A stretch of 64,000 nt of DNA from Lelliottia wanjuensis. Lineage in GTDB: Bacteria; Pseudomonadota; Gammaproteobacteria; Enterobacterales; Enterobacteriaceae. Within the stretch, counting starts at the first letter, position 1. The number at the start of each line of letters is the position of its first letter. The DNA is taken from positions 186,001 through 250,000 of the forward strand of contig NZ_JASSOT010000001.1 of the NCBI RefSeq assembly GCF_030238365.1, in the 5' to 3' direction. The notes beneath the pieces were generated by a model that made no database searches, had not been told where the DNA came from, and saw only the letters and a program-made list of their open reading frames with translations. Both the position numbers and the translations under genes were made by a program. Of the stretch, positions 1 to 64,000 are shown piece by piece.

Positions 1-1
1 T

Positions 2-2341
2 CTTATCACCTCTCCCAACTACCGATTCCATAGCACCGGCGAGACCGGGTTTACCTACAGCAGGCGGGTGGATAACCAGCAGGCGGTGCTCGGGCTGGAT
101 GTCTCCCTGGCTTCTCTGTCTCAGTTTTTGAAACAGCAGGGATTACCCGCAGGCAGTCAGGCCGCCATTGTCAACGCGTCCAATGAAATGATCGCCAGCC
201 AGCCGCCGCTCAACGGCGGTGAAAAGGGGTTCAATCAGCTGGAACGCTCGCCGGTGTTAAATACGCTTTCCGGCTTGCCCGCTGAAAATGCGGGTAAAAG
301 CAGGCAGTTTAACGTCGACGGCCAGGACTGGTACGGTTCGGTGGTGAATATTGATAACAGCGGAAATCACTACCGGCTGATTATTGCCACGCCGTCTGCG
401 CTTCTGACGGCAGACGCGAACGCGATCCGCAACAACGCCACCCTGATCGCCTTTGTTCTGCTGCTGCTCAGCCTGCCGGTAGTCTGGTACTTCTCCCGGC
501 GGATCTCCAGGCCGCTGATCCGGCTGTGCAAAGATGCCGAAGCCATCAGTACGCTGACCTTCAATGAAGGTGACGCTGAGCATTCCGTCATTGAAGAGGT
601 GGATGATTTGCACCGGGCGATGGCAAAAATGAAGCGCACCCTGAATCAATTTATCTCGATGGGCAACATCCTGTCGGCCAGAGATAATTTTCCGCAGCAG
701 ATGCAGGGGCTGCTGAATGAAACCACGGAAATCGCCGCCATGAACGGCGGGATTATTTATCTGGCGGATAAAACGCAGCATATCTTCACGCCCGTCGCCG
801 TTAATCGCGAAAGCCAGACGTTGACTCAGCCAGAGATGGAGGCGATGCAGTTCGATGAGCGGGATACGCCTGCGTTCGCGCAAATCCGCGAAGGCCAGTC
901 TGTCTGCGGCGTTTTTGATCTGCAATCAAATCCCACTGCCATGCCCGCTCCGCTGCGCGCCTTTTTGCAGTCTTATCATCGGGTCTCGTACATTGCCGTA
1001 CCCATGCAGACCCACGACGGCCACCTGCTGGGATTCCTGCTGCTGCTCAACTTCTACGAGATGAACGCAGAACGCCAGGCGAAAAAAATGCAGCTGGTCA
1101 ACGCCCTGATCGGCAGTATGTCTGTGGCTATTGAAACCCAGTACCTGCTGCAGGAGCAAAAGCATCTCCTGAATGCCTTTATCGAGCTGATCGCCGGTGC
1201 CATCGACGCCAAAAGCGCCTATACGGGCGGCCACTGTCAGAGGGTTCCTGAAATTACCAAAATGCTCGCCCGCGCTGCCGTGGAGGCGAAAGAGGGGCCA
1301 TTTGCCAGTTTCACGCTCTCCGAAAATGAGTGGGAGGAGCTCCACACGGCCTGCTGGCTGCATGACTGCGGGAAAATCACCACCCCGGAATTTGTGGTGG
1401 ACAAAGCTACCAAACTGGAGCTGATTTACGATCGCATCCATGAAATTCGCATGCGCTTTGAGGTGCTAAAACGCGAAAAAGAGATCGCCTCGCTGCGAAG
1501 CCGCATTCCGGACGCTTTGCTGGCAGAACCGGATCGACAGCTGGAAGAAGCGCTCCGGAAACTGGATGAGGATTTTTACTTTATTGCACAGTGCAATATT
1601 GGCGGCGAGTTCCTGCCTGACAGCGCTCTGGCGCGCATTCAGGAGATTGCCGGTTATCGGTGGACGCGAACCCTCGACGACACCGCGGGCGTTTCCAGCG
1701 CCGAGCTGGCGCGCAAAACCCGCCAGCCCGCACAACCGCTGCCCGTGCAAGAGCCCATCCTTGCCGATAAAGAAGAGCACGTGGTTTACCGTGATACCAA
1801 AAGTCATCTGCCAGAAAGCTACCAGTTCCGGCTGCGGGAACCCGAGCATCTCTACAACTACGGTGAGATTTACAACCTGTCGATCCGCAGAGGCACGCTC
1901 ACGGACGAGGAGCGTTACAAAATTAACGAGCACATCATGCAGACCATCATCATGCTCAAAAAACTGCCTTTCCCACGAGCGATGGCCAATGTGCCGGTGA
2001 TCGCGGGTGGCCATCACGAGCGCATGGACGGGAAAGGGTATCCTTATCAGCTGCGCGAAGAGCAGATGAGTATTCCGGTCAGGATGATGGCGATTGCCGA
2101 TGTGTTCGAAGCGCTGACCGCGGCCGACCGCCCATATAAACCGGGGAAACGACTTTCAGAGGCGCTGAATATTATGGTGATGATGGTCAACGAGAATCAT
2201 CTCAACCGGGATCTGTTTATTCTCTTCCTGCAATCCGGGGTCTGGAAAACCTACTCGACGGCCTTTTTGCAGGGAGCGAACGTGGATGAAGTCGATGTCG
2301 GGAAATTGCTGGATAAGGTGGAGCTCAGGATGGCAGTGTGA
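2..2341 (+). CDS. Membrane HD-GYP domain protein (5' end outside window)
   Basis: The reading frame is open from base 2, so the GTG at 68 is probably internal and the true start lies before the window. The visible order is the end of an extracytoplasmic sensor region, one membrane segment (about 440-500, LIAFVLLLLSLPVVW), a HAMP-like stretch, a GAF-like region, then an HD-GYP domain. The HD motif reads HDCGK (from 1361) and the second half HHERMDGKGYP (from 2012), the signature of cyclic-di-GMP phosphodiesterases. The two motifs lie about 217 residues apart, much more than in typical HD-GYP domains, so about 150 residues are inserted inside the catalytic domain. The inferred role is membrane-bound c-di-GMP hydrolysis or sensing. 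The ligand is unknown. Confidence 0.8.
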   Translation, partial: LITSPNYRFHSTGETGFTYSRRVDNQQAVLGLDVSLASLSQFLKQQGLPAGSQAAIVNASNEMIASQPPLNGGEKGFNQLERSPVLNTLSGLPAENAGKSRQFNVDGQDWYGSVVNIDNSGNHYRLIIATPSALLTADANAIRNNATLIAFVLLLLSLPVVWYFSRRISRPLIRLCKDAEAISTLTFNEGDAEHSVIEEVDDLHRAMAKMKRTLNQFISMGNILSARDNFPQQMQGLLNETTEIAAMNGGIIYLADKTQHIFTPVAVNRESQTLTQPEMEAMQFDERDTPAFAQIREGQSVCGVFDLQSNPTAMPAPLRAFLQSYHRVSYIAVPMQTHDGHLLGFLLLLNFYEMNAERQAKKMQLVNALIGSMSVAIETQYLLQEQKHLLNAFIELIAGAIDAKSAYTGGHCQRVPEITKMLARAAVEAKEGPFASFTLSENEWEELHTACWLHDCGKITTPEFVVDKATKLELIYDRIHEIRMRFEVLKREKEIASLRSRIPDALLAEPDRQLEEALRKLDEDFYFIAQCNIGGEFLPDSALARIQEIAGYRWTRTLDDTAGVSSAELARKTRQPAQPLPVQEPILADKEEHVVYRDTKSHLPESYQFRLREPEHLYNYGEIYNLSIRRGTLTDEERYKINEHIMQTIIMLKKLPFPRAMANVPVIAGGHHERMDGKGYPYQLREEQMSIPVRMMAIADVFEALTAADRPYKPGKRLSEALNIMVMMVNENHLNRDLFILFLQSGVWKTYSTAFLQGANVDEVDVGKLLDKVELRMAV

Positions 2342-2428
2342 CGGGGATAAAGATGAAAAGCACTTTTGCACCAGTGGATGCGCGAAAATAGTTTATAAAC
2401 AGGGAATATCTCTATAAGGAACCCCACT

Positions 2429-3274
2429 ATGTCCCCATTTCTGAGCGCTTATTTTGCCCGTATCGGCTGGCAGCAGCCGGTCTCCGTGCATATCGAGACC
2501 CTGCGGGCGCTGCATTTGAGCCACAACTGCGCAATTCCGTTTGAGAATATTGACGTGGTCATGACCCGCGAGATCCAGCTCGACGATCAAAGCGTGATGG
2601 ACAAGCTGGTTTCCGCGCGCCGTGGCGGCTACTGCTTTGAGCAGAACGGATTATTCGAGCGCGTGCTGCGCGAAGTGGGCTTTGAGGTGCGCAGCGTGCT
2701 CGGGCGCGTGATTCTGGCGAATCCGCCGCAGATGCCGCCTCGTACGCATCGTCTGCTGCTGGTGGAACTCAACGGCGAGCGCTGGATTGCGGATGTCGGA
2801 TTCGGCGGCCAGACGCTGACCGCACCGATTCGTCTCATCACCGGGGAAGAGCAGGCCACGCCGCACGGCGTTTACCGCCTGATGAATGAGAACAACGACT
2901 GGGTGTTGCAGTTCCGCCATCATGAGCACTGGCAGTCGATGTACCATTTCGACCTGGCGACGCAGTATTTCACCGATTACGTGATGGGTAATTTCTGGTC
3001 CGCCCACTGGCCGCAGTCCCATTTCCGCCACCATCTTCTGATGTGTCGCCATCTGCCGGACGGCGGCAAGCTGACGCTGACCAACTACCACTTTACCCAC
3101 TGGCAGGGCGCTCGCGCTGTGGAAACGGTCAATTTGCCGGATGCCAGTGCGTTGTATACCGTGATGCAGGAGCGTTTTGGGCTGGGCGTGGACGATCCGA
3201 AACACGGGTTTTCATTGACGGAATTAACAGCGGTGATGGCGGGGTTTGATACCCATCCGGAAGCGGGGAAATAA
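2429..3274 (+). CDS. nhoA: Arylamine N-acetyltransferase
   Basis: This 281-aa protein is a cytosolic acetyl-CoA:arylamine N-acetyltransferase (N-hydroxyarylamine O-acetyltransferase). The family triad is visible: Cys in RRGGYCFEQNG, His in PRTHRLLLVEL and Asp in WIADVGFGGQ. Length matches the enterobacterial enzyme. The start ATG follows an AAGGA Shine-Dalgarno sequence at the expected spacing. As in E. coli it sits beside narV, transcribed convergently with the nitrate reductase operon and separated from it by a REP element. It acetylates aromatic amines and hydrazines. The natural substrate is not evident from context. Confidence 0.93.
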   Translation: MSPFLSAYFARIGWQQPVSVHIETLRALHLSHNCAIPFENIDVVMTREIQLDDQSVMDKLVSARRGGYCFEQNGLFERVLREVGFEVRSVLGRVILANPPQMPPRTHRLLLVELNGERWIADVGFGGQTLTAPIRLITGEEQATPHGVYRLMNENNDWVLQFRHHEHWQSMYHFDLATQYFTDYVMGNFWSAHWPQSHFRHHLLMCRHLPDGGKLTLTNYHFTHWQGARAVETVNLPDASALYTVMQERFGLGVDDPKHGFSLTELTAVMAGFDTHPEAGK

Positions 3275-3283
3275 CGGTCAATG

Positions 3284-3366
3284 TCGGGTGGCGGCTTCGC
3301 CTTACCCGACCTACAAAACCGGACAAACTAAACCGTAGGCCGGATAAGCGCAGCGCCATCCGGCGC
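3284..3366. repeat. REP/BIME-type palindromic element
   Basis: GTCGGGTGGCGGCTTCGCC and GGATAAGCGCAGCGCCATCC form two opposed REP units joined by a short linker. The element lies between the convergent ends of nhoA and narV, a usual REP position, and may stabilise or terminate both transcripts. Confidence 0.85.
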
Positions 3367-3368
3367 AA

Positions 3369-4049
3369 TCAGCGCCGCGATCTCACCACCTGATACCGTC
3401 GCGTCAAATACTCCACCGGTGCGCTCCAGACGTGCACCAGCCTGGTGAACGGGAACAGCAGGAAGATGGTCATCCCGAGTACCAGATGCACGCGGAAAAT
3501 ATAGGCCACGCCGTCGAGATGCGCCGATGCGCCGCCGTGGAAAGTCACCACCGCCTGCGCCCAGTCGACCAGTTTCAGCATTTCACTCCCATCCGGATGC
3601 TGCGCGGAGAACGGAATCGTCGCCAGGCCGAGAATACACTGCACCAGCAGCACGCAGAGGATCAGGATATCCGCCGTCGAAGAGGTCGCGCGGATACGCG
3701 GATTGGTTAAACGCCTCACCAGCAACCCCGCGCCGCCGACCAGCGTCAGCACGCCGCAAACCCCGCCGAGGATCATCGCCATCAGCTGTTTCTGCGACAT
3801 CGGCAGGAACCACGAATAGACCCAGTGCGGCGTCAGCATCCCGAAGGCGTGGCCGAAGAAGATCCCCAGAATGCCGATGTGGAACAAGTTCGACCACAGC
3901 ACCATCCCGCGTTTATCCAGCATCTGGCTGGACGACGCACGCCAGGTGTACTGCCCGTAGTCGTAGCGCAGCCAGCTCCCCAACAGGAACACCGTCCCGC
4001 ACAGGTACGGGTAGATGTCGTAAAAGAAGACGTTCAGATAGTGCATCAT
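3369..4049 (-). CDS. narV: Respiratory nitrate reductase 2, gamma subunit
   Basis: This 226-aa cytochrome b subunit anchors nitrate reductase Z to the inner membrane and passes quinol electrons to NarY. Five hydrophobic segments can be followed, and histidines near the N- and C-terminal helices (GHAFGM, VHLVLGM, RLVHVW) are the usual haem b ligands. It starts inside the stop of narW (ATGA overlap), so the two are translationally coupled. It is the last gene of the narZYWV operon. The assignment as narV rather than narI rests on the nhoA and narU neighbours. Confidence 0.93.
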
Positions 4050-4741
4050 TTCGGGCCTCCGGCGCTGACGTCCACGTACTGAGGCGCGACGTCCTGGCTA
4101 AAGCGTCGTTGATATTGCTGCATCGGCGAGCTGTCGCACGCCGTGGCGTTGTCCTCGATAAACTTGACCTGTTCCTCTTCCCACACGGCGTCCAGCGCCT
4201 GACGGGTGTCATCCCGCTGTTCCGTCGCTACCTGTTTCGTGACGCTGTCACTTGTCAGTTTGCTGGCCGCAAGCGCCAGCAGAGCGTCAAACAGCTGATA
4301 CTGCGGCACATCGCGCTGCTTCAGCCGCCCGCCGATCAGCGCCAGAATCGGCGCGACATTCTGCAAACCCTCGCGCGCCTCGTCGTCAGGAATGATGCTC
4401 AGATACTCCAGATAGAGCGGCAGATAGTCCGGCAGCTCACGGCAGTCGAGGGCTAAACCGGCTTTCTCGTACTGGCCCATCAGATCGACCATCGCCTGGC
4501 CGCGATCGCGGGACTCGGCGTGAACATGCTCGAACAGCAGGAGCGACGTCGCGCGCCCGCGCTCGAACACCTCACACCACTGCGCCTGTTTATCGAGCAG
4601 CGCCGCGCCAAGATGCTGCTGCGCAAACGGCAGCAGCTGCGGCGCGTCCTGGGCGATCAGGGAGAGGGCTTCGTCGCGACTCTCCCAGAGCGCCTCGTCC
4701 GGATATTCAATGAGCAGGGCGATAATTTTCAGAATGCGCAT
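4046..4741 (-). CDS. narW: Nitrate reductase 2 assembly chaperone, delta subunit
   Basis: This 231-aa soluble protein is the NarJ/NarW chaperone that holds apo-NarZY and helps insert the molybdenum cofactor before membrane attachment. It is not part of the final enzyme. The N-terminus ([16 protein letters not shown]) and the acidic C-terminus are typical of the family. Its start codon shares one base with the narY stop and its stop overlaps the narV start, consistent with tight operon coupling. Confidence 0.93.
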
Positions 4742-6285
4742 TACTCTCCCTCCCCGTGTTCACGCACCTCGGAAATATTGATGGCGTCAATGCGCTGGCT
4801 GTTGAACAGATTGAATTTGGTGTCGGAGCCGTGGCAGCCGTCGCCGAAGGTAAAGCCGCAGCCGTTTTTCTCCGGGAAGGCATCGGCGGCCATTTCACGG
4901 TGGCTGGTTGGGATCACGAAACGGTCTTCGTAGTTGGCAATCGCCAGGTAGCGGTACATCTCTTCCACCTGTTCCACGCTCAGGCCCACTTCGTCGATGG
5001 CGCGGGTATCGGTCACGCCTTCCACGGTTTGCGAGCGTTTGTAGTGGCGCATCGCCATCATGCGTTTCAGGGCGCGCAGCACCGGGCCGGTATCGCCCGC
5101 ACTCAGCATATTCGCCAGATACTGCACCGGAATGCGCAGGCTTTCGACGGCAGGCAGAATGCTGTCGGTCTGCGGCAGACCACCGGCGTCGGCGTAGGAC
5201 TGGATCGGTGACAGCGGCGGCACATACCAGACCATCGGCAGGGTGCGATATTCCGGATGCAGCGGCAGGGCCAGCTTCCAGTCCATCGCCATTTTGTAGA
5301 CCGGCGAGCGCTGGGCCGCTTCGATCACGTTCTGCGGGATACCCTGTTTCAACGCTTCCTCAATCACCGCCGGATCGTTCGGGTTCAGGAATACGTCGCA
5401 CTGACGCTCGTACAGATCCGTTTCATGCTCGGTGCTGGCTGCTTCTTCAATGCGATCCGCGTCGTACAGCAGCACGCCAAGATAGCGAATGCGCCCGACG
5501 CAGGTTTCCGAGCAGACGGTCGGCTGACCGGACTCAATGCGTGGATAGCAGAAAATGCATTTTTCCGACTTGCCGCTCTTCCAGTTGAAGTAGATTTTTT
5601 TGTACGGACAGCCGCTGATGCACATGCGCCAGCCGCGGCATTTGTCCTGGTCGATCAGGACAATGCCGTCCTCTTCGCGCTTATAAATCGCGCCGCTCGG
5701 GCAGGTGGCGACGCAACTCGGGTTCAGGCAGTGCTCGCACAGGCGCGGGAGGTACATCATGAAGGTGTTTTCGAACTGGCCGTACATCTCCTTTTGCATC
5801 TTGTCGAAGTTACGGTCGCGGGCGCGTTTCTCGAATTCGCCGCCGAGCAGCTCCTCCCAGTTCGGGCCGCCGACGATTTTGTCCATTCGTTTACCGCTAA
5901 TCAACGAGCGCGGACGCGCGGTCGGGAGATGATCGCCCTCCGGCGCGCGGTGCAAGTCCTGATAGTCAAAGGTGAAAGGCTCGTAATAGTCGTCGATGCC
6001 TGGCAGCGACGGGTTGGCGAAGATTTTCGACAGCACGCCCACGCGTCCGCCGAGGCGCGGCGTCAGTTTCCCGGTGATCCCGCGCACCCAGCCGCCTTGC
6101 CACTCCTCCTGGTCTTCCCAGTTTTTCGGATAGCCGATGCCCGGTTTGGTTTCGACATTGTTAAACCACGCGTATTCCATCCCTTCGCGCCCGGTCCAGA
6201 CGTTTTTGCACGTCACCGAGCAGGTGTGACACCCAATGCATTTGTCGAGATTCAGTACCATGCCGACCTGTGAGCGTATTTTCAT
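4741..6285 (-). CDS. narY: Nitrate reductase 2, beta (iron-sulfur) subunit
   Basis: This 514-aa protein carries the electron-transfer wire between haem b in NarV and the catalytic subunit NarZ. Four cysteine clusters are visible: CIGCHTCSVTC near residue 16, CEHCLNPSCVATC, CRGWRMCISGC (Trp replaces one Cys, the hallmark of the [3Fe-4S] centre) and the CIFC/CSETC group. Length equals E. coli NarY. The start overlaps the narZ stop by four bases. It acts on the cytoplasmic side of the inner membrane. Confidence 0.96.
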   Translation of the reverse strand: MKIRSQVGMVLNLDKCIGCHTCSVTCKNVWTGREGMEYAWFNNVETKPGIGYPKNWEDQEEWQGGWVRGITGKLTPRLGGRVGVLSKIFANPSLPGIDDYYEPFTFDYQDLHRAPEGDHLPTARPRSLISGKRMDKIVGGPNWEELLGGEFEKRARDRNFDKMQKEMYGQFENTFMMYLPRLCEHCLNPSCVATCPSGAIYKREEDGIVLIDQDKCRGWRMCISGCPYKKIYFNWKSGKSEKCIFCYPRIESGQPTVCSETCVGRIRYLGVLLYDADRIEEAASTEHETDLYERQCDVFLNPNDPAVIEEALKQGIPQNVIEAAQRSPVYKMAMDWKLALPLHPEYRTLPMVWYVPPLSPIQSYADAGGLPQTDSILPAVESLRIPVQYLANMLSAGDTGPVLRALKRMMAMRHYKRSQTVEGVTDTRAIDEVGLSVEQVEEMYRYLAIANYEDRFVIPTSHREMAADAFPEKNGCGFTFGDGCHGSDTKFNLFNSQRIDAINISEVREHGEGE

Positions 6286-9200
6286 TTTTTCGCCTCCTGT
6301 ACCTGATCCCGACCTTCGCCATCCAGCCAGTTAATGTTTTTCATCTTGCGGATCATGATGAATTCGTCGCGGTTCGAGCCGACGGTGCCGTAGTAGTTAA
6401 AGCCGTAGGCCAGCTGCGCGTAGCCGCCAATCATATGCGTCGGTTTCGGGCAGACGCGAGTGACGGAGTTGTGGATCCCGCCGCGCCGTCCGGTCACTTC
6501 CGAGCCCGGTATGTTAAGAATGCGCTCCTGGGCGTGATACATCATGGTCATGCCCGGCGGCACGCGCTGGCTGACGACCGCGCGGGCGGTGAGGGCGCCG
6601 TTGGCGTTGAAGGCTTCGATCCAGTCGTTGTCTTCAATGCCTAACTCGCGGGCATCCGTTTCGCTGATCCAGACGATCGGCCCGCCGCGCGACAGGGTCT
6701 GCATCAGCAGGTTTTCGCTGTAGGTGGAGTGAATGCCCCATTTCTGGTGCGGCGTCAGGAAGTTCAGCGCTTTTTCCGGGAAACCGTTCGGCGGAATTTC
6801 GCGCATGTGGGTCACGCTGCGGGTGTCGATCGGCGGACGATAGGCCACCAGGCTTTCGCCAAAGGCGCGCATCCACTGGTGATCCTGATACAGTTGCTGA
6901 CGCCCGGAGAGGGTACGCCACGGGATCAGCTCGTGGACGTTGGTGTATCCGGCGTTATAGGAAACATGCTCGCTCTCGATGCCGGACCAGGTCGGGCTGG
7001 AGATGATTTTGCGCGGCTGGGCCTGGATATCGCGAAAACGAATCTTCTCGTCTTCTTTGTTGATCGCCAGATGGGTATGGTCGCGTCCGGTAAATTCGGC
7101 GAGGGCTTTCCAGGCTTTGACCGCCACGTGGCCGTTGGTTTCCGGGGCAAGCGACAGGATCACCTCCGAAGCGTCGATGGCCGTATCGATCAGCGGACGC
7201 CCTTTGCACGGGCCATCGAGCTTGACGTAGTTCAGCTTGCCGAGGAAATCGACTTCGTCCTGGGTGTTCCAGGAAATACCTTTCCCGCCGTTGCCGAGCT
7301 TGTCCATCAGCGGCCCGAGCGAAGTAAAGCGCTCGTACGTTTCCGGATAATTACGCTCGATAACAGCGATGTTCGGCGCGGTTTTACCGGGGATCAGATC
7401 GCATTCACCTTTGCGCCAGTCCTGAATATCAAAGGGCTGCGACAGCTCCGCCGGGGAATCGTGCTGCAACGGCTGCAATACCACGTCAGTTTCTGTACCC
7501 AGATGGCCGACGCACACTTCGGAAAACACTTTGGCGATGCCTTTGTAGATATCCCAGTCGCTGCGCGATTCCCACGCCGGATCCACGGCTGCCGAGAGCG
7601 GGTGAATAAACGGATGCATATCCGAGGTATTCATGTCGTCTTTCTCGTACCAGGTCGCGGTCGGCAGGACGATGTCCGAGAACAGACAGGTGCTGGACAT
7701 GCGGAAATCGAGGGTCACCAGCAGGTCAAGCTTGCCTTCGATGGCCGCAGTTTGCCACTCCACCTCTTCCGGTTTGACGTCGTCGGTCGAGCCGAGATCG
7801 TCGCCCTGAATCCCGCTCTCGGTGCCGAGCAGGTATTTAAGCATGTACTCGTGGCCTTTCCCGGAGGAGCCGAGCAGGTTTGAGCGCCAGACGAACAGAT
7901 TGCGCGGGTGGTTTTTGCCGTTGTCGGGCTGTTCGCAGGCAAAGCGCAGATCGCCCGATTTCAGCGCCTGCACCGTGTACTCCTGCGGGGACATTCCGGC
8001 GGCATCGGCGCGGGCTTTGATGTGCAGCGGGTTGAGCGACAGCTGCGGGGCGGACGGCAGCCAGCCCATCCTCTCGGCGCGCACGTTAAAGTCGATCAGG
8101 TGCCCGGTGAATTTCGACGGATCCGCCAGCGGGGAGAGCAGCTCCTGGGCGGTGAGTTTTTCGTAACGCCACTGGCTGGCGTGGTTGTAGAAGAACGAGG
8201 TGCTGTTCATCTGGCGCGGCGGGCGGTTCCAGTCGAGGGCAAACGCCAGCGGCAGCCAGCCGGTTTGTGGGCGCAGCTTCTCCTGACCGACGTAGTGCGA
8301 CCAGCCGCCGCCGCTTTTGCCGACACAGCCGCAGAAGACCAGCATATTGATCATCCCGCGGTAGTTCATGTCCATGTGATACCAGTGGTTCACCCCCGCA
8401 CCGAGGATGATCATCGAGCGACCGTGGGTTTTGTGAGCGGTATCGGCGTACTCGCGGGCGATCTGCTCGATATGACGACGCGGCACGCCGGTGATCTGCT
8501 CGCCCCAGGCCGGGGAGTAGGCTTTGATTTCGCTGTAATCTTTAACGGCGTTGGCATCTTCCAGACCGCGATCGAGGCCGTAGTTCGCCAGAATCAGATC
8601 GTAGACGCTGGCGACCTGCTGCTGACGGCCATCGGCCAGCGTCAGGGTTTTCGACGGCACTTTGCGGATCAGCACCCGGTCCTGTTTCACGCTGCGAAAA
8701 TGCGGGTTTTCGTTGCCGCCAAAGTAGGGGAAGGCCACGTTCGCAATATTGTCGTGAGTAATCAGCAGCGAGAGCGTCAGCTCAGTTTCCTGTCCTGCTG
8801 CCAGCGATTCGAGGTTCCATTTACCTTTTTCGCCCCAGCGGAAACCAATTGAGCCGTTCGGCGCGACCAGCCCTCCGGCGATATCAAAGGCCACGGTTTT
8901 CCATTCAGGATTGTTCTCCTCGCCCAGACCCTCGGCCAGATCCGAGGCGCGCAGCATCCGTCCCGGCACCAGACTCCCGTCGTCACGCGCATCGAGCATC
9001 ACCAGCATCGGCATATCGGTATAGCGGCGGCAGTAGTTGAGGAAGTAGTCGCTGGGGTTATCGAGGTGAAACTCGCGGAGGATCACGTGGCCCATCGCCA
9101 TGGCCAGGGCGCTGTCGGTGCCTTGTTTCGGGGCCAGCCACTGATCGCTCAGCTTGGCAACTTCCGAGAAGTCCGGGGTGATAGCGATGGTTTTGGTGCC

Positions 9201-10022
9201 TTTGTAGCGCACTTCGGTGAAGAAGTGTGCGTCCGGTGTGCGCGTCTGCGGCACGTTCGAGCCCCAGGCGATGATGTAGCTGGAGTTATACCAGTCGGCG
9301 GATTCGGGGACATCGGTCTGCTCGCCCCAGGTCATCGGCGAGGCGGGCGGCAGGTCGCAGTACCAGTCGTAGAAACTCAGACAAGTCCCGCCGAGCAGCG
9401 AGAGATAGCGCGTCCCGGCGGCGTAAGAGACCATCGACATCGCCGGGATCGGCGAGAACCCGGCGACGCGATCCGGGCCGTAATGCTTAATCGTCCAGAC
9501 GTTAGCGGCGGCAATCAGCTGGTTAAGCTCTTTCCAGTTCGAGCGAATAAATCCGCCGTGGCCGCGCGCTTTTTTGTAGCTGCTGGCCTTCTGCGGATCG
9601 CTCATGATGGCGTTCCACGCCAGCACCGGGTCGCTGTGCTGGCCCAGCGCTTCGCGCCACAGCTCGATCAGTTTTCGGCGCACCAGCGGGTATTTCAGGC
9701 GGTTGGCGCTGTAGAGATACCAGGAGTAACTCGCCCCGCGCGGGCAGCCGCGCGGTTCATGGTTGGGTAAGTCGGGGCGGGTGCGGGGGTAGTCGGTTTG
9801 CTGTGTTTCCCAGGTCACCAGGCCGTTTTTGACGTAAATCTTCCAGCTGCAGGAGCCGGTACAGTTCACCCCGTGGGTGGATCGCACTATTTTGTCGAAC
9901 TGCCAGCGCTGGCGATAACTGTCTTCCCAGTCGCGGTTGGTGTGCATCACCTGACCGTGCCCGTCGGCGAAGGTCTCGCCTTTTTGTTTGAAATACCGGA
10001 AGCGATCCAACAATTTACTCAT
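6282..10022 (-). CDS. narZ: Respiratory nitrate reductase 2, alpha (catalytic) subunit
   Basis: This 1246-aa molybdo-bis-MGD enzyme reduces nitrate to nitrite in the cytoplasm using quinol electrons delivered through NarV and NarY. The N-terminal FS0 iron-sulfur ligands are seen as HGVNCTGSC, with a later Cys in PRGCPRG. The Asp that ligands molybdenum in this family lies in SFYDWYCDLPP. Length equals E. coli NarZ (NarG is one residue longer). narU lies 69 bases upstream on the same strand, the arrangement of the RpoS-linked narZ locus rather than narGHJI, so narZ is preferred. Confidence 0.96.
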   Translation of the reverse strand: MSKLLDRFRYFKQKGETFADGHGQVMHTNRDWEDSYRQRWQFDKIVRSTHGVNCTGSCSWKIYVKNGLVTWETQQTDYPRTRPDLPNHEPRGCPRGASYSWYLYSANRLKYPLVRRKLIELWREALGQHSDPVLAWNAIMSDPQKASSYKKARGHGGFIRSNWKELNQLIAAANVWTIKHYGPDRVAGFSPIPAMSMVSYAAGTRYLSLLGGTCLSFYDWYCDLPPASPMTWGEQTDVPESADWYNSSYIIAWGSNVPQTRTPDAHFFTEVRYKGTKTIAITPDFSEVAKLSDQWLAPKQGTDSALAMAMGHVILREFHLDNPSDYFLNYCRRYTDMPMLVMLDARDDGSLVPGRMLRASDLAEGLGEENNPEWKTVAFDIAGGLVAPNGSIGFRWGEKGKWNLESLAAGQETELTLSLLITHDNIANVAFPYFGGNENPHFRSVKQDRVLIRKVPSKTLTLADGRQQQVASVYDLILANYGLDRGLEDANAVKDYSEIKAYSPAWGEQITGVPRRHIEQIAREYADTAHKTHGRSMIILGAGVNHWYHMDMNYRGMINMLVFCGCVGKSGGGWSHYVGQEKLRPQTGWLPLAFALDWNRPPRQMNSTSFFYNHASQWRYEKLTAQELLSPLADPSKFTGHLIDFNVRAERMGWLPSAPQLSLNPLHIKARADAAGMSPQEYTVQALKSGDLRFACEQPDNGKNHPRNLFVWRSNLLGSSGKGHEYMLKYLLGTESGIQGDDLGSTDDVKPEEVEWQTAAIEGKLDLLVTLDFRMSSTCLFSDIVLPTATWYEKDDMNTSDMHPFIHPLSAAVDPAWESRSDWDIYKGIAKVFSEVCVGHLGTETDVVLQPLQHDSPAELSQPFDIQDWRKGECDLIPGKTAPNIAVIERNYPETYERFTSLGPLMDKLGNGGKGISWNTQDEVDFLGKLNYVKLDGPCKGRPLIDTAIDASEVILSLAPETNGHVAVKAWKALAEFTGRDHTHLAINKEDEKIRFRDIQAQPRKIISSPTWSGIESEHVSYNAGYTNVHELIPWRTLSGRQQLYQDHQWMRAFGESLVAYRPPIDTRSVTHMREIPPNGFPEKALNFLTPHQKWGIHSTYSENLLMQTLSRGGPIVWISETDARELGIEDNDWIEAFNANGALTARAVVSQRVPPGMTMMYHAQERILNIPGSEVTGRRGGIHNSVTRVCPKPTHMIGGYAQLAYGFNYYGTVGSNRDEFIMIRKMKNINWLDGEGRDQVQEAKK

Positions 10023-10091
10023 GACGTTTCTCCTGACGGGGCGACGCCCACCCCGTGGTTACACTGCTCACAAATGTGTCGATCTGAATTG

Positions 10092-11483
10092 TTATGATTT
10101 GACGTGTTTCTGTCGGCGGCCATAGACCAGCCAGGTGACGAACACGCAGACGATATAAAACACGAGGAAGACTTTCATCGCGCCGACGGGCGAACCGGTC
10201 ATTGCCAGCGAGGTACCGAATGCTTTAGGAATGAAGAAGCCGCCGACCGCGCCGATGGCGGAAATAAACCCGAGCGCCGCGGCGGTGTCCGACACCGCTT
10301 CCTGCTGGGCCTGCTCTTCGCTGCCGCCGCGCAGTTTGACGTTGTAGATGGTGATCTGGCGGAAGATCACGGCAATCATCTGGAAGGTGGAGCCGCTGCC
10401 TAAACCTGCGGTGAGGAACAGGCCCATAAACACCAGATAGAAGGCGGTGAAGTTGCCAGAGCCGGAGCCGGGGAGCGTCAGGAACAGCAGGGCGCTGAAG
10501 ACGGCCATCAGGATAAAATTCACCAGCGTGACGCGCACGCCGCCGAGTTTGTCCGACACCACGCCGCCCGCCGAACGTGCCAGCGCGCCGATGAGCGGGC
10601 CGAAGAAGGCGAGATGGAGGATGTTCACATCCGGGAACTGGGTTTTCGCCAGCATCGCAAAACCGGCGGAAAAACCGATAAAGGAGCCGAAGGTCGCCAG
10701 ATAGAGCAGGCTCAGCAGCCACAGATGCGGCTGTTTCAGCACCGGCAGTTGGCTGGCAATCGAGGCTTTCGAACTGGCGATATCGTTCATGCCGAAAAAG
10801 GCGGCGAGAGTGGCAATCAGCAGCAGCGGTGCCCAGATCCAGGCGGCGTTGGCCAGCGACAGCACAGAGCCGTCCTCCTGTGGCACGCCGTGGACGCCGA
10901 GAAAGGCGAACATCGGCAGGAAAATCACCGCCGGGGCCACCATCTGCATCACGCTGACGCCCAGATTACCCAACCCACCGTTAATCCCCAGCGCGCTGCC
11001 CTGTTTGGCTTTCGGGAAGAAGAAGCTGATATTACCCATGCTGGAGGCGAAGTTCGCCCCGGCAAATCCGCACAGCAGGGCGATGGTGATAAAGACCCAG
11101 TACGGCGTGGCGCTATTCTGTACGGCGATCCCGAGCCACACGCAGGGAACAATCAAAATCACGGTGCTTAATATTGTCCAGTAACGACCACCAAATATCG
11201 GCACCATAAAGGAATAGGGGACGCGCAATATTGCGCCAGAGAGGGAAGGTAATGCGGTTAACATGAAAAGCTGATCGGTGGTGAAATTAAAGCCGACTTT
11301 ATTAAGATTGACCGCAACAGCACTAAATAACATCCAGACGCAGAAGGCGAGGAGCAGACAAGCGACCGAGATACACAGATTTCGTCGCGCGATGTGTTTG
11401 CCTTTATTTTCCCAAAATGCCGCGTTTTCAGGTTTCCAGTTATTTAAAAGATAATGATTATTTTTCTCACTTTGTTGTGACAT
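10092..11483 (-). CDS. narU: Nitrate/nitrite transporter NarU
   Basis: This 463-aa major facilitator protein has twelve predicted membrane helices. It carries the nitrate-porter glycine-rich signatures, for example GFAGANFASSMGNISFFFP and GLGSGSTFQMIAVIF. It imports nitrate and can exchange or export nitrite in the inner membrane. It lies immediately upstream of narZ on the same strand, as in E. coli and Salmonella, and is likely expressed with it or from its own promoter in the 210-bp gap upstream. Confidence 0.95.
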   Translation of the reverse strand: MSQQSEKNNHYLLNNWKPENAAFWENKGKHIARRNLCISVACLLLAFCVWMLFSAVAVNLNKVGFNFTTDQLFMLTALPSLSGAILRVPYSFMVPIFGGRYWTILSTVILIVPCVWLGIAVQNSATPYWVFITIALLCGFAGANFASSMGNISFFFPKAKQGSALGINGGLGNLGVSVMQMVAPAVIFLPMFAFLGVHGVPQEDGSVLSLANAAWIWAPLLLIATLAAFFGMNDIASSKASIASQLPVLKQPHLWLLSLLYLATFGSFIGFSAGFAMLAKTQFPDVNILHLAFFGPLIGALARSAGGVVSDKLGGVRVTLVNFILMAVFSALLFLTLPGSGSGNFTAFYLVFMGLFLTAGLGSGSTFQMIAVIFRQITIYNVKLRGGSEEQAQQEAVSDTAAALGFISAIGAVGGFFIPKAFGTSLAMTGSPVGAMKVFLVFYIVCVFVTWLVYGRRQKHVKS

Positions 11484-11600
11484 ATCGCCCTCGTACTTAC
11501 CCGTAAAAAACAGAAAAGAGAAGTGAAAACAGTCAGATGGCTGACGTTATGCGATTAAGATTTTTGGAATTTTTCAGATGCTTCTGAAAGGATAGATAAG

Positions 11601-11643
11601 AAAGCGAATCCCTGAGTTTGTTAGGGGGAAGATGATTCGCTTT
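11601..11643 (-). terminator. Hairpin between smvR and narU
   Basis: AAAGCGAATC at 11601-11610 pairs exactly with GATTCGCTTT at 11634-11643, with an inner CCCT/AGGG pairing. On the minus strand the stem is followed by TTTCTTAT, so it probably ends the smvR transcript before narU. Confidence 0.6.
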
Positions 11644-11694
11644 ATGTGTTACCAATTGTAAAATATTGCGGTTTTTAATACTCAGAAAGGAGTA

Positions 11695-12270
11695 TTAAAA
11701 CAATTCAAGGGTAATTAATTTATCCAGATGGCTATTAAAGGCCGCGTCATCCATTTCTGGCATATTTAACACATAGATACCGTCCAGTCCGCAGACTAAA
11801 CCAATCAATCGCCAGGCGATATTCTCTGCGCGATCGGAGAGGGTAAAGGCGTTTGCCTCTGCACCCGCGCGGATAATGGCGACAGTTTCCTGATGCCACA
11901 TTTCCATCGTCACCACATAGGCGCTTTTAATTTCCGGATCGCGACTCGCGAGGATCTGCGCTTCCCGCCACAGGCGGATGTAGGGCTCGAACGCGCCGTC
12001 ATCGCTGCCGAGCATGGCGTGCAGGCGCTGTCGCCAGTCGGCGTTTTCACCGACGATTTCGGCATCCAGCAGATCGCGAATCAGACGCACAAAGGCCAGA
12101 GATTTGAGCTCCCCGGCGCTGGCAAAATGGTGATGTACCTGCCCGGAAGCAATACCGGCCTCGCCGGCAATGCGCCGCACGGTCATGGCGCTAAACCCTT
12201 CGCTCAACGCGACGCGCATCGCGGCCTGCAGGATATCTTCCCGCCGTTCGTCCTTGCTCAAATAGCTCAT
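11695..12270 (-). CDS. smvR: TetR-family repressor of SmvA
   Basis: This 191-aa protein has an N-terminal TetR helix-turn-helix (about residues 8-55, MTVRRIAGEAGIASGQVHHHF) and a helical ligand-binding C-terminal domain. It is divergent from smvA, with about 115 bp between the starts, and that gap holds a perfect 16-bp palindrome. SmvR is known in Klebsiella and Salmonella as the local repressor of the SmvA pump, and its loss raises chlorhexidine and cationic biocide tolerance. The gene appears intact here. The role is inferred from context and family. Confidence 0.88.
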   Translation of the reverse strand: MSYLSKDERREDILQAAMRVALSEGFSAMTVRRIAGEAGIASGQVHHHFASAGELKSLAFVRLIRDLLDAEIVGENADWRQRLHAMLGSDDGAFEPYIRLWREAQILASRDPEIKSAYVVTMEMWHQETVAIIRAGAEANAFTLSDRAENIAWRLIGLVCGLDGIYVLNMPEMDDAAFNSHLDKLITLELF

Positions 12271-12348
12271 TTCAACTCACTCTCAATGGCGACGAAACGA
12301 GTGTAACAAAAAGCTGGACACACGTTCAACTTTCCGTAGGATCGCATC

Positions 12349-12364
12349 CTGGACACGTGTCCAG
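12349..12364. promoter_or_regulatory. Palindromic operator, likely SmvR site
   Basis: CTGGACACGTGTCCAG is a perfect 16-bp palindrome, 21 bases before the smvA start. A degenerate copy, CTGGACACACGTTCAA, lies at 12314-12329 nearer smvR. Two TetR-type sites in a divergent promoter would allow repression of both genes. Binding by SmvR is inferred. Confidence 0.75.
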
Positions 12365-12385
12365 ATTCAGTTGAAAGGGAAATTT

Positions 12386-13873
12386 ATGTTTCAAAGGTGG
12401 TTAGCGTTAGTGATTATCGTGCTGGTCTATATTCCGGTCGCGATTGACGCAACGGTACTGCATGTCGCCGCGCCGACGCTGAGTATGACGCTCGGGGCCA
12501 GCGGTAACGAATTGCTGTGGATTATTGATATTTACTCGCTGGTGATGGCGGGCATGGTGCTGCCAATGGGCGCGCTTGGGGATCGCATTGGCTTTAAAAA
12601 GCTGCTGATGCTCGGCAGCGTGCTGTTCGGCCTTTCGTCCCTGGCCGCGGCGTTTGCCCCGTCCGCCGCCTGGCTGATTGCCGCCCGTGCGACGCTGGCG
12701 ATTGGCGCGGCGATGATTATCCCGGCGACCCTGGCGGGTATTCGCACCCTGTTTGTCGAGGCGCGTCACCGCAATATCGCGTTAGGCGTCTGGGCCGCGG
12801 TCGGTTCCGGCGGGGCGGCATTTGGTCCGCTGGTCGGTGGCCTGCTGCTGGAGCACTTCTACTGGGGATCGGTGTTTTTGATCAACGTCCCGATCGTGGT
12901 GGTTGTGGTCGCCCTGGCGGCGCACTTCGTACCGAAACAGCAGGGACGCCCGGAGCAGACGCTCAACATCTCTCACGCCCTGATGCTGATCGTGGCGATT
13001 TTGCTGCTGGTCTACAGCGCTAAAACGGCGCTGAAAGGCACACTTTCTCCGGCGATCGTGACGGGAACCCTCCTGACCGGCGCGGTGTTGCTCTTTATCT
13101 TCGTGCGCACCCAGCTGCGGGCCAGCAAGCCGATGATCGACATGCGCCTGTTCTGCCATCGCATTATTTTGAGCGGCGTGGTGATGGCGATGACCGCGAT
13201 GATCGCCCTGGTGGGCTTTGAACTGCTGATGGCCCAGGAGCTGCAGTTCGTGCATGGCTTTACGCCGTTTGAGGCCGGCATGTTTATGCTGCCGCTGATG
13301 GTCGCCAGCGGTTTCAGCGGGCCGATTGCGGGCGTGCTGGTGGGTAAACTCGGGCTGCGACTGGTCGCGGCGGGCGGTATGGGGCTGAGTGCGGTGAGCT
13401 TTATCGGGCTGTCGATGCTCGATTTCAGCACCCAGCAGTGGCAGGCCTGGAGCCTGATGGTGCTGCTCGGTTTCAGCGCCGCAAGCGCATTGCTGGCGTC
13501 AACCGCTGCGATCATGGCGGCAGCGCCAAAAGAAAAAGCGGCCGCAGCAGGTGCGATCGAAACCATGTCCTACGAATTAGGCGCGGGTCTGGGGATCGCG
13601 ATTTTCGGTCTTCTGCTCACCCGTAGCTTCTCGGCCTCCATCGACCTGCCGCAGGGGTTGAACGGTTCCCTGGCTGAAAAAGCCGCGTCGTCCATCGGTG
13701 AAGCGGTGAAAGTCGCGCAGGATCTCTCGCCGACGCTGGCCGAAGCCACTATCGAGGCCGCCAAAACCGCGTTTATCACCTCGCACAGCGTCGCACTCGG
13801 CAGCGCGGGTGCCATGCTGCTGATACTGGCGACCGGGATTTGGTTTAGCCTGGCGAAGGTGGAGCAGAGGTAA
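12386..13873 (+). CDS. smvA: MFS cationic biocide/methyl viologen efflux pump SmvA
   Basis: This 495-aa member of the DHA2 (14-helix) drug:proton antiporter group is the SmvA pump, which exports methyl viologen, acriflavine, chlorhexidine and quaternary ammonium compounds across the inner membrane. Motif C of antiporters (GSGGAAFGPLVGG) and the loop motif GALGDRIGFKK are visible. The ATG at 12386 is preferred over the TTG at 12371 because GAAAGGGA precedes it at proper spacing and the family begins near MFQRWLAL. The location beside narU matches Salmonella. Confidence 0.93.
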   Translation: MFQRWLALVIIVLVYIPVAIDATVLHVAAPTLSMTLGASGNELLWIIDIYSLVMAGMVLPMGALGDRIGFKKLLMLGSVLFGLSSLAAAFAPSAAWLIAARATLAIGAAMIIPATLAGIRTLFVEARHRNIALGVWAAVGSGGAAFGPLVGGLLLEHFYWGSVFLINVPIVVVVVALAAHFVPKQQGRPEQTLNISHALMLIVAILLLVYSAKTALKGTLSPAIVTGTLLTGAVLLFIFVRTQLRASKPMIDMRLFCHRIILSGVVMAMTAMIALVGFELLMAQELQFVHGFTPFEAGMFMLPLMVASGFSGPIAGVLVGKLGLRLVAAGGMGLSAVSFIGLSMLDFSTQQWQAWSLMVLLGFSAASALLASTAAIMAAAPKEKAAAAGAIETMSYELGAGLGIAIFGLLLTRSFSASIDLPQGLNGSLAEKAASSIGEAVKVAQDLSPTLAEATIEAAKTAFITSHSVALGSAGAMLLILATGIWFSLAKVEQR

Positions 13874-13875
13874 AA

Positions 13876-13912
13876 ATAACCCCGACAACATAACTTTGGC
13901 TGTCGGGGTTAT
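13876..13912. terminator. Bidirectional terminator between smvA and the Hcp cassette
   Basis: ATAACCCCGACA and TGTCGGGGTTAT form a 12-bp stem with a 13-base loop, starting just past the smvA stop. It serves smvA and probably also the convergent cassette ending at 13921. Confidence 0.8.
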
Positions 13913-13920
13913 CATTTAGA

Positions 13921-14370
13921 TTAACCTAAATCATGGTTAACGATGGTTTTGCAAATGGCTGGGTCAGTGGCGAAATAATGAGACAGCATTGGGATGGGCT
14001 TGCATGAACTAAAGGAACTCATAAAGATAATATAAAAATAAACAAAGAGGGAAACTATATTAAATAGAACTAAGAATAATATCGATAGCATTGCGAGGAG
14101 ATTTCCAGAAAAAGCAAAAACCTTTGGCACTTGATTGCCTATAGTAAAGGGAACACATGCGATCATTATAATTCCGTATACTAGCATAGGTGCAAATGAT
14201 AACATTGCCAAATGTCGACCATCAAACCAAAAGAAATTACTATCGCTAAAAAATAGCATAAAATCATGGTATGGTATATTGATAGAGAAATAGAGAAGCA
14301 TACTTAGTATTGCTATGAGGACGAATGAAATCGTGGTGTATGCTGTTTTAGTTATTATTTTAATAAGCAT
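13921..14370 (-). CDS. Small polytopic membrane protein, candidate immunity protein
   Basis: I do not recognise this 149-aa protein by family. It has about four hydrophobic segments (SFVLIAILSMLLYFSI, FAPMLVYGIIMIACVPF, and two in LLAMLSILFLVLFNIVSLFVYFYIIF), so it should sit in the inner membrane. The start at 14370 is chosen because GGAGATAATC lies just before it; the ATG at 14382 has no such site. It begins 12 bases after the stop of the upstream membrane-active protein and is the last gene of the hcp cassette. By position and topology it is a good candidate immunity protein protecting against that cargo. It is AT-rich relative to the backbone. Confidence 0.6.
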   Translation of the reverse strand: MLIKIITKTAYTTISFVLIAILSMLLYFSINIPYHDFMLFFSDSNFFWFDGRHLAMLSFAPMLVYGIIMIACVPFTIGNQVPKVFAFSGNLLAMLSILFLVLFNIVSLFVYFYIIFMSSFSSCKPIPMLSHYFATDPAICKTIVNHDLG

Positions 14371-14382
14371 GATTATCTCCAT

Positions 14383-15270
14383 TTAATAACTTATAAAGAA
14401 GGAAGAGGGTAAGCCAGTATTCATGTATTGATTGTTCCATTCTAATATTTTTTGTTCTTTTACTAATAACTCATTTATTTTTTCTTTTAATGTCGTGGAC
14501 CATCCATTCTTTTCGTCCAGTCTGTTTAATGTCTTGTTTAAGTACACACTGGTAATGATGAGAAACCCGGCAGTGAGAATAACAGGGGCGCTAATTAGCG
14601 TAAACAAAAAACCAACAGCCCCAACAATTACGCAGGAAATAATTGTTTTTGCCGCATCTGCAATGACATCACCAAAAAAAACAATGAGCGTGTAATCATT
14701 TTTGAAAATCAATTCCATTGCCCTAAATGCGAGAGAAAAATAAACACAAAACTTTGCACCCTGATAAATGCTGTAAGTCATTCCGCGCCAGCCTATGCCC
14801 AATTCCAGTAACTGCATATTACCAGCGCGATAGCGGGTACCTTTTAAAATCCGTCTCAAGCTGGGATATCCGTTAATTTTGATATAAGAAATTCCACCAT
14901 AGCGGCAGGCCTTAGCCGTTATCCCCAGACCTTTTAAATTAAATTGAAGCTGGTTAGCCTCATCAAGGTACGTTGAAAAGCCAGCGAAATTATGCGCTCC
15001 ATCCCAGATGTCTTTTATGTTTCCTCCACCCAGCGTGTAGGAAAAGAAATCGTCCGTCTGCCCCATCAGATCGCTCAATACTCCCCGCGCTTCCGCCAGG
15101 GTTAGCAACATGAAATATTGAGTGTTTTTCTCCAGCAGTTGTTCGATTTGTGGGAGAGCATCAATATAGGGATGGTTTGGGATTAGCTGATTGATGGGCT
15201 GTTGCCCGCGCAACATATCGCCCATGTAGCCTGCCCAGGTATTGTCTCTTAAAGGATCAAAGTTTTTCAT
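14383..15270 (-). CDS. Putative Hcp-linked membrane-targeting T6SS cargo effector
   Basis: This 295-aa protein of unknown family has a soluble N-terminal part (about residues 1-150). Long hydrophobic stretches follow in about residues 160-250 (YSIYQGAKFCVYFSLAF, ISCVIVGAVGFLFTLIS, VILTAGFLIITSVYL), and the C-terminal tail is charged. There is no signal peptide, which argues against a resident exported protein. The start at 15270 follows AGGGAAAG; the longer frame to 15303 would overlap hcp. It lies 11 bases after an orphan Hcp gene and is followed by a small membrane protein, the usual cargo-then-immunity order. The inference is a pore-forming or membrane-depolarising T6SS effector. No enzymatic motif is visible. 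Confidence 0.55.
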   Translation of the reverse strand: MKNFDPLRDNTWAGYMGDMLRGQQPINQLIPNHPYIDALPQIEQLLEKNTQYFMLLTLAEARGVLSDLMGQTDDFFSYTLGGGNIKDIWDGAHNFAGFSTYLDEANQLQFNLKGLGITAKACRYGGISYIKINGYPSLRRILKGTRYRAGNMQLLELGIGWRGMTYSIYQGAKFCVYFSLAFRAMELIFKNDYTLIVFFGDVIADAAKTIISCVIVGAVGFLFTLISAPVILTAGFLIITSVYLNKTLNRLDEKNGWSTTLKEKINELLVKEQKILEWNNQYMNTGLPSSFFISY

Positions 15271-15281
15271 ATTTGCTTTCC

Positions 15282-15761
15282 CTAGAAAATGTTTTCTTCC
15301 CACAGACTATAGGTGCTGGTGCCTGCATTAACATGTTCCCAGCTAATGGATTTATAGCTGAATGAAACTCTGTCCTGTGCTTCCTTTCCATTCTGTGACA
15401 CTGAGCGGGGAATATGTAAATCCAGTTCAGCAATCCGCGCATCCGTGAGTTTTAAACGGTAATAACACTCCATGCATCCGGCTTTGTCAGTGCGATAAAA
15501 ATCGAACACGCAGCTGAGGGATTCGTTATCCGTTATGGCTTTTGCTAATAATGGAGAGGATTTATCAAGGGGTTTAACAATAGAGACGTTGTGGTGATTC
15601 ACGTTCCGTTCTCTTGAAAGGGTGTGGGAGAGAGAATAAACGAGTATTTGATCGCCGTGCGCAACTTGCGCTTTATTACCGACAGATGCCTGAGTCAGAC
15701 ATCCGGAAGAGATTAATCCCTGTATTTCACCTACCAGCGTAAGATAAACTAACCCTGCCAT
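15282..15761 (-). CDS. hcp: Hcp-family type VI secretion tube protein (orphan)
   Basis: This 159-aa protein matches the Hcp1 family. It has the N-terminal MAGLVYLTLVGEIQGLISSGCL block, a central LSRERNVNHHNVSIVKPLDKSSPLL segment and a C-terminal ISWEHV strand. Hcp forms hexameric rings stacked into the T6SS tube and can carry small effectors in its lumen. The start follows AAGGAATAATCAT. No other T6SS structural genes lie in the window, so it must work with an apparatus encoded elsewhere. It leads a three-gene AT-rich minus-strand unit. Confidence in the family is high; the cargo relation is inferred. Confidence 0.88.
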   Translation of the reverse strand: MAGLVYLTLVGEIQGLISSGCLTQASVGNKAQVAHGDQILVYSLSHTLSRERNVNHHNVSIVKPLDKSSPLLAKAITDNESLSCVFDFYRTDKAGCMECYYRLKLTDARIAELDLHIPRSVSQNGKEAQDRVSFSYKSISWEHVNAGTSTYSLWEENIF

Positions 15762-15821
15762 ATGATTATTCCTTTTTCATTCATTCCATTTATAAGTGCA
15801 TTACTCATCATATTGAAGTGA

Positions 15822-15845
15822 AACGCTGAACGATTATTCAGCGTT
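15822..15845. other. Inverted repeat upstream of hcp
   Basis: AACGCTGAA and TTCAGCGTT form a perfect 9-bp stem with a 6-base loop, about 60 bp upstream of the hcp start. It could be an operator or a boundary hairpin. No protein binding is established. Confidence 0.4.
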
Positions 15846-15918
15846 CATTTTTAGCAGGCAATGTGAAAAAAGGAAAAATGAGGAGGTTGTTAAATATACA
15901 GCATGAATAGTCAAAAAA

Positions 15919-15993
15919 GCCCGGATGCGCGAAGCTTACCAGGCCTACAAATCACATCCAACCCGTAGGCCGGATAAGCGCAGCGCATCCGGC
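15919..15993. repeat. REP-type element
   Basis: GCCCGGATGCGCGAAGC and GTAGGCCGGATAAGCGCAGC form opposed REP units ending at the stop of the M20 amidohydrolase gene. It marks the boundary between the metabolic cluster and the AT-rich Hcp cassette. Confidence 0.8.
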
Positions 15994-17220
15994 TTATTTT
16001 TCGAGTGCTGCGCTCAACACGCTATGCAGCAACACGTTCGCCCCTTTCTCTGACCACTCGGGCAGGATCTTTTCCGCTTCGTTGTGGCTGATGCCTTTTT
16101 CGCAGGGAATAAAGATCATGCTCGCCGGGGCGATTTTGCTGATATAGCAGGTGTCGTGCCCGGCACCGGAAACCATCGGTTTTGCCGAATAGCCGAGGGC
16201 TTCGACCGCTTTTTCACTGCGCGCCAGACAGGCTTCATCGAACGCGATCGGCGCGTAGTCGAAGATCCGCTCAACATTTGCCGTGACTCCTCGCGTCGCC
16301 AGCCCTTCAGCGGCTTCACGCAGCGCCACTTCCATTGCTTCCAGCACCTCGCTTTGCGGATGACGAAACTCCACGCTGCACACCACGCGTGAGGGCACGA
16401 CGTTGCGCGAGTTCGGCGTGACCTGCGCCATGCCGATGGTCGCGCGACCGTCCGGTTTGTGCTGATAGCCGATCTCTTCCACCATCAGCGCCAGCTCGGC
16501 GAAGGCAGTTAACGCGTCGCGGCGGCTGTGCATCGGCGTGGTGCCTGCGTGGGCGGCAAAGCCGTCCAGCGTCAGGGTAAACCAGCGCTGGCCCATCGCG
16601 GCGCGCACCAAACCGATATCAATCGCTTCGTCTTCCAGAATCGGTCCTTGCTCAATGTGCAGTTCGTAGCAGGCGTGAACCGGAAACGCGCGGGCAGGCT
16701 GGGTACCGCGATAACCGATCGCATCCAACGCTTCGCCGACGGTCACACCCGCGTTATCCGCGCGGGCGAGGGCGTATTCCTCGCTAAACTGCCCGGACCA
16801 GACGCCGGAGGCAAGCATCGCCGGGGCGAAGCGGGCGCCTTCTTCGTTGGTCCAGTTTACCAGCACGATGTCGCGCTCAGTTTCCACCTGGTGGTCGTTC
16901 AGGGTGCGCAGCACTTCCAGCCCGGCCAGCACGCCGTAGATCCCGTCGTAATTGCCGCCCAGCGGCTGGGAATCCATATGCGAGCCGGTCATCACCGGCG
17001 GCAGGTCGCGGTTTTTTCCGGCGCGGCGAATAAACATATTGCCCATGCTGTCGACGTCACAGGCAAATCCCGCCTCCAGCGCCCAGTCGCGCAGCAGATT
17101 GCGCGCGATGCGGTCTTCTTCGCTCAGGGCCAGACGCGTCACGCCGCCCGCGGGCGTGCCGCCGATTTGCGCCATCATCGCAAGCGTGGACCACAGACGC
17201 GGCGCATCGATGCGGATCAT
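15994..17220 (-). CDS. M20-family N-carbamoyl-L-amino acid hydrolase
   Basis: This 408-aa zinc amidohydrolase belongs to the hydantoinase/carbamoylase group, related to allantoate amidohydrolase and beta-ureidopropionase. Visible metal ligands are HMDSQPLGGNYDG, the EE pair in TNEEGARF, and His in the C-terminal GISHNEAE. The dimerisation insert carries AHAGTTPM. It should cleave an N-carbamoyl group to give an amino acid, ammonia and CO2. Its start overlaps the stop of the ATC hydrolase-like gene (ATGA), a strong hint that the two act in sequence: thiazoline ring opening to N-carbamoyl-L-cysteine, then to L-cysteine. The exact substrate is inferred. Confidence 0.85.
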   Translation of the reverse strand: MIRIDAPRLWSTLAMMAQIGGTPAGGVTRLALSEEDRIARNLLRDWALEAGFACDVDSMGNMFIRRAGKNRDLPPVMTGSHMDSQPLGGNYDGIYGVLAGLEVLRTLNDHQVETERDIVLVNWTNEEGARFAPAMLASGVWSGQFSEEYALARADNAGVTVGEALDAIGYRGTQPARAFPVHACYELHIEQGPILEDEAIDIGLVRAAMGQRWFTLTLDGFAAHAGTTPMHSRRDALTAFAELALMVEEIGYQHKPDGRATIGMAQVTPNSRNVVPSRVVCSVEFRHPQSEVLEAMEVALREAAEGLATRGVTANVERIFDYAPIAFDEACLARSEKAVEALGYSAKPMVSGAGHDTCYISKIAPASMIFIPCEKGISHNEAEKILPEWSEKGANVLLHSVLSAALEK

Positions 17221-17699
17221 GCTTTGTCCTTTTTGGTCTGATAGCGGAAATCACAGCATTTTCCGCCCTGCATAATGGTGGTGGTGCGCGTCAGTTCCAC
17301 GTCCGGCGCGTAGCCGACGATGAATTTCTCATCGCGGGCGCAGGAGAGCAGGTGGCCGATCTCGCCGAGCCCCATCTCGTGATACATCTCGGCGTAGCGG
17401 CAGCGCGTCACGTTGTAGTTGTACTGCTGGTCGTCGGCGTCGATCACTTTCACGTCCAGCGCGTTGTCTTTTTCCCAGAGATATTGCAGGGCGATAAAGC
17501 TTTTCACGTCCGCGCCGTTCGGCTCCTGGCGGGCAAAATGCGCCCCGGCGTCAATTGCAGCCTGTTCAATGGCTTCGCCAATCACCGCCTGGGCGCGGGT
17601 TTTCCCTATCTCGCGCACCAGGATCTCGTAAATGGGTTTAATAATTTCTGCTTCTATTTTGCGGCGGGCGAGAATGCCCAGCTCATTGTTATCGCTCAT
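17217..17699 (-). CDS. L-2-amino-thiazoline-4-carboxylate hydrolase family protein
   Basis: This 160-aa protein resembles the ATC hydrolase family, with conserved CRYAEMYHEMGLGEIGHLLSC and a C-terminal GKCCDFRY. The founding Pseudomonas enzyme opens L-2-amino-thiazoline-4-carboxylate to N-carbamoyl-L-cysteine. The ATG at 17699 is preferred over the GTG at 17702 because GAGG lies seven bases before it. The neighbours (carbamoylase downstream, Liv-type importer upstream) fit a pathway that imports and hydrolyses a cyclic or carbamoylated amino acid. The activity is not proven; related proteins of unknown substrate are common. Confidence 0.75.
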   Translation of the reverse strand: MSDNNELGILARRKIEAEIIKPIYEILVREIGKTRAQAVIGEAIEQAAIDAGAHFARQEPNGADVKSFIALQYLWEKDNALDVKVIDADDQQYNYNVTRCRYAEMYHEMGLGEIGHLLSCARDEKFIVGYAPDVELTRTTTIMQGGKCCDFRYQTKKDKA

Positions 17700-17716
17700 C
17701 ACATTGCCTCACTGCG

Positions 17717-18874
17717 TTACTTCGTTTTTGCGCCGCCCAGAACGGTTTGCGGCTGCCATTTCCCGTCGACCACTTTGTAAACGGTAAAGGACGGGGATTT
17801 CAGGTTGCCCTGATCGTCGAAAGCGATCTGGCCGGTGACGCCGGAATAGCTGATGGCGCGCAGGGCGGGCAGGTACTCAGACGGATCGACGGAGTCGGCT
17901 TTTTCCATTGCCGCCACCAGCACGCGGGTGGCGTCATAGGCGAACGGGGCGTGCAGTTCGATATGGGTGTGGTAGCGGGACTGATAAGCCTGCTCGAAGG
18001 CTTTGCCGCCCGGCATCTGGTCGACCGGCAGTCCTGGCTCCAGCGCCACTACGCCTTCGCCTTCTTTTTGTGCCAGCTGCAGGAAGGTCTGGCTAACGAA
18101 GCCGCCCGCGCCCATCAGCGTGGCGTTCATATTCAGCTGCTTGATGCGACGCGCCAGCGGAGCAGCCTGGCTATCCACGCCGCCGAAGAACACCAGATCG
18201 GCGTTTTTGCTGCGAATGGCGGTTAACACGGCGCTAAAATCGACGGTTTTGTCGTCAACGTACTGACGGTCAACAATCTTCACGCCCTGAGCTTCCAGCG
18301 ATTTGATGAATTCATCTGCCAGGCCCTGGCCGAAGGCGGTGCGGTCGTCGATCACCGCGATGCGTTTGGCTTTCAGGGTTTTCACCGCATATTCGCCCGC
18401 GAACTGGCCGCCGTCATCGTCGTGGCCCATTACGCGAAAACTGGTGTCAAAGCCCTGTTTGGTATAGGCGTGACCGGTGGCGACTGGCGCGACCTGGGCG
18501 ATCCCGGCGTCATGATAGACACGCGCCGCCGGAATGCTGGTCCCGGTATTCCAGTGGCCGACCACGCCTGCCACGCCGCTGTCGACCAGACGCTGCGCGA
18601 CGGCCACGGCGGTGCGCGGGTCAGACTGGTCATCTTCGGACTGCAGTTTGAAGGTCACCGCTTTGCCGCCGATGGTCGGGTGCTGTTTGTTGATGTCATC
18701 GATCGCCAGCTGTGCGCCGTTCTCCAGATCTTTCCCGATACGCGCGGAAGGGCCGGTGAGCGGGCCTGCCAGGCCGATGATGACGGTTTCGCTCTGGGCC
18801 GCCCATGAGGCGGAGGAGGCAAAACCACTGAGCAAAAGCGCGGCGCTGAGCGCACTGATTTTTAAGGTTTTCAT
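17717..18874 (-). CDS. Periplasmic Leu/Ile/Val-family binding protein
   Basis: This 385-aa protein has a Sec signal peptide (MKTLKISALSAALLLSGFASSASWA) and then a LivJ-type periplasmic fold beginning VIIGLAGPLTGPSARIGKDLENGAQLA. The start at 18874 is chosen because AGGGAAATTATA precedes it and the signal peptide begins there; upstream codons are out of character. It would capture the ligand for the LivFGHM-like transporter encoded just upstream. Given the hydrolase pair downstream, the ligand may be a thiazoline or carbamoyl amino acid rather than leucine. Confidence 0.88.
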   Translation of the reverse strand: MKTLKISALSAALLLSGFASSASWAAQSETVIIGLAGPLTGPSARIGKDLENGAQLAIDDINKQHPTIGGKAVTFKLQSEDDQSDPRTAVAVAQRLVDSGVAGVVGHWNTGTSIPAARVYHDAGIAQVAPVATGHAYTKQGFDTSFRVMGHDDDGGQFAGEYAVKTLKAKRIAVIDDRTAFGQGLADEFIKSLEAQGVKIVDRQYVDDKTVDFSAVLTAIRSKNADLVFFGGVDSQAAPLARRIKQLNMNATLMGAGGFVSQTFLQLAQKEGEGVVALEPGLPVDQMPGGKAFEQAYQSRYHTHIELHAPFAYDATRVLVAAMEKADSVDPSEYLPALRAISYSGVTGQIAFDDQGNLKSPSFTVYKVVDGKWQPQTVLGGAKTK

Positions 18875-18902
18875 TATAATTTCCCTGGTGTTGGTTGGTG
18901 TG

Positions 18903-19622
18903 TTAAACGGGCATTTCGCCCAAATAAATCTGTGCAATCTGGTCGTCATCGAGCAGCGCTTTGGATTCGCCGTGATGCACGATGCTGCCGCTGTCCATCA
19001 CCCAGGCCTGGTCCGTCACTTCCAGCGCCAGCCGGGCGTTTTGTTCAATTAGCAGCAGGGCCACGCCGCGTTCGCGCAGCCCTTTGATAACCTGAAAAAT
19101 GTTCTCGACCATTTTCGGTGCCAGACCCATCGACGGCTCATCGAGGATCAACAGGCGCGGGCGGCTGAGCAGGGCGCGGTTCAGCGCCAGCAGCTGCTGT
19201 TCACCGCCGGAAAGCAGCCCGGCGAGCTGATGCTGACGTTCGCCGAGGCGAGGGAAACGGTCGAAAATCTCGTCCATTTCTCTTTTTACTGTGACAGTGT
19301 CACGGCGCAGCCAGGCACCCATTTGTAAATTCTCCAGCACCGTCATGCGGGCGAAGATGCCGCGACCTTCCGGGACCATCACCAGCCCGTCGCGCAGCAA
19401 GGCTTCGGCTTTGCGTTTACGCACCGGCTGGCCGTTAAACAGAATGTTGCCGCCGAAGTTTTCCAACCCGGTGATAGCGCGCACGGTTGAGCTTTTGCCC
19501 GCGCCGTTAGCACCGATCAGCGTTGCCTGTTCGCCTTCCTGCAGGGTGAACGATACGCCGCGCACCGCCTGAATCCCGCCGTAATGCACGTCCAGGCGTT
19601 CGACTTTGAGTAATTCAGACAT
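18903..19622 (-). CDS. LivF-type ABC transporter ATPase
   Basis: This 239-aa ATPase has a Walker A GANGAGKSS, signature LSGGEQQLL and Walker B LLILDEPSMGLAP, with the short LivF-type C-terminus. The start at 19622 follows GGAGG and overlaps the livG-like stop by eight bases. It energises the branched-chain-type importer of this cluster from the cytoplasmic face. Confidence 0.9.
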   Translation of the reverse strand: MSELLKVERLDVHYGGIQAVRGVSFTLQEGEQATLIGANGAGKSSTVRAITGLENFGGNILFNGQPVRKRKAEALLRDGLVMVPEGRGIFARMTVLENLQMGAWLRRDTVTVKREMDEIFDRFPRLGERQHQLAGLLSGGEQQLLALNRALLSRPRLLILDEPSMGLAPKMVENIFQVIKGLRERGVALLLIEQNARLALEVTDQAWVMDSGSIVHHGESKALLDDDQIAQIYLGEMPV

Positions 19623-20382
19623 GGGCGTTGCCTCCAAGCCAGGCGGCGATCACCGCCGGGTCACGTCGTACCGTGTCGGGCGTGCCGACGGCCAGGGTTT
19701 TGCCGTAATCCAGCACCGTGAGGCGATCGCAGATCCCCATCACCAGCTTGACGTCGTGCTCTATCATCAACAGGGTTTTGCCGTCGTCACGAATACGGGT
19801 GAGCAGTTCGCCGAGAGCGTTTTTCTCAGCGGCGTTCATGCCCGCAGCCGGTTCGTCGAGCGCCAGCAGCAGCGGGTCGGTCGCCAGCGCGCGGGCGATC
19901 TCCAGTCGACGCTGATGGCCGTATGCCAGGTCACAGGCGCGATAGTGGGCGAATCGGGCGATCCCGGTATACTCCAGCCAGTGCCAGGCCAGCTCGCGGG
20001 TTTGCGCCTCTTCAGCGCGAGCGCGTTGATGGCGCGTTAGTGCCGCCCAGAGCCCGTTGCGGGTGCGCACATGGCGACCGACCATCACGTTCTCCAGCAC
20101 CGACATTTCGTTAAACAGGCGCACGTTCTGAAAAGTGCGTGCGATACCGGCGGCGGTGACTTTGTCGATCTGCTTCGGGAAATAGGGTTTATCGGCAATC
20201 GAAAACTCGCCGCTGTCCGCCGGATAGAGGCCGGTGATCAGGTTGAAACAGGTGGTTTTGCCTGCGCCGTTGGGGCCGATCAGGCCGTAGATTTCGCCCT
20301 TGTTGATCGAGAGAGAAACATCGTCGACGGCGGTCAGACCACCAAAGCGTTTAGACATATTGCGCACGGTTAACAGGCTCAT
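19615..20382 (-). CDS. LivG-type ABC transporter ATPase
   Basis: This 255-aa ATPase has Walker A GPNGAGKTT, a LivG-type signature region (LAYGHQRRLEIARAL) and Walker B LLLALDEPAAGMN. The C-terminal GxP-rich tail is typical of LivG. Its ATG overlaps the permease stop by four bases. It pairs with the LivF-like protein to power import. Confidence 0.9.
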   Translation of the reverse strand: MSLLTVRNMSKRFGGLTAVDDVSLSINKGEIYGLIGPNGAGKTTCFNLITGLYPADSGEFSIADKPYFPKQIDKVTAAGIARTFQNVRLFNEMSVLENVMVGRHVRTRNGLWAALTRHQRARAEEAQTRELAWHWLEYTGIARFAHYRACDLAYGHQRRLEIARALATDPLLLALDEPAAGMNAAEKNALGELLTRIRDDGKTLLMIEHDVKLVMGICDRLTVLDYGKTLAVGTPDTVRRDPAVIAAWLGGNAHV

Positions 20383-21485
20383 GCCTTGACCTCCTTGTGA
20401 CGGACCGGCCAGATCCCGGACGGACGCAGGAGCATCACCAGCACCAGCGCCAGGCCGTAGAACAGCTGGCGCAGAATTTCCGGGTCGATCAGCACGGTGC
20501 CAAACAGCGCCTGCTGAACGGGGGCCGCCTGGCTGCGCAGGATTTCCGGCAGGGCGGTCAGGAGCACCGCGCCGAGGATCACGCCAGGGATATGGCCCAT
20601 CCCGCCGAGTACCACCATCGCCAGCACGGCAATGGACTCTTGCAGGGTGAAGGATTCTGGCGACACGAAGCCCTGGAAAGCACCGAACAACGCACCTGCG
20701 ACGCCGCCAAAGGAGGCGCCCATCGCAAAGGCCAGCAGCTTGTAGTTGCGCACGTTGATGCCCATCGCGCGGGCCACGTCCTCATCTTCACGAATCGCGT
20801 GCCACGCCCGGCCAATGCGCGAGTGTTGCAGGCGCAGGCAGACAAAAATAATCAGCACAATCACCAGCATCAGCAGGTAGTACCACAGCCACAGAGCCGG
20901 GACTTTCATGCCAAACCAGTGATAGACGCCGCTAAATTTCAGGCCAAACAGATTGAGGGTATCGACGCCGGTAATGCCTTTCGCGCCGTTGGTGATGTTC
21001 ACCGGGCGGTCGAGATTGCGCATCAGAATGCGGATGATCTCCCCGAAGCCGAGGGTGACAATCGCCAGATAGTCGCCGCGCAGTTTTAGCGTCGGCGCGC
21101 CGAGGATAATGCCGCACACCGCCGCGACCAGCGCCGCCAGCGGGATGATCAGCAGGTATGAAGTGTGCAGCCCGTCCGGGAACCAGACGCTGAGGATCGG
21201 GAAGACCTCCAGCAGATGCGGGGAGGCCAGCAGTGCCGCCAGATAGGCCCCAACCGCGTAAAAGGCGATAAAGCCCATATCCAGCAGGCCGGTGTAGCCG
21301 ACGACAATGTTCAGCCCGAGCGCCAGCATGATGTACAGCAGCGCAAAGTCGATCACGCGCACCCAGTAGTTGCCGCCGATCTGGCTAGCGAATATCGGCG
21401 CAACCAGCAGGGCGATGACGAACAGCGTCATGCCGGACCAGAAGCGGCGCGAAGAGGCAGGAGCCTGGAGTGATGTGGTTGTCAT
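20379..21485 (-). CDS. LivM-type ABC transporter permease
   Basis: This 368-aa inner membrane permease has about ten hydrophobic segments and the family motifs GYTGLLDMGFIAFYAVGAY and GRAWHAIREDEDVARAMGIN, the latter the loop that contacts the ATPases. It lies eight bases after the second permease gene and is coupled to livG-like translation. Confidence 0.9.
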   Translation of the reverse strand: MTTTSLQAPASSRRFWSGMTLFVIALLVAPIFASQIGGNYWVRVIDFALLYIMLALGLNIVVGYTGLLDMGFIAFYAVGAYLAALLASPHLLEVFPILSVWFPDGLHTSYLLIIPLAALVAAVCGIILGAPTLKLRGDYLAIVTLGFGEIIRILMRNLDRPVNITNGAKGITGVDTLNLFGLKFSGVYHWFGMKVPALWLWYYLLMLVIVLIIFVCLRLQHSRIGRAWHAIREDEDVARAMGINVRNYKLLAFAMGASFGGVAGALFGAFQGFVSPESFTLQESIAVLAMVVLGGMGHIPGVILGAVLLTALPEILRSQAAPVQQALFGTVLIDPEILRQLFYGLALVLVMLLRPSGIWPVRHKEVKA

Positions 21486-21493
21486 AATTTTCC

Positions 21494-22444
21494 CTACGCC
21501 CTGTGCGCCACGCGTTCGCCCAGCAGACCTGCCGGACGGAATACCAGTACCAGAATCAGCACAATGAAGGCGAAGACGTCCTGATAGTTACTCCCGAACA
21601 CGCCATTTGTCAGTTCACCCAGATAGCCTGCGCCCAGCGCTTCGATGATCCCGAGTAAAATCCCGCCGATCATCGCGCCGCGAATATTGCCGATTCCGCC
21701 CAGCACGGCGGCAGTGAAGGCTTTGATGCCGGGCAGAAAGCCTATCGAGAAACTGGCGTTGCCGTAGTTGCTGGCCATCATTACGCCTGCGAGGGCGGCG
21801 AAGATGCCGCCGATGGCGAAGGTGAGCGTGATAATGGCGTTGGGGTTGACGCCCATCAGCGTGGCGACGCGCGGGTTTTCCGCCACCGCGCGCATCCCGC
21901 GCCCAAGACGGGTGTATTCCACGAGCAGCCACAGGCCGATCATCACGATCAGTGCCAGTGACACAGTGACGATGCCTGTGACCGTCACAATGGCCGGAGG
22001 ATGGTCAACGCTGCCCGAGGTGACGGCAATGGCGTCCATCGGCAGGATCTGCGGGAACATCAGCGGGTTGCGCGTCCAGATAATCATCGCCACGGTTTGC
22101 AGCAAGACGGAGACGCCAATCCCGGAGATCAGCGGCGCCAGACGCGGGGCGTTGCGCAGGCGGCGGTAGGCGAAGCGCTCCACCGCCATCGCCAGCAGGG
22201 CGCAGACGGCCATGGCAATGACCAGCGCAAAGCCGAGCTGCAACAGCTGCGGCATATGTGGGAACGTGCTGTTCAGCGCGTTCAGGGCCGACAGCGTGGT
22301 GAGCGCGCCGACCATCAAAATGTCGCCATGGGCGAAGTTAATAATGCGCAAAATGCCATACACCATCGTATAGCCCAGCGCGATCAGCGCGTAGATGCTG
22401 CCCAGCATCACGCCATTGATCAGTTGTTGTATCAGTGTATCCAA
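21494..22444 (-). CDS. LivH-type ABC transporter permease
   Basis: This permease has the LivH N-terminal block INGVMLGSIYALIALGYTMVYGIL and the coupling loop YTRLGRGMRAVAENPRVATLMGVN. A TTG start at 22444 (316 aa) is chosen because the family begins about 12 residues before INGVML and GGGT lies eight bases upstream. The alternative ATG at 22483 would add 13 residues unlike the family and has no visible ribosome site. It is the first gene of the seven-gene operon, divergent from a LysR regulator. Confidence 0.82.
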   Translation of the reverse strand: MDTLIQQLINGVMLGSIYALIALGYTMVYGILRIINFAHGDILMVGALTTLSALNALNSTFPHMPQLLQLGFALVIAMAVCALLAMAVERFAYRRLRNAPRLAPLISGIGVSVLLQTVAMIIWTRNPLMFPQILPMDAIAVTSGSVDHPPAIVTVTGIVTVSLALIVMIGLWLLVEYTRLGRGMRAVAENPRVATLMGVNPNAIITLTFAIGGIFAALAGVMMASNYGNASFSIGFLPGIKAFTAAVLGGIGNIRGAMIGGILLGIIEALGAGYLGELTNGVFGSNYQDVFAFIVLILVLVFRPAGLLGERVAHRA

Positions 22445-22540
22445 TGTGTTTACCCGACAGATTGCTCTTTCAGCGGGTAACATCCGACAATTGAATTAAA
22501 TTGTAAAATACGCATATATTATTTCTTATGATATTTCGAG

Positions 22541-22556
22541 ATTGATTTATCACAAT
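22541..22556. promoter_or_regulatory. Candidate LysR-type binding site
   Basis: ATTG-N8-CAAT at 22541-22556 is an interrupted inverted repeat in the roughly 170-bp gap between the divergent transporter operon and the LysR gene. Shape and position fit a LysR-type box. No direct evidence. Confidence 0.35.
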
Positions 22557-22615
22557 GATTTTAAAGAGAATAGTTAATCGTCACCTGGGCGAAAAGAGAC
22601 CAATAAAATCAACAT

Positions 22616-23554
22616 ATGAATAAAACAGAACAATCACTCCTGCTGCCTGCGTATGCCGAAAGCCGTCTTGCAAACGATCCGCCCCTGCGGGCCGTACGCG
22701 CTTTCGAGGCGATCGCCCGGCTGGGGAGCGTCACCCTGGCGGCGCAGGAGCTGGCGATATCGCCCTCTGCCGTGAGTCATCAGCTGAAGGTGCTGGAAGG
22801 GTATCTGCAAATGCCGCTCACGGAGCGTCAGGGGCGCAGGCTGATCCTGAGCCAGCAGGGGCGCGACTATTACCGCTCGATCCGCGCGGCGTTTAACGTC
22901 CTGCGCCAGGCGACGGAGCACCTGGTGGAGCAGGCCCAGACGCGTCAGGTGACCATCAGCCTGATCCCGCTGTTTGGCATGGGCTGGTTTATTCCGCGTC
23001 TGCCCGCCTTTATGCGCGCCAACCCGCAGACGGAAATTAACGTTGTGTATGCCAACCATCGCAACTATCTCAGCGACGCCTCGGATATGTCGATTCGCTT
23101 TGGTAACGGCCAGTGGGCGGGGTATCAGAGCGAAAAACTGATTTCCGGGCAGATGGTGCCGGTGTGCAGCCGGGCGTTTTTGCGCATTCACGGGCATATC
23201 GATACCCCGGAACAGCTGCTGCAAATGCCGCTTCTGCACGATGAAGAGCGCAGTACCTGGCAACAGTGGTTTATCCAGCAGGGCGTGAAACGGACAGCGC
23301 GCAAGAGTGGTCCGCTGTTTGAGGATGGATTACTAACTCTGGCGGGCGTTCAGGCGGGGCTCGGCTGTGCGCTGATGCGCGAGCCGCTGATCGCACCCTA
23401 TCTGGAGAGCGGCGAGCTGGTGAAAATCTTTGACGCCCCCATCGATGACGGGCGCGATTATTATCTGTGCGTCCGTCAGGATTCGGACATGACCGAGGAT
23501 GGCAAACTACTGCAAGCCTGGCTCCGGCGTGCGGCGGGCAGCGCTACGGTGTAA
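22616..23554 (+). CDS. LysR-type regulator, GcvA-like
   Basis: This 312-aa protein has a LysR winged helix-turn-helix (about residues 25-85, LGSVTLAAQELAISPSAVSHQLKVLE) and a periplasmic-binding-like effector domain. The HTH block and length resemble the GcvA subgroup. It is divergent from the Liv-type/ATC operon and is the likely local regulator, perhaps sensing the transported compound. Its 3' end overlaps the convergent GFA gene by 11 bases. Confidence 0.85.
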   Translation: MNKTEQSLLLPAYAESRLANDPPLRAVRAFEAIARLGSVTLAAQELAISPSAVSHQLKVLEGYLQMPLTERQGRRLILSQQGRDYYRSIRAAFNVLRQATEHLVEQAQTRQVTISLIPLFGMGWFIPRLPAFMRANPQTEINVVYANHRNYLSDASDMSIRFGNGQWAGYQSEKLISGQMVPVCSRAFLRIHGHIDTPEQLLQMPLLHDEERSTWQQWFIQQGVKRTARKSGPLFEDGLLTLAGVQAGLGCALMREPLIAPYLESGELVKIFDAPIDDGRDYYLCVRQDSDMTEDGKLLQAWLRRAAGSATV

Positions 23555-23984
23555 ACGAGCAGTGCTTATCCAGGGCTTCGATTTCGGTGCCGCTGAATCG
23601 TGCGTACTGGCCGGTGAGTCGCCAGAAGGCCGGTTGCGTTTCCGTATAGATTTCGGCGGCCAGCACCAGGCGACGACGATCGTCTTCGTTCAGCTCGAGC
23701 AGCGTCCAGGGGACAAAATAGCGCCCGGTGGGGGTGAGTTCAAACCACAGCGGACAGCCGCAGCCGGGGCAGAACCAGCGTTCACCGCGCGCAGATGAAG
23801 AGAAGTGCGATGGGGCAATCGAACCGCTTTCGACAATGGGTTCGCCCTGGGTTTCCAGATACATGGCAATACCGCCCGACCACTTCTGACAGTTGGTGCA
23901 GTGGCAGGCATAGACATCGAGCGCTTCGATGTTGACGCTAAAATGGCTCATCCCGCACAAGCAGCGTCCCGTATAGAGATGCAT
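23544..23984 (-). CDS. GFA/CENP-V fold zinc protein
   Basis: This 146-aa protein belongs to the glutathione-dependent formaldehyde-activating (GFA) family. The zinc-binding cysteines are CLCG, CHCTNC and CPGCGCP. The start at 23984 follows GGAG; the upstream ATG at 24002 lacks one. Most GFA-fold proteins outside Gfa itself have unknown substrates, and there is no formaldehyde-pathway neighbour here, so only the fold is asserted. Confidence 0.85.
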   Translation of the reverse strand: MHLYTGRCLCGMSHFSVNIEALDVYACHCTNCQKWSGGIAMYLETQGEPIVESGSIAPSHFSSSARGERWFCPGCGCPLWFELTPTGRYFVPWTLLELNEDDRRRLVLAAEIYTETQPAFWRLTGQYARFSGTEIEALDKHCSFTP

Positions 23985-24018
23985 GGCGTACTCCTTTATC
24001 ACGCCTGATGACTGCGAT

Positions 24019-24050
24019 AAAAAAAGCCAGCCGCAAGGGCTGGCTTTTTT
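24019..24050. terminator. Strong bidirectional rho-independent terminator
   Basis: AAGCCAGCC and GGCTGGCTT flank a short GCAAG loop, with A and T tracts on both sides. It sits after the porin stop on the minus strand and before the GFA gene. Confidence 0.88.
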
Positions 24051-24063
24051 AACAGACGAATTC

Positions 24064-25137
24064 TTAGAACTGGTAAGTCAGACCCAGTGCAACGATGTTG
24101 TCGGTGCTTACACCAGCAGCTTTGGTGAAGGCATTGTCATCAACCAGGTTGATTTTGTAGTCAACGTAGGTGGACATGTTTTTGTTGAAGTAGTAAACGG
24201 TACCCACTTCAATGTATTTCACCAGATCCTGGTCACCGTAAGAACCGATGTCCTTACCTTTGGACTGCAGGTATGCCAGGGAAGGACGCAGACCGAAGTC
24301 GAACTGGTACTGGGCAACCGCTTCGAAGTTCTGAGTTTTGTTCGCAATGTAACCGTCACCGAAGTTGGTCATGTTGCGGGTTTCAGAGTAGGTGGTTGCC
24401 AGGTAGATGTTGTTCGCATCATATTTCAGGCCAGCAGCCCAAACTTCTGCGTTTTCGCCGCCTGCGTTCAGGTTGCTTGCAGCGCGAACCTGGTTGTCAG
24501 TACGGTCAGATTTCGCATAGGTAGCACCCACGCCGAAACCGTCCATTTCATAGGTAGAAGACAGACCCCAGCCATCGCCGTTTGCGGTGGTGATGTCACG
24601 GTCGTCGTTTTTACCCTGGTACTGTGCAGCGAAGTTCAGGCCGTCAACCAGACCGAAGAAATCGCTGTTACGGTAGGTTGCAACACCGGTAGTACGGCCA
24701 GTCATGAAGCCGTCAGTCTGAGTCCAGGTGTCTCCGCCGTATTCTGGCAGAACGTCGGTCCATGCGCCGATGTCGTAAGCCACGCCGTAGTTACGACCGT
24801 AGTCGAAAGAACCAAATTCGTTGAATTTCAGGCCAGCAAACGCCAGACGGGTTTTGTTGCCTTTATCGCCGTTGGATTCGTCGTTGTTGCCTTTGAACTC
24901 ATATTCCCACTGGCCGTAACCGGACAGCTGGTCGTTGATCTGAGTTTCACCTTTGAAGCCCAGACGCACGTAAGTTTTGTCGCCGTCGTTGCTGGTGTCG
25001 TCAGAGAAATAGTGCAGACCTGTTACTTTACCGTACAGATCCAGCTTGTTACCGTCTTTGTTAAAGACTTCAGCCGCGTTTACCGCGCCTGCAGCCAACA
25101 TTGTAGTCACTGCCACTGCAACTAATTTAAGTTTCAT
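24064..25137 (-). CDS. ompD: OmpD/NmpC-type outer membrane porin
   Basis: This 357-aa trimeric porin has a signal peptide ([21 protein letters not shown]) and mature start [16 protein letters not shown]. The constriction-loop motif PEYGGDTW and C-terminal phenylalanine (LGLTYQF) are present. The position between smvA and yddG is that of Salmonella ompD, so OmpD/NmpC is preferred over OmpC, OmpF or OmpN, which belong to the same family. It allows passive diffusion of small hydrophilic solutes. Expression is probably controlled in the long AT-rich upstream region and by small RNAs, though none was identified here. Confidence 0.85.
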
Positions 25138-25733
25138 TTTAATAATCCTTATAATTTTCTTTGGCTATCTGCCTTTGCCATTAATAAACAATTTCTAAAC
25201 GAGGTCGTTCGTCAATGGCATGCTATTTTTAAGAATGTTGTAGCCTCATTTCAATAATAAGTTTCAAAACATTGCTGATAATTTCAATTAGTGTGACGTG
25301 GGTCCGATAAAACGGCCAATATTACGCGGAATTGATTAATTATTATTCTGATATTGAGTATTTTCTTAGAAAAATAATATGGTATCGCATAGTTTTAGTG
25401 GGGTTTTATTTATCAGGGGGATTATCAATCATTGCGGATGTATGGCGGTTTAAAAATAAGCTGCGCGAACGGTAAATCAGTGGGTTACGTAGTTAGCGTT
25501 GATATAACAGACAGCTAATGGTGAAATATTCAGTCATAAACTATTGCGGCGTAGGTTATATCTACGGGGATTATTAGAGGCTAACTAATCCCGCTGCGTT
25601 GTCAATTTGTGTCAATATAAATGTAAAAGGAAGTTTCAGGGCGGAGAGATATAAACAGAATTTAAATGTAAACACTATGTTAATTATAAATAACCGGAGG
25701 CGGGATCACATTTTATTTGGGTGAGGAATACAG
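25138..25733. other. Long intergenic region upstream of the porin
   Basis: About 600 bp without a convincing ORF lies between the start of the porin and the end of yddG. It is AT-rich and should hold the porin promoter. I find no clear operator, terminator-bounded small RNA or repeat. The MicC sRNA that flanks ompN in E. coli is not recognisable. Confidence 0.6.
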
Positions 25734-25752
25734 CAGGGGGAAAATCCCCCTG
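25734..25752 (-). terminator. Hairpin after yddG
   Basis: CAGGGGG and CCCCCTG form a 7-bp GC stem with a 5-base loop, eight bases beyond the yddG stop. There is no T tract after it, so termination strength is uncertain. Confidence 0.5.
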
Positions 25753-25759
25753 AAAACGG

Positions 25760-26638
25760 TTATTTTCGCGTCGCATACCAACACAGCAACGAGCCCGCAC
25801 ACACCATCAGCGCCCCTTGCCAGAAGGTGAAGGACAGCGGGGCGTTGAGCAGCACGGCGGCCAGCGCAGCGGAGAGGACCGGTGTGAAATAAGAGACGGT
25901 GGCAAGCACTGACACATTCCCGTGCAGAATACCAATATTCCACGATGCGTAACCGAATCCGAGCGCAATCCCGCACATCAGCAGTTTAATCACCACCGGT
26001 ACGCTAAATACCATTTCCGGCTGATCGCTAAACAGATATTTCATCCACAGCGCCAGCGCGGTGAGTAAAACGAACAGCGTGATACCGTTCTGACCTTTGG
26101 CATATTTACTGGTCACCGTGCAGTACGCCGCCCAGATAAATGCACCGGCAAATGCCAGTCCGTAGCTCAGGGGATTGGAGATCACATTGGCGGTAATTTC
26201 ATCGATATGCAGACCATTCTCACCGCCTAATACCCAGCAAACGCCGAGCAGCGCGAGCAATAATCCAGGGATAATCCACAGGTTCGATTTTTGACCGTTA
26301 AACAAAATAGCGAACACAATCGTCAGGCTCGGCCAGAGATAATTCACCATTCCGACTTCAATCGCCTGATGGCGGGTATTGGCGTAACCCAGCGAGAGGG
26401 CGAGACATATTTCGTAGCTGACGAATAAGACGCTGCCCGCAATAAGATAGCGGGGTGAGAAGCGTCTGATATCCGGAAATCCCACGGTGACTAAACAGAG
26501 TAACCCGCTGAGGGTGTAAATCATTGCCGCACCACCGACGGGCCCCAGTCCTTCGCTCACGCCGCGAATGAGCCCGACCATCGTGCTCCACAGCACAATG
26601 GCGGCGAGTCCCGTCAGTGTTGCTCTTTTCCTGTCCAT
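25760..26638 (-). CDS. yddG: Aromatic amino acid/paraquat exporter YddG
   Basis: This 292-aa drug/metabolite transporter (EamA family) has ten hydrophobic helices in two repeats. It exports aromatic amino acids and, in Salmonella, methyl viologen together with OmpD. The start at 26638 (MDRKRATLTG) follows GGGGAAATA and matches the family. The neighbouring porin is the OmpD locus known to cooperate with YddG. In E. coli and Salmonella yddG is next to fdnG; here arsRBC lies between them. Confidence 0.94.
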   Translation of the reverse strand: MDRKRATLTGLAAIVLWSTMVGLIRGVSEGLGPVGGAAMIYTLSGLLCLVTVGFPDIRRFSPRYLIAGSVLFVSYEICLALSLGYANTRHQAIEVGMVNYLWPSLTIVFAILFNGQKSNLWIIPGLLLALLGVCWVLGGENGLHIDEITANVISNPLSYGLAFAGAFIWAAYCTVTSKYAKGQNGITLFVLLTALALWMKYLFSDQPEMVFSVPVVIKLLMCGIALGFGYASWNIGILHGNVSVLATVSYFTPVLSAALAAVLLNAPLSFTFWQGALMVCAGSLLCWYATRK

Positions 26639-26708
26639 TATTTCCCCAAAGACCTGTTCATCCAGGGGCAATTTTATAGCACTGTTTCAGGCGCTTGCGC
26701 GAATGAAT

Positions 26709-27134
26709 CTAGCGGATCCGTTTGCCGGACGCATCAACGACTTTCTCACCGTCCTCTTTGGTGAACGCCCCTTGCTGAGTTTGCGGCAGAATATCCAGCA
26801 CCACTTCCGAAGGGCGGCACAGACGAGTGCCAAGCGGCGTCACCACAATCGGGCGGTTGATCAGAACAGGGTGCTGGAGCATAAACCCGATCAGCTGTTC
26901 ATCCGTAAAACGCGCATCGGCAAGATTCAGCTGTTCATAAGGCTCAACGTTTTTGCGCAGCAGAGCGCGCACAGGAATACCCATGTCGGCGATCAGTTTC
27001 ACCAGCTCATCGTGCGACGGCGGGGTGTCGAGATAGTAAATGATGTTCGGTTCAGTGCCGCTGTTGCGGATCATCTCCAGGGTGTTGCGCGACGTGCCGC
27101 AGGCCGGGTTGTGATAGATAGTAATGTTGCTCAT
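26709..27134 (-). CDS. arsC: Arsenate reductase (glutaredoxin type)
   Basis: This 141-aa enzyme reduces arsenate to arsenite with glutathione and glutaredoxin. The catalytic Cys is in YHNPACGTSRNT, and the arginines around RPIVVTPLGTRLCRP complete the site. The start at 27134 is the first codon that gives the family N-terminus MSNITIYHNP; the open frame upstream belongs to arsB in another frame. It is the last gene of arsRBC, 11 bases after arsB. Confidence 0.95.
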   Translation of the reverse strand: MSNITIYHNPACGTSRNTLEMIRNSGTEPNIIYYLDTPPSHDELVKLIADMGIPVRALLRKNVEPYEQLNLADARFTDEQLIGFMLQHPVLINRPIVVTPLGTRLCRPSEVVLDILPQTQQGAFTKEDGEKVVDASGKRIR

Positions 27135-27145
27135 AGGATATCTCA

Positions 27146-28435
27146 TTACGCAGTGACAGAGAGCCGCAACGCCAGCGCGGCCAGAGTGACGAACAGGACC
27201 GGCAGGGTCATGACAATGCCGGTACGGAAATAATAGCCCCAGGTGATGGTCATATTTTTCTGGGAAAGCACGTGCAGCCACAGGAGTGTCGCCAGACTAC
27301 CAATCGGGGTGATTTTCGGACCTAAATCGCAGCCGATGACGTTGGCATAGATCATCGCCTCTTTAATGACGCCCGAGGCGCTGCTGGCGTCTATCGACAA
27401 GGCGCCAATCAGGACGGTCGGCATATTGTTCATGATGGACGACAAAAAAGCGGTCAGGAAACCGGTGCCGAACGTCGCTGCCCATAAACCTTTATCGGCG
27501 AGGAGATTCAGCAATCCGGAGAGGTATTCCGTCAGGCCAGCATTGCGCAGGCCATAAACCACCAGATACATCCCCAGCGAGAAAATGACGATCTGCCACG
27601 GCGCGCCGCGCAGGACCTTTCCGGTGTTAATCCCGTGACCTTTTTTGGCGACAGCGAACAGCACCGCCGCGCCGGTGGCGGCAATCGCGCTGACGGGGAT
27701 TCCCAGCGGCTCCAGCACGAAGAAGCCAACCAGCAGAGCCACCAGCACAACCCAGCCCGTTTTGAAGGTGGCCAGGTCTTTAATCGCGCTGGCTGGCGTT
27801 TTCAGCAGCGCCACGTCATAGGTCGCCGGAATGTCCTTGCGGAAAAAGAGATGCAGCATTGCGAGCGTGGCGGCGATCGCGGCGAGATCAACGGGGATCA
27901 TGATGGACGCATAGTCGGTAAACCCGAGCTGGAAGAAATCCGCCGAAACGATATTCACCAGGTTGGAGACGATAAGCGGCAGGCTGGCGGTGTCGGCGAT
28001 AAACCCAGCGGCCATCACGAAGGCCAGCGTCGTACCTCGGCTGAAGCCGAGGGCGTGCAGCATGGCAATCACGATCGGGGTCAGGATCAGCGCGGCACCG
28101 TCGTTAGCAAAGAGTGCCGCGACAGCGGCACCGAGCAGCACAATCCAGGTGAAGAGCAGGCGTCCGTGTCCGTTTCCCCTGCGGGATACATGCAGCGCCG
28201 CCCATTCGAAAAAGCCGGACTCATCGAGCAGCAAACTGATAATAATCACCGCAATAAAGGTTGCCGTCGCATTCCAGACGATATTCCAGACCACCGGAAT
28301 ATCAGCGACGTGAATGACGCCGAACATCAGCGCCAGCGCCGCGCCAACACTCGCGCTCCAGCCAATACTCAGTCCTCTGGGCTGCCAGATGACCAGGATC
28401 AGCGTCAGGACAAAAATACTCCCTGCCAGTAACAT
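27146..28435 (-). CDS. arsB: Arsenite efflux pump ArsB
   Basis: This 429-aa inner membrane antiporter has about twelve helices and exports arsenite and antimonite. The length equals E. coli ArsB. The ATG at 28435 ([13 protein letters not shown]) follows GGAG at good spacing, so the 17 residues upstream are not translated. No arsA is present, so it works from membrane potential alone. It begins 44 bases after arsR. Confidence 0.95.
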
Positions 28436-28479
28436 GTGTGACTCCAACAGATATGTTTTAAAGAATGTGTTTATTTCAG

Positions 28480-28800
28480 TTAGCAAGACGATGACGAAGA
28501 TTTTGCCAGCCAGGCGCGGACATCATCCCGCAGACATAGCCAGCTCGACGTAATGGTTTCCGCCGCCCAGGCAGGCATGTGCGGGGATAAGCGGTAGTGG
28601 ATCCATTTCCCTGCGCGGCGGTCAATCACCAGCCCTGACTCGCGTAAAATCGCCATGTGGCGCGAGATTTTTGGCTGCGACTGCCCGGTGGCCCCGCAGA
28701 GATCGCAGACGCACAGCTCTGCGGATTCCCGCAGAAGCATGACGATCGCCAGACGGGTTTCATCCGACAGAATTTTGAACAGCTGAACGGGATGTTGCAT
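28480..28800 (-). CDS. arsR: Arsenic-responsive repressor ArsR
   Basis: This 106-aa SmtB/ArsR winged-helix repressor has the arsenite-binding pair in ELCVCDLC, within the DNA-recognition region before [17 protein letters not shown]. The start at 28800 ([11 protein letters not shown]) aligns with E. coli ArsR. An upstream ATG at 28842 lies inside the operator palindrome and is unlikely to be used. The C-terminus ends in a short serine-rich tail with a final Cys (KSSSSSC). Confidence 0.93.
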
Positions 28801-28823
28801 GTGTTTGCCCAGATGAGTTTGAG

Positions 28824-28849
28824 TACACATATGGTAAATCATATGTGTA
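28824..28849. promoter_or_regulatory. ArsR operator
   Basis: TACACATATG and CATATGTGTA form a perfect 10-bp inverted repeat with a 6-base spacer, immediately upstream of arsR. It resembles the E. coli ars operator core (TCATATG... TATGTG). It is the probable site of autorepression. Confidence 0.82.
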
Positions 28850-28952
28850 ACGTTGAAAACCCACTTTCATCAAAGAACATATAAGAAGCTAACCCTAAAG
28901 GATTACGCGAAGCCGCCAGGGCGGACTATTAAGGGGGCGAAGATCGTGGAGA

Positions 28953-28966
28953 TTGATTTGACGCAA
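28953..28966 (+). promoter_or_regulatory. Candidate FNR site upstream of fdnG
   Basis: TTGAT-TTGA-CGCAA matches FNR consensus TTGAT-N4-ATCAA fully in the left half and in three bases of the right. A -10-like GATAGT lies at 28986. E. coli fdnG is activated by FNR and NarL, so this placement is plausible. NarL heptamers were not clearly seen. Confidence 0.4.
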
Positions 28967-29029
28967 AAAAATCAGGGGCTTTGCTGATAGTTTGCGGCGC
29001 GAAGTCTCCTGAAAATAACGAGGACAACG

Positions 29030-32000
29030 ATGGACGTCAGCCGCAGAAAGTTTTTTAAAATCTGCGCGGGCGGTATGGCCGGAACCACAGCTGCGGCGTT
29101 GGGCTTTATGCCTAAAATCGCGCTGGCTCAGTCGCGCAACTACAAATTACTGCGCGCCAAAGAGATCCGTAACACCTGCACATACTGCTCCGTGGGATGT
29201 GGGCTATTGATGTATAGCCTGGGCGATGGCGCGAAAAACGCCAAAGAAGCGATTTACCATATTGAAGGGGACCCGGATCATCCGGTGAGCCGCGGGGCTC
29301 TGTGCCCGAAAGGCGCAGGCCTGCTGGACTATGTCCACAGCGACAACCGCCTGCGTTACCCGGAATATCGCGCGCCTGGCTCCGACAAATGGCAGCGTAT
29401 CTCCTGGGATGATGCCTTTAACCGCATCGCCAAATTAATGAAAGCCGACCGCGACGCCAACTTCGTCGAGAAGAACGCGCAGGGCGTGACCGTGAACCGC
29501 TGGCTTTCCACCGGGATGCTCTGCGCATCTGCGGCAAGTAATGAAACCGGCATGCTGACGCAAAAATTTGTGCGCTCACTCGGCATGCTGGCGGTAGACA
29601 ACCAGGCGCGCGTCTGACACGGACCAACGGTAGCAAGTCTTGCTCCAACATTTGGTCGCGGTGCGATGACCAACCACTGGGTTGATATCAAAAACGCTAA
29701 CGTCGTGGTGGTGATGGGCGGTAACGCCGCTGAAGCCCATCCGGTGGGATTCCGCTGGGCGATGGAAGCGAAAAACAACAATGATGCGACGCTGATCGTC
29801 GTCGATCCGCGCTTTACGCGTACGGCATCGGTGGCGGATATCTATGCGCCGATTCGTTCCGGTACGGACATTACGTTCCTGTCTGGCGTGCTGCTGTATC
29901 TGATCGAAAACAACAAAATCAACGCCGAATACGTCAAACACTACACCAACGCGAATCTGCTGGTGCGGGAAGACTTTGCCTTTGATGACGGGCTGTTCAG
30001 CGGCTATGACGCAGAAAAACGTCAGTACGACAAATCCTCCTGGAACTATCAGTTCGACGAAAACGGCTTTGCGAAACGCGATGAAACCCTGACCGATCCG
30101 CGCTGCGTGTGGAACTTGCTGAAACAGCACGTTTCTCGCTATACGCCGGAGGTGGTGGAAAACATCTGTGGCACCCCAAAAGCTGACTTCCTGAAAGTGT
30201 GTGAAGTGCTGGCCTCCACCAGCGCGGCGGATCGTACCACCACCTTCCTGTACGCCCTGGGCTGGACGCAGCACACCGTCGGTGCGCAAAACATCCGTAC
30301 CATGGCGATGATTCAGCTGTTGCTCGGCAATATGGGCATGGCGGGCGGCGGCGTGAACGCCCTGCGCGGACACTCCAATATTCAGGGCTTAACGGATCTG
30401 GGGCTGCTCTCCACCAGCCTGACCGGCTATCTGACGCTGCCATCGGAAAAACAGACGGATCTCCAGACCTATCTCACCGCTAGTACGCCAAAAGCGACGC
30501 TGCCGGACCAGGTGAACTACTGGAGCAACTATCCGAAGTTCTTCGTCAGCCTGATGAAATCTTTCTACGGCGATGCGGCGCAGAAAGAGAACGACTGGGG
30601 CTTTGAGTGGTTGCCGAAATGGGACCAGGCCTACGACGTCATAAAGTATTTCAACATGATGGACAAGGGGAACGTCACGGGCTACATCTGCCAGGGCTTC
30701 AACCCGGTGGCTTCCTTCCCGGACAAAAACAAAGTCGTGCGCAGTTTGAGCAAGCTGAAGTACATGGTGGTGATCGATCCGCTGGTGACTGAAACCTCCA
30801 ACTTCTGGCAGAACCACGGCGAGATGAACGATGTCGATCCGGCGTCGATTCAGACCGAAGTGTTCCGCCTGCCGTCGACCTGTTTCGCGGAAGAAGATGG
30901 TTCGATTGCCAACTCGGGCCGCTGGCTGCAGTGGCACTGGAAAGGTCAGGATGCACCGGGCGAAGCGCGCAACGACGGCGAAATTCTGGCCGGGATTTAC
31001 CACCGTCTGCGCGATATGTATCGCACCCTGGGCGGTAAAGGCGTAGAGCCGCTGCTGAAAATGAGCTGGAACTACAAGCAGCCAGATCATCCGGAATCGG
31101 AAGAGATTGCCAAAGAGAACAACGGCGTAGCGCTGGCGGATCTCTATGATCCGAACGGCAATCTGCTGGCGAAAAAAGGTCAGCTGCTGAACAGCTTTGC
31201 GCTGCTGCGCGACGACGGTACTACCGCGTCCTCCTGCTGGATTTACGCCGGGAGCTGGACCGAGCAGGGCAACCAGATGGCCAACCGCGATAACGCCGAT
31301 CCGTCAGGATTAGGCAATACGCTAGGCTGGGCATGGGCATGGCCGCTCAACCGTCGCGTGCTGTACAACCGTGCCTCTGCGGACATCAACGGCAAGCCGT
31401 GGGATCCGAAACGCAGCCTGATCGAATGGAACGGCACGAAGTGGGCGGGGAACGATATCCCGGACTTCAACACCGCGCCGCCGGGCAGCAAAACCGGGCC
31501 GTTTATCATGCAGCCGGAAGGTCTGGGGCGTCTGTTTGCCCTCGACAAACTGGCGGAAGGGCCGTTCCCGGAACACTACGAGCCGATGGAAACGCCGCTC
31601 GGCACCAACCCGCTGCACCCGAACGTGGTGTCGAGTCCGGTGGTTCGCCTGTACGAAGACGACGCGCTGCGCTTAGGTAAGAAAGATAAGTTCCCGTACG
31701 TCGGGACCACCTATCGTCTGACCGAGCATTTCCACACCTGGACTAAGCACGCGCGGCTCAACGCCATCGCTCAGCCGGAACAGTTTGTCGAAATTAGCGA
31801 AACCCTCGCGAAGTCGAAAGGCATCAGCAACGGCGATCGCGTGAAGGTGAGCAGCAAACGCGGCTTTATTCGCGCGGTGGCGGTGGTGACGCGTCGTCTG
31901 CAGACGCTCAACGTCAACGGCCAGCAGGTCGAGACCGTTGGGATCCCGCTGCACTGGGGCTTTGAAGGGGTGGCGCAAAAAGGCTATCTCGCCAACACCC

Positions 32001-32077
32001 TGACGCCAAACGTCGGCGATTCCAACTCGCAAACGCCGGAATATAAAGCGTTTCTGGTCAACATCGAGAAAGCGTAA
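29030..32077 (+). CDS. fdnG: Formate dehydrogenase-N major subunit (selenoprotein)
   Basis: This single 1015-aa selenoprotein is interrupted by an in-frame TGA at 29615-29617 that encodes selenocysteine 196 (context V-U-H-G-P). It oxidises formate to CO2 in the periplasm with bis-MGD molybdenum and one [4Fe-4S] cluster. The Tat signal SRRKFFK is at residues 4-10, and the cluster ligands begin CTYCSVGCG. The length and Sec position equal E. coli FdnG. It is followed by fdnH and fdnI, and together they feed menaquinol or ubiquinol to nitrate reductase. ORF finders split it at the TGA; it is not a pseudogene. Confidence 0.97.
29615..29657 (+). promoter_or_regulatory. Selenocysteine UGA and bacterial SECIS hairpin
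   Basis: Directly after the TGA, GACCAA (29622-29627) pairs with TTGGTC (29652-29657). Inside it, GG-T-AGCA pairs with TGCTCC around the loop AGTCT, with a bulged T at 29631. This is the bSECIS form bound by SelB. Confidence 0.92.
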
Positions 32078-32088
32078 GGAGCGATCGA

Positions 32089-32973
32089 ATGGCAATGGAA
32101 ACACAAGACATTATCAAACGCTCCGCCACCAACGCCATGACGCCCGCGCCTCGTGCGCGGGATTACAAAGCGGAAGTGGCCAAGCTGATTGATGTCTCCT
32201 CCTGCGTGGGCTGCAAAGCCTGCCAGGTGGCCTGTTCGGAGTGGAACGATATCCGCGACGAAGTGGGGCACTGCGTGGGGGTTTACGATAACCCGGCCGA
32301 TCTGAGCGCCAAATCCTGGACGGTGATGCGCTTTAGCGAAACCGAGCAGAACGGCAAGCTGGAGTGGCTGATCCGCAAAGACGGCTGCATGCACTGCGAA
32401 GATCCGGGCTGTCTGAAAGCGTGCCCGTCCGCGGGTGCGATTATTCAGTACGCCAACGGTATCGTCGATTTTCAGCAGGATAATTGTATCGGCTGCGGGT
32501 ACTGCATCGCCGGGTGTCCGTTCAACGTGCCGCGTCTGAACAAAGATGATAACCGGGTATACAAATGCACCCTGTGCGTGGACCGCGTCAGCATCGGGCA
32601 GGAGCCTGCCTGCGTGAAGACCTGTCCGACCGGCGCGATTCATTTCGGTACCAAGAAAGAGATGCTCGACGTGGCGCAAGAGCGCGTCGATAAGCTCAAA
32701 GCGCGCGGGTACGACAACGCGGGGATCTATAATCCGCAGGGCGTCGGCGGTACGCATGTGATGTACGTTCTGCATCACAACGACCAGCCGGAGCTGTATC
32801 ACAATCTGCCGAAAGAGCCGGCGATCGACACCTCAATCAACCTGTGGAAAGGGGCGCTGAAACCGCTCGCGGCAGCCGGTTTTATCGCCACCTTCGCCGG
32901 GTTGATTTATCACTACATCGGTATCGGGCCGAACAAAGAGGTGGATGACGACGAGGAGGAGCATCATGAGTAA
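32089..32973 (+). CDS. fdnH: Formate dehydrogenase-N iron-sulfur subunit
   Basis: This 294-aa protein carries four [4Fe-4S] clusters in a wire from FdnG to FdnI. The ligand groups are [35 protein letters not shown] and CTLC/CVKTC. A single C-terminal membrane helix ([17 protein letters not shown]) anchors it with the bulk in the periplasm, carried by the FdnG Tat signal. It begins 11 bases after fdnG with an AGGAG site. Confidence 0.97.
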
Positions 32974-33622
32974 GTCGAAGATGATTGTGCGCACGAAGTT
33001 TGTCGACCGCGCCTGTCACTGGACGGTGGTCATCTGCTTCTTCCTGGTGGCGGTGTCCGGGATTTCGTTCTTCTTCCCGACGCTGCAGTGGCTGACCGAA
33101 ACCTTCGGCACACCGCAGATGGGGCGTATTCTGCATCCGTTCTTCGGCGTGCTGATCTTCGTGGTGCTGATGTTCATGTTCGTGCGCTTCGTGCATCACA
33201 ACATCCCGGATAAGCAGGACATTCCGTGGCTGAAGGGGATTGTCGAAGTGCTCAAGGGCAATGAGCACAAAGTCGCGAAAGTCGGTAAGTACAATGCCGG
33301 ACAGAAGATGATGTTCTGGACCATCATGAGCATGATTTTTGTGCTGCTGGTGACCGGGGTGATTATCTGGCGTCCGTACTTTGCGCATTACTTCCCGATT
33401 CAGGTGATTCGCTACAGTCTGCTGATCCATGCGACCGTCGCCATCATTCTGATCCACGCCATCCTGATCCATATGTATATGGCGTTCTGGGTGAAAGGGT
33501 CGATTAAAGGAATGATCGAAGGGAAGGTGAGCCGCCGCTGGGCGCAAAAACACCACCCGCGCTGGTATCGTGAGGTCGAAAGACTGGAAGCGAAAAAAGA
33601 GAGTTCGGAAGGGATGAAGTAA
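32966..33622 (+). CDS. fdnI: Formate dehydrogenase-N cytochrome b556 subunit
   Basis: This 218-aa diheme membrane protein has four helices and the family haem-ligand histidines ([23 protein letters not shown]). It transfers electrons from FdnH to menaquinone at the cytoplasmic side. The ATG at 32966 overlaps the fdnH stop by eight bases; the upstream in-frame start belongs to fdnH reading in another frame. The length is within one residue of the E. coli protein. Confidence 0.96.
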
Positions 33623-33625
33623 GTT

Positions 33626-33663
33626 TTATCCCCGCACGGGAGATGACCACCGTGCGGGGATAA
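33626..33663 (+). terminator. Perfect hairpin after fdnI
   Basis: A 14-bp perfect stem, TTATCCCCGCACGG with its reverse complement and a 10-base loop, begins just after the fdnI stop. No clear T tract follows, so it may be a 3'-end protecting stem rather than a strict intrinsic terminator. Confidence 0.65.
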
Positions 33664-33805
33664 GAGATACAGAGAATAGGCTTTAAAAATAATGAATTAA
33701 AACCGGTATTCTCGATAAAAACATTTCATGCTTTGGTTGTATTGAAAAAATAATCTAATAAGATTTAACTTAAATCCACGTAATAAACAGTCATTTATCT
33801 TTGTT

Positions 33806-34447
33806 TTAATACTTCGCGGGCAGGGATGTCATGCCTTTTAAAATCCCATTCTCTAATACGATATATCCTCCAGCCTTCAGCTGAGCGAGGATACGCATAA
33901 TGCCGCTGCGTGAAAGCTGCGTTTTACTGCGAATATATTTTTCTGCCGTAATGTTTTCTCGGATACTTTCAGGCGAGTCCATCAACTCAAGTAATTGAAA
34001 ACGAATGGCTTCATAGGCATTTGTCGGCGTGACGTGAGTCATATGCACGAACAACGAACTCACCATAATCTGCATATGTTTGGCGAAGAGATCCCACAGA
34101 TTATGCTTCTCCACGATCTTCATCAGCTCGTCATACTCCAGAACTGCAATTTCAGAGACAGCGGCCACCCGGAAAGAGAGCTCCATATTCCCGGTTTCCG
34201 GGACAATCCCGCGGATGCAAGGGGCTTCAAAAGCGCCTAACAATACGTCCTCTGGCTGACGATAAAGATGAATAATTCCCGTGCGCACGAGATAGCAATA
34301 TCGTTTTTCCTGCGCATTAAACCTAAACCACGTACCGACAGGCTGGGTTTTATACTTTACATAGGGCTCAAGTGCGTTAAGAAACGTGCTGACATAGGGA
34401 GAGCGTATAAGGTTAAGCGAGGGCGGTGGGACGGTTTTTTTTGTCAT
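33806..34447 (-). CDS. IprA-like winged-helix regulator
   Basis: This 213-aa protein resembles the IprA/YaiV group. It has a cyclic-nucleotide-binding-like beta domain (about residues 20-120, without an obvious cAMP phosphate-binding motif) and a C-terminal winged helix (YIRSKTQLSRSGIMRILAQLKAGGYI). It is divergent from the fimbrial operon across about 480 bp, so it is a likely local regulator of fimbriae. IprA itself affects oxidative-stress resistance in enterics. The ligand is unknown. Confidence 0.75.
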   Translation of the reverse strand: MTKKTVPPPSLNLIRSPYVSTFLNALEPYVKYKTQPVGTWFRFNAQEKRYCYLVRTGIIHLYRQPEDVLLGAFEAPCIRGIVPETGNMELSFRVAAVSEIAVLEYDELMKIVEKHNLWDLFAKHMQIMVSSLFVHMTHVTPTNAYEAIRFQLLELMDSPESIRENITAEKYIRSKTQLSRSGIMRILAQLKAGGYIVLENGILKGMTSLPAKY

Positions 34448-34930
34448 GATTGCAAATTTGATTAAAATATTATTTAAAGACTATAGCATAGTCTCCAGAC
34501 AGCAACAATTAGCACCCTTACGCGTTCGAAGCTGGGTATCTTTTAGAGCGGATAACGTGTTGAAAGGCCGGGCGTAGCAGAGGTTTTCAGGAAAATCCAC
34601 CTTAAGTCGCGATAAAAATCTTGTCACTATTATATGAAAAATAAGCAGAAATTGCTTTGTGGGTGAGAGTCTACTTTTAGACTCTGGCTCCATGGCAAGA
34701 TTATTTGTTTTCTATCAAAATGGCCTCCGTCGAAATGATAAAGTTTTTAGCAATTAATTTTGCTTTTCTTTTTGGCATACCGAGAGATTGTCTGCTTAAT
34801 GCGCCGCATGAGTGAAATGACAGTCATCTTATTTGAAAATAAAGTTAACTGAAAATAAAAGCGTTGTCGGACATTAACGTGTGAATGTCAGCGCTCGATA
34901 TTTTGGCAAATAATTCCCCAGGATTGACCT
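34448..34930. other. Fimbrial operon regulatory region
   Basis: This AT-rich gap lies between the divergent regulator and the major pilin. It holds a perfect 8-bp inverted repeat (AGAGTCTA/TAGACTCT, 34666-34685). I see no pair of short inverted repeats of the fimS type that would make an invertible phase-variation switch. Confidence 0.5.
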
Positions 34931-35455
34931 ATGAAAAAGATTTTCATTGCCTCCGCTATTGCAGCGGTATCTGTATTGTCTTCCGCCGCTGCACTGGCTT
35001 CTGACGGCACCATTAATTTTACCGGTGAAGTTCTGGATTCTGCTTGTACGGTTGATATTGGTGCCAATAACACCATGGAAGTGACGCTGGGCAGCGTAGC
35101 GAAAACGGCCTTTACCGGTAAAGGTTCTACCGCGTCTTATTCCAAGTTTAATCTGAAACTGACCAAGTGCCCGGCTACTGTGACCAGCGCTTCCGTTAAG
35201 TTCGAAGGCACTAACTATGCTGGCGATGACAGCGTGCTGGCCCTGACGGAAGAAGATGGCGTGGCAACGGGTGTGGGCGTGCAGATCTCTGACGCATCAA
35301 ACAAAGTAGTAGAACTGGGTACCGCCACCGCGAGCACCACGCTGGCCGCTGGCGACAACGTTCTGCCGTTCTATGCGCGTTATATCCAGCAAGCTGCTGC
35401 AGTGACTGCCGGCCCGGCAAACTCTGTTGCTCAGTTCACGCTGAACTACAACTAA
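34931..35455 (+). CDS. Major fimbrial subunit (chaperone-usher pilin)
   Basis: This 174-aa pilin has a signal peptide ending ALA, a mature start SDGTINFTGEVLDSACTVDIG with the first of two pilin cysteines, the second Cys in LTKCPATVTS, and a C-terminal aromatic beta strand QFTLNYN used for donor-strand exchange. It is first in the operon and is followed by a hairpin that may give it excess expression. Confidence 0.93.
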   Translation: MKKIFIASAIAAVSVLSSAAALASDGTINFTGEVLDSACTVDIGANNTMEVTLGSVAKTAFTGKGSTASYSKFNLKLTKCPATVTSASVKFEGTNYAGDDSVLALTEEDGVATGVGVQISDASNKVVELGTATASTTLAAGDNVLPFYARYIQQAAAVTAGPANSVAQFTLNYN

Positions 35456-35486
35456 TAAGTTTTCTTTAAAGAAGAAAATTTGTCAT

Positions 35487-35518
35487 ACGGGCTGATATTT
35501 ATTAGCCCGTTATTTTTC
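35487..35518 (+). terminator. Intercistronic attenuating terminator after the major pilin
   Basis: ACGGGCT and AGCCCGT form a stem with a 10-base loop followed by TATTTTT, between pilin and chaperone genes. Partial termination here would raise the pilin to assembly-factor ratio, as in many fimbrial operons. Confidence 0.75.
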
Positions 35519-35532
35519 TTAAAGGCGAAAAA

Positions 35533-36210
35533 ATGAAAGTATTCCATAAAACTGTACTGGCGGGCCTGTTGGCCGTTTTAGGATCGACTGCTGCGCATGC
35601 GGGTGTTGTTATTGGTGGTACTCGCGTAATTTATGACGGTAGCAAAAAGGAAGCTTCACTGAGTGTCAACAATGCCGACAACGTTCCGTATCTTATTCAG
35701 TCATGGATTGATATGCCTGATGGTGGCGCTGAGAAAGCTCCCTTTATTATTACCCCTCCACTGTATCGTCTCGATCAGGGGCAGAAGAACGTGATGCGTA
35801 TTGTTCGCGCCGGGAATCTTGCCGAAGATAAAGAATCAATGTTCTGGCTGAATGTGAAATCTATTCCGTCTGCCGAGAAAAAAGAAAATACGCTCCAGGT
35901 CGCCGTGAAGACCCGAATTAAACTGATTTACCGTCCTGAATCCCTGAAAGGAACGTCGCCAGAAAAAGTGGCTGATAAATTAACCTGGCAGAAATCTGGG
36001 AATGATATTCAGGTGACCAACCCGACCAGTTATTACATGAATTTTAATGAAATTGATGTCAGCGGTAAAAAACTACCTGACGTGACTTATGTTGCTCCAG
36101 GCTCAACGGCGCGCTTCGCGCTGCCAGCGGGCGTCAGCGGCGGTCAGGTTGAGTTTAAACTGATCAGTGATTTCGGTGGCACAGGCGCAGTACACAAAGC
36201 AGCAATGTAG
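35533..36210 (+). CDS. Periplasmic fimbrial chaperone
   Basis: This 225-aa PapD-like chaperone has a signal peptide (MKVFHKTVLAGLLAVLGSTAAHA) and two Ig domains. The subunit-anchoring Arg is in GGTRVIYDG and the Lys in KTRIKLIYRP. The mid-domain motif PPLYRLDQGQKNVMRI is typical. It caps pilins and delivers them to the usher. Confidence 0.94.
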   Translation: MKVFHKTVLAGLLAVLGSTAAHAGVVIGGTRVIYDGSKKEASLSVNNADNVPYLIQSWIDMPDGGAEKAPFIITPPLYRLDQGQKNVMRIVRAGNLAEDKESMFWLNVKSIPSAEKKENTLQVAVKTRIKLIYRPESLKGTSPEKVADKLTWQKSGNDIQVTNPTSYYMNFNEIDVSGKKLPDVTYVAPGSTARFALPAGVSGGQVEFKLISDFGGTGAVHKAAM

Positions 36211-36294
36211 TATTAACCATCTGGTTAATTTTTAAATTACAAGGTAGTTCGATTAATACAGGGTTCGACCTGTATTTTAAGGGGCATTATTTTA

Positions 36295-38832
36295 ATGAGT
36301 TCTGAATTCAAACGTGTACATTTTAGATATGCGCGTCTGGCGGTTCTGATTGCATTTTCTTTATCATCGACAATGCACGCAGGCTACGCCCGCGAATATT
36401 TTAACCCGGCGCTGCTGGAAGTTGATAACCCCACTTCAAAAGGCACCGATCTTTCTGCCTTTGAAGCGGGTTCCCAGGCACCAGGTAAATATCGTGTCGA
36501 CGTTATTATCAATGACCAGATGGTTGATACACGGGAAATTGAATTCAAATCTGTTCCCTCGGCAAATGGCGATGAAATACTGCAGCCCTGCATCTCCATT
36601 GGCTTATTACAAAGCTACGGCGTGAAAACCGATCTGTTCCCGGAACTAGGTAAAGAGGGCGAGTGCGCAAATCTGGCCGCGATCCCGAAAGCCAAAGCCG
36701 AATTCATGTTTGGCTCGCAGAAGCTGGTGCTGAGCATTCCTCAGGCGGCGCTTTCTCCGCAGGCTCGTGGCTACGTTGCGCCGGACATGTGGGATGAAGG
36801 GATCCCCGCGCTGCTGCTGAACTACAGTGTCAGCGGGGATAATACTTCGTCACGTCATGGTGAGGGGCAGAACAGTAACAGCCAGTACGCGAACCTGCGC
36901 CCTGGTCTGAACCTGGGGCCGTGGCGTTTACGTAACTACACCACCTGGAACCGTGATACGAGCGGGCAGGATAAGTGGGACACGGTGTATACCTATGTCC
37001 AGCGCAACATTATTGCCCTGAAAAGCCAACTGACGATGGGCGACAGCTCATCGCCGTCCGACGTGTTTGACAGCATTCCATTCCGCGGTGCGCAGCTGGC
37101 CTCCGACGATGACATGCTGCCGGACAGCCTGAAAGGCTACGCGCCAGTGGTTCGCGGCATCGCGCGGACCAATGCGCAGGTGGTTATCCGCCAGAACGGC
37201 TATGTGATTTATCAGAGCTACGTGGCGCCAGGTGCATTCGAAATTACCGATATGTATCCGACCGGTGGCTCCGGCGATCTGAATGTGACGGTGAAAGAAG
37301 CGGACGGCAGCGAGCAGAACTTTGTCGTGCCATTTGCTTCTGTTCCGGTATTGCAGCGTGAAGGTCATCTGAAATATAGCCTGACGGCCGGTCAGTACCG
37401 TTCCTACAACAGTGAAGTTGATAAAACGCCGATGGGCCAGGCGACCGCAATCTACGGCTTGCCGCACGGCTTCACGTTGTACGGTGGTTTCCAGGAATCC
37501 AGCCCGTATCAGTCTATTGCGGTGGGTGTGGGTAAAAACATGGGTGATATCGGCGCAATTTCTACCGATGTGACGCAGGCGTGGTCTACGCCGAAGGATC
37601 AGGCGAAAGAGAGCGGTCAGTCATGGCGAATTCGTTACGCCAAAGATTTCGCAGATACGGGCACCAACTTCTCGATTGCCGGTTATCGCTATTCCACTGC
37701 GGGCTATTACGACATGCAGGAAGTGCTGGATTCCTACGGTGACAGCAGCGCGCTGCAGGATCGTCGTCGTAACCGTGCCGAAATGACCGTAAGCCAGACG
37801 CTAGGTAAGGGCATGGGCGCCCTGACAATCAGCGGCGTGAAAGAAGATTACTGGAACAGCGGTAAGTCTATGGAATCTCTGGGCCTGGGGTATAACAACT
37901 CCTGGAACGGAATCTCTTACGGCCTGAACTACACCTACAACAAAAATGGCTACGGTACGGGCGATAACAGCGATACGCAGTATGACAAAGACCAGATCTT
38001 TGCCTTTAACATCAGCATTCCACTGGATCGCTTCCTGAGTAATACCTATGCCAGCTACAGCCTGAACACCAGTAAAGAGGGCAATACCACCCATACCGTT
38101 GGCATGAACGGTTCGGCGATGGAAGGTAACGCCCTGAGCTGGAACGTGCAGCAAGGCTACGGTACTGACGGGGTAGGCAATAGCGGTAACGTGAACGCGG
38201 ATTATCGCGGTACCTATGGTGAGATGAACGGCGGCTACAGCTATGATAACAACTCAGAGCGCATGAACTACGGCATTTCCGGCGGGATTCTGGCTCATGA
38301 AAATGGCGTGACCTTCGCCCAGCCGTTTGGTGAAACCATCGCCCTGGTGAAAGCGCCGGGTGCGAAAGGGGTAGAAGTCTCCAATCAGACCGGTGTCAGC
38401 ACTGACTTCCGCGGTTATACCGTCGTCAGCAATATTTCGCCGTATCGCAAGAACGATATTGCGCTGGATACGGAAAGTATGCCGGATGATGTGGAACTGG
38501 AGTTAACCACCAAAACGGTGATTCCAACTCGCGGAGCGGTAGTGCGTGCGGAATATAAAGCGAATGTGGGTATGCGCATATTGATGACCTTAATTCGTGC
38601 GAACGGTCAGCCGGTTCCATTTGGCGCCACGGTAACTGTAGATGGTGATAACACTGCTCAAGGATTTATCGTTGGGGATGCTGGTCAGGTTTATTTAAGT
38701 GGTCTCAATGAGCAAGGAAATTTACACGTTCTTTGGGGTAAAGGAAGTAATGAGCAATGTCATGTGGCTTTCAATAACTCGAAAGTAAAAGATCAGAATT
38801 CCGTAGCGACTGTCACTGAATCATGTAACTAG
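36295..38832 (+). CDS. Outer membrane fimbrial usher
   Basis: This 845-aa FimD/PapC-type usher has an N-terminal signal peptide, a chaperone-binding N domain (EYFNPALLEVD), a 24-strand barrel with a plug near residues 220-310 and two C-terminal domains. It is a complete usher by length. A paired Cys near the C-terminus (QCHVAF...ESCN) matches the family. A hairpin at 38843-38867 follows its stop. Confidence 0.95.
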   Translation: MSSEFKRVHFRYARLAVLIAFSLSSTMHAGYAREYFNPALLEVDNPTSKGTDLSAFEAGSQAPGKYRVDVIINDQMVDTREIEFKSVPSANGDEILQPCISIGLLQSYGVKTDLFPELGKEGECANLAAIPKAKAEFMFGSQKLVLSIPQAALSPQARGYVAPDMWDEGIPALLLNYSVSGDNTSSRHGEGQNSNSQYANLRPGLNLGPWRLRNYTTWNRDTSGQDKWDTVYTYVQRNIIALKSQLTMGDSSSPSDVFDSIPFRGAQLASDDDMLPDSLKGYAPVVRGIARTNAQVVIRQNGYVIYQSYVAPGAFEITDMYPTGGSGDLNVTVKEADGSEQNFVVPFASVPVLQREGHLKYSLTAGQYRSYNSEVDKTPMGQATAIYGLPHGFTLYGGFQESSPYQSIAVGVGKNMGDIGAISTDVTQAWSTPKDQAKESGQSWRIRYAKDFADTGTNFSIAGYRYSTAGYYDMQEVLDSYGDSSALQDRRRNRAEMTVSQTLGKGMGALTISGVKEDYWNSGKSMESLGLGYNNSWNGISYGLNYTYNKNGYGTGDNSDTQYDKDQIFAFNISIPLDRFLSNTYASYSLNTSKEGNTTHTVGMNGSAMEGNALSWNVQQGYGTDGVGNSGNVNADYRGTYGEMNGGYSYDNNSERMNYGISGGILAHENGVTFAQPFGETIALVKAPGAKGVEVSNQTGVSTDFRGYTVVSNISPYRKNDIALDTESMPDDVELELTTKTVIPTRGAVVRAEYKANVGMRILMTLIRANGQPVPFGATVTVDGDNTAQGFIVGDAGQVYLSGLNEQGNLHVLWGKGSNEQCHVAFNNSKVKDQNSVATVTESCN

Positions 38833-38842
38833 TCCTGTAACA

Positions 38843-38867
38843 GAATCCCCTTGATATAGGGGGATTC
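38843..38867 (+). other. Hairpin between usher and adhesin genes
   Basis: GAATCCCC and GGGGATTC form an 8-bp stem just after the usher stop. There is no T tract, so partial termination or transcript processing is possible. Confidence 0.5.
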
Positions 38868-38921
38868 ATATGAGTTGGATGCATCGTCATATTTAATATG
38901 GCTATGATCCAGGAGAAAAAT

Positions 38922-39887
38922 GTGAGTCTCATTAAATCGAAATTAATCATTTTTGCAGCATGTATTATCATGTCATCTTCCGTATTTGCTCAATCCTGTA
39001 AAGTGGCGACGCTCAGGACGTCCAAGGCGGCGTCTGGAAGTGTTGTGGTTCAAAGAGATGCGCCTGTCGGTACAATTATTTTTGAAGGCGCTACGCAACC
39101 CGTAAGCGATTATGCTGATGGATGTGATACCAATGTAACACTGAAATTCTCGATGACCTATATGTCGGCAACAAAAAGTGCTTATGGCGAACATGTTTAT
39201 GATACAAACGTGCCTGGCGTTGGAATAATATTTGCTACATCAGGGCAAGCCCAAACATATTTTGATAATCCTGCCAATATACTCAATTTCAATGTTGGAA
39301 CAGGGGGGGTCATGAACTGGGATGGTGGTAATATAAAATATATTAAAACAGGCCCCATCGGATCAGGAACGCTGGCAGCAGGTACTTTAGGTGAATTAGC
39401 TTTACTTGGGTTTGATGGCGCTTATCATACCGCTATTGATTTTAATATGGATGCGGCAGTAATCACTTCACTTGCCTGTTCAATCACCACCCCAAAACTA
39501 ACATTTCCGCTGGGTACAGTACCGGTATCTGAGTTTGGAGAAACCATAGGTTTTACGCCAGTTGAAACCAATTCGCAGAACCTGGGATTAGATTGCGATG
39601 CTGACGCTAATATTAACGTTCAATTAAGTGGTACACAAAATCCTGATGTTTCCGACGCTAGTGTTCTGGCGTTGAATGGGCAAGGTACAGATGGTGTGGC
39701 ATCGGGGCTCGGCGTGCAATTACTTTATAACGATGCGCCTCTAAAAATTAATGAAAGTATTGTGATGAAAAAATCCGCTGGTGGGCAAGAGATGTTGCCA
39801 ATTGTCGCACGTTATTATCAGACTAAATCGACGGTGATGCCCGGTGACGCCAGCACATCCGCAACGCTCACATTAACGTATCAATAA
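38922..39887 (+). CDS. Two-domain tip adhesin of the fimbria
   Basis: This 321-aa protein has a signal peptide (SLIKSKLIIFAACIIMSSSVFA), an N-terminal receptor-binding domain (about residues 25-185, with two Cys) and a C-terminal pilin domain beginning ACSITTPKLTFPLG and ending LTLTYQ. A GTG start at 38922 is preferred because AGGAG lies six bases before it and a clean signal peptide starts there; the ATGs at 38898 and 38904 lack this. The N-domain is more AT-rich than its neighbours and its receptor is unknown. Confidence 0.8.
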   Translation: MSLIKSKLIIFAACIIMSSSVFAQSCKVATLRTSKAASGSVVVQRDAPVGTIIFEGATQPVSDYADGCDTNVTLKFSMTYMSATKSAYGEHVYDTNVPGVGIIFATSGQAQTYFDNPANILNFNVGTGGVMNWDGGNIKYIKTGPIGSGTLAAGTLGELALLGFDGAYHTAIDFNMDAAVITSLACSITTPKLTFPLGTVPVSEFGETIGFTPVETNSQNLGLDCDADANINVQLSGTQNPDVSDASVLALNGQGTDGVASGLGVQLLYNDAPLKINESIVMKKSAGGQEMLPIVARYYQTKSTVMPGDASTSATLTLTYQ

Positions 39888-39942
39888 TATCAGTAGCGGC
39901 TATTAACTGCGTTATTACATAATCTATTTCAAAGGTATTACT

Positions 39943-40476
39943 ATGAAATCTACCCATTTATTCTCGACCCTTGCGATTACCCTTTGCGCGACATTATTGA
40001 CCGCGAATGTTTTTGCCGCCAACAGTGTCAGCATTGACATCAAAGGCAAAGTCATCGCCTCACCCTGTACCACCGTAAACGGTGGTGAAGCCACCAAAGC
40101 CGTTGCTTTGGGCGACACCATCGGCGCAGATACCTTAGCCACCGCGGGATCCGGTACTCCTCTGGTGAAATTCGAACTTCCTCTGACGGGCTGCCCGGCT
40201 GGCACCACGAATATCAAAGCCACCTTCAGTGGCACGGCGGACGGCACCACCACTACGATGTGGAAAAACACCGCGGCGACACCGGCGCCTAACACTGCCA
40301 TCGAACTGTCAAACCAGACGGGCAGCGCACTGATCAGCAACGGATCCTCCATTACTGAGGCTGTCACCTCCGGTACCGCCACATTCAAACTCCAGGCTCG
40401 CGCATATTCTGCAGCGGGCTCGGCTACCCCGGGTGATATTGAATCGGTGATTGTTGCCACCTTCGAATATCAGTAA
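39943..40476 (+). CDS. Minor fimbrial subunit
   Basis: This 177-aa pilin has a signal peptide ending VFA, mature ANSVSIDIKGKVIASPCTTV, the partner Cys in LTGCPAGTT and a C-terminal VATFEYQ strand. It probably acts as an adaptor or alternative shaft subunit. It is 55 bases after the adhesin gene. Confidence 0.9.
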   Translation: MKSTHLFSTLAITLCATLLTANVFAANSVSIDIKGKVIASPCTTVNGGEATKAVALGDTIGADTLATAGSGTPLVKFELPLTGCPAGTTNIKATFSGTADGTTTTMWKNTAATPAPNTAIELSNQTGSALISNGSSITEAVTSGTATFKLQARAYSAAGSATPGDIESVIVATFEYQ

Positions 40477-40518
40477 TACCAGGCTCTGTATTGTCATAAA
40501 AATATTCAGGAGAGATTC

Positions 40519-41025
40519 ATGAAGGGATATCTGGCAGCAGTGGTTTTGCCATTAATACTTGCAGGCGGAGCGGCACACGCAGCGGGAACCAGTATCGATG
40601 TCAAAGGACGCGTTGTTGCCAATCCTTGCACGGTGGATACCGATTCAGTGAAGAAAAATATTACGGTGCCCTCTACTCAGGCGCATGCCCTGATTGACCC
40701 CGCCAGCGGCGGGGACTGGGTTAATTTTTCTCTCGACGTGAATAAATGCCCGGTCTATCTAAAAACCGTGACGGTGACCTTTACCGGCCCGGCTGATAAA
40801 GATGACGCCACAACCTATCAGAATACAGGTGACGCAAAGAATGTATCCTTGCAGTTGGCTGCCAGTGACATCAATTACGGCAACGGCAGCACTCTGCAGG
40901 TCAACGTGGATCAATCTGCGCACAGCGCGACATTCCCGCTCGCTGCCAGAATGTACTCCGCCAAAGGTGGGGCTACCCAGGGCTCTTTTGGCGCAGTCGT
41001 CAATTTCGATTTTACCTATCAGTAA
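40519..41025 (+). CDS. Minor fimbrial subunit
   Basis: This 168-aa pilin shares its layout with the preceding subunit: signal peptide ending AHA, mature TSIDVKGRVVANPCTVD, second Cys in VNKCPVYLK and C-terminal NFDFTYQ. The resemblance suggests the two arose by duplication. It is the last gene of the fimbrial operon. Confidence 0.9.
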   Translation: MKGYLAAVVLPLILAGGAAHAAGTSIDVKGRVVANPCTVDTDSVKKNITVPSTQAHALIDPASGGDWVNFSLDVNKCPVYLKTVTVTFTGPADKDDATTYQNTGDAKNVSLQLAASDINYGNGSTLQVNVDQSAHSATFPLAARMYSAKGGATQGSFGAVVNFDFTYQ

Positions 41026-41030
41026 TCGCT

Positions 41031-41058
41031 CCGCACCTGGAATGTGCTCCAGGTGCGG
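41031..41058. terminator. Bidirectional hairpin between fimbrial operon and ppk2
   Basis: CCGCACCTGG and CCAGGTGCGG form a perfect 10-bp stem around an 8-base loop, between the convergent pilin and ppk2 genes. Confidence 0.75.
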
Positions 41059-41063
41059 CACAT

Positions 41064-41882
41064 TTAAAACCGTTCCGTAATATATCTGAACGGATAATCC
41101 GTCGGTTTCACCTTACCCACCTTCCGCTTCGGCAGTTTCACCGGCTCGACGGGCAGCGTCTTGTAAGGGATCTGCGACAGCAGATGAGAGATGACATTCA
41201 GCCGCACCCGTTTTTTGTCCTCGGATCGCGCAACAAACCACGGCGCCCAGGCGGTATCGGTGGCGGCAAACATCGCGTCGCGCGCTTCGGTGTATTTATC
41301 CCACAGCTTGAAGGATTTGATGTCCATCGGCGACAGCTTCCAGGTTTTGCGCCCGTCATCAATGCGATCGCGCAGGCGGCGCTCCTGCTCTTTGGGCGTC
41401 ACCTCCAGCCAGTATTTGATCAGGATAATGCCCGCATCCACCATCGCATGCTCCATGGTCGGCGTGCCATCGAGAAACTTTTGCACCTGTTCCGGCGTGC
41501 AGAATCCCATCACGCGCTCCACGCCCGCGCGGTTGTACCAGCTGCGGTCGAAAATCACGATTTCACCCGCCGAGGGCAGATGCGACACGTAGCGCTGGAA
41601 ATAGAGCTGGCTTTTCTCTTTCTCGGTAGGCGCGGGCAGGGCAACGACGCGGAACACGCGCGGGCTGACGCGCTCGGTGATGGCCTTAATGGTGCCGCCT
41701 TTGCCTGCGCCGTCGCGGCCTTCAAACACCACGCAGACTTTCAGACCTTTGCTGACCACCCACTGCTGGAGCTTGACCAGCTCTACGTGAAGACGCCGCA
41801 GCTCCTTTTCATACGCCTTGTCCTTCAGCGGCTGGGGCGTGCTTTTTTCTGCCGGGCTTTTCGCTTTCTTGATATTTGCCAT
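41064..41882 (-). CDS. ppk2: Polyphosphate kinase 2
   Basis: This 272-aa PPK2-family enzyme phosphorylates nucleotides from polyphosphate in the cytosol. Walker A is FEGRDGAGKGGTI and Walker B is IFDRSWYNRAGVERVMGF; the lid region with ERRLRDRIDD is present. The start follows GAGGATCGTT. The length fits the one-domain class that favours nucleoside diphosphates. It is not functionally linked to its fimbrial neighbour as far as can be seen. Confidence 0.93.
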   Translation of the reverse strand: MANIKKAKSPAEKSTPQPLKDKAYEKELRRLHVELVKLQQWVVSKGLKVCVVFEGRDGAGKGGTIKAITERVSPRVFRVVALPAPTEKEKSQLYFQRYVSHLPSAGEIVIFDRSWYNRAGVERVMGFCTPEQVQKFLDGTPTMEHAMVDAGIILIKYWLEVTPKEQERRLRDRIDDGRKTWKLSPMDIKSFKLWDKYTEARDAMFAATDTAWAPWFVARSEDKKRVRLNVISHLLSQIPYKTLPVEPVKLPKRKVGKVKPTDYPFRYITERF

Positions 41883-42133
41883 AACGATCCTCTGCAGCTG
41901 GAGGGAGGGGTAACTCTTTGAAGTGTAATCGTGCCAGCCGACTCTCGCGGGAAATATTAGTGATACTGTATATTTATACAGCCATCGGTGAAATCCTCAT
42001 TTTTCCCGCAGTGGAATATTCACAACCCTACCCGAATTGATGGATTAACGTGCCAGAGCGCCAATTCGAACTGGCTCACCATACCAGTTTGTTCAATAAT
42101 GGCTGTTGCAAATTTTTAACAAATGGCTGTGGT

Positions 42134-43309
42134 ATGAAAAAAACCGTTTTTTCACTGGCGCTGGGCACCTTTGGTTTAGGGATGGCGGAGTTTGGCATCA
42201 TGGGCGTGCTGACCGAGCTGGCGCAGGATACCGGCATTTCGATTCCCTCCGCCGGGAGCATGATTTCGTATTACGCCTTTGGCGTGGTGATTGGCGCACC
42301 GATCATCGCGTTGTTTTCAAATAAGTTCTCGCTCAAGACGGTTTTGCTGTTCCTGGTCGCCCTGTGCGTGGCCGGGAACGCCATTTTTACCTTCTCCACC
42401 TCCTATTTCTGGCTGGCCGTCGGGCGGCTGGTGTCCGGTTTTCCGCACGGGGCATTTTTCGGCGTCGGGGCGATTATCCTGTCGAAAATCGCGCCGCCGG
42501 GAAAAGTCACCCTCGCCGTGTCGGGGATGATTGCCGGGATGACGGTCGCCAACCTGGTCGGCGTGCCGCTCGGCACCTGGCTCGGGCATGAATACAACTG
42601 GCGCTACACCTTCTTCCTGATTGCGGCGTTTGACGCCCTGGTGATCCTCTCGGTGATCTTCTGGGTGCCGACGCTGTACGACAAGGCGGAAACCCGGCTC
42701 ACGGAGCAGTTTCACTTTCTGAAGAAGCCGGAAGCCTGGCTGATTTTTGCCGCGACGATGTTCGGCAATGCCGGGGTGTTTGCGTGGTTCAGCTTTGTGA
42801 AGCCGTTTATGGTCAACGTCTCCGGATTTTCGCCGGGCTTTATGACCGTCATCATGATGCTGATGGGGCTCGGGATGGTGCTGGGGAATCTGCTCAGCGG
42901 CAAACTGTCCGGGCGTTACAGCCCGCTGCGCATTGCGGCCACTACCGATCTGGTGATTGTTCTGTCGCTGCTGATGCTGTTCGCCTTCGGTGAAAATCAG
43001 TCGGCGTCACTGGTGATGGGCTTTATCTGCTGCGCGGGTCTGTTCGCGCTGTCGGCACCGCTGCAAATTATGCTCCTGCAAAACGCGCAGGGCGGTGAAC
43101 TGCTGGGCGCGGCGGGCGGGCAAGTGGCCTTTAACCTCGGCAGCGCGATTGGGGCTTATTTTGGCGGGATGATGATTATCCTCGGCTACAGCTGGAGCTA
43201 CGTGACGTTACCGGCGGCGCTCCTCTCGTTCGCCGCCATGTCGTCCCTGCTGCTGTATGGCCGTCAGAAAGCCAAACGGGCTCAGGCTAACGCCCGCGCG
43301 TTAGCCTGA
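42134..43309 (+). CDS. araJ: MFS transporter AraJ
   Basis: This 391-aa major facilitator protein is close to E. coli AraJ along its whole length (MKKxxxSLALGTFGLGMAEFGIMGVLTELA). It has twelve helices and the MFS loop motifs. The ATG at 42134 is chosen for this family N-terminus, although its ribosome site is weak. In E. coli araJ is arabinose-induced, but no araC-type site is clear here and the gene is not at its E. coli location. The substrate is unknown. Confidence 0.9.
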   Translation: MKKTVFSLALGTFGLGMAEFGIMGVLTELAQDTGISIPSAGSMISYYAFGVVIGAPIIALFSNKFSLKTVLLFLVALCVAGNAIFTFSTSYFWLAVGRLVSGFPHGAFFGVGAIILSKIAPPGKVTLAVSGMIAGMTVANLVGVPLGTWLGHEYNWRYTFFLIAAFDALVILSVIFWVPTLYDKAETRLTEQFHFLKKPEAWLIFAATMFGNAGVFAWFSFVKPFMVNVSGFSPGFMTVIMMLMGLGMVLGNLLSGKLSGRYSPLRIAATTDLVIVLSLLMLFAFGENQSASLVMGFICCAGLFALSAPLQIMLLQNAQGGELLGAAGGQVAFNLGSAIGAYFGGMMIILGYSWSYVTLPAALLSFAAMSSLLLYGRQKAKRAQANARALA

Positions 43310-43315
43310 TTGCCG

Positions 43316-44407
43316 TTACGGAAGGTAAGGTTCGCCGAGGGTCAGCATTAACCGGTTGGCCCAGGCGAAAAACGCCGCAGACTGCACCAAATCGAGCTGT
43401 TCAAGCGTGTCCAGCTTCTGCTTCTCCAGTGCCGCCAGATGCGCGGGCGTGACCGCCGGTGGCGTCACGGAGAGCGCCGCCGCAAAATCAATTTCCGCCT
43501 GCCAGCGCGCAGACTGCCCATCGCTTAACGACTGCCCCGGACGCACCGCCAGCAGCGCTTCTACGGCGTTATCATCCTTCGACAGCTGGCTGGCTTTCCG
43601 CGCATGGACAGATGCGCAGTAGATGCAGCCGTTGACCTTGCTGGTCACCGTCGCCGCCAGTTCACGCTCCGCGCGCGGCAGGCCGCCCGGCGTGTAAAAA
43701 ATCCCTTTATCGGTCAGCGTGCGTTGTTCCAGCACCGGCAGATTACGCGCCAGCAGGCGGAAATAGTCAGAGTCCGTGTGGCCGAATTTCGCCAGAGTCG
43801 CCTGTTCGTCAGCGTTAAATTCCGCCAGCGGTTTTGACGCCAGCCACGGCTCCCAGCCCAGCTCCTGCTGGGTAAACTGCACCGGTGCCGCTTTGCCGCT
43901 TTTGGTGGCTGGCGTGGCGTGCCAAATCCCCGCCACAACCGGCGTGTCGCTGGCAGCGATGCTTTTATCATTTAGCAAGCGCAGCCCGGCGACGAGACGG
44001 CTCTGGAAACTGACAAACGCGATTAGCTGGGCCAGCGTCACGATCGCCTCTTTACTCCATCCCGCCTGGGTCAGCGCAGTTAACGCGCCGGGTGTGGCCT
44101 CGACGGGAGAAAACGTCAGCAGGCGCGCGAAGGTGATCGCGGGCGTGAGCCGTAAAGAGGTGGGATCGGCCAGACCAAACCCGGCGTAGTGCGCGGCCAG
44201 CGCATCGGCGCGGTGCCACTTCGCGACTTTCGCGGCCACTGCCACGCGCTCATCCAGCTGGAACGCCGCGTCCTGCTGGCTAAAGAGCGTTTCATAGCTG
44301 CCCTGCGCATGACGGGTGGCGGCATCGCGGGTCGCACGCGCCGTCGCCAGCGGCGAACCGGGTGCGATCTCCGCTAATTCAGCAACAATATCCTGACTTA
44401 AAGACAT
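43316..44407 (-). CDS. AhpD-like alkylhydroperoxidase domain protein
   Basis: This 363-aa protein has a carboxymuconolactone-decarboxylase/AhpD-type domain. Its C-terminal half carries the redox motif NGCIYCASVHARKAS (CxxCxxxH). The N-terminal half is a second related helical domain. It belongs to a group repeatedly found with luciferase-like monooxygenases and peptide-type ABC transporters. It is last in the five-gene upstream operon, nine bases after the monooxygenase. The reaction is unproven. Confidence 0.82.
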   Translation of the reverse strand: MSLSQDIVAELAEIAPGSPLATARATRDAATRHAQGSYETLFSQQDAAFQLDERVAVAAKVAKWHRADALAAHYAGFGLADPTSLRLTPAITFARLLTFSPVEATPGALTALTQAGWSKEAIVTLAQLIAFVSFQSRLVAGLRLLNDKSIAASDTPVVAGIWHATPATKSGKAAPVQFTQQELGWEPWLASKPLAEFNADEQATLAKFGHTDSDYFRLLARNLPVLEQRTLTDKGIFYTPGGLPRAERELAATVTSKVNGCIYCASVHARKASQLSKDDNAVEALLAVRPGQSLSDGQSARWQAEIDFAAALSVTPPAVTPAHLAALEKQKLDTLEQLDLVQSAAFFAWANRLMLTLGEPYLP

Positions 44408-44416
44408 AGAAACTCC

Positions 44417-45406
44417 TTAAAGAAGTTGAGGGGCGATATGTTCAGCAATCAGCTCAATGGAACGCAGAGTGTCCCGGTGAGACGGTTCAACGGAGTGGAC
44501 CTGGAATGAAATATCCGTCGCCCGTTTAAGGACCGAATCCTCAGCCAGCGACGCCAGCACGGTGTTCGGCGCGCCGATATGAGCGTCGAACTGGCGGATA
44601 TAATCCGTGACACTGTCACCTGTGACGGTGTGGCCCGCCGCGCTGTGTGCCTGAGCCTGGCGGGTTAAACCGGGCGTCGCGACTTTCAGGGCGTACTCAT
44701 CGCTGTCCGCGACAAACGCCGTGCGCGAGGCCAGAATTCTCGGGGCAATGCCCGAAGGCAGCGCGGCGAGATAGGCGTCGATAATCGGGTTCTGGATCTG
44801 GTCGAGGGTGAGAGCGAGCTGGTCCGCCGGGCGCGGCTGAGTGCGGGACAACATCAGCCCGTGCCCGGCCTGCGCTGCCCGTACCGCGCCGTCGACGGAA
44901 AAGGTCGCGATCCACACGCGCTCCGCCAGCTGTGGCGCAGGCGGGTAAAGATGGTTGTCCGGATGGGCGAGTGAATCCCCGCGCCAGGCGCTCTGGATCA
45001 GGTGCAAATGGTCGGCAAAGGTCGCGCCGCGCTGTTCAAACGTCAGGCCAAACGGCAGAAATGAGGTCGGCGTGCCGCCGGAGCCAAAACCGACTTCGAG
45101 ACGACCGTCCGCCAGCAGATCCAGCACTGCCGCGTCTTCCGCGACGCGCAGCGGGTTTTCCATCGGCAGGGTGATAATCGCTGTGCCCAGACGGATGGTT
45201 TCCGTTTGCGCCGCAACGTGGGCGAGGAACACCAGCGGAGACGGCAGGCCGCCTTCGCGCTCGTGGAAATGGTGCTGCGCAATCCAGGCCGTATCAAAAC
45301 CGTGGCGCTCCGCATGGCGGATCTGTTCGGTCGCCAGGCGATAACGCTCTTTGGCTGGAGCGTCGTCCAGCAGGCGGGTAAAGAATCCCAGGCGTTTACG
45401 CGTCAT
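44417..45406 (-). CDS. Luciferase-like FMN-dependent monooxygenase
   Basis: This 329-aa TIM-barrel enzyme is of the bacterial luciferase-like monooxygenase class, KPN_01858-like. Typical segments are AWIAQHHFHEREGGLPSPLVFLAHVAAQT and RLEVGFGSGG. It would use reduced FMN and oxygen on an organic substrate, possibly organosulfur or another compound delivered by the adjacent ABC transporter. It overlaps the ATPase gene by four bases. Confidence 0.85.
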   Translation of the reverse strand: MTRKRLGFFTRLLDDAPAKERYRLATEQIRHAERHGFDTAWIAQHHFHEREGGLPSPLVFLAHVAAQTETIRLGTAIITLPMENPLRVAEDAAVLDLLADGRLEVGFGSGGTPTSFLPFGLTFEQRGATFADHLHLIQSAWRGDSLAHPDNHLYPPAPQLAERVWIATFSVDGAVRAAQAGHGLMLSRTQPRPADQLALTLDQIQNPIIDAYLAALPSGIAPRILASRTAFVADSDEYALKVATPGLTRQAQAHSAAGHTVTGDSVTDYIRQFDAHIGAPNTVLASLAEDSVLKRATDISFQVHSVEPSHRDTLRSIELIAEHIAPQLL

Positions 45407-47010
45407 GCGTACTCCTTAGTCGCGGGTGAAAAATGAGGGATGGCGTCGATCAGCTCGCGGGTGTAGCTGTTCTGCGGTGAGGAGAAGAGCGCCTCCACCG
45501 TGCTATGTTCAACCACCTGGCCGCTTTTCAGCACCGTCACGCTGTGGGCGATGCGGCGAACGGTCGCCAGGTCGTGAGTGATAAACAGGTAGGTCAGCCC
45601 CAACTGCTGCTGGAGCTGTTGCAGAAGGGCGAGGATCTGCGCCTGCACCGTGACGTCCAGCGCCGAGGTGGCTTCGTCCAACACCAGAATCGTCGGCTCC
45701 AGAATCAGGGCGCGGGCGATGGCGACCCGCTGGCGCTGACCGCCGGAAAGCTCGCGCGCCGTGCGATTTAACAGCTCCAGCGGCAGGGCGACGCGCGTGG
45801 TCACGGCCTCAACGCGAGTTTTGCGTTCCACTCTGGTGATTTTGCCGAAGTTTTTCAGCGGCTCTTCGATGATCTCAAACAGCGTTTGTCGCGGGTCGAG
45901 GGAGGCAAACGGGTTCTGATAGACGAACTGAATTTTCTGGCGCAGCTGGCGGCGCGCCTCCACGCTGAGCTGCGTCGCATCGATATCATCAAGGATGACG
46001 CGCCCGCTGTCCGCCTGCTCAAACCCGAGCAAAATGCGGGCAAGGGTGGTTTTCCCCGAACCGGATTCCCCGACCAGCGCATGAGTGCTCCCGCGCGGCA
46101 CCTCGAAACTGACGTTATCCAGCGCCTGCAGGTAGTGGTTTTTGCTGAGGGAAAATTGTTTGCTGATCCCCTGCGCGCGAATGGCGGCAGAGGCCAGCCG
46201 TTGGCCGGATACCGGGGCGATAGTTAAGCGCGAGCCCTGCAAATCGCTCAGCAGCTGTCGGGTATAGGCATGCTGCGGGGCGCGCACCACATCGGCGGTC
46301 GCGCCGTGCTCCTGCACTTCACCGTGGCGAAACACCAGCAGGCGATCGGCGCGCTGGGCGGCGAGAGCCAGATCGTGCGTCACGAACAGCACCGCCGTCC
46401 CGGATTCGCGGCGCAGAATATCCAGCAGATCGAGAATGCGTTTTTGTACCGTCACGTCCAGTGCGCTGGTCGGTTCGTCGGCGATGATCAGGTCCGGACG
46501 CAGGGCGATGGCGATCGCGATCAGCACCCTCTGTTTCATCCCGCCGGAAAGCTGGTGCGGATACTGCTTCATCCGCTGCTCCGGGTGGCTCAGCCCGACT
46601 TTGGTCAGCAGAGCCAGCACCTGATTTTCTTGCTCATCCTTCGTGATTTTCTGGTGAATATGCAGGACTTCACCCACCTGCGCGCCAATGGTTTTGACCG
46701 GATTCAGGGAGTTGCCGGGGTCCTGCGGCACCAGGCTGATGCGTGCCCCGCGCAGAGCGTTGAGACGTTTCGCCGACCACTGGCTAATCTCTTCGCCGTT
46801 GAGCACAATTTTGCCGCTGTCGCGACGGGCGTTGTCCGCCAGCAGGCCGATAATCGCCTGCGCGGTGGTGGTTTTACCGGAGCCGGATTCGCCGACAAAG
46901 GCCAGCATTTCCCCGCGTTTCAGGGTGAAACTGACGTTATGCACCACCTCACGCCACTGGCGGCCAATGCGATAGCTTAAGGTCAGATTTTCCACGGACA
47001 GAACGGTCAT
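45403..47010 (-). CDS. Dipeptide-type ABC transporter, fused dual ATPase
   Basis: This 535-aa protein contains two ABC ATPase domains, each with GESGSGKTT, LSGG and Walker B (LIIADEPTSALDV and ILVLDEATSALDV). The halves resemble DppD and DppF fused. The start at 47010 overlaps the permease stop by four bases. It powers the KPN_01854-type importer. Confidence 0.92.
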   Translation of the reverse strand: MTVLSVENLTLSYRIGRQWREVVHNVSFTLKRGEMLAFVGESGSGKTTTAQAIIGLLADNARRDSGKIVLNGEEISQWSAKRLNALRGARISLVPQDPGNSLNPVKTIGAQVGEVLHIHQKITKDEQENQVLALLTKVGLSHPEQRMKQYPHQLSGGMKQRVLIAIAIALRPDLIIADEPTSALDVTVQKRILDLLDILRRESGTAVLFVTHDLALAAQRADRLLVFRHGEVQEHGATADVVRAPQHAYTRQLLSDLQGSRLTIAPVSGQRLASAAIRAQGISKQFSLSKNHYLQALDNVSFEVPRGSTHALVGESGSGKTTLARILLGFEQADSGRVILDDIDATQLSVEARRQLRQKIQFVYQNPFASLDPRQTLFEIIEEPLKNFGKITRVERKTRVEAVTTRVALPLELLNRTARELSGGQRQRVAIARALILEPTILVLDEATSALDVTVQAQILALLQQLQQQLGLTYLFITHDLATVRRIAHSVTVLKSGQVVEHSTVEALFSSPQNSYTRELIDAIPHFSPATKEYA

Positions 47011-47858
47011 GAGCGCCCTCCGCTTAACTGCTGGCTGATACGGTTGGTGGCAAGCACCACGGCGATCACCACGATGCCGGGGAAGGTGGTCAGCCACCAG
47101 GCGGTTGAAAGATAGTTACGCCCTTCGGCAATCAACAGACCCCATTCCGGGACCGGCGGCGGAGTGCCGTAACCGAGGAAGCTCAGGGTCGAGAGGGCGA
47201 GAATGGCCTGACCAAACTGGAGCGTTGCGAAGGCGAGAACGGCAGTCAGCGAGTTCGGCAAAATGTGTCGCCACAGCACCGCCCTGAAGGTGCCGCCGCT
47301 GCCATAGGCCGCTTCGACAAAATCCGCGTGACGAATACGCACCACTTCCCCGCGCGCCAGGCGGGCGAAGCTGGCAATCGACGCCACACCGACGGCGATG
47401 GCGGCGTTAACGGTGCCGAAACCGAGCAAAATAATCACCGTCAGGGAGAGCAGCAGCGAGGGAATCGACAGCAGCACGTCGACAAAGCGCATCAGCACCG
47501 ACTCAATCCGTCCGGCGAACGCGCCCGCAATCATGCCGAGGGCCGTGCCGACCAGTAAGCCCATCGCCACGGCGGCCAGCGCGGCGCTCAGGGAGTGAGA
47601 CGCGCCATACACAATGCGGGCGTAAACATCCCGGCCCAGTTGATCGGTTCCCAGCCAGTGTCCGGCCTGAGGGGCTAAGCGCTGTGCGCCCGCGATCCCT
47701 TCAATCGGGCTGTACTGGGTGAGCAAACCCGGCGCGAGCGCGGCCAGGGCGGCAAGGATAATCACCCCCCACGCCAGCCATAAACCGGGCTGAATGTCGA
47801 AAGAGTGAAGGGCCGGAACGCGTTTTCGCGCGGCGGCGGCGTAGTCCACCAGACTCAT
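47007..47858 (-). CDS. DppC-type ABC transporter permease
   Basis: This 283-aa inner membrane permease has the OppC/DppC signature GIAGAQRLAPQAGHWLGTDQLGRDVYARIVYG and the ATPase-contact motif around EAAYGSGGTFRAVLWRHILPN. About six helices. The start overlaps the upstream permease stop by four bases. Confidence 0.92.
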   Translation of the reverse strand: MSLVDYAAAARKRVPALHSFDIQPGLWLAWGVIILAALAALAPGLLTQYSPIEGIAGAQRLAPQAGHWLGTDQLGRDVYARIVYGASHSLSAALAAVAMGLLVGTALGMIAGAFAGRIESVLMRFVDVLLSIPSLLLSLTVIILLGFGTVNAAIAVGVASIASFARLARGEVVRIRHADFVEAAYGSGGTFRAVLWRHILPNSLTAVLAFATLQFGQAILALSTLSFLGYGTPPPVPEWGLLIAEGRNYLSTAWWLTTFPGIVVIAVVLATNRISQQLSGGRS

Positions 47859-48802
47859 GATGCACCTCCGGTCACGGGTTGCAGGCGAGGGTCAAAGAGC
47901 GGCATCAGCAGATCCACCAGCAGATTAATCAGCACAAAACCGAGCGCCGAGATCATCACCACCGCCTGTAGCACGGCGATGTCCTGATTATTCACCGCCT
48001 GCTGCGTCAACTGGCCCAGACCGCTGCGGCCAAACACGGTTTCGGTAATCAGCGCCCCGGCGATTAGCTCGCCGAGCAAAATCCCGGCGATATTCAGCAC
48101 CGGCAGGAGGGCGTTGCCGGTCACGTGACGCCACAGGACGCCCGTTTCACTCAGCCCTTTTGCGCGCGCCACGGCGACAAACGGCTGGGCCGCGACCTGA
48201 TCGAGACTACGCATCAGGATTTGCGCCAGCGGAGCGGAGATCGGAATGGCGACGGTGACGATCGGCAGGATCAGCCCCTGCAGCGGCGACGGGTTAATCA
48301 CCGGAATCAGCCGCAGCTGGAAGGAAAACAGCTGGATGAGCGCGATGCCGAGCCAGAAAGTCGGCAGAGAGATAAACAGCACCGGCACCGACTGGATAGC
48401 GTTGCTTATCCAGCGCAGCCCCGGCAGTCGCGCGGCAAACGCCAGCGCGAAGGCCAGTACCACTGCCAGCGCGAACGCGGGCAGGGCGAGGCTCAGGGTG
48501 TCGGGCAGATTAGTAGCGATCAGCTCGCTCACCGGCACACCCGCCTGGAGTGAAAAACCAAAATCGCCGCGCAGCATGGCAAAAAGAGTGTGGAAATACT
48601 GCTGCCATAGCGGACTGTCCGCGCCATAGGCGACGCGCATCTCCTCGATTTGCGCCGGACTTAAGCCCAGATCCGGGTTCTGAAATTTAATCAGCACCGC
48701 GTCGCCCGGCAGCACCTGAAGCAGCACGAAGGAGAGGGTAAACGCGGCCCACAGGACCAGCAGCCCCATCCCGGCCCGTCGCAGCAGATAATGGCTCATC
48801 AT
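47855..48802 (-). CDS. DppB-type ABC transporter permease
   Basis: This 315-aa permease has the N-terminal RRAGMGLLVLWAAFTLSFVLLQVLPGDAV block of DppB/OppB proteins and a coupling motif PFVAVARAKGLSETGVLWRHVTGNALLP. It starts one base after the binding-protein stop, in the same operon. Confidence 0.92.
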   Translation of the reverse strand: MMSHYLLRRAGMGLLVLWAAFTLSFVLLQVLPGDAVLIKFQNPDLGLSPAQIEEMRVAYGADSPLWQQYFHTLFAMLRGDFGFSLQAGVPVSELIATNLPDTLSLALPAFALAVVLAFALAFAARLPGLRWISNAIQSVPVLFISLPTFWLGIALIQLFSFQLRLIPVINPSPLQGLILPIVTVAIPISAPLAQILMRSLDQVAAQPFVAVARAKGLSETGVLWRHVTGNALLPVLNIAGILLGELIAGALITETVFGRSGLGQLTQQAVNNQDIAVLQAVVMISALGFVLINLLVDLLMPLFDPRLQPVTGGAS

Positions 48803-48803
48803 C

Positions 48804-50423
48804 TTAATGTTTCTCGATCCACGCGCCGTAGAACGACGGACGTCCTACCGCTTCGAAATTCACCCCTTTCAGCCACGGCGCACCGGCGAAGACCTGCGGC
48901 TCCTCGAAGATCGGGATCACGTAGGCGTTATCCAGCAGATAGCGCTGGGCATCGCCCGTTAATTGCAGACGTTTTTGCGGGTCGACTTCGGCGGAGATAT
49001 TCACCAGCAGCGCGTTGAGTTTGTCGTCGCGGAAGCTTTTCACCTTGTCGCTCGAGCCGCCTTTTTGCAGCAGCGCGTCGCGGTTGGCCGGGTAGAACAT
49101 GCTCTTCACCACGTCCGGATCGGCGCGGCCCACTTCGGAAACGGTCAGCGGCGTTTTCAGCGGATCGAGGTTATCCAGCGTGCGGCTGCCCGCATCGCCA
49201 GCTTTGACGCTCAGTGCCACGCCGACCTGTCGCCACTGCTGAGCGACCAGCTGCAACACCTCTTTGTTTTGCGGCTGCGGCAGGGATTCGTACACCGTCA
49301 GCGCCAGGCGCTGGCCGTCTTTGGCGCGGATGCCGTCGCTGCCGGGTTTCCAGCCCGCGTCGTCGAGCAGGGCATTGGCTTTCGCCACGTCAAAAGTAAG
49401 TTTGTCGCTAAGATCGACAAAGCCGGCCGCGGAGTCGGCAATCACCGATTTGGCCTGCGGATAGTTAGGCGAGAAGAGGGTCTCTACGACCTGTTTCGCA
49501 TTGGTGGCGTGGATCAGCGCCTGACGAACGCGCAAATCCGACACCAGCGGGTTGTCCGGGCGGAAGCTGATGCTGTCATTCACGCCGCGCGTCGGGGCGG
49601 CGTAGATTTTATACCCTTGCTCGGTGGCCTGTTTCTCATCGTAGGCCTGAACCTGGCGAATAAAATCAGCCTGACCTGCCAGCAGCGCGCCGACACGCAC
49701 GCTGTCTTCCGGCGTGACGATAAATTTGATGCCGTCCAGATTCGCCGGGCCTTGCTGGGCGAGGTTTTTCGGCCCCCACTGGTACTCTTTGCGCGCCTCA
49801 AGCGTCACTTCCCGGCCCAGTTTTTCCTCTTTCACCACGAACGGGCCGGAGCCGATGATGTGGCGCGCGTCGCCCAACTCCTCAAAGTTGCGCTTCAGGG
49901 TGCTGAGCGATACCAGCCCAGAGCCAATGGTTGCGGTGCCTTGCAGGAAACCCGGAGACGGTTTTTTGAAGTAGAACTTCACGGTTTGCGGATCGAGCAC
50001 TTCGCTGCGGTCGTAGTTGTTGATCACCTCCGAGACCGGCAGGCGCTGGGCTTTATTGCCTAGCCCGTAGGTGTCGAAGTTTTTGGCGACGGCGTTGGCG
50101 TCCAGCGGCGTGCCGTCAGAGAAGGTCACGCCGGGGCGGATTTTAAAGGTGTATTCGGTTTTGTCGGCGTTGGTGGACCAGCTTTCGGCGATCCACGGCT
50201 CCACTTCCAGCGTTTTCGGGTTCTGCCAGGTGAGCTTGTCGGTGATCTGATTCAGGATACCGCCATTGGGATAGAAACCGCCCGCCGGGGGATAGAGATT
50301 GGTGTGCGCCTGTTGTTCCAGATAGACGAGCGTCCCGCCTTTAACCGGCGTGTCGGCGGCGTGTGCGGCAGTCGCTGCGAGGATTAACGCCGTCAGCAGC
50401 GGCAGGCGAAAAGGGGTTTGCAT
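48804..50423 (-). CDS. Peptide-type ABC transporter substrate-binding protein, KPN_01854-like
   Basis: This 539-aa periplasmic protein of the SBP_bac_5 family has a signal peptide (MQTPFRLPLLTALILAATAAHA) and mature start ADTPVKGGTLVYLEQ. The start at 50423 follows GGAATTCACC. It is first in the operon and binds an unknown ligand. The associated flavin monooxygenase and AhpD-like gene suggest uptake followed by oxidation rather than peptide nutrition. Confidence 0.9.
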   Translation of the reverse strand: MQTPFRLPLLTALILAATAAHAADTPVKGGTLVYLEQQAHTNLYPPAGGFYPNGGILNQITDKLTWQNPKTLEVEPWIAESWSTNADKTEYTFKIRPGVTFSDGTPLDANAVAKNFDTYGLGNKAQRLPVSEVINNYDRSEVLDPQTVKFYFKKPSPGFLQGTATIGSGLVSLSTLKRNFEELGDARHIIGSGPFVVKEEKLGREVTLEARKEYQWGPKNLAQQGPANLDGIKFIVTPEDSVRVGALLAGQADFIRQVQAYDEKQATEQGYKIYAAPTRGVNDSISFRPDNPLVSDLRVRQALIHATNAKQVVETLFSPNYPQAKSVIADSAAGFVDLSDKLTFDVAKANALLDDAGWKPGSDGIRAKDGQRLALTVYESLPQPQNKEVLQLVAQQWRQVGVALSVKAGDAGSRTLDNLDPLKTPLTVSEVGRADPDVVKSMFYPANRDALLQKGGSSDKVKSFRDDKLNALLVNISAEVDPQKRLQLTGDAQRYLLDNAYVIPIFEEPQVFAGAPWLKGVNFEAVGRPSFYGAWIEKH

Positions 50424-50531
50424 GGTGAATTCCTTTGTTATCTTTGTTTTAGCGTCGGATTCATCATCGGGCGCGGGTGAAAACAAGGGAACAAAGGAAT
50501 TGAGATAAGGATTGCCGGAAATCGGGAATAT

Positions 50532-50559
50532 CGAAAAACCGCTCCCGGTAAGGAGCGGT
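50532..50559 (-). terminator. Terminator after the NADH dehydrogenase-like gene
   Basis: ACCGCTCC and GGAGCGGT form a stem with a 6-base loop. On the minus strand it is followed by TTTTTC, directly after the flavoprotein stop. Confidence 0.85.
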
Positions 50560-50567
50560 GGGTTTCA

Positions 50568-51770
50568 CTACACAAATTTCGCCAGCGGATCGGCAGCGGC
50601 AAAGGCGACCGCGCGGTCTGCGGCTGGTGGGTAGATCAGCTCATTGGTAATAGCAATTTTGAGCTTCTTCGCCTCTTCGCGCACCAGTTTCACCTCTTGT
50701 TCCCAGCCCTCGGTGTACACCGCGCCCCAGGCGCCGAGATCCAGACAGGTGACATAGTTCACCTGACGGTACGGATACGGCTCGACGTTCAGCAGACTCG
50801 CAGCGGCGTTGTGTCCGGCAAATTTTCCGAGCTGGATCGCATGCTGACAGGTCATCAGCGCCGTATTACCCACATCGTCCGTTTTCGCATGGGCGGTGTC
50901 GCCGGTGGCGAACACATCAGGATGGGCCGGGATCTGCAGCAGTTCGTTCACGCGCAGACGCGCCTGAGCGTCGCGCTCGCCGTCAATCTGCGTCGTCAGC
51001 GGATGAGCTTCGACGCCAGCCGTCCAGACCACCGTAGAGGATTCGATGCGCTCGCCGTTTTTCAGGGTGACGCCCTGGGCATCGACAGCTTCGATTTCGC
51101 TGTTCAGACGCCATTCCACGCCCAGCTCTTCGCTGGCATTCGCAATCACATCACGCAGGGCTTCGCTGTAACGACCGCCAATCACCGGACCGCGTTCAAC
51201 TACGATAACTTTAGTCTGCGTATCTTCACCGAAACGGGCGCGCAGACGCGTCGGTAATTCGGTCGCCAGTTCGATACCGGTAAAACCGCCGCCGCAAACC
51301 ACCACCGTGTTACGGGCCGGGGTAGAAGGCTGATGAACCAGCGCATCGAGGTGTTTTTCGAACACCTGCGCGGATTCGAGCTGGTCGATGTCAAACGCAA
51401 ATTCAGACAGACCGGCGACCGCTGGGCGCTTAGACTGACTGCCCGTGGCGAGAACCAGACGATCGTAAGTGGCGAGGGTGGTGTTGCCGTGGCTGTCGCG
51501 ATACCAGACCGCTTTCTCTTTGGTATCAATACGTTCTGCGCTGCCCTGAATATACTCAATATCCAGTTCGGCAAAGAGATCCGTCAGGGGAGCCACCAGG
51601 CCTGCCACTTTTTCTTCATAGAAACGCGGGCGAACGCGCAGCTCGGGTTGCGGAGCCAGCACGCTAATACGCAGATAGCTGCTCTCGTTCAGTTCCGCCA
51701 GGCGCGCTGCGCTCACTGCTGCCCACATACCGGAAAAACCACTGCCCACAATTAAAATATGCTTCTTCAT
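50568..51770 (-). CDS. Type II NADH dehydrogenase-like FAD oxidoreductase
   Basis: This 400-aa flavoprotein has an N-terminal FAD motif (ILIVGSGFSGMWAAVSAARLA), a second dinucleotide motif VVVCGGGFTGIELATELP and an ATGD motif (FATGDTAHAK). It resembles non-proton-pumping NADH:quinone dehydrogenases (NDH-2 family). No transmembrane helix is seen. It is divergent from an Rrf2 regulator with a perfect palindrome between them, which suggests redox-controlled expression. Confidence 0.85.
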   Translation of the reverse strand: MKKHILIVGSGFSGMWAAVSAARLAELNESSYLRISVLAPQPELRVRPRFYEEKVAGLVAPLTDLFAELDIEYIQGSAERIDTKEKAVWYRDSHGNTTLATYDRLVLATGSQSKRPAVAGLSEFAFDIDQLESAQVFEKHLDALVHQPSTPARNTVVVCGGGFTGIELATELPTRLRARFGEDTQTKVIVVERGPVIGGRYSEALRDVIANASEELGVEWRLNSEIEAVDAQGVTLKNGERIESSTVVWTAGVEAHPLTTQIDGERDAQARLRVNELLQIPAHPDVFATGDTAHAKTDDVGNTALMTCQHAIQLGKFAGHNAAASLLNVEPYPYRQVNYVTCLDLGAWGAVYTEGWEQEVKLVREEAKKLKIAITNELIYPPAADRAVAFAAADPLAKFV

Positions 51771-51822
51771 CTTCGATCCTTTTGCTCATCAGGCTTTGTG
51801 TCTGACCTGACTGCAACTATAC

Positions 51823-51844
51823 TTGTCGGAGTTAACTCCGACAA
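51823..51844. promoter_or_regulatory. Perfect 22-bp palindrome, likely Rrf2 operator
   Basis: TTGTCGGAGTT followed at once by its exact reverse complement lies 53 bp upstream of the oxidoreductase start and 136 bp before the regulator. Length and symmetry fit an Rrf2 dimer site. Confidence 0.8.
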
Positions 51845-51980
51845 CTTTTTTCTGAGTTAGCGATAATAAAAATGGAAAATGACCTAAAAATAACAGGTTA
51901 GATAACAAGTGGTTTACAGGCTGTTTTTTCGCTCGCGAACACGGCTATAATAACCACGAATAATGAGAGCGGAGTTAAAC

Positions 51981-52490
51981 ATGGCCTTTTACAGTTCCGG
52001 TGTGGAATACGCCATTCATAGTCTGATGTGTATGGTGGATGCCAAAGGCAACGAGCGGGAGTTGAGCGTCAGGGAGATGGCGGACTTACAGGGTGTGCCT
52101 TACGACTACCTGGGTAAAATCTTCACCCGTCTGTCACGCGCCGGGCTGGTGAACAGCACGGAAGGCAAGGGCGGTGGGTTTAAACTCGCGCGTCCGGCGG
52201 AACTCATTTCGGTGCTGGATGTGACGCATGCCATTGATGGCGAAAAGAATATGTTTGAGTGCCGGGAAGTGCGCCAGCGGCTGGCAGTCTTTGATGAAGC
52301 GCCGCCTGCGTGGGTCTGCGACGGGCCGTGCGGCGTGCGCTCGGTGATGGACAGCGCCCAGCAGCGGATGGAAGAAGAACTGGCGCGCCACACCATTCTC
52401 GATCTGGCGCGCAAAATGTATCGAAAAGCGCCCGATACATTCCTGATTGAAGTGCAGGACTGGATTACGGATCGCCGCAGCCCGTCCTGA
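51981..52490 (+). CDS. Rrf2-family (RsrR-like) redox regulator
   Basis: This 169-aa winged-helix protein of the Rrf2 family carries three cysteines at 94, 113 and 117 (ECREV, VCDGPCG) in the cluster-binding region. The N-terminus VEYAIH has Glu9 and His13 in the pattern of the Glu and His ligands of the Streptomyces [2Fe-2S] protein RsrR. The start at 51981 follows GGAG. It is probably an iron-sulfur redox sensor controlling itself and the divergent oxidoreductase. Cluster type is inferred. Confidence 0.85.
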   Translation: MAFYSSGVEYAIHSLMCMVDAKGNERELSVREMADLQGVPYDYLGKIFTRLSRAGLVNSTEGKGGGFKLARPAELISVLDVTHAIDGEKNMFECREVRQRLAVFDEAPPAWVCDGPCGVRSVMDSAQQRMEEELARHTILDLARKMYRKAPDTFLIEVQDWITDRRSPS

Positions 52491-52495
52491 ATCCC

Positions 52496-53506
52496 TTACG
52501 AACGGAAATCAATCACCATACGGCCACGGATCTGGCCCTGTTCCATCTCTTTGAAAATCGCATTGATGTCGCCCAGCGGACGCATCGTCACTTTCGGCAC
52601 CACTTTGCCTTCGGCGGCAAACTGGAAGGCCTCGATCAGATCCTGACGGGTCCCGACCAGCGAACCGACCACCTGAATCCCATCCAGCACCAGACGCGGA
52701 ATATCCAGGCTCATGGCTTCTGGCGGCAGACCGACAGCCACCACGCGGCCACCGGCGCGCACTGCGTCGACCGCAGAGTTAAACGCCGCTTTCGCGACAG
52801 CCGTGACCACGGCGGAGTGTGCGCCGCCGGTTTTTTCCTGAATCACTTTCGCCGCATCTTCGTTGCGGGAGTTGATGGTCAGATCTGCACCCATTTCCTC
52901 GGCCAGTTTCAGCTGCGCATCGTTGACGTCGATGGCGATCACTTTGGCATTGAAGACGTTTTTCGCGTACTGCAGCGCCAGGTTGCCCAGTCCGCCCAGA
53001 CCGTAGATCGCAATCCACTGGCCTGGTTTGATATGAGAAATTTTCACCGCTTTATAGGTGGTCACACCCGCGCAGGTGATGCTGCTTGCGGCGGCAGATT
53101 CCAGACCGTCCGGCACTTTCACCGCGTAATCGGCGGTGACGATGCACTCTTCGGCCATCCCGCCGTCGACGGAATATCCGGCATTTTTCACGTCACGACA
53201 GAGCGTTTCGTTGCCGGAGTTACAGTATTCGCAGTGCCCGCAGCCCTGGAAGAACCACGCCACGCTGGCACGATCGCCCACTTTCAGCGAGGTCACGCCA
53301 GGGCCGATCTGTTTGACGACGCCAATCCCTTCATGGCCGAGGATCACCCCGGTTTTATCGCCAAAATCACCGTTCTTCACGTGGAGATCCGTGTGGCATA
53401 CGCCGCAGCACTCCATCTTCAGCAGCGCTTCACCGTGTTGCAGGGCGCGCAGGGTTTTATCGGTGACGTCTACGTGGTGATCTTTTGTTACGACAGCAGC
53501 CTTCAT
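52496..53506 (-). CDS. adhP: Zinc-dependent alcohol dehydrogenase AdhP
   Basis: This 336-aa NAD-dependent, ethanol-active dehydrogenase has catalytic zinc ligands in [14 protein letters not shown] and ITCAG. The structural zinc motif is [15 protein letters not shown] and the NAD motif is [10 protein letters not shown]. The start at 53506 ([11 protein letters not shown]) follows GGAGAAACAT and equals E. coli AdhP; the upstream ATGs are ignored. It is convergent with the Rrf2 gene, five bases from its stop. Confidence 0.96.
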
Positions 53507-53698
53507 ATGTTTCTCCATGTTCATTTAAGTGTCTGCATAGCGTGCAAGAAAGATGAGAATCGTTCTTACTCCTTAAGGATTAATGCTTTGGTCGTTTTAT
53601 ACAAGGGCGGGGCAACATAATGTAATAATTTCGTTGGGATTCAGGCGATTAAAGCATCAATAAACCATTCAAGCCCTGAATAATTGGGGGGAGGGAAT

Positions 53699-53722
53699 GC
53701 CCGGCGGGAAGCCCCGCCGGGC
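53699..53722. terminator. GC-rich hairpin after the ABC-F gene
   Basis: GCCCGGCGGG and CCCGCCGGGC form a perfect 10-bp stem seven bases beyond the ABC-F stop, between it and adhP. It probably ends the ABC-F transcript. Confidence 0.65.
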
Positions 53723-53728
53723 GCAGGG

Positions 53729-55438
53729 TTACAGCTGGGCTTCTATCTGGTTAATCTCCTCACGCCACTGTTGCTGGAGCTGAGGCTTCTGATGCTTCGG
53801 CTTACGCGCCATATCCTCTGCGAGCAGCGTCTCCAGCGCCACCAGTCTTTCGAGCAGGCAGTCGAACTCCGTCGGCTCTGGTTCCGCTGTGCTGGTGGAT
53901 ACCGCAGGCGTGGTTAATCCGCCGCACTCCCGCAGGCGTTCAAACACCGCTTCGGCGTCGTGCCATTCGCTGAGCTTTCCGTCCTCAATCAGCCAGAAGC
54001 GGTTGCAGCTCTGGCTGATCAACTGCCTGTCATGGCTGACCAGTAGCACGCCGCCTTCGAACTGTTGCAGGGTGTCGGCCAGCGCCTCTTTGCCTTCCAT
54101 ATCGAGATGGTTGGTCGGCTCATCGAGCATCAGCAGGCTGTAGCGGGCGAGCGTCAGGCCGATAAACAGCAGGCGTGAACGCTCGCCGCCGCTGAGGGTG
54201 CTAACTTTCTGCCCGTGACGCACCCACGGAAAACCGGCGCTGATGAGCGACATTTTGCGCACCTGCGGGTCCGGGGCGAACGGCTCGAGCGCATCCAGCA
54301 GCGAGGCGTCATCCGGCAGCTGGTGTAGCGTCTGGTCGTAATAACCGAGCGTCAGGCGAGGATGGATTTTCAGCTCATCCGTCGACTGCTGGGCAACAAA
54401 CTGCCGCCAGATCAGCTTCATCAGTGAGGATTTCCCGCAGCCGTTGCGACCCACAATGGCGACGCGATCGCCGCTTTTGAGTCTGGCGATCTCTACGTCA
54501 AACAGCGCAGGCAGACCAGGGGCCGGAGGGACATCGAGATTTGCCATCTCCAGCAGCCGGTCGGCACGCAGGGCATCGCCGCGCAGGGTGAGCGTCCACG
54601 GACTGCCCGCGGTGAGATCGGTCTGGCTCTCCTTCAGGCGCTCGACCTGTTTTTCCATCTGTTTGGCTTTGCGGGCCAGATCTTCGTTGTCATAGACCTT
54701 ACCCCAGGTCGCCAGCCGTTTGGCGCTGGCCGCCACGCGGTCGATCTCCTTTTGCTCGGCTTTGTGCCGCAGGGCATCGCTCTCATCTTTTGCCGCCAGC
54801 GCCTGACGCGCAGCGGAGCAAGGCAGGGCGAAGCTGTGCAGAGTTTTGTCGCGCAAAATCCAGCTGCCGTTAGTGACGGCATCAAGCAGCTGTCGGTCGT
54901 GCGAGACCAGCACAAAACTCCCGGACCAGTTTTGTAAGAACTGCTCCAGCCAGAGCATGGTCGGGAGATCGAGGTGGTTGCTGGGCTCATCCAGTAACAG
55001 CAGATCCGGATCGCTGATTAAGGCGCGCGCCAGTAGCAGGCGCGTGTGTTGCCCGCCGCTCAGTGTCGCGGATTGCAGAGTCATATCCTGCGGGGTGAAG
55101 CCCATACCGCCGAGCAGCGTTTCGGCCCGCCAGCGTAGGCTGTCGCGTTCCGCGGCGGGCAGTTGCGCCAGCACGGCGTCGAGCATCGACAGGGGATAAA
55201 TTGATTCCGGCAGATGCTGTTCCACGCGCGCCATCAGGCAGTATCCGGCGAGCGCCACGGTGCCGACAGACGGGGATTCCGTCCCGTCGAGGATCTTCAG
55301 CAGGGTACTTTTGCCGCAGCCGTTATCACCCAGCAGACCAATGCGGTCGCCTTTTTTCAGGGTAAAGGAGAGCGAGTCGAAGAGGGTGTTAAACGCCGTT
55401 TCAACGCGGAGGGATTGTGCAGTTAGTAATGTGCTCAT
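53729..55438 (-). CDS. ABC-F family ATPase with upstream leader
   Basis: This 569-aa soluble protein has two ATPase domains without membrane segments. The first carries GDNGCGKST, LSGGQHTRLLL and LLLLDEPSNHLD; the second GRNGCGKSS, LSGGERSRLLF and LLMLDEPTNHLD. A charged linker (about residues 220-275, KQMEKQVERL) joins them. ABC-F proteins act on the ribosome, in translation factors such as Uup and EttA or in antibiotic target protection. It is not one of the four housekeeping E. coli ABC-F proteins by position. The short leader ORF and hairpins upstream suggest translational attenuation as in resistance ABC-F genes. Confidence 0.88.
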   Translation of the reverse strand: MSTLLTAQSLRVETAFNTLFDSLSFTLKKGDRIGLLGDNGCGKSTLLKILDGTESPSVGTVALAGYCLMARVEQHLPESIYPLSMLDAVLAQLPAAERDSLRWRAETLLGGMGFTPQDMTLQSATLSGGQHTRLLLARALISDPDLLLLDEPSNHLDLPTMLWLEQFLQNWSGSFVLVSHDRQLLDAVTNGSWILRDKTLHSFALPCSAARQALAAKDESDALRHKAEQKEIDRVAASAKRLATWGKVYDNEDLARKAKQMEKQVERLKESQTDLTAGSPWTLTLRGDALRADRLLEMANLDVPPAPGLPALFDVEIARLKSGDRVAIVGRNGCGKSSLMKLIWRQFVAQQSTDELKIHPRLTLGYYDQTLHQLPDDASLLDALEPFAPDPQVRKMSLISAGFPWVRHGQKVSTLSGGERSRLLFIGLTLARYSLLMLDEPTNHLDMEGKEALADTLQQFEGGVLLVSHDRQLISQSCNRFWLIEDGKLSEWHDAEAVFERLRECGGLTTPAVSTSTAEPEPTEFDCLLERLVALETLLAEDMARKPKHQKPQLQQQWREEINQIEAQL

Positions 55439-55460
55439 TGTTGCTTACTCAAGTGTTACA

Positions 55461-55475
55461 GGCATGGAAATGCCT
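55461..55475 (-). promoter_or_regulatory. Hairpin near the ABC-F ribosome site
   Basis: On the minus strand GGCATTTCCATGCC folds as a 5-bp stem with a 4-base loop, about 25 bases before the ABC-F ATG. It belongs to the leader that may sequester the start region. Confidence 0.45.
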
Positions 55476-55491
55476 CGTCAAACATCGCTGA

Positions 55492-55585
55492 CGATAACTT
55501 AGTAAGCCCGAGAGAAGGGATTAGGTGGGTTGGTGTCTTCGCTCAAGCAGAAGTTATCGCAGCACGATACCGATAACGCTTGAGC
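55492..55585 (-). promoter_or_regulatory. Attenuator-like leader with competing stems
   Basis: On the transcript GCTCAAGCGTTATCG (55585-55571) pairs with CGATAAC, a four-base bulge and GCTTGAGC (55559-55541). A further GTTATCG at 55498-55492 could pair with the same CGATAAC. The two stems are mutually exclusive, and the first contains the end of the leader ORF. Confidence 0.6.
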
Positions 55586-55637
55586 TGGTGCGATCACCAA
55601 ATGTATGTGAAACATTAAAAATTTCACTATACAGCAT
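55554..55637 (-). CDS. Putative 27-aa leader peptide upstream of the ABC-F gene
   Basis: An ATG at 55637 preceded by an excellent GGAGG site opens 27 codons, starting MLYSEIFNVS and ending VIGIVLR, with TAA at 55554. The stop lies within the first attenuator stem. No homologue is recalled. Its position, ribosome site and overlap with alternative hairpins suggest a translated regulatory leader, in which ribosome stalling by an antibiotic would free ABC-F translation. Expression is inferred. Confidence 0.55.
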   Translation of the reverse strand: MLYSEIFNVSHTFGDRTSSSVIGIVLR

Positions 55638-55740
55638 AATTAGCCTCCTTATTTATTCAGTGGGTTGATGGATGAAGGGAGTGTAGCGGGGTTTTACATG
55701 CCCGGCAAGCAGAGCGCCGCCAGGCATGGGAGCCGATAGT

Positions 55741-55931
55741 TGCCGGGTGGCGGCTTCGCCTTACCCGGCCTACAAAACCTGGAACGTAGGCCCGGTAAGC
55801 GCAGCGCCACCGGGCGCTAGGCCGCACCGTCGTTTGCTGCCGGGTGGCGGCTTCGCCTTACCCGGCCTACAAAATCCTGGAGCGTAGGCCCGGCAAGCGC
55901 AGCGCCACCGGGCGTTTAGGCCGCACCGTCG
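55741..55931. repeat. Tandem duplication of a 97-bp REP unit
   Basis: Two near-identical copies begin TGCCGGGTGGCGGCTTCGCC at 55741 and 55838, each ending AGGCCGCACCGTCG. The second copy runs up to the maeA stop. Each unit holds two opposed REPs. The array lies between maeA and the ABC-F leader. Confidence 0.88.
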
Positions 55932-55932
55932 A

Positions 55933-57630
55933 TCAGATGGACGTCCGGCGGTAGTTCCGGTATTCCGGCATCCAGAAGTTATCGTCGATGGCCTGCTGCA
56001 ACGCATCGGCGGAGGTTTTTACCGCCACGCCCTGCTGCTGGGCCATCTTACCGACCGCAAAGGCAATCGCCCGCGACACCGTATGGATGTCTTTCAGTTC
56101 TGGCAGCACCAGCCCTTCGCCGTTATTCACCAGCGGAGAGTGCTTCGCCAGGGTTTCGCTGGCAGACATCAGCATTTCATCGGTAATGCGTGACGCACCG
56201 GCGGCGATCACCCCCAGACCAATCCCCGGGAAGATATAGGAGTTGTTGCACTGGGCAATCGGATAGGTTTTGTCTTTCCACACCACCGGATCGAACGGGC
56301 TGCCGGTGGCGACCAGCGCGGCACCTTCGGTCCAGGCGATAATGTCCTGCGGCGTCGCTTCCACGCGCGAGGTCGGGTTAGAGAGCGGCATCACGATCGG
56401 ACGCGGGCAGTGCTTGTGCATTTCGCGGATGATCTCTTCGGTGAACAGCCCGGTCTGGCCGGACACCCCGATCAGAATATCCGGCTTCACGTTGCGCACC
56501 ACGTCCAGCAGGGAGAGCACTTCGTTGTCCGTATCCCAGTTTTTCAGGTTCTCGCGCTTTTGTACCAGCTTGGTCTGGAACGGCAGCAGGTTTGGCATGC
56601 CGTCCGTCAGCAGGCCGAAACGGTCGACCATAAACACACGCGATCGGGCCAGCTCTTCGCTTAAGCCTTCGCGCTGGGTCTGGGCGATGATCTGTTCTGC
56701 GATCCCGCACCCGGCTGAGCCCGCGCCGAGGAAGACAATTTTCTGGTAGCTCAGTTGGCTGCCCGCCGCGCGGCTGGCGGCGATCAGCGTCCCGACGGTC
56801 ACTGCCGCGGTGCCCTGAATATCGTCGTTAAACGAGCAGATCTCATCGCGATAGCGGTTTAGCAGAGGCATAGCGTTTTTCTGCGCGAAGTCTTCAAACT
56901 GCAGCAGCACGTCCGGCCAGCGGTGTTTGACGGCCTGAATGAAGTCGTCGACGAACTGGTAATACTCGTCATCCGTCACGCGCGGGTGACGCCAGCCCAT
57001 ATACAGCGGATCGTTCAGCAGCTGCTGGTTATTGGTCCCGACATCCAGCACCACCGGCAACGTGTAGGCCGGGCTGATCCCGCCGCAGGCGGTGTAGAGC
57101 GACAGCTTACCGATTGGAATCCCCATCCCGCCGATACCCTGGTCGCCGAGGCCCAGAATACGCTCGCCGTCCGTCACCACGATCACTTTGATGTTGTGGT
57201 TCGGCACGTTCTGCAGGATGTCATCCATATTGTGGCGGTTCTGATAGGAGATAAACACGCCGCGCGAACGACGGTAGATCTCGGAGAACCGCTCGCAGGC
57301 CGCGCCGACGGTTGGGGTGTAGATCACCGGCATCATCTCTTCGAGGTGATTTTGCACCAGGCGGTAGAAGAGGGTTTCGTTGGTGTCCTGGATGTTGCGC
57401 AGGTAGATGTGTTTGTCGATTTCGGTTTTGAAACCCTGGTACTGGATCCAGGCGCGTTCAGCTTGCTCTTCGATGGTTTCAACCACTTCCGGCAGCAGGC
57501 CGAGCAGGTTAAAGCTGCTGCGCTCTTCGGCACTGAAGGCGCTGCCTTTGTTCAGCAGGGGGAATTCCAGCAGGACCGGGCCTGCGTAGGGGATGTAAAG
57601 AGAACGATGCTGTTTTACTTTGTTGTCCAT
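55933..57630 (-). CDS. maeA: NAD-dependent malic enzyme
   Basis: This 565-aa enzyme decarboxylates malate to pyruvate with NAD. Visible motifs are [21 protein letters not shown], the NAD site [13 protein letters not shown] and [13 protein letters not shown]. The length equals E. coli MaeA and sequence identity is very high. The start at 57630 ([18 protein letters not shown]) follows AGTGAGTGAC. The position downstream of sra and bdm is conserved. Confidence 0.97.
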
Positions 57631-57760
57631 GTCACTCACTCGATTTTTTGAATATCCGTCCCTGGCACTGCGTATTGTCATCTTTCTGGCTTGCTGGCAG
57701 GGCGACCTCGGGCGGCATTATAAAGGAGCTGAATGTTAATTACCGCAACACACATACAAA

Positions 57761-57787
57761 AACACCATCGGTTTTGCCGATGGTGTT
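57761..57787 (-). terminator. Terminator after sra
   Basis: AACACCATCGG and CCGATGGTGTT form an 11-bp stem with a 5-base loop. On the minus strand it is followed by TTTGTATG. It ends the sra transcript before maeA. Confidence 0.82.
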
Positions 57788-57805
57788 GTGATTCAGATGC
57801 GGGAT

Positions 57806-57943
57806 TTACTTGTCTGCGTGGCGTTTTCTGCCATGCGTGTGGGTGACTACGGTTTCGTTGCTGCCCTCGATCACCACTTTACGTTGGTTCGACAGCTTGT
57901 AGTTCAGTCCCAGAATGTGACGTGCCTGACGGTTCGATTTCAT
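57806..57943 (-). CDS. sra: Stationary-phase ribosome-associated protein Sra
   Basis: This 45-aa basic protein ([20 protein letters not shown] start) matches E. coli Sra/RpsV in length and sequence. It binds the 30S ribosome in stationary phase. The ATG at 57943 follows GGAG. It lies between maeA and bdm as in E. coli. Confidence 0.95.
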
Positions 57944-58039
57944 GTTAACTCCTCAATCCTGTTGATAGTTTTAAGGACCAGTTTGCTTGCGCAAACGAAA
58001 TGTAACCCCTTAGGTTGCAGATCCAGCATAGCAGGGTTT

Positions 58040-58255
58040 TTACAGGGGGCGATGTTGACCACTCACCACGTAGTTAATGGTCTGCTGGTAGATATCACTG
58101 AGGATGTCATTATCCGAGGCTTCTACCCAGCGGGTGAGTTCCATCAAAATGTCATCTTCAGTGACCGCGCCATGTTCAGCGCGCAGGCCTTGCTCAATGG
58201 CATTGACCAGCGCCGGTTGAGCGGAATGAGTATTTGCTGAGTAATGAGTAAACAT
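58040..58255 (-). CDS. bdm: Biofilm-dependent modulation protein Bdm
   Basis: This 71-aa protein is nearly identical to E. coli Bdm in the segment AVTEDDILMELTRWVEASDN and beyond. Bdm influences flagellar and osmotic-stress expression and is under Rcs control in E. coli. The gene order sra-bdm is conserved, but osmC, its usual next neighbour, is 2.6 kb away here. Confidence 0.95.
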   Translation of the reverse strand: MFTHYSANTHSAQPALVNAIEQGLRAEHGAVTEDDILMELTRWVEASDNDILSDIYQQTINYVVSGQHRPL

Positions 58256-58393
58256 GCTGCCTCCGTGTCGTTATCTGTTTAATATTCCGGTTCGCAATTC
58301 ATAATTCACATTCAGAATGGCAAATATTCTTCCCGCTGTGGTTCAGATTCATCCTGGAAATAAAAATATCATATTACCCTTTTTTCTGTTAAA

Positions 58394-58915
58394 TCAGGGT
58401 TTCCAGCGGCGCAGTTCGGTATATTTTTCGTAGGGCATCGGGGACGGCCAGGAGATTAATTCCACCACACTTCCCCAGGGGGTTTTGCCGTAGCAAAACG
58501 CATTGCCTTCGCCGCGTTCGGCGGGAAAAGAGAGGGGTTTCGGCTCGGTAAACATCTCCCCGCCTGCGGCGGTGAAAGCAGATATTGCGGTTTTAAAATC
58601 ATCGACATAGACGGCGAAGTGCTGCAGGCCGAAATCACTGGGGCGGGCGGGGGATTGCTGTTCCGGGCCGTGCATTTCAAACAGCTCAATGCCGGGCCCA
58701 TTGGGCAGGGCCAGCATCCTGATGGCGCGGATTTTTGTTCCGGGAAATAACTTTAAGGTATTTTCCTGCGCCTGATGGTCAATATTTTCACTGCCGGGTT
58801 CGACGGAGCGATATATCACGGTTGCCGCGAAGGCTTTTTCAAAAAATAACGTCGCTGCTTCAATGTCCGGAACCGTAATACCAATGTGGTCAATTCCTCT
58901 GACTGAGGTTTGCAT
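58394..58915 (-). CDS. VOC-family (glyoxalase-fold) protein
   Basis: This 173-aa protein has two vicinal-oxygen-chelate repeats beginning IDHIGITVPDIEAATLFFEKAF and LQHFAVYVDDFKTAISAF. Likely metal ligands are His in IDHIG and LQHFAVY and Glu in GIELFEMH and VVELISW. The start at 58915 follows GGAG at nine bases; the ATG at 58921 is too close. It lies 45 bases downstream of the gene for a metallo-beta-lactamase-fold protein on the same strand and may be co-transcribed, but their roles are unknown. Confidence 0.82.
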   Translation of the reverse strand: MQTSVRGIDHIGITVPDIEAATLFFEKAFAATVIYRSVEPGSENIDHQAQENTLKLFPGTKIRAIRMLALPNGPGIELFEMHGPEQQSPARPSDFGLQHFAVYVDDFKTAISAFTAAGGEMFTEPKPLSFPAERGEGNAFCYGKTPWGSVVELISWPSPMPYEKYTELRRWKP

Positions 58916-58966
58916 AAGCATCTCCTGCTATAAAAAGAATAAATATAGCAGGAGACAGTTAGCCTG

Positions 58967-59821
58967 TTACCACTTCATTTCGCCGGTATTGACCTTCGCG
59001 CTCAGCTCCAGGGAGCTGACTTCCGCCAGCTTCGGCTGCTGTTTTTTCATCGCCTCGATCACCCCCGCCGAGTCTTTATGGGCGGCCAGCGCCTGCTCAA
59101 ATTGCTGCAGGTAAGTGCGGGTGAAGTCTATGGCTTCGATACCCGCTGGCGGTGTGCCGAGGTAATGACCCGGGATCACGCGCTCCGGTTTGTGAGCAGC
59201 CATTTCATCGAGCGTGGCGATCCACTGCGCGCGGCTGGCTTTGGTTTGCGTATCCGCGGTCCAGACGTGAATGCCAGACGAAACGCCGGTGCCGCCGAGA
59301 ATGGCTTTCGCGGAGGGGATCCAGACGTACGCGGCGTAGCTGTCAGCCTGCTCGATATCGATTTTTTCCCCGTCGAGCATAAAGGTGGTTGAGGCAATCA
59401 CCTGCGGCACAATCAGTTCAGACGGCGCGCCGTCTTTCATCTGCGGGCCCCAGAAGGCCAGTTTGGCATCTTTGGTGGCCTTGATATGGTCCACGACCGC
59501 CTGAGTGGCGACCACTTTGGCATTCGGGAAGGCTTTCACCAGCGGCTGCAGGCCGAAGTAAAAATCGGGGTCGCCGGAGGTGATCACAATCTTGCTGAGC
59601 GTTTTACCGCTGTCGCGCACTTTTTTAACCAGGGCTTCGCCATCTTTCACGCTGAACTGCGCGTCGAACAGCACCGCTTCTTTCGGGCCGGAGACCAGCG
59701 TCGAGGAGACGGCGAAAATCCCTTTCTCCTGCGGGTTGTAAGTATCCAGGGTTAACGGCGCGGCAAAAACCGCAGGAGTGAACAGGGCGCACAGCAGGGC
59801 AAGGCGATTGAGCTTCATCAT
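58967..59821 (-). CDS. Secreted metallo-beta-lactamase-fold protein with degenerate metal site
   Basis: This 284-aa protein has a signal peptide (MMKLNRLALLCALFTPAVFA) and the overall fold of Vmh-type MBL proteins. The zinc motif expected as THxHxDHxGG reads TSGDPDFYFG, so its histidine ligands are replaced by Ser, Asp and Phe; only the Asp remains. A later His (VIPGHYLG) is present. It may have lost metal or use another site. It is divergent from a LysR gene that probably controls it. Confidence 0.8.
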   Translation of the reverse strand: MMKLNRLALLCALFTPAVFAAPLTLDTYNPQEKGIFAVSSTLVSGPKEAVLFDAQFSVKDGEALVKKVRDSGKTLSKIVITSGDPDFYFGLQPLVKAFPNAKVVATQAVVDHIKATKDAKLAFWGPQMKDGAPSELIVPQVIASTTFMLDGEKIDIEQADSYAAYVWIPSAKAILGGTGVSSGIHVWTADTQTKASRAQWIATLDEMAAHKPERVIPGHYLGTPPAGIEAIDFTRTYLQQFEQALAAHKDSAGVIEAMKKQQPKLAEVSSLELSAKVNTGEMKW

Positions 59822-59931
59822 TTTGTCTCGGTATTGTCGGAAAGTCTCTATTGTACGGATCTCTCGATTTGCCAGAATTCCTGAAACAAGACATGCTTAG
59901 TTTCATAAATCGAGCAGATGGAGTCATACCA

Positions 59932-60813
59932 ATGGATCGCGTGATCGCCGCCCAGGTCTATAACCGTATTTGTGAGCTGGGGAGTCTGAGCGCTGCCGCC
60001 CGCGCGCTGGGTATTTCGCGCCCGATGGTCAGCCGGTATCTGGAGCAGATGGAAAAATGGGCCGGAACCCGGCTGGTGCACCGTTCCACGCGCAAACTGA
60101 CGCTGACGCCCGCCGGGGAAAAGGTGCTGCAGAAGACCCGTAACCTGACGCGGCTGTCGCAGGAGATCGAGGATCACTCCTCGAAGGAGACGCCCTCCGG
60201 CACGCTGCGCGTAGCCTGCGCGCACTTTACCGCGATGCAGCTCGTCGCGCCGATGCTGCCGGATTTTCTGACCCGTTTTCCGCAGGTGCGCGTCGAAATG
60301 GACGTCAATAACCATCCCGTAAGCCTGGTGGGCGAGCGCATCGACGTGGCGATCCGTATCACCGACAACCCCGAGCCGGGAATGATTGCCCGCCGTCTGG
60401 GTGAGTGCCGCTCTGTGCTGTGTGCGTCGCCAGACTACCTGGCGGCCCACGGAACGCCTGACGTGCTGGAGGATCTGGCGCAGCACAACTGCCTGCACTA
60501 CAGCTTCTTTGCCGGACAGTCGTGGAATTTTGTTAATGAGGCGGGGGAAGTGGTTTCTATGGCGGTGAGTGGCAACCTGAGCGCCAGTATTTCGTCCCTG
60601 CTGATGGAGGCTGCCATCCATCACTGCGGCATTGCGATGCTGCCGGAATGGGAAGCGCAGCCTGCGCTGGCGAGCCGAAAGCGGGTTCCCGTTCTCGGTA
60701 ATTTCATGCCAAAACCGATCGGCATTTTTGGGATCTATCAGTCGCGGGATTACCAGCCTGCGGCGCAGCGTCTGTTCCTGGATGCGCTGGGCGAGTCATT
60801 GATGGCTTTGTGA
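59932..60813 (+). CDS. LysR-type regulator
   Basis: This 293-aa protein has an N-terminal helix-turn-helix (LGSLSAAARALGISRPMVSRYLEQME) and the LysR effector domain. The start at 59932 (MDRVIAAQVY) follows GGAG. It is divergent from the MBL-fold and VOC genes across 110 bp and is their likely regulator. Confidence 0.88.
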   Translation: MDRVIAAQVYNRICELGSLSAAARALGISRPMVSRYLEQMEKWAGTRLVHRSTRKLTLTPAGEKVLQKTRNLTRLSQEIEDHSSKETPSGTLRVACAHFTAMQLVAPMLPDFLTRFPQVRVEMDVNNHPVSLVGERIDVAIRITDNPEPGMIARRLGECRSVLCASPDYLAAHGTPDVLEDLAQHNCLHYSFFAGQSWNFVNEAGEVVSMAVSGNLSASISSLLMEAAIHHCGIAMLPEWEAQPALASRKRVPVLGNFMPKPIGIFGIYQSRDYQPAAQRLFLDALGESLMAL

Positions 60814-60822
60814 ACAATTGCC

Positions 60823-60836
60823 TAAGACTGTTCTGC
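60823..60836 (+). promoter_or_regulatory. RcsB box upstream of osmC
   Basis: TAAGACTGTTCTGC resembles the RcsB box consensus TAAGAAT-ATTCCTA. RcsB regulation of osmC is known in E. coli, which supports the call. Confidence 0.65.
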
Positions 60837-60862
60837 CTTCCTCTCAGATCGGAATCAACGTT

Positions 60863-60872
60863 CTATACTTAA
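60863..60872 (+). promoter_or_regulatory. osmC RpoS-type -10 element
   Basis: CTATACTTAA matches the extended -10 preferred by RpoS, and the same CTATACT is found in the E. coli osmC p2 promoter. It lies about 30 bases before the ATG. Confidence 0.72.
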
Positions 60873-60900
60873 CCCTTTGCAAGCCAAAAGGAGAGCAATA

Positions 60901-61329
60901 ATGACGATTCATAAGCACGGTTCGGCACACTGGTCTGGCGACATTAAGCGCGGGAAAGGGACGGTTTCGACGGAAAGCGGCGTCCTGAATCAGCAACCCT
61001 ACGGCTTTAATACCCGTTTTGAAGGCGAAAAAGGGACCAACCCGGAAGAGCTGATTGGCGCGGCGCATGCGGCCTGCTTCTCAATGGCCCTGTCGCTGAT
61101 GCTGGGGGAATCCGGGTATACCGCGGATTCCATCGATACCACGGCGGATGTGTCCTTGGATAAAACCGACGGCGGATTTGCTATCACCAAAATTGCCCTG
61201 CAAAGCAAGGTGACCGTGCCAGGCATCGACCCGCAGCAGTTCGATGGAATTATCCAGAAAGCGAAAGCCGGATGCCCGGTCTCGCAACTTCTGAAAGCGG
61301 AAATTACCCTCGATTACACCCTCAACTAA
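60901..61329 (+). CDS. osmC: Osmotically inducible peroxiredoxin OsmC
   Basis: This 142-aa cytosolic protein reduces organic hydroperoxides. The reactive cysteines are in AAHAACFSMAL and AGCPVSQL. The start at 60901 follows AAGGAG. A GC-rich hairpin follows the gene. Expression should rise in stationary phase and osmotic stress through the RpoS-like promoter and RcsB box upstream. Confidence 0.96.
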   Translation: MTIHKHGSAHWSGDIKRGKGTVSTESGVLNQQPYGFNTRFEGEKGTNPEELIGAAHAACFSMALSLMLGESGYTADSIDTTADVSLDKTDGGFAITKIALQSKVTVPGIDPQQFDGIIQKAKAGCPVSQLLKAEITLDYTLN

Positions 61330-61337
61330 GTCTCTTG

Positions 61338-61359
61338 CCAGCGGCGGCTCCGCCGCTGG
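61338..61359 (+). terminator. Hairpin after osmC
   Basis: CCAGCGGCG and CGCCGCTGG form a 9-bp stem with a GCTC loop, between the convergent osmC and MFS genes. Confidence 0.6.
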
Positions 61360-61373
61360 TTCTCGTGACGTTG

Positions 61374-62789
61374 TCACTGATTTCTGCGCAATCGACTCAC
61401 GCTGAATGCAATCGCACAACCTGATGCGGCGACCGCCAGCCATAGGCTGACTCTCACCGCCTGATCCTGCTGCGCAATGGTGTTCGCCGAGACCATCACG
61501 GCCAGCAACACGCTGACCAGCGCGGCGCCGAGGCACTGACCGAAGGTGCGCACCACCGCCAGCACGCCTGACGCGTATCCGCTCCACTCCCGCACCACGC
61601 TCGACAACATTTCACGATTATTCGGGCTCTGAAAACAGCCGAATCCAATCCCACAGATCAGGCTGCGCAGGCCAATATCCCACTGCGCCGCCGAGTCGGG
61701 CAAGGTTGCCAGCAGCGCTAACCCAATGGCAAAGATCAGCAGGCCCGCCGTGGAAATGATCGACGGGGCGTATCTGTCCGCCAGTTTTCCGGCCCAGGGC
61801 GCAACCAGCGCAATGCCCACCGGCCACGGCGTGAACAGTAGCGCGGAGGTAAAGGCGCTGTAGCCATAGACACTCTGAAACAGGAACGGCAGGGCGACGA
61901 AAGTCACGCCCTGACTGATAAAACTGGCCAGAGAGGTGAGCGCCGCAAGGGAAAACCGACCTGAATGAAAAATCGCGGGCGGCAGCAGGGGTTTATCCGC
62001 CCGCCGGATGTGGCGGATAAACGCGATGCCGCTGAGAAGCGCCAGCCCAAACCAGTTGATGACCGACGCGCTGATGGCGTGGTCGGCGGCGTGCGGGCTG
62101 GCAAAACTGTTGGTCGCCATGATCGCCGCGCCGAGCAGGGTGGCGGATAGTAGCGCTCCCTTGAGATCAAACGGTTGTCCGCTCAACGCCGGTTTGTGCG
62201 GTATGGATTTGAAAGCCAGCATCAGGGCGAGCAGACCGGGCACAACGTTAATCGCGAATAACCACTGCCAGCTCAGGGCACTAAGAAGGAATCCTCCCAG
62301 CACGGGCGCGACGGCGGTGCTGGAGGCGATAAGTAATGCATTCAGGCCGAGGATGCGGCCTAACAATCTTCCCGGAAATACTGAACGCAGTATCGCCGGA
62401 GCGATGCTTAAGGTGGCAGCGCCGCCCACCCCCTGCAAAACACGCATGACGATCAGGGTTTCGGCGTTTGGCGCGAGCGCGCAGCCGAGTGAGGTCAGGG
62501 TGAAGAGGCTCAGGCCGAAGATAAACACCGGCCTGAAGCCAATGCGCGTGGCCAGTGCCGCGAAGATTAGCAGCGTCATGGCCGCCGAAAGCAGATACCC
62601 GTTGGCGAACCAGACGGCCACCGGGGCGGCAACGTTCAGCGCATGCGACATCTGCGGCAGGGCGATGTTCACCATTGAGCCGTCAAAAACCGCCATCAGG
62701 GTAGAGGTCATGACGGCGGCCATCACCCATCCACGTTCGCGACCCGGCAAGCCTTCGTCTCCGGCTTTATCAGAAAAGAGTTCCATCAT
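61374..62789 (-). CDS. DHA2-family MFS efflux transporter
   Basis: This 471-aa protein has 14 predicted helices and the DHA2 signatures FDGSMVNIALPQM near residue 37 and the antiporter motif C-like ASSTAVAPVLGGFLL. It resembles EmrB/QacA-type drug exporters. GAGACACAG precedes the start. It is divergent from a LysR regulator, so a ligand-inducible efflux pair is likely. Substrates are unknown. Confidence 0.88.
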   Translation of the reverse strand: MMELFSDKAGDEGLPGRERGWVMAAVMTSTLMAVFDGSMVNIALPQMSHALNVAAPVAVWFANGYLLSAAMTLLIFAALATRIGFRPVFIFGLSLFTLTSLGCALAPNAETLIVMRVLQGVGGAATLSIAPAILRSVFPGRLLGRILGLNALLIASSTAVAPVLGGFLLSALSWQWLFAINVVPGLLALMLAFKSIPHKPALSGQPFDLKGALLSATLLGAAIMATNSFASPHAADHAISASVINWFGLALLSGIAFIRHIRRADKPLLPPAIFHSGRFSLAALTSLASFISQGVTFVALPFLFQSVYGYSAFTSALLFTPWPVGIALVAPWAGKLADRYAPSIISTAGLLIFAIGLALLATLPDSAAQWDIGLRSLICGIGFGCFQSPNNREMLSSVVREWSGYASGVLAVVRTFGQCLGAALVSVLLAVMVSANTIAQQDQAVRVSLWLAVAASGCAIAFSVSRLRRNQ

Positions 62790-62916
62790 CTGTGTCTCAT
62801 CAGCAAGTGTGTGTATGGGTGAAACTCTATTCCCTGACCAGGAGAGGCGGAAGACGCAGCATTGATACTGTATAGTTGCATCAGACGCCTTATCTCTTGT
62901 TCACCGGAGTTCTCTG

Positions 62917-63834
62917 ATGACCGATCCCGATTTTAATCTGTTGATTGCGCTGGACGCGCTGCTGACAGAGGCCAGCGTGGCGGGTGCCGCGCGAAGGATG
63001 AATGTGAGTACCTCTGCGATGAGCCGCACGCTGGGCCGGCTGCGGGAGGTGACGGGCGATCCGCTCCTGGTTCGCGCTGGCCGGAATATGGTGTTGACGC
63101 CCTTTGCCGTGGCCAGCCGGGAGAGGGCGCGTAATACGATGCTGGAGGCGAGGGCGGTACTGCAACCCTCCGCGGAATCACTCAATCTGGCGGAGCTGGA
63201 AAGGGTGTTTGTCGTGCGCGCCAATGACGGATTTATCGAGGCGTTCGGCCCGGCGTTGATTACCCAGGTTGCCGAAGCGGCGCCTCAGGTGTGCCTGCGC
63301 TTTGCGGCCAAACCGGAGAAAAGCTCGCGCTCCCTGCGAGAAGGTCTGGTGGATCTGGAAATTGGCGTGCTGAGCCAAATGGGACCGGAAATTCGTGTTC
63401 AGGCGCTGTTTCGCGATCGCTTTGTTGGCGTGGTCCGCCACGATCATCCTCTGGCGGCATTAGCCGCCGTCAGCGTCAGCGATTACATTGCGTGGGGGCA
63501 TGTGGTGGCTTCCCGCCGGGGCCAGATGCAGGGACCGGTGGACGAGGCGTTAGCCGAACGGGGTCTGACGCGTAAAATCGCCAGCGTGGTACCGGGGTTC
63601 CCTGCGGCGCTGGCGGTCGCCGAAGCGTCCTCTCTGATCGCGCTGGTTCCCGCGTCATTTTTGCATCGCCCGCAAACCTCCGCCCGGCTGCATGCGTTTG
63701 AGTTGCCGTTTAAAACCCGGACCATCACCGTCTCACAAATGTGGCACCCGCGGCTGGAAATGGATCCGGCTCACCGCTGGCTGAGAAAAACGGTGTTGGC
63801 CGTTTGCCGGGAGATTCAGGGTGAAGCCATGTAG
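62917..63834 (+). CDS. LysR-type regulator
   Basis: This 305-aa protein has a LysR helix-turn-helix (ASVAGAARRMNVSTSAMSRTLGRLRE) and effector domain. It is divergent from the DHA2 transporter, with 127 bp between them, and is the likely regulator of it. Confidence 0.88.
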   Translation: MTDPDFNLLIALDALLTEASVAGAARRMNVSTSAMSRTLGRLREVTGDPLLVRAGRNMVLTPFAVASRERARNTMLEARAVLQPSAESLNLAELERVFVVRANDGFIEAFGPALITQVAEAAPQVCLRFAAKPEKSSRSLREGLVDLEIGVLSQMGPEIRVQALFRDRFVGVVRHDHPLAALAAVSVSDYIAWGHVVASRRGQMQGPVDEALAERGLTRKIASVVPGFPAALAVAEASSLIALVPASFLHRPQTSARLHAFELPFKTRTITVSQMWHPRLEMDPAHRWLRKTVLAVCREIQGEAM

Positions 63835-64000
63835 TCGCGAATCATTTTTATTACGTTATGGCTTAACGATATTATTTCCATAAGTCTTTAACGTCTGCTT
63901 TAAATTATTCTAAAAGACGAACGCATCATTCATTAAAATTCCTTAAAGAATAATTAAATTATGATAATTAATTAGAAAACACTTTCTGAACATACACATA
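63835..64000. other. Non-coding end of window
   Basis: About 165 AT-rich bases follow the last LysR gene. I see no gene, repeat or clear terminator. Confidence 0.5.

Follow-up and report, generated by a model that had tools for sequence, protein, structure and literature searches.

A conserved operon in Lelliottia wanjuensis predicted to import an N-blocked cysteine derivative and return it to cysteine

The minus strand of the window (the whole 64,000-nucleotide stretch of Lelliottia wanjuensis DNA analyzed here) carries a seven-gene operon from 22483 to 15994, beside a divergent LysR gene, as confirmed by a check of reading frames and strands. Reading from sequence, we give a probability of roughly two in three that this operon imports an N-blocked cysteine derivative and returns it to cysteine. 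In the route that we propose, the LysR regulator would control the importer operon, and the Liv-type ABC importer, presumably working inwards, would take up L-2-amino-thiazoline-4-carboxylate (ATC; the most likely substrate) or possibly N-carbamoyl-L-cysteine. In the cytoplasm, the PF14196 protein, with a presumed metal, would add water to the thiazoline ring of its putative substrate to give N-carbamoyl-L-cysteine, from which the M20 enzyme would strip the carbamoyl group, releasing L-cysteine, CO2, and ammonia.

Operon structure and conservation

The first-pass annotation had described an ATC hydrolase homologue and an M20 carbamoylase overlapping by ATGA, in one operon with a complete Liv-type transporter and coupled to a LysR regulator, and each of these points held. 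The AtcB-like hydrolase homologue (17217..17702, minus strand, 161 aa; PF14196, 1.3e-42) and the AtcC-like, carbamoylase-type M20 amidohydrolase (15994..17220, minus strand, 408 aa; TIGR01879, PF01546; PDB 5thw, E 6.3e-149) share ATGA at 17220-17217, with coordinates, PF14196, and TIGR01879 all in agreement. On the same strand lie two BPD_transp_2 permeases, livH (21494..22483; PF02653, 5.3e-48) and livM (20379..21485; PF02653, 1.5e-50), two ATPases, livG (19615..20382; PF00005, 3e-30; PF12399, 1.2e-09) and livF (18903..19637; PF00005, 5.6e-29), and a Peripla_BP_6 periplasmic binding protein (17717..18949; PF13458, 5.2e-60), which together make up a Liv/HAAT importer. Two starts deserve comment. 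For livH, a TTG at 22444, inside the open reading frame, is a possible translation start and is the one given by the first-pass annotation, while for the binding protein the start called by the ORF finder falls within livF, and the likely start is the ATG at 18874, before MKTLKISALSAALLLSG.

The regulator (22616..23554, plus strand; PF00126, 3.8e-18; PF03466, 5.3e-26) is GcvA-like, although it scored 253.8 bits against the NCBIfam GcvA model, under the cut-off of 288. Between it and the operon, an alignment of 16 intergenic regions, hand-picked among 73 extracted, revealed a conserved element (22501..22529, minus strand; ATAAGAA...GTATTT.ACAA), which we regard as a candidate LysR operator/promoter.

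Conservation was followed in 80 named loci. A similarity search with the window's hydrolase had yielded 92 loci, of which these were the best 80, so the counts measure conservation inside the clade rather than frequency in nature. All of these best 80 of 92 have the hydrolase and M20 pair; 77 have the LysR gene, 72 the binding protein, and 70 the complete set of livHMGF, binding protein, and pair, such that the arrangement is not due to chance. The pair with its regulator and importer is conserved across Enterobacterales and Pseudomonas, the latter having the whole set in 18 of 22 loci, with hydrolases 66-73% identical to that of the window. Both genes were read by script in 79 named loci, where the overlap is ATGA in 63 cases and GTGA in 8 (L143, where the hydrolase start was unresolved, was left out). 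In one locus (L080), the M20 reading frame ends at 236 aa. A megablast comparison of the operon with E. coli genomes, in near-identity mode, gave zero matches.

The precedent for such a pair is the L-ATC pathway of Pseudomonas strains BS, ON-4a, and TS1138, carried out by AtcB/AtcC (TsB/TsC). Compared by family and gene order, the likeness consists of a small PF14196-type hydrolase followed by an adjacent M20 hydantoinase/carbamoylase-type amidohydrolase, both of which were found here. The window's proteins have computed masses of 18.2 kDa (hydrolase) and 44.2 kDa (M20), and those of strain BS AtcB and AtcC are reportedly 19.5 and 44.7 kDa. Shiba 2002 is said to have assigned atcB and atcC to the two steps from ATC to cysteine. 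The Pseudomonas orthologues that we compared with the window's pair are themselves uncharacterized proteins. The linkage to an importer and a LysR regulator, by contrast, is described here from genomes; among the papers listed in literature searches, titles and abstract openings mention no importer or regulator for the ATC pathway, which is weak evidence of absence.

Candidate substrates and competing readings

The importer shares its five-component architecture and Pfam domains with Liv (HAAT) branched-chain importers (Atu2422, 3ip5; LIVBP, 2liv), and the closest solved chain to its binding protein is 3ip5 (E 1.4e-55), which we take to be Atu2422. This family membership would suit an importer that handles an ordinary amino acid and whose linkage to the hydrolases is incidental, as would the 10 loci, among the best 80 of 92, in which livH does not lie close to the pair, some of them on short contigs. 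However, the full importer and the pair occur together in 70 of those 80, and the pocket departs from that of LIVBP. The binding protein scored 225.9 bits against the Liv model NF011933, far under the cut-off of 477, and carries Phe for Tyr150 and Val for Tyr202. Several pocket positions are invariant in 78/78 binding proteins, with Thr at LIVBP positions 79 and 102, and Gly replaces Glu226 in all 78 orthologues, the window's included. As Glu226 is presumably the acidic amine-binding position, its loss, together with the invariant pocket, argues against an ordinary amino acid as the ligand, and we consider such an importer very unlikely.

Beyond the pocket lacking the amine-binding acid, the cysteine reading gains some comparative support from Cds1-like neighbors and, in a few loci, from transporter swaps of a sulfur-compound type. 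In three related Shinella loci (L171, L238, and L241), a gene resembling L-cysteine desulfhydrase Cds1 lies after the pair, the order in L238 being Amdase/racemase-superfamily gene, ATC hydrolase, M20, RidA, Cds1-like gene, and SsuA-like binding protein. This linkage was seen in just 3/94 carbamoylase loci, all of them Shinella, and the nearest Cds1-like gene in the window's own genome (61%) sits on a different contig. Among loci without Liv, two Neisseriaceae contigs (L148 and L149) carry a MetNIQ-like transporter, and Pantoea coffeiphila (L117) an SsuA-like one in its place, all of the MetN, MetQ, and SsuA matches falling under NCBIfam cut-offs. The earlier claim that the pair performs the two-step ATC chemistry, as a scavenging route for sulfur or nitrogen, thus stands in part: the gene families, Shinella neighbors, transporter swaps, and pocket fit it, while one Pseudomonas bin locus (L150) points to ureides.

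There, the pair is preceded, at a distance of approximately 2-5 kb, by genes of the urate oxidase and xanthine/uracil permease types; in Azospirillum B510 (L071), where an M20 gene was not found, the hydrolase has urea amidolyase genes downstream of it. Both observations point towards nitrogen ureides, and would fit the scavenging of ureides or hydantoins for nitrogen rather than sulfur. In that case, the substrate of the M20 enzyme would be some other ureide or N-carbamoyl amino acid, and the ring opened by the PF14196 protein a related five-membered one, hydantoin or thiohydantoin. The M20 enzyme is compatible with this, as its family is broad, with many subfamily matches. It carries the family motifs in the alignment of loci, exceeds the cut-offs of TIGR01879 (hydantoinase/carbamoylase; 399.1 bits, cut-off 204) and NF006769 (a subfamily titled allantoate amidohydrolase; 583.2 bits, cut-off 452), and falls short of the equivalog models for AllC (TIGR03176; 233 versus 597.75) and ErtE, an N-carbamyl-L-glutamate amidohydrolase (NF058540; 331 versus 520). 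The operon of Pantoea dispersa (L068) also has hydantoinase/oxoprolinase-family genes on its flanks, and the downstream set is present in its relative L134. The Pantoea gene of this kind that was scanned, however, was closest to a caprolactamase model, under its cut-off, and a dihydropyrimidinase-type hydantoinase was absent from the annotations of the regions fetched (with incomplete gene tables for plasmids). Given also the cysteine-cleaving genes that adjoin the pair in three Shinella loci, we judge ureide or hydantoin scavenging to be distinctly improbable.

The same enzymes might instead dispose of cyanide-cystine or other reactive cysteine adducts, with cysteine and ammonia as a bonus. 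ATC forms spontaneously from cyanide and cystine (PMC9291117), and its conversion to cysteine in Pseudomonas by way of N- or S-carbamoylcysteine is documented, both intermediates being on record (PMC10821248). Two Aminobacter plasmids carry bd-type oxidase genes and a DUF2474 gene near the pair. Such a set, we presume, marks a cyanide-insensitive oxidase, but bd-oxidase queries matched Aminobacter only, save for weak (~30%) matches in L218 and L223, in a search that covered loci other than L237-L242. Disposal as the primary purpose seems unlikely to us, and the return of an imported derivative to cysteine remains our preferred reading.

Predicted fold and candidate metal site of the 161-aa protein

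The 161-aa protein is a clear member of PF14196 (146.5 bits, cut-off 28.1, E=1.3e-42). NCBIfam gave it zero matches at E up to 0.001, a sequence search of solved structures found no relative, and a search of solved structures with alignment A2 returned a single irrelevant match (E = 1). More informative was the predicted model (mean pLDDT 85.8), which suggests a V4R/MopR-like fold. Foldseek matched it to MopR with E 1.5e-5 and TM scores of 0.55 and 0.46 when normalized to query and target length, respectively; VIA aligned it with MopR 5kbh (Z 9.7, rmsd 4.0, 146 aligned) and, at the same level, with Bet3 1wc9 (Z 10.4, rmsd 4.2, 145 aligned).

MopR-type V4R domains have a zinc site of three Cys and one Glu (PMC10715001). 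Residues C101, E105, C121, T142, and C150 of the hydrolase are invariant in 25/25 sequences. The MopR ligands, we assume, come in the order Cys-Glu-Cys-Cys, and the same invariant order in a predicted V4R-like fold suggests, by analogy, a zinc site formed by C101, E105, C121, and C150. The PF14196 protein is probably, as modeled, a zinc-dependent hydrolase with a predicted V4R-like fold. The likeness to the MopR/PoxR/DmpR sensors and Bet3 lies in a possibly similar predicted fold and in the three Cys and one Glu, whereas the 161-aa protein is a stand-alone predicted enzyme, with 10-17% identity to V4R domains in the Foldseek list. The candidate Cys-Glu-Cys-Cys metal center offers a testable active site in a family for which the sequence searches turned up no relative of solved structure.

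An aminoacylase variant and other PF14196 loci

To our knowledge, the ATC pathway has mainly been an industrial cysteine route, with its natural role open. A variant of the locus bears on that role. In six alphaproteobacterial loci, the hydrolase has as partners an M20 of the aminoacylase type and an FAD enzyme resembling pipecolate oxidase (6/6, versus 0/94 carbamoylase loci, a pattern spotted first and counted afterwards), with Cds1-like or desulfurase-like enzymes linked in 4/6. There, thiazolidines (cysteine-aldehyde adducts) would be oxidized to a thiazoline, the ring opened to an N-acyl-cysteine, and cysteine released, to be broken down by the Cds1-like or desulfurase-like enzymes. The variant suggests a wider family of thiazoline-opening enzymes, and we tentatively propose, at clearly less than even chances, that the PF14196 proteins of this clade are general 2-thiazoline-4-carboxylate hydrolases that serve to salvage cysteine adducts in modular fashion, the partner being a carbamoylase M20 for ATC and an aminoacylase M20 plus FAD enzyme for thiazolidines. 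Among the papers listed in literature searches, titles and abstract openings do not describe the variant, again weak evidence of absence. Taken together, the conserved importer-regulator-enzyme operon, the Cds1-like neighbors, and the oxidase/acylase variant argue for a real metabolic role, and point to the recovery of cysteine from cyanide adducts, and possibly aldehyde adducts, as the likely one.

By the queries used, 44/47 distant PF14196 loci had neither M20 type nearby, so that function cannot be read from the Pfam name. In S. meliloti ABS7 (L072), a 209-aa M20 fragment adjoins the hydrolase, the locus being scored "no M20" in the count, and in RCAM1750 (L173) the M20 protein is 418 aa long.

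Organisation and conservation of the operon

On the minus strand (22483-15994), livH, livM, livG, livF, a Liv-type binding-protein gene, the PF14196 gene and an M20 amidohydrolase gene follow one another, closely packed and with short or overlapping junctions. This order of Pfam-identified genes bears out the first-pass proposal that the enzyme pair shares one operon with a complete Liv-type transporter, and ORF reading agrees with it that the homologue of L-2-amino-thiazoline-4-carboxylate (ATC) hydrolase (17217-17702) and the M20 enzyme (15994-17220), the last two operon genes, overlap by ATGA. The LysR regulator it had linked to the operon is encoded divergently from the livH end, and an intergenic element at 22501-22529 (-), conserved in the 16 Enterobacterales loci aligned, is a candidate LysR operator. 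A REP-like sequence lies 3' of the M20 stop. Directly downstream, at 13921-15761 (-), a stand-alone Hcp gene (T6SS_HCP, 3.5e-21) precedes 306-aa and 153-aa ORFs, both with zero Pfam matches, possibly an orphan Hcp-effector-immunity cassette. The window further encodes respiratory nitrate reductase beta and alpha subunits (4741-10022 (-)) and a fimbrial usher (36295-38832 (+)).

The 161-aa hydrolase was scanned against the genomes of 84,980 species, one for each, and the best 80 of 92 loci were kept, with labels including Enterobacter, Lelliottia, Leclercia, Atlantibacter, Klebsiella, Raoultella, Serratia, Pantoea, Mixta, Pseudomonas, Paraburkholderia and Neisseriaceae, among others. Among these best 80 of 92, a carbamoylase-type M20 adjoins the hydrolase in 80/80, LysR is present in 77 (the three without it being Neisseriaceae contigs), 72 have the binding protein and 70 the full set of livHMGF, binding protein and pair; these counts describe conservation inside this clade and not prevalence, because the loci were chosen by similarity to the window. 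The full set also occurs in 18 of the 22 loci labelled Pseudomonas. PF14196 itself was found in 38/147 genomes of the relatives sample (own genome counted), all labelled as the window's genus, in 9/369 of a drawn class sample, where the eight besides the window's own genome match more weakly (E 5.5e-30 at best), and in 30/398 of a drawn phylum sample (own included). Neither M20 type was found, by the queries used, in 48 of 148 loci (44/47 of the distant set and 4/21 plasmid loci); PF14196 overall is therefore broader than the ATC pathway. The 148 do not count as independent, because certain genomes and plasmid lineages supplied several of them.

The M20 enzyme and the putative metal site of the hydrolase

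The reference genes for conversion of ATC through N-carbamoyl-L-cysteine to L-cysteine are reportedly atcB and atcC of Pseudomonas strain BS; PMC10821248 supports, in general terms, such a pathway in Pseudomonas. The window M20 passes TIGR01879. It passes, too, a wider subfamily model whose title, allantoate amidohydrolase, we treat as a family label, and it scores below the cut-offs of the equivalog models for AllC and ErtE. Its family motifs GSHMDSQ, TNEEGARF, ELHIEQG, HAGTTPM, NSRNVVP, SGAGHD and GISHNE recur with variation in ten other aligned carbamoylase partners; three aligned aminoacylase partners differ at those sites and have MHACGHD. In the window's own genome a single further match was found, a weak one (83 residues, E 7.5e-6).

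An AlphaFold2 model of the hydrolase (28 window-clade sequences as input; mean pLDDT 85.8, pTM 0.78) placed the phenol-sensor domains of MopR, PoxR and DmpR at the top of the Foldseek ranking (E 1.5e-5; TM 0.55 by query, 0.46 by target). VIA-align gave Z of 10.4 for Bet3 and 9.7 for MopR, values that, by the tool's own caution, may reflect a common arrangement. Among 25 sequences with identities as low as 16%, the only invariant residues are C101, E105, C121, T142 and C150. A 2018 survey places MetOD1, a domain from a methanogen, in one group with ATC hydrolases, V4R domains and the heme-NO-binding family, and gives three conserved cysteines as common to MetOD1, V4R and ATC hydrolase (PMC5847659). 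In MopR-type domains, zinc is stated to be held by three Cys and one Glu and is described as structural (PMC10715001). By analogy with these domains, we infer that the hydrolase may be a zinc-dependent ring-opening enzyme.

Ligand and genomic neighbours

By sequence, the nearest solved relatives of the binding protein are 3ip5 and related entries, then the branched-chain amino acid binding protein LIVBP. The comparison covered 78 orthologues with identities of 55% or more, the window's own among them. All 78 have Thr at LIVBP positions 79 and 102 and Gly in place of Glu226; positions 18, 77, 150 and 276 are invariantly I, W, F and H, and position 202 varies between V (73 sequences), I (3) and L (2). 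Given the roles of the equivalent residues in LIVBP, the pocket would fit a conserved ligand with a carboxylate and no ordinary alpha-ammonium group. Position 226 is Ser in three alphaproteobacterial Liv-type binding proteins, from a second gene architecture or its relatives, and Gly in one from Aminobacter; hence, loss of the acid is not confined to this clade.

Cysteine- or sulfur-type neighbours occur at few loci. Specifically, a gene resembling L-cysteine desulfhydrase Cds1 lies 3' of the pair in three related Shinella loci; the sole one scored (L171) reached 569.3 bits, short of the cut-off (600). The order in Shinella zoogloeoides (L238) is racemase-superfamily gene, hydrolase, carbamoylase, RidA, Cds1-like gene and SsuA-like binding protein. 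The best models for the first of these are those of EutA/arylmalonate decarboxylase, whose cut-offs it does not reach, so that ATC racemase activity is no more than a possibility. Two Neisseriaceae contigs (L148, L149) carry a MetNIQ-like transporter 3' of the pair; neither its MetN nor its MetQ reaches the NCBIfam cut-off. L120 has the full Liv set and, at least 6 kb from the pair on the opposite strand, an SsuA-like gene akin to the one in Pantoea coffeiphila (L117). Other neighbours point elsewhere. In a Pseudomonas bin, LysR and the pair are preceded by genes of the urate oxidase and xanthine/uracil permease types (L150:4854-7653 (+)), and Azospirillum B510 has urea carboxylase and allophanate hydrolase genes ~4-11 kb downstream of the hydrolase, beside which no M20 was found. 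Hydantoinase/oxoprolinase-family genes flank the operon in Pantoea L068; in L068 and L134, such genes and a Sapep dipeptidase adjoin it.

Physiologically, since ATC forms from cyanide and cystine (PMC9291117), the operon could recover cysteine from a cyanide adduct; among the loci searched, a gene set possibly related to cyanide lay near the pair only in Aminobacter, apart from weak hits at two loci. Sequence does not separate sulfur or nitrogen scavenging from adduct disposal.

A second architecture in Alphaproteobacteria

Six alphaproteobacterial plasmid loci (L165, L166, L167, L168, L170 and L237), from two Azospirillum, Pseudosulfitobacter, Sagittula, Agrobacterium and Ochrobactrum, combine a related hydrolase with an aminoacylase-type M20 and an FAD oxidase. 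The three M20s scanned in NCBIfam match TIGR01891; four FAD enzymes match Pfam DAO, and for the two scanned in NCBIfam the nearest model is L-pipecolate oxidase, below cut-off. The FAD gene is present in 6/6 aminoacylase loci versus 0/94 carbamoylase loci, a contrast that is confounded by lineage and not independent evidence, because the queries were drawn from four of the six loci, the association was noticed first and counted afterwards, and the Sagittula locus resembles that of Pseudosulfitobacter and the Ochrobactrum locus that of Agrobacterium. Cds1-like genes occur in 2/6 loci; two others have SufS-like class V enzymes, which score under the cut-off.

Given these genes and a statement in a mammal paper that bacteria turn thiazolidine-4-carboxylate into N-formylcysteine (PMC9814826), we hypothesize that a thiazolidine would be oxidised to a thiazoline, its ring opened and the product deacylated; if so, the aminoacylase/FAD loci may represent a thiazolidine catabolic pathway. 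The Azospirillum operons also encode a second, divergent PF14196 paralogue (L165:2726-3253 and L166:2667-3176), which is 16% identical to the window protein and retains the invariant Cys and Glu.
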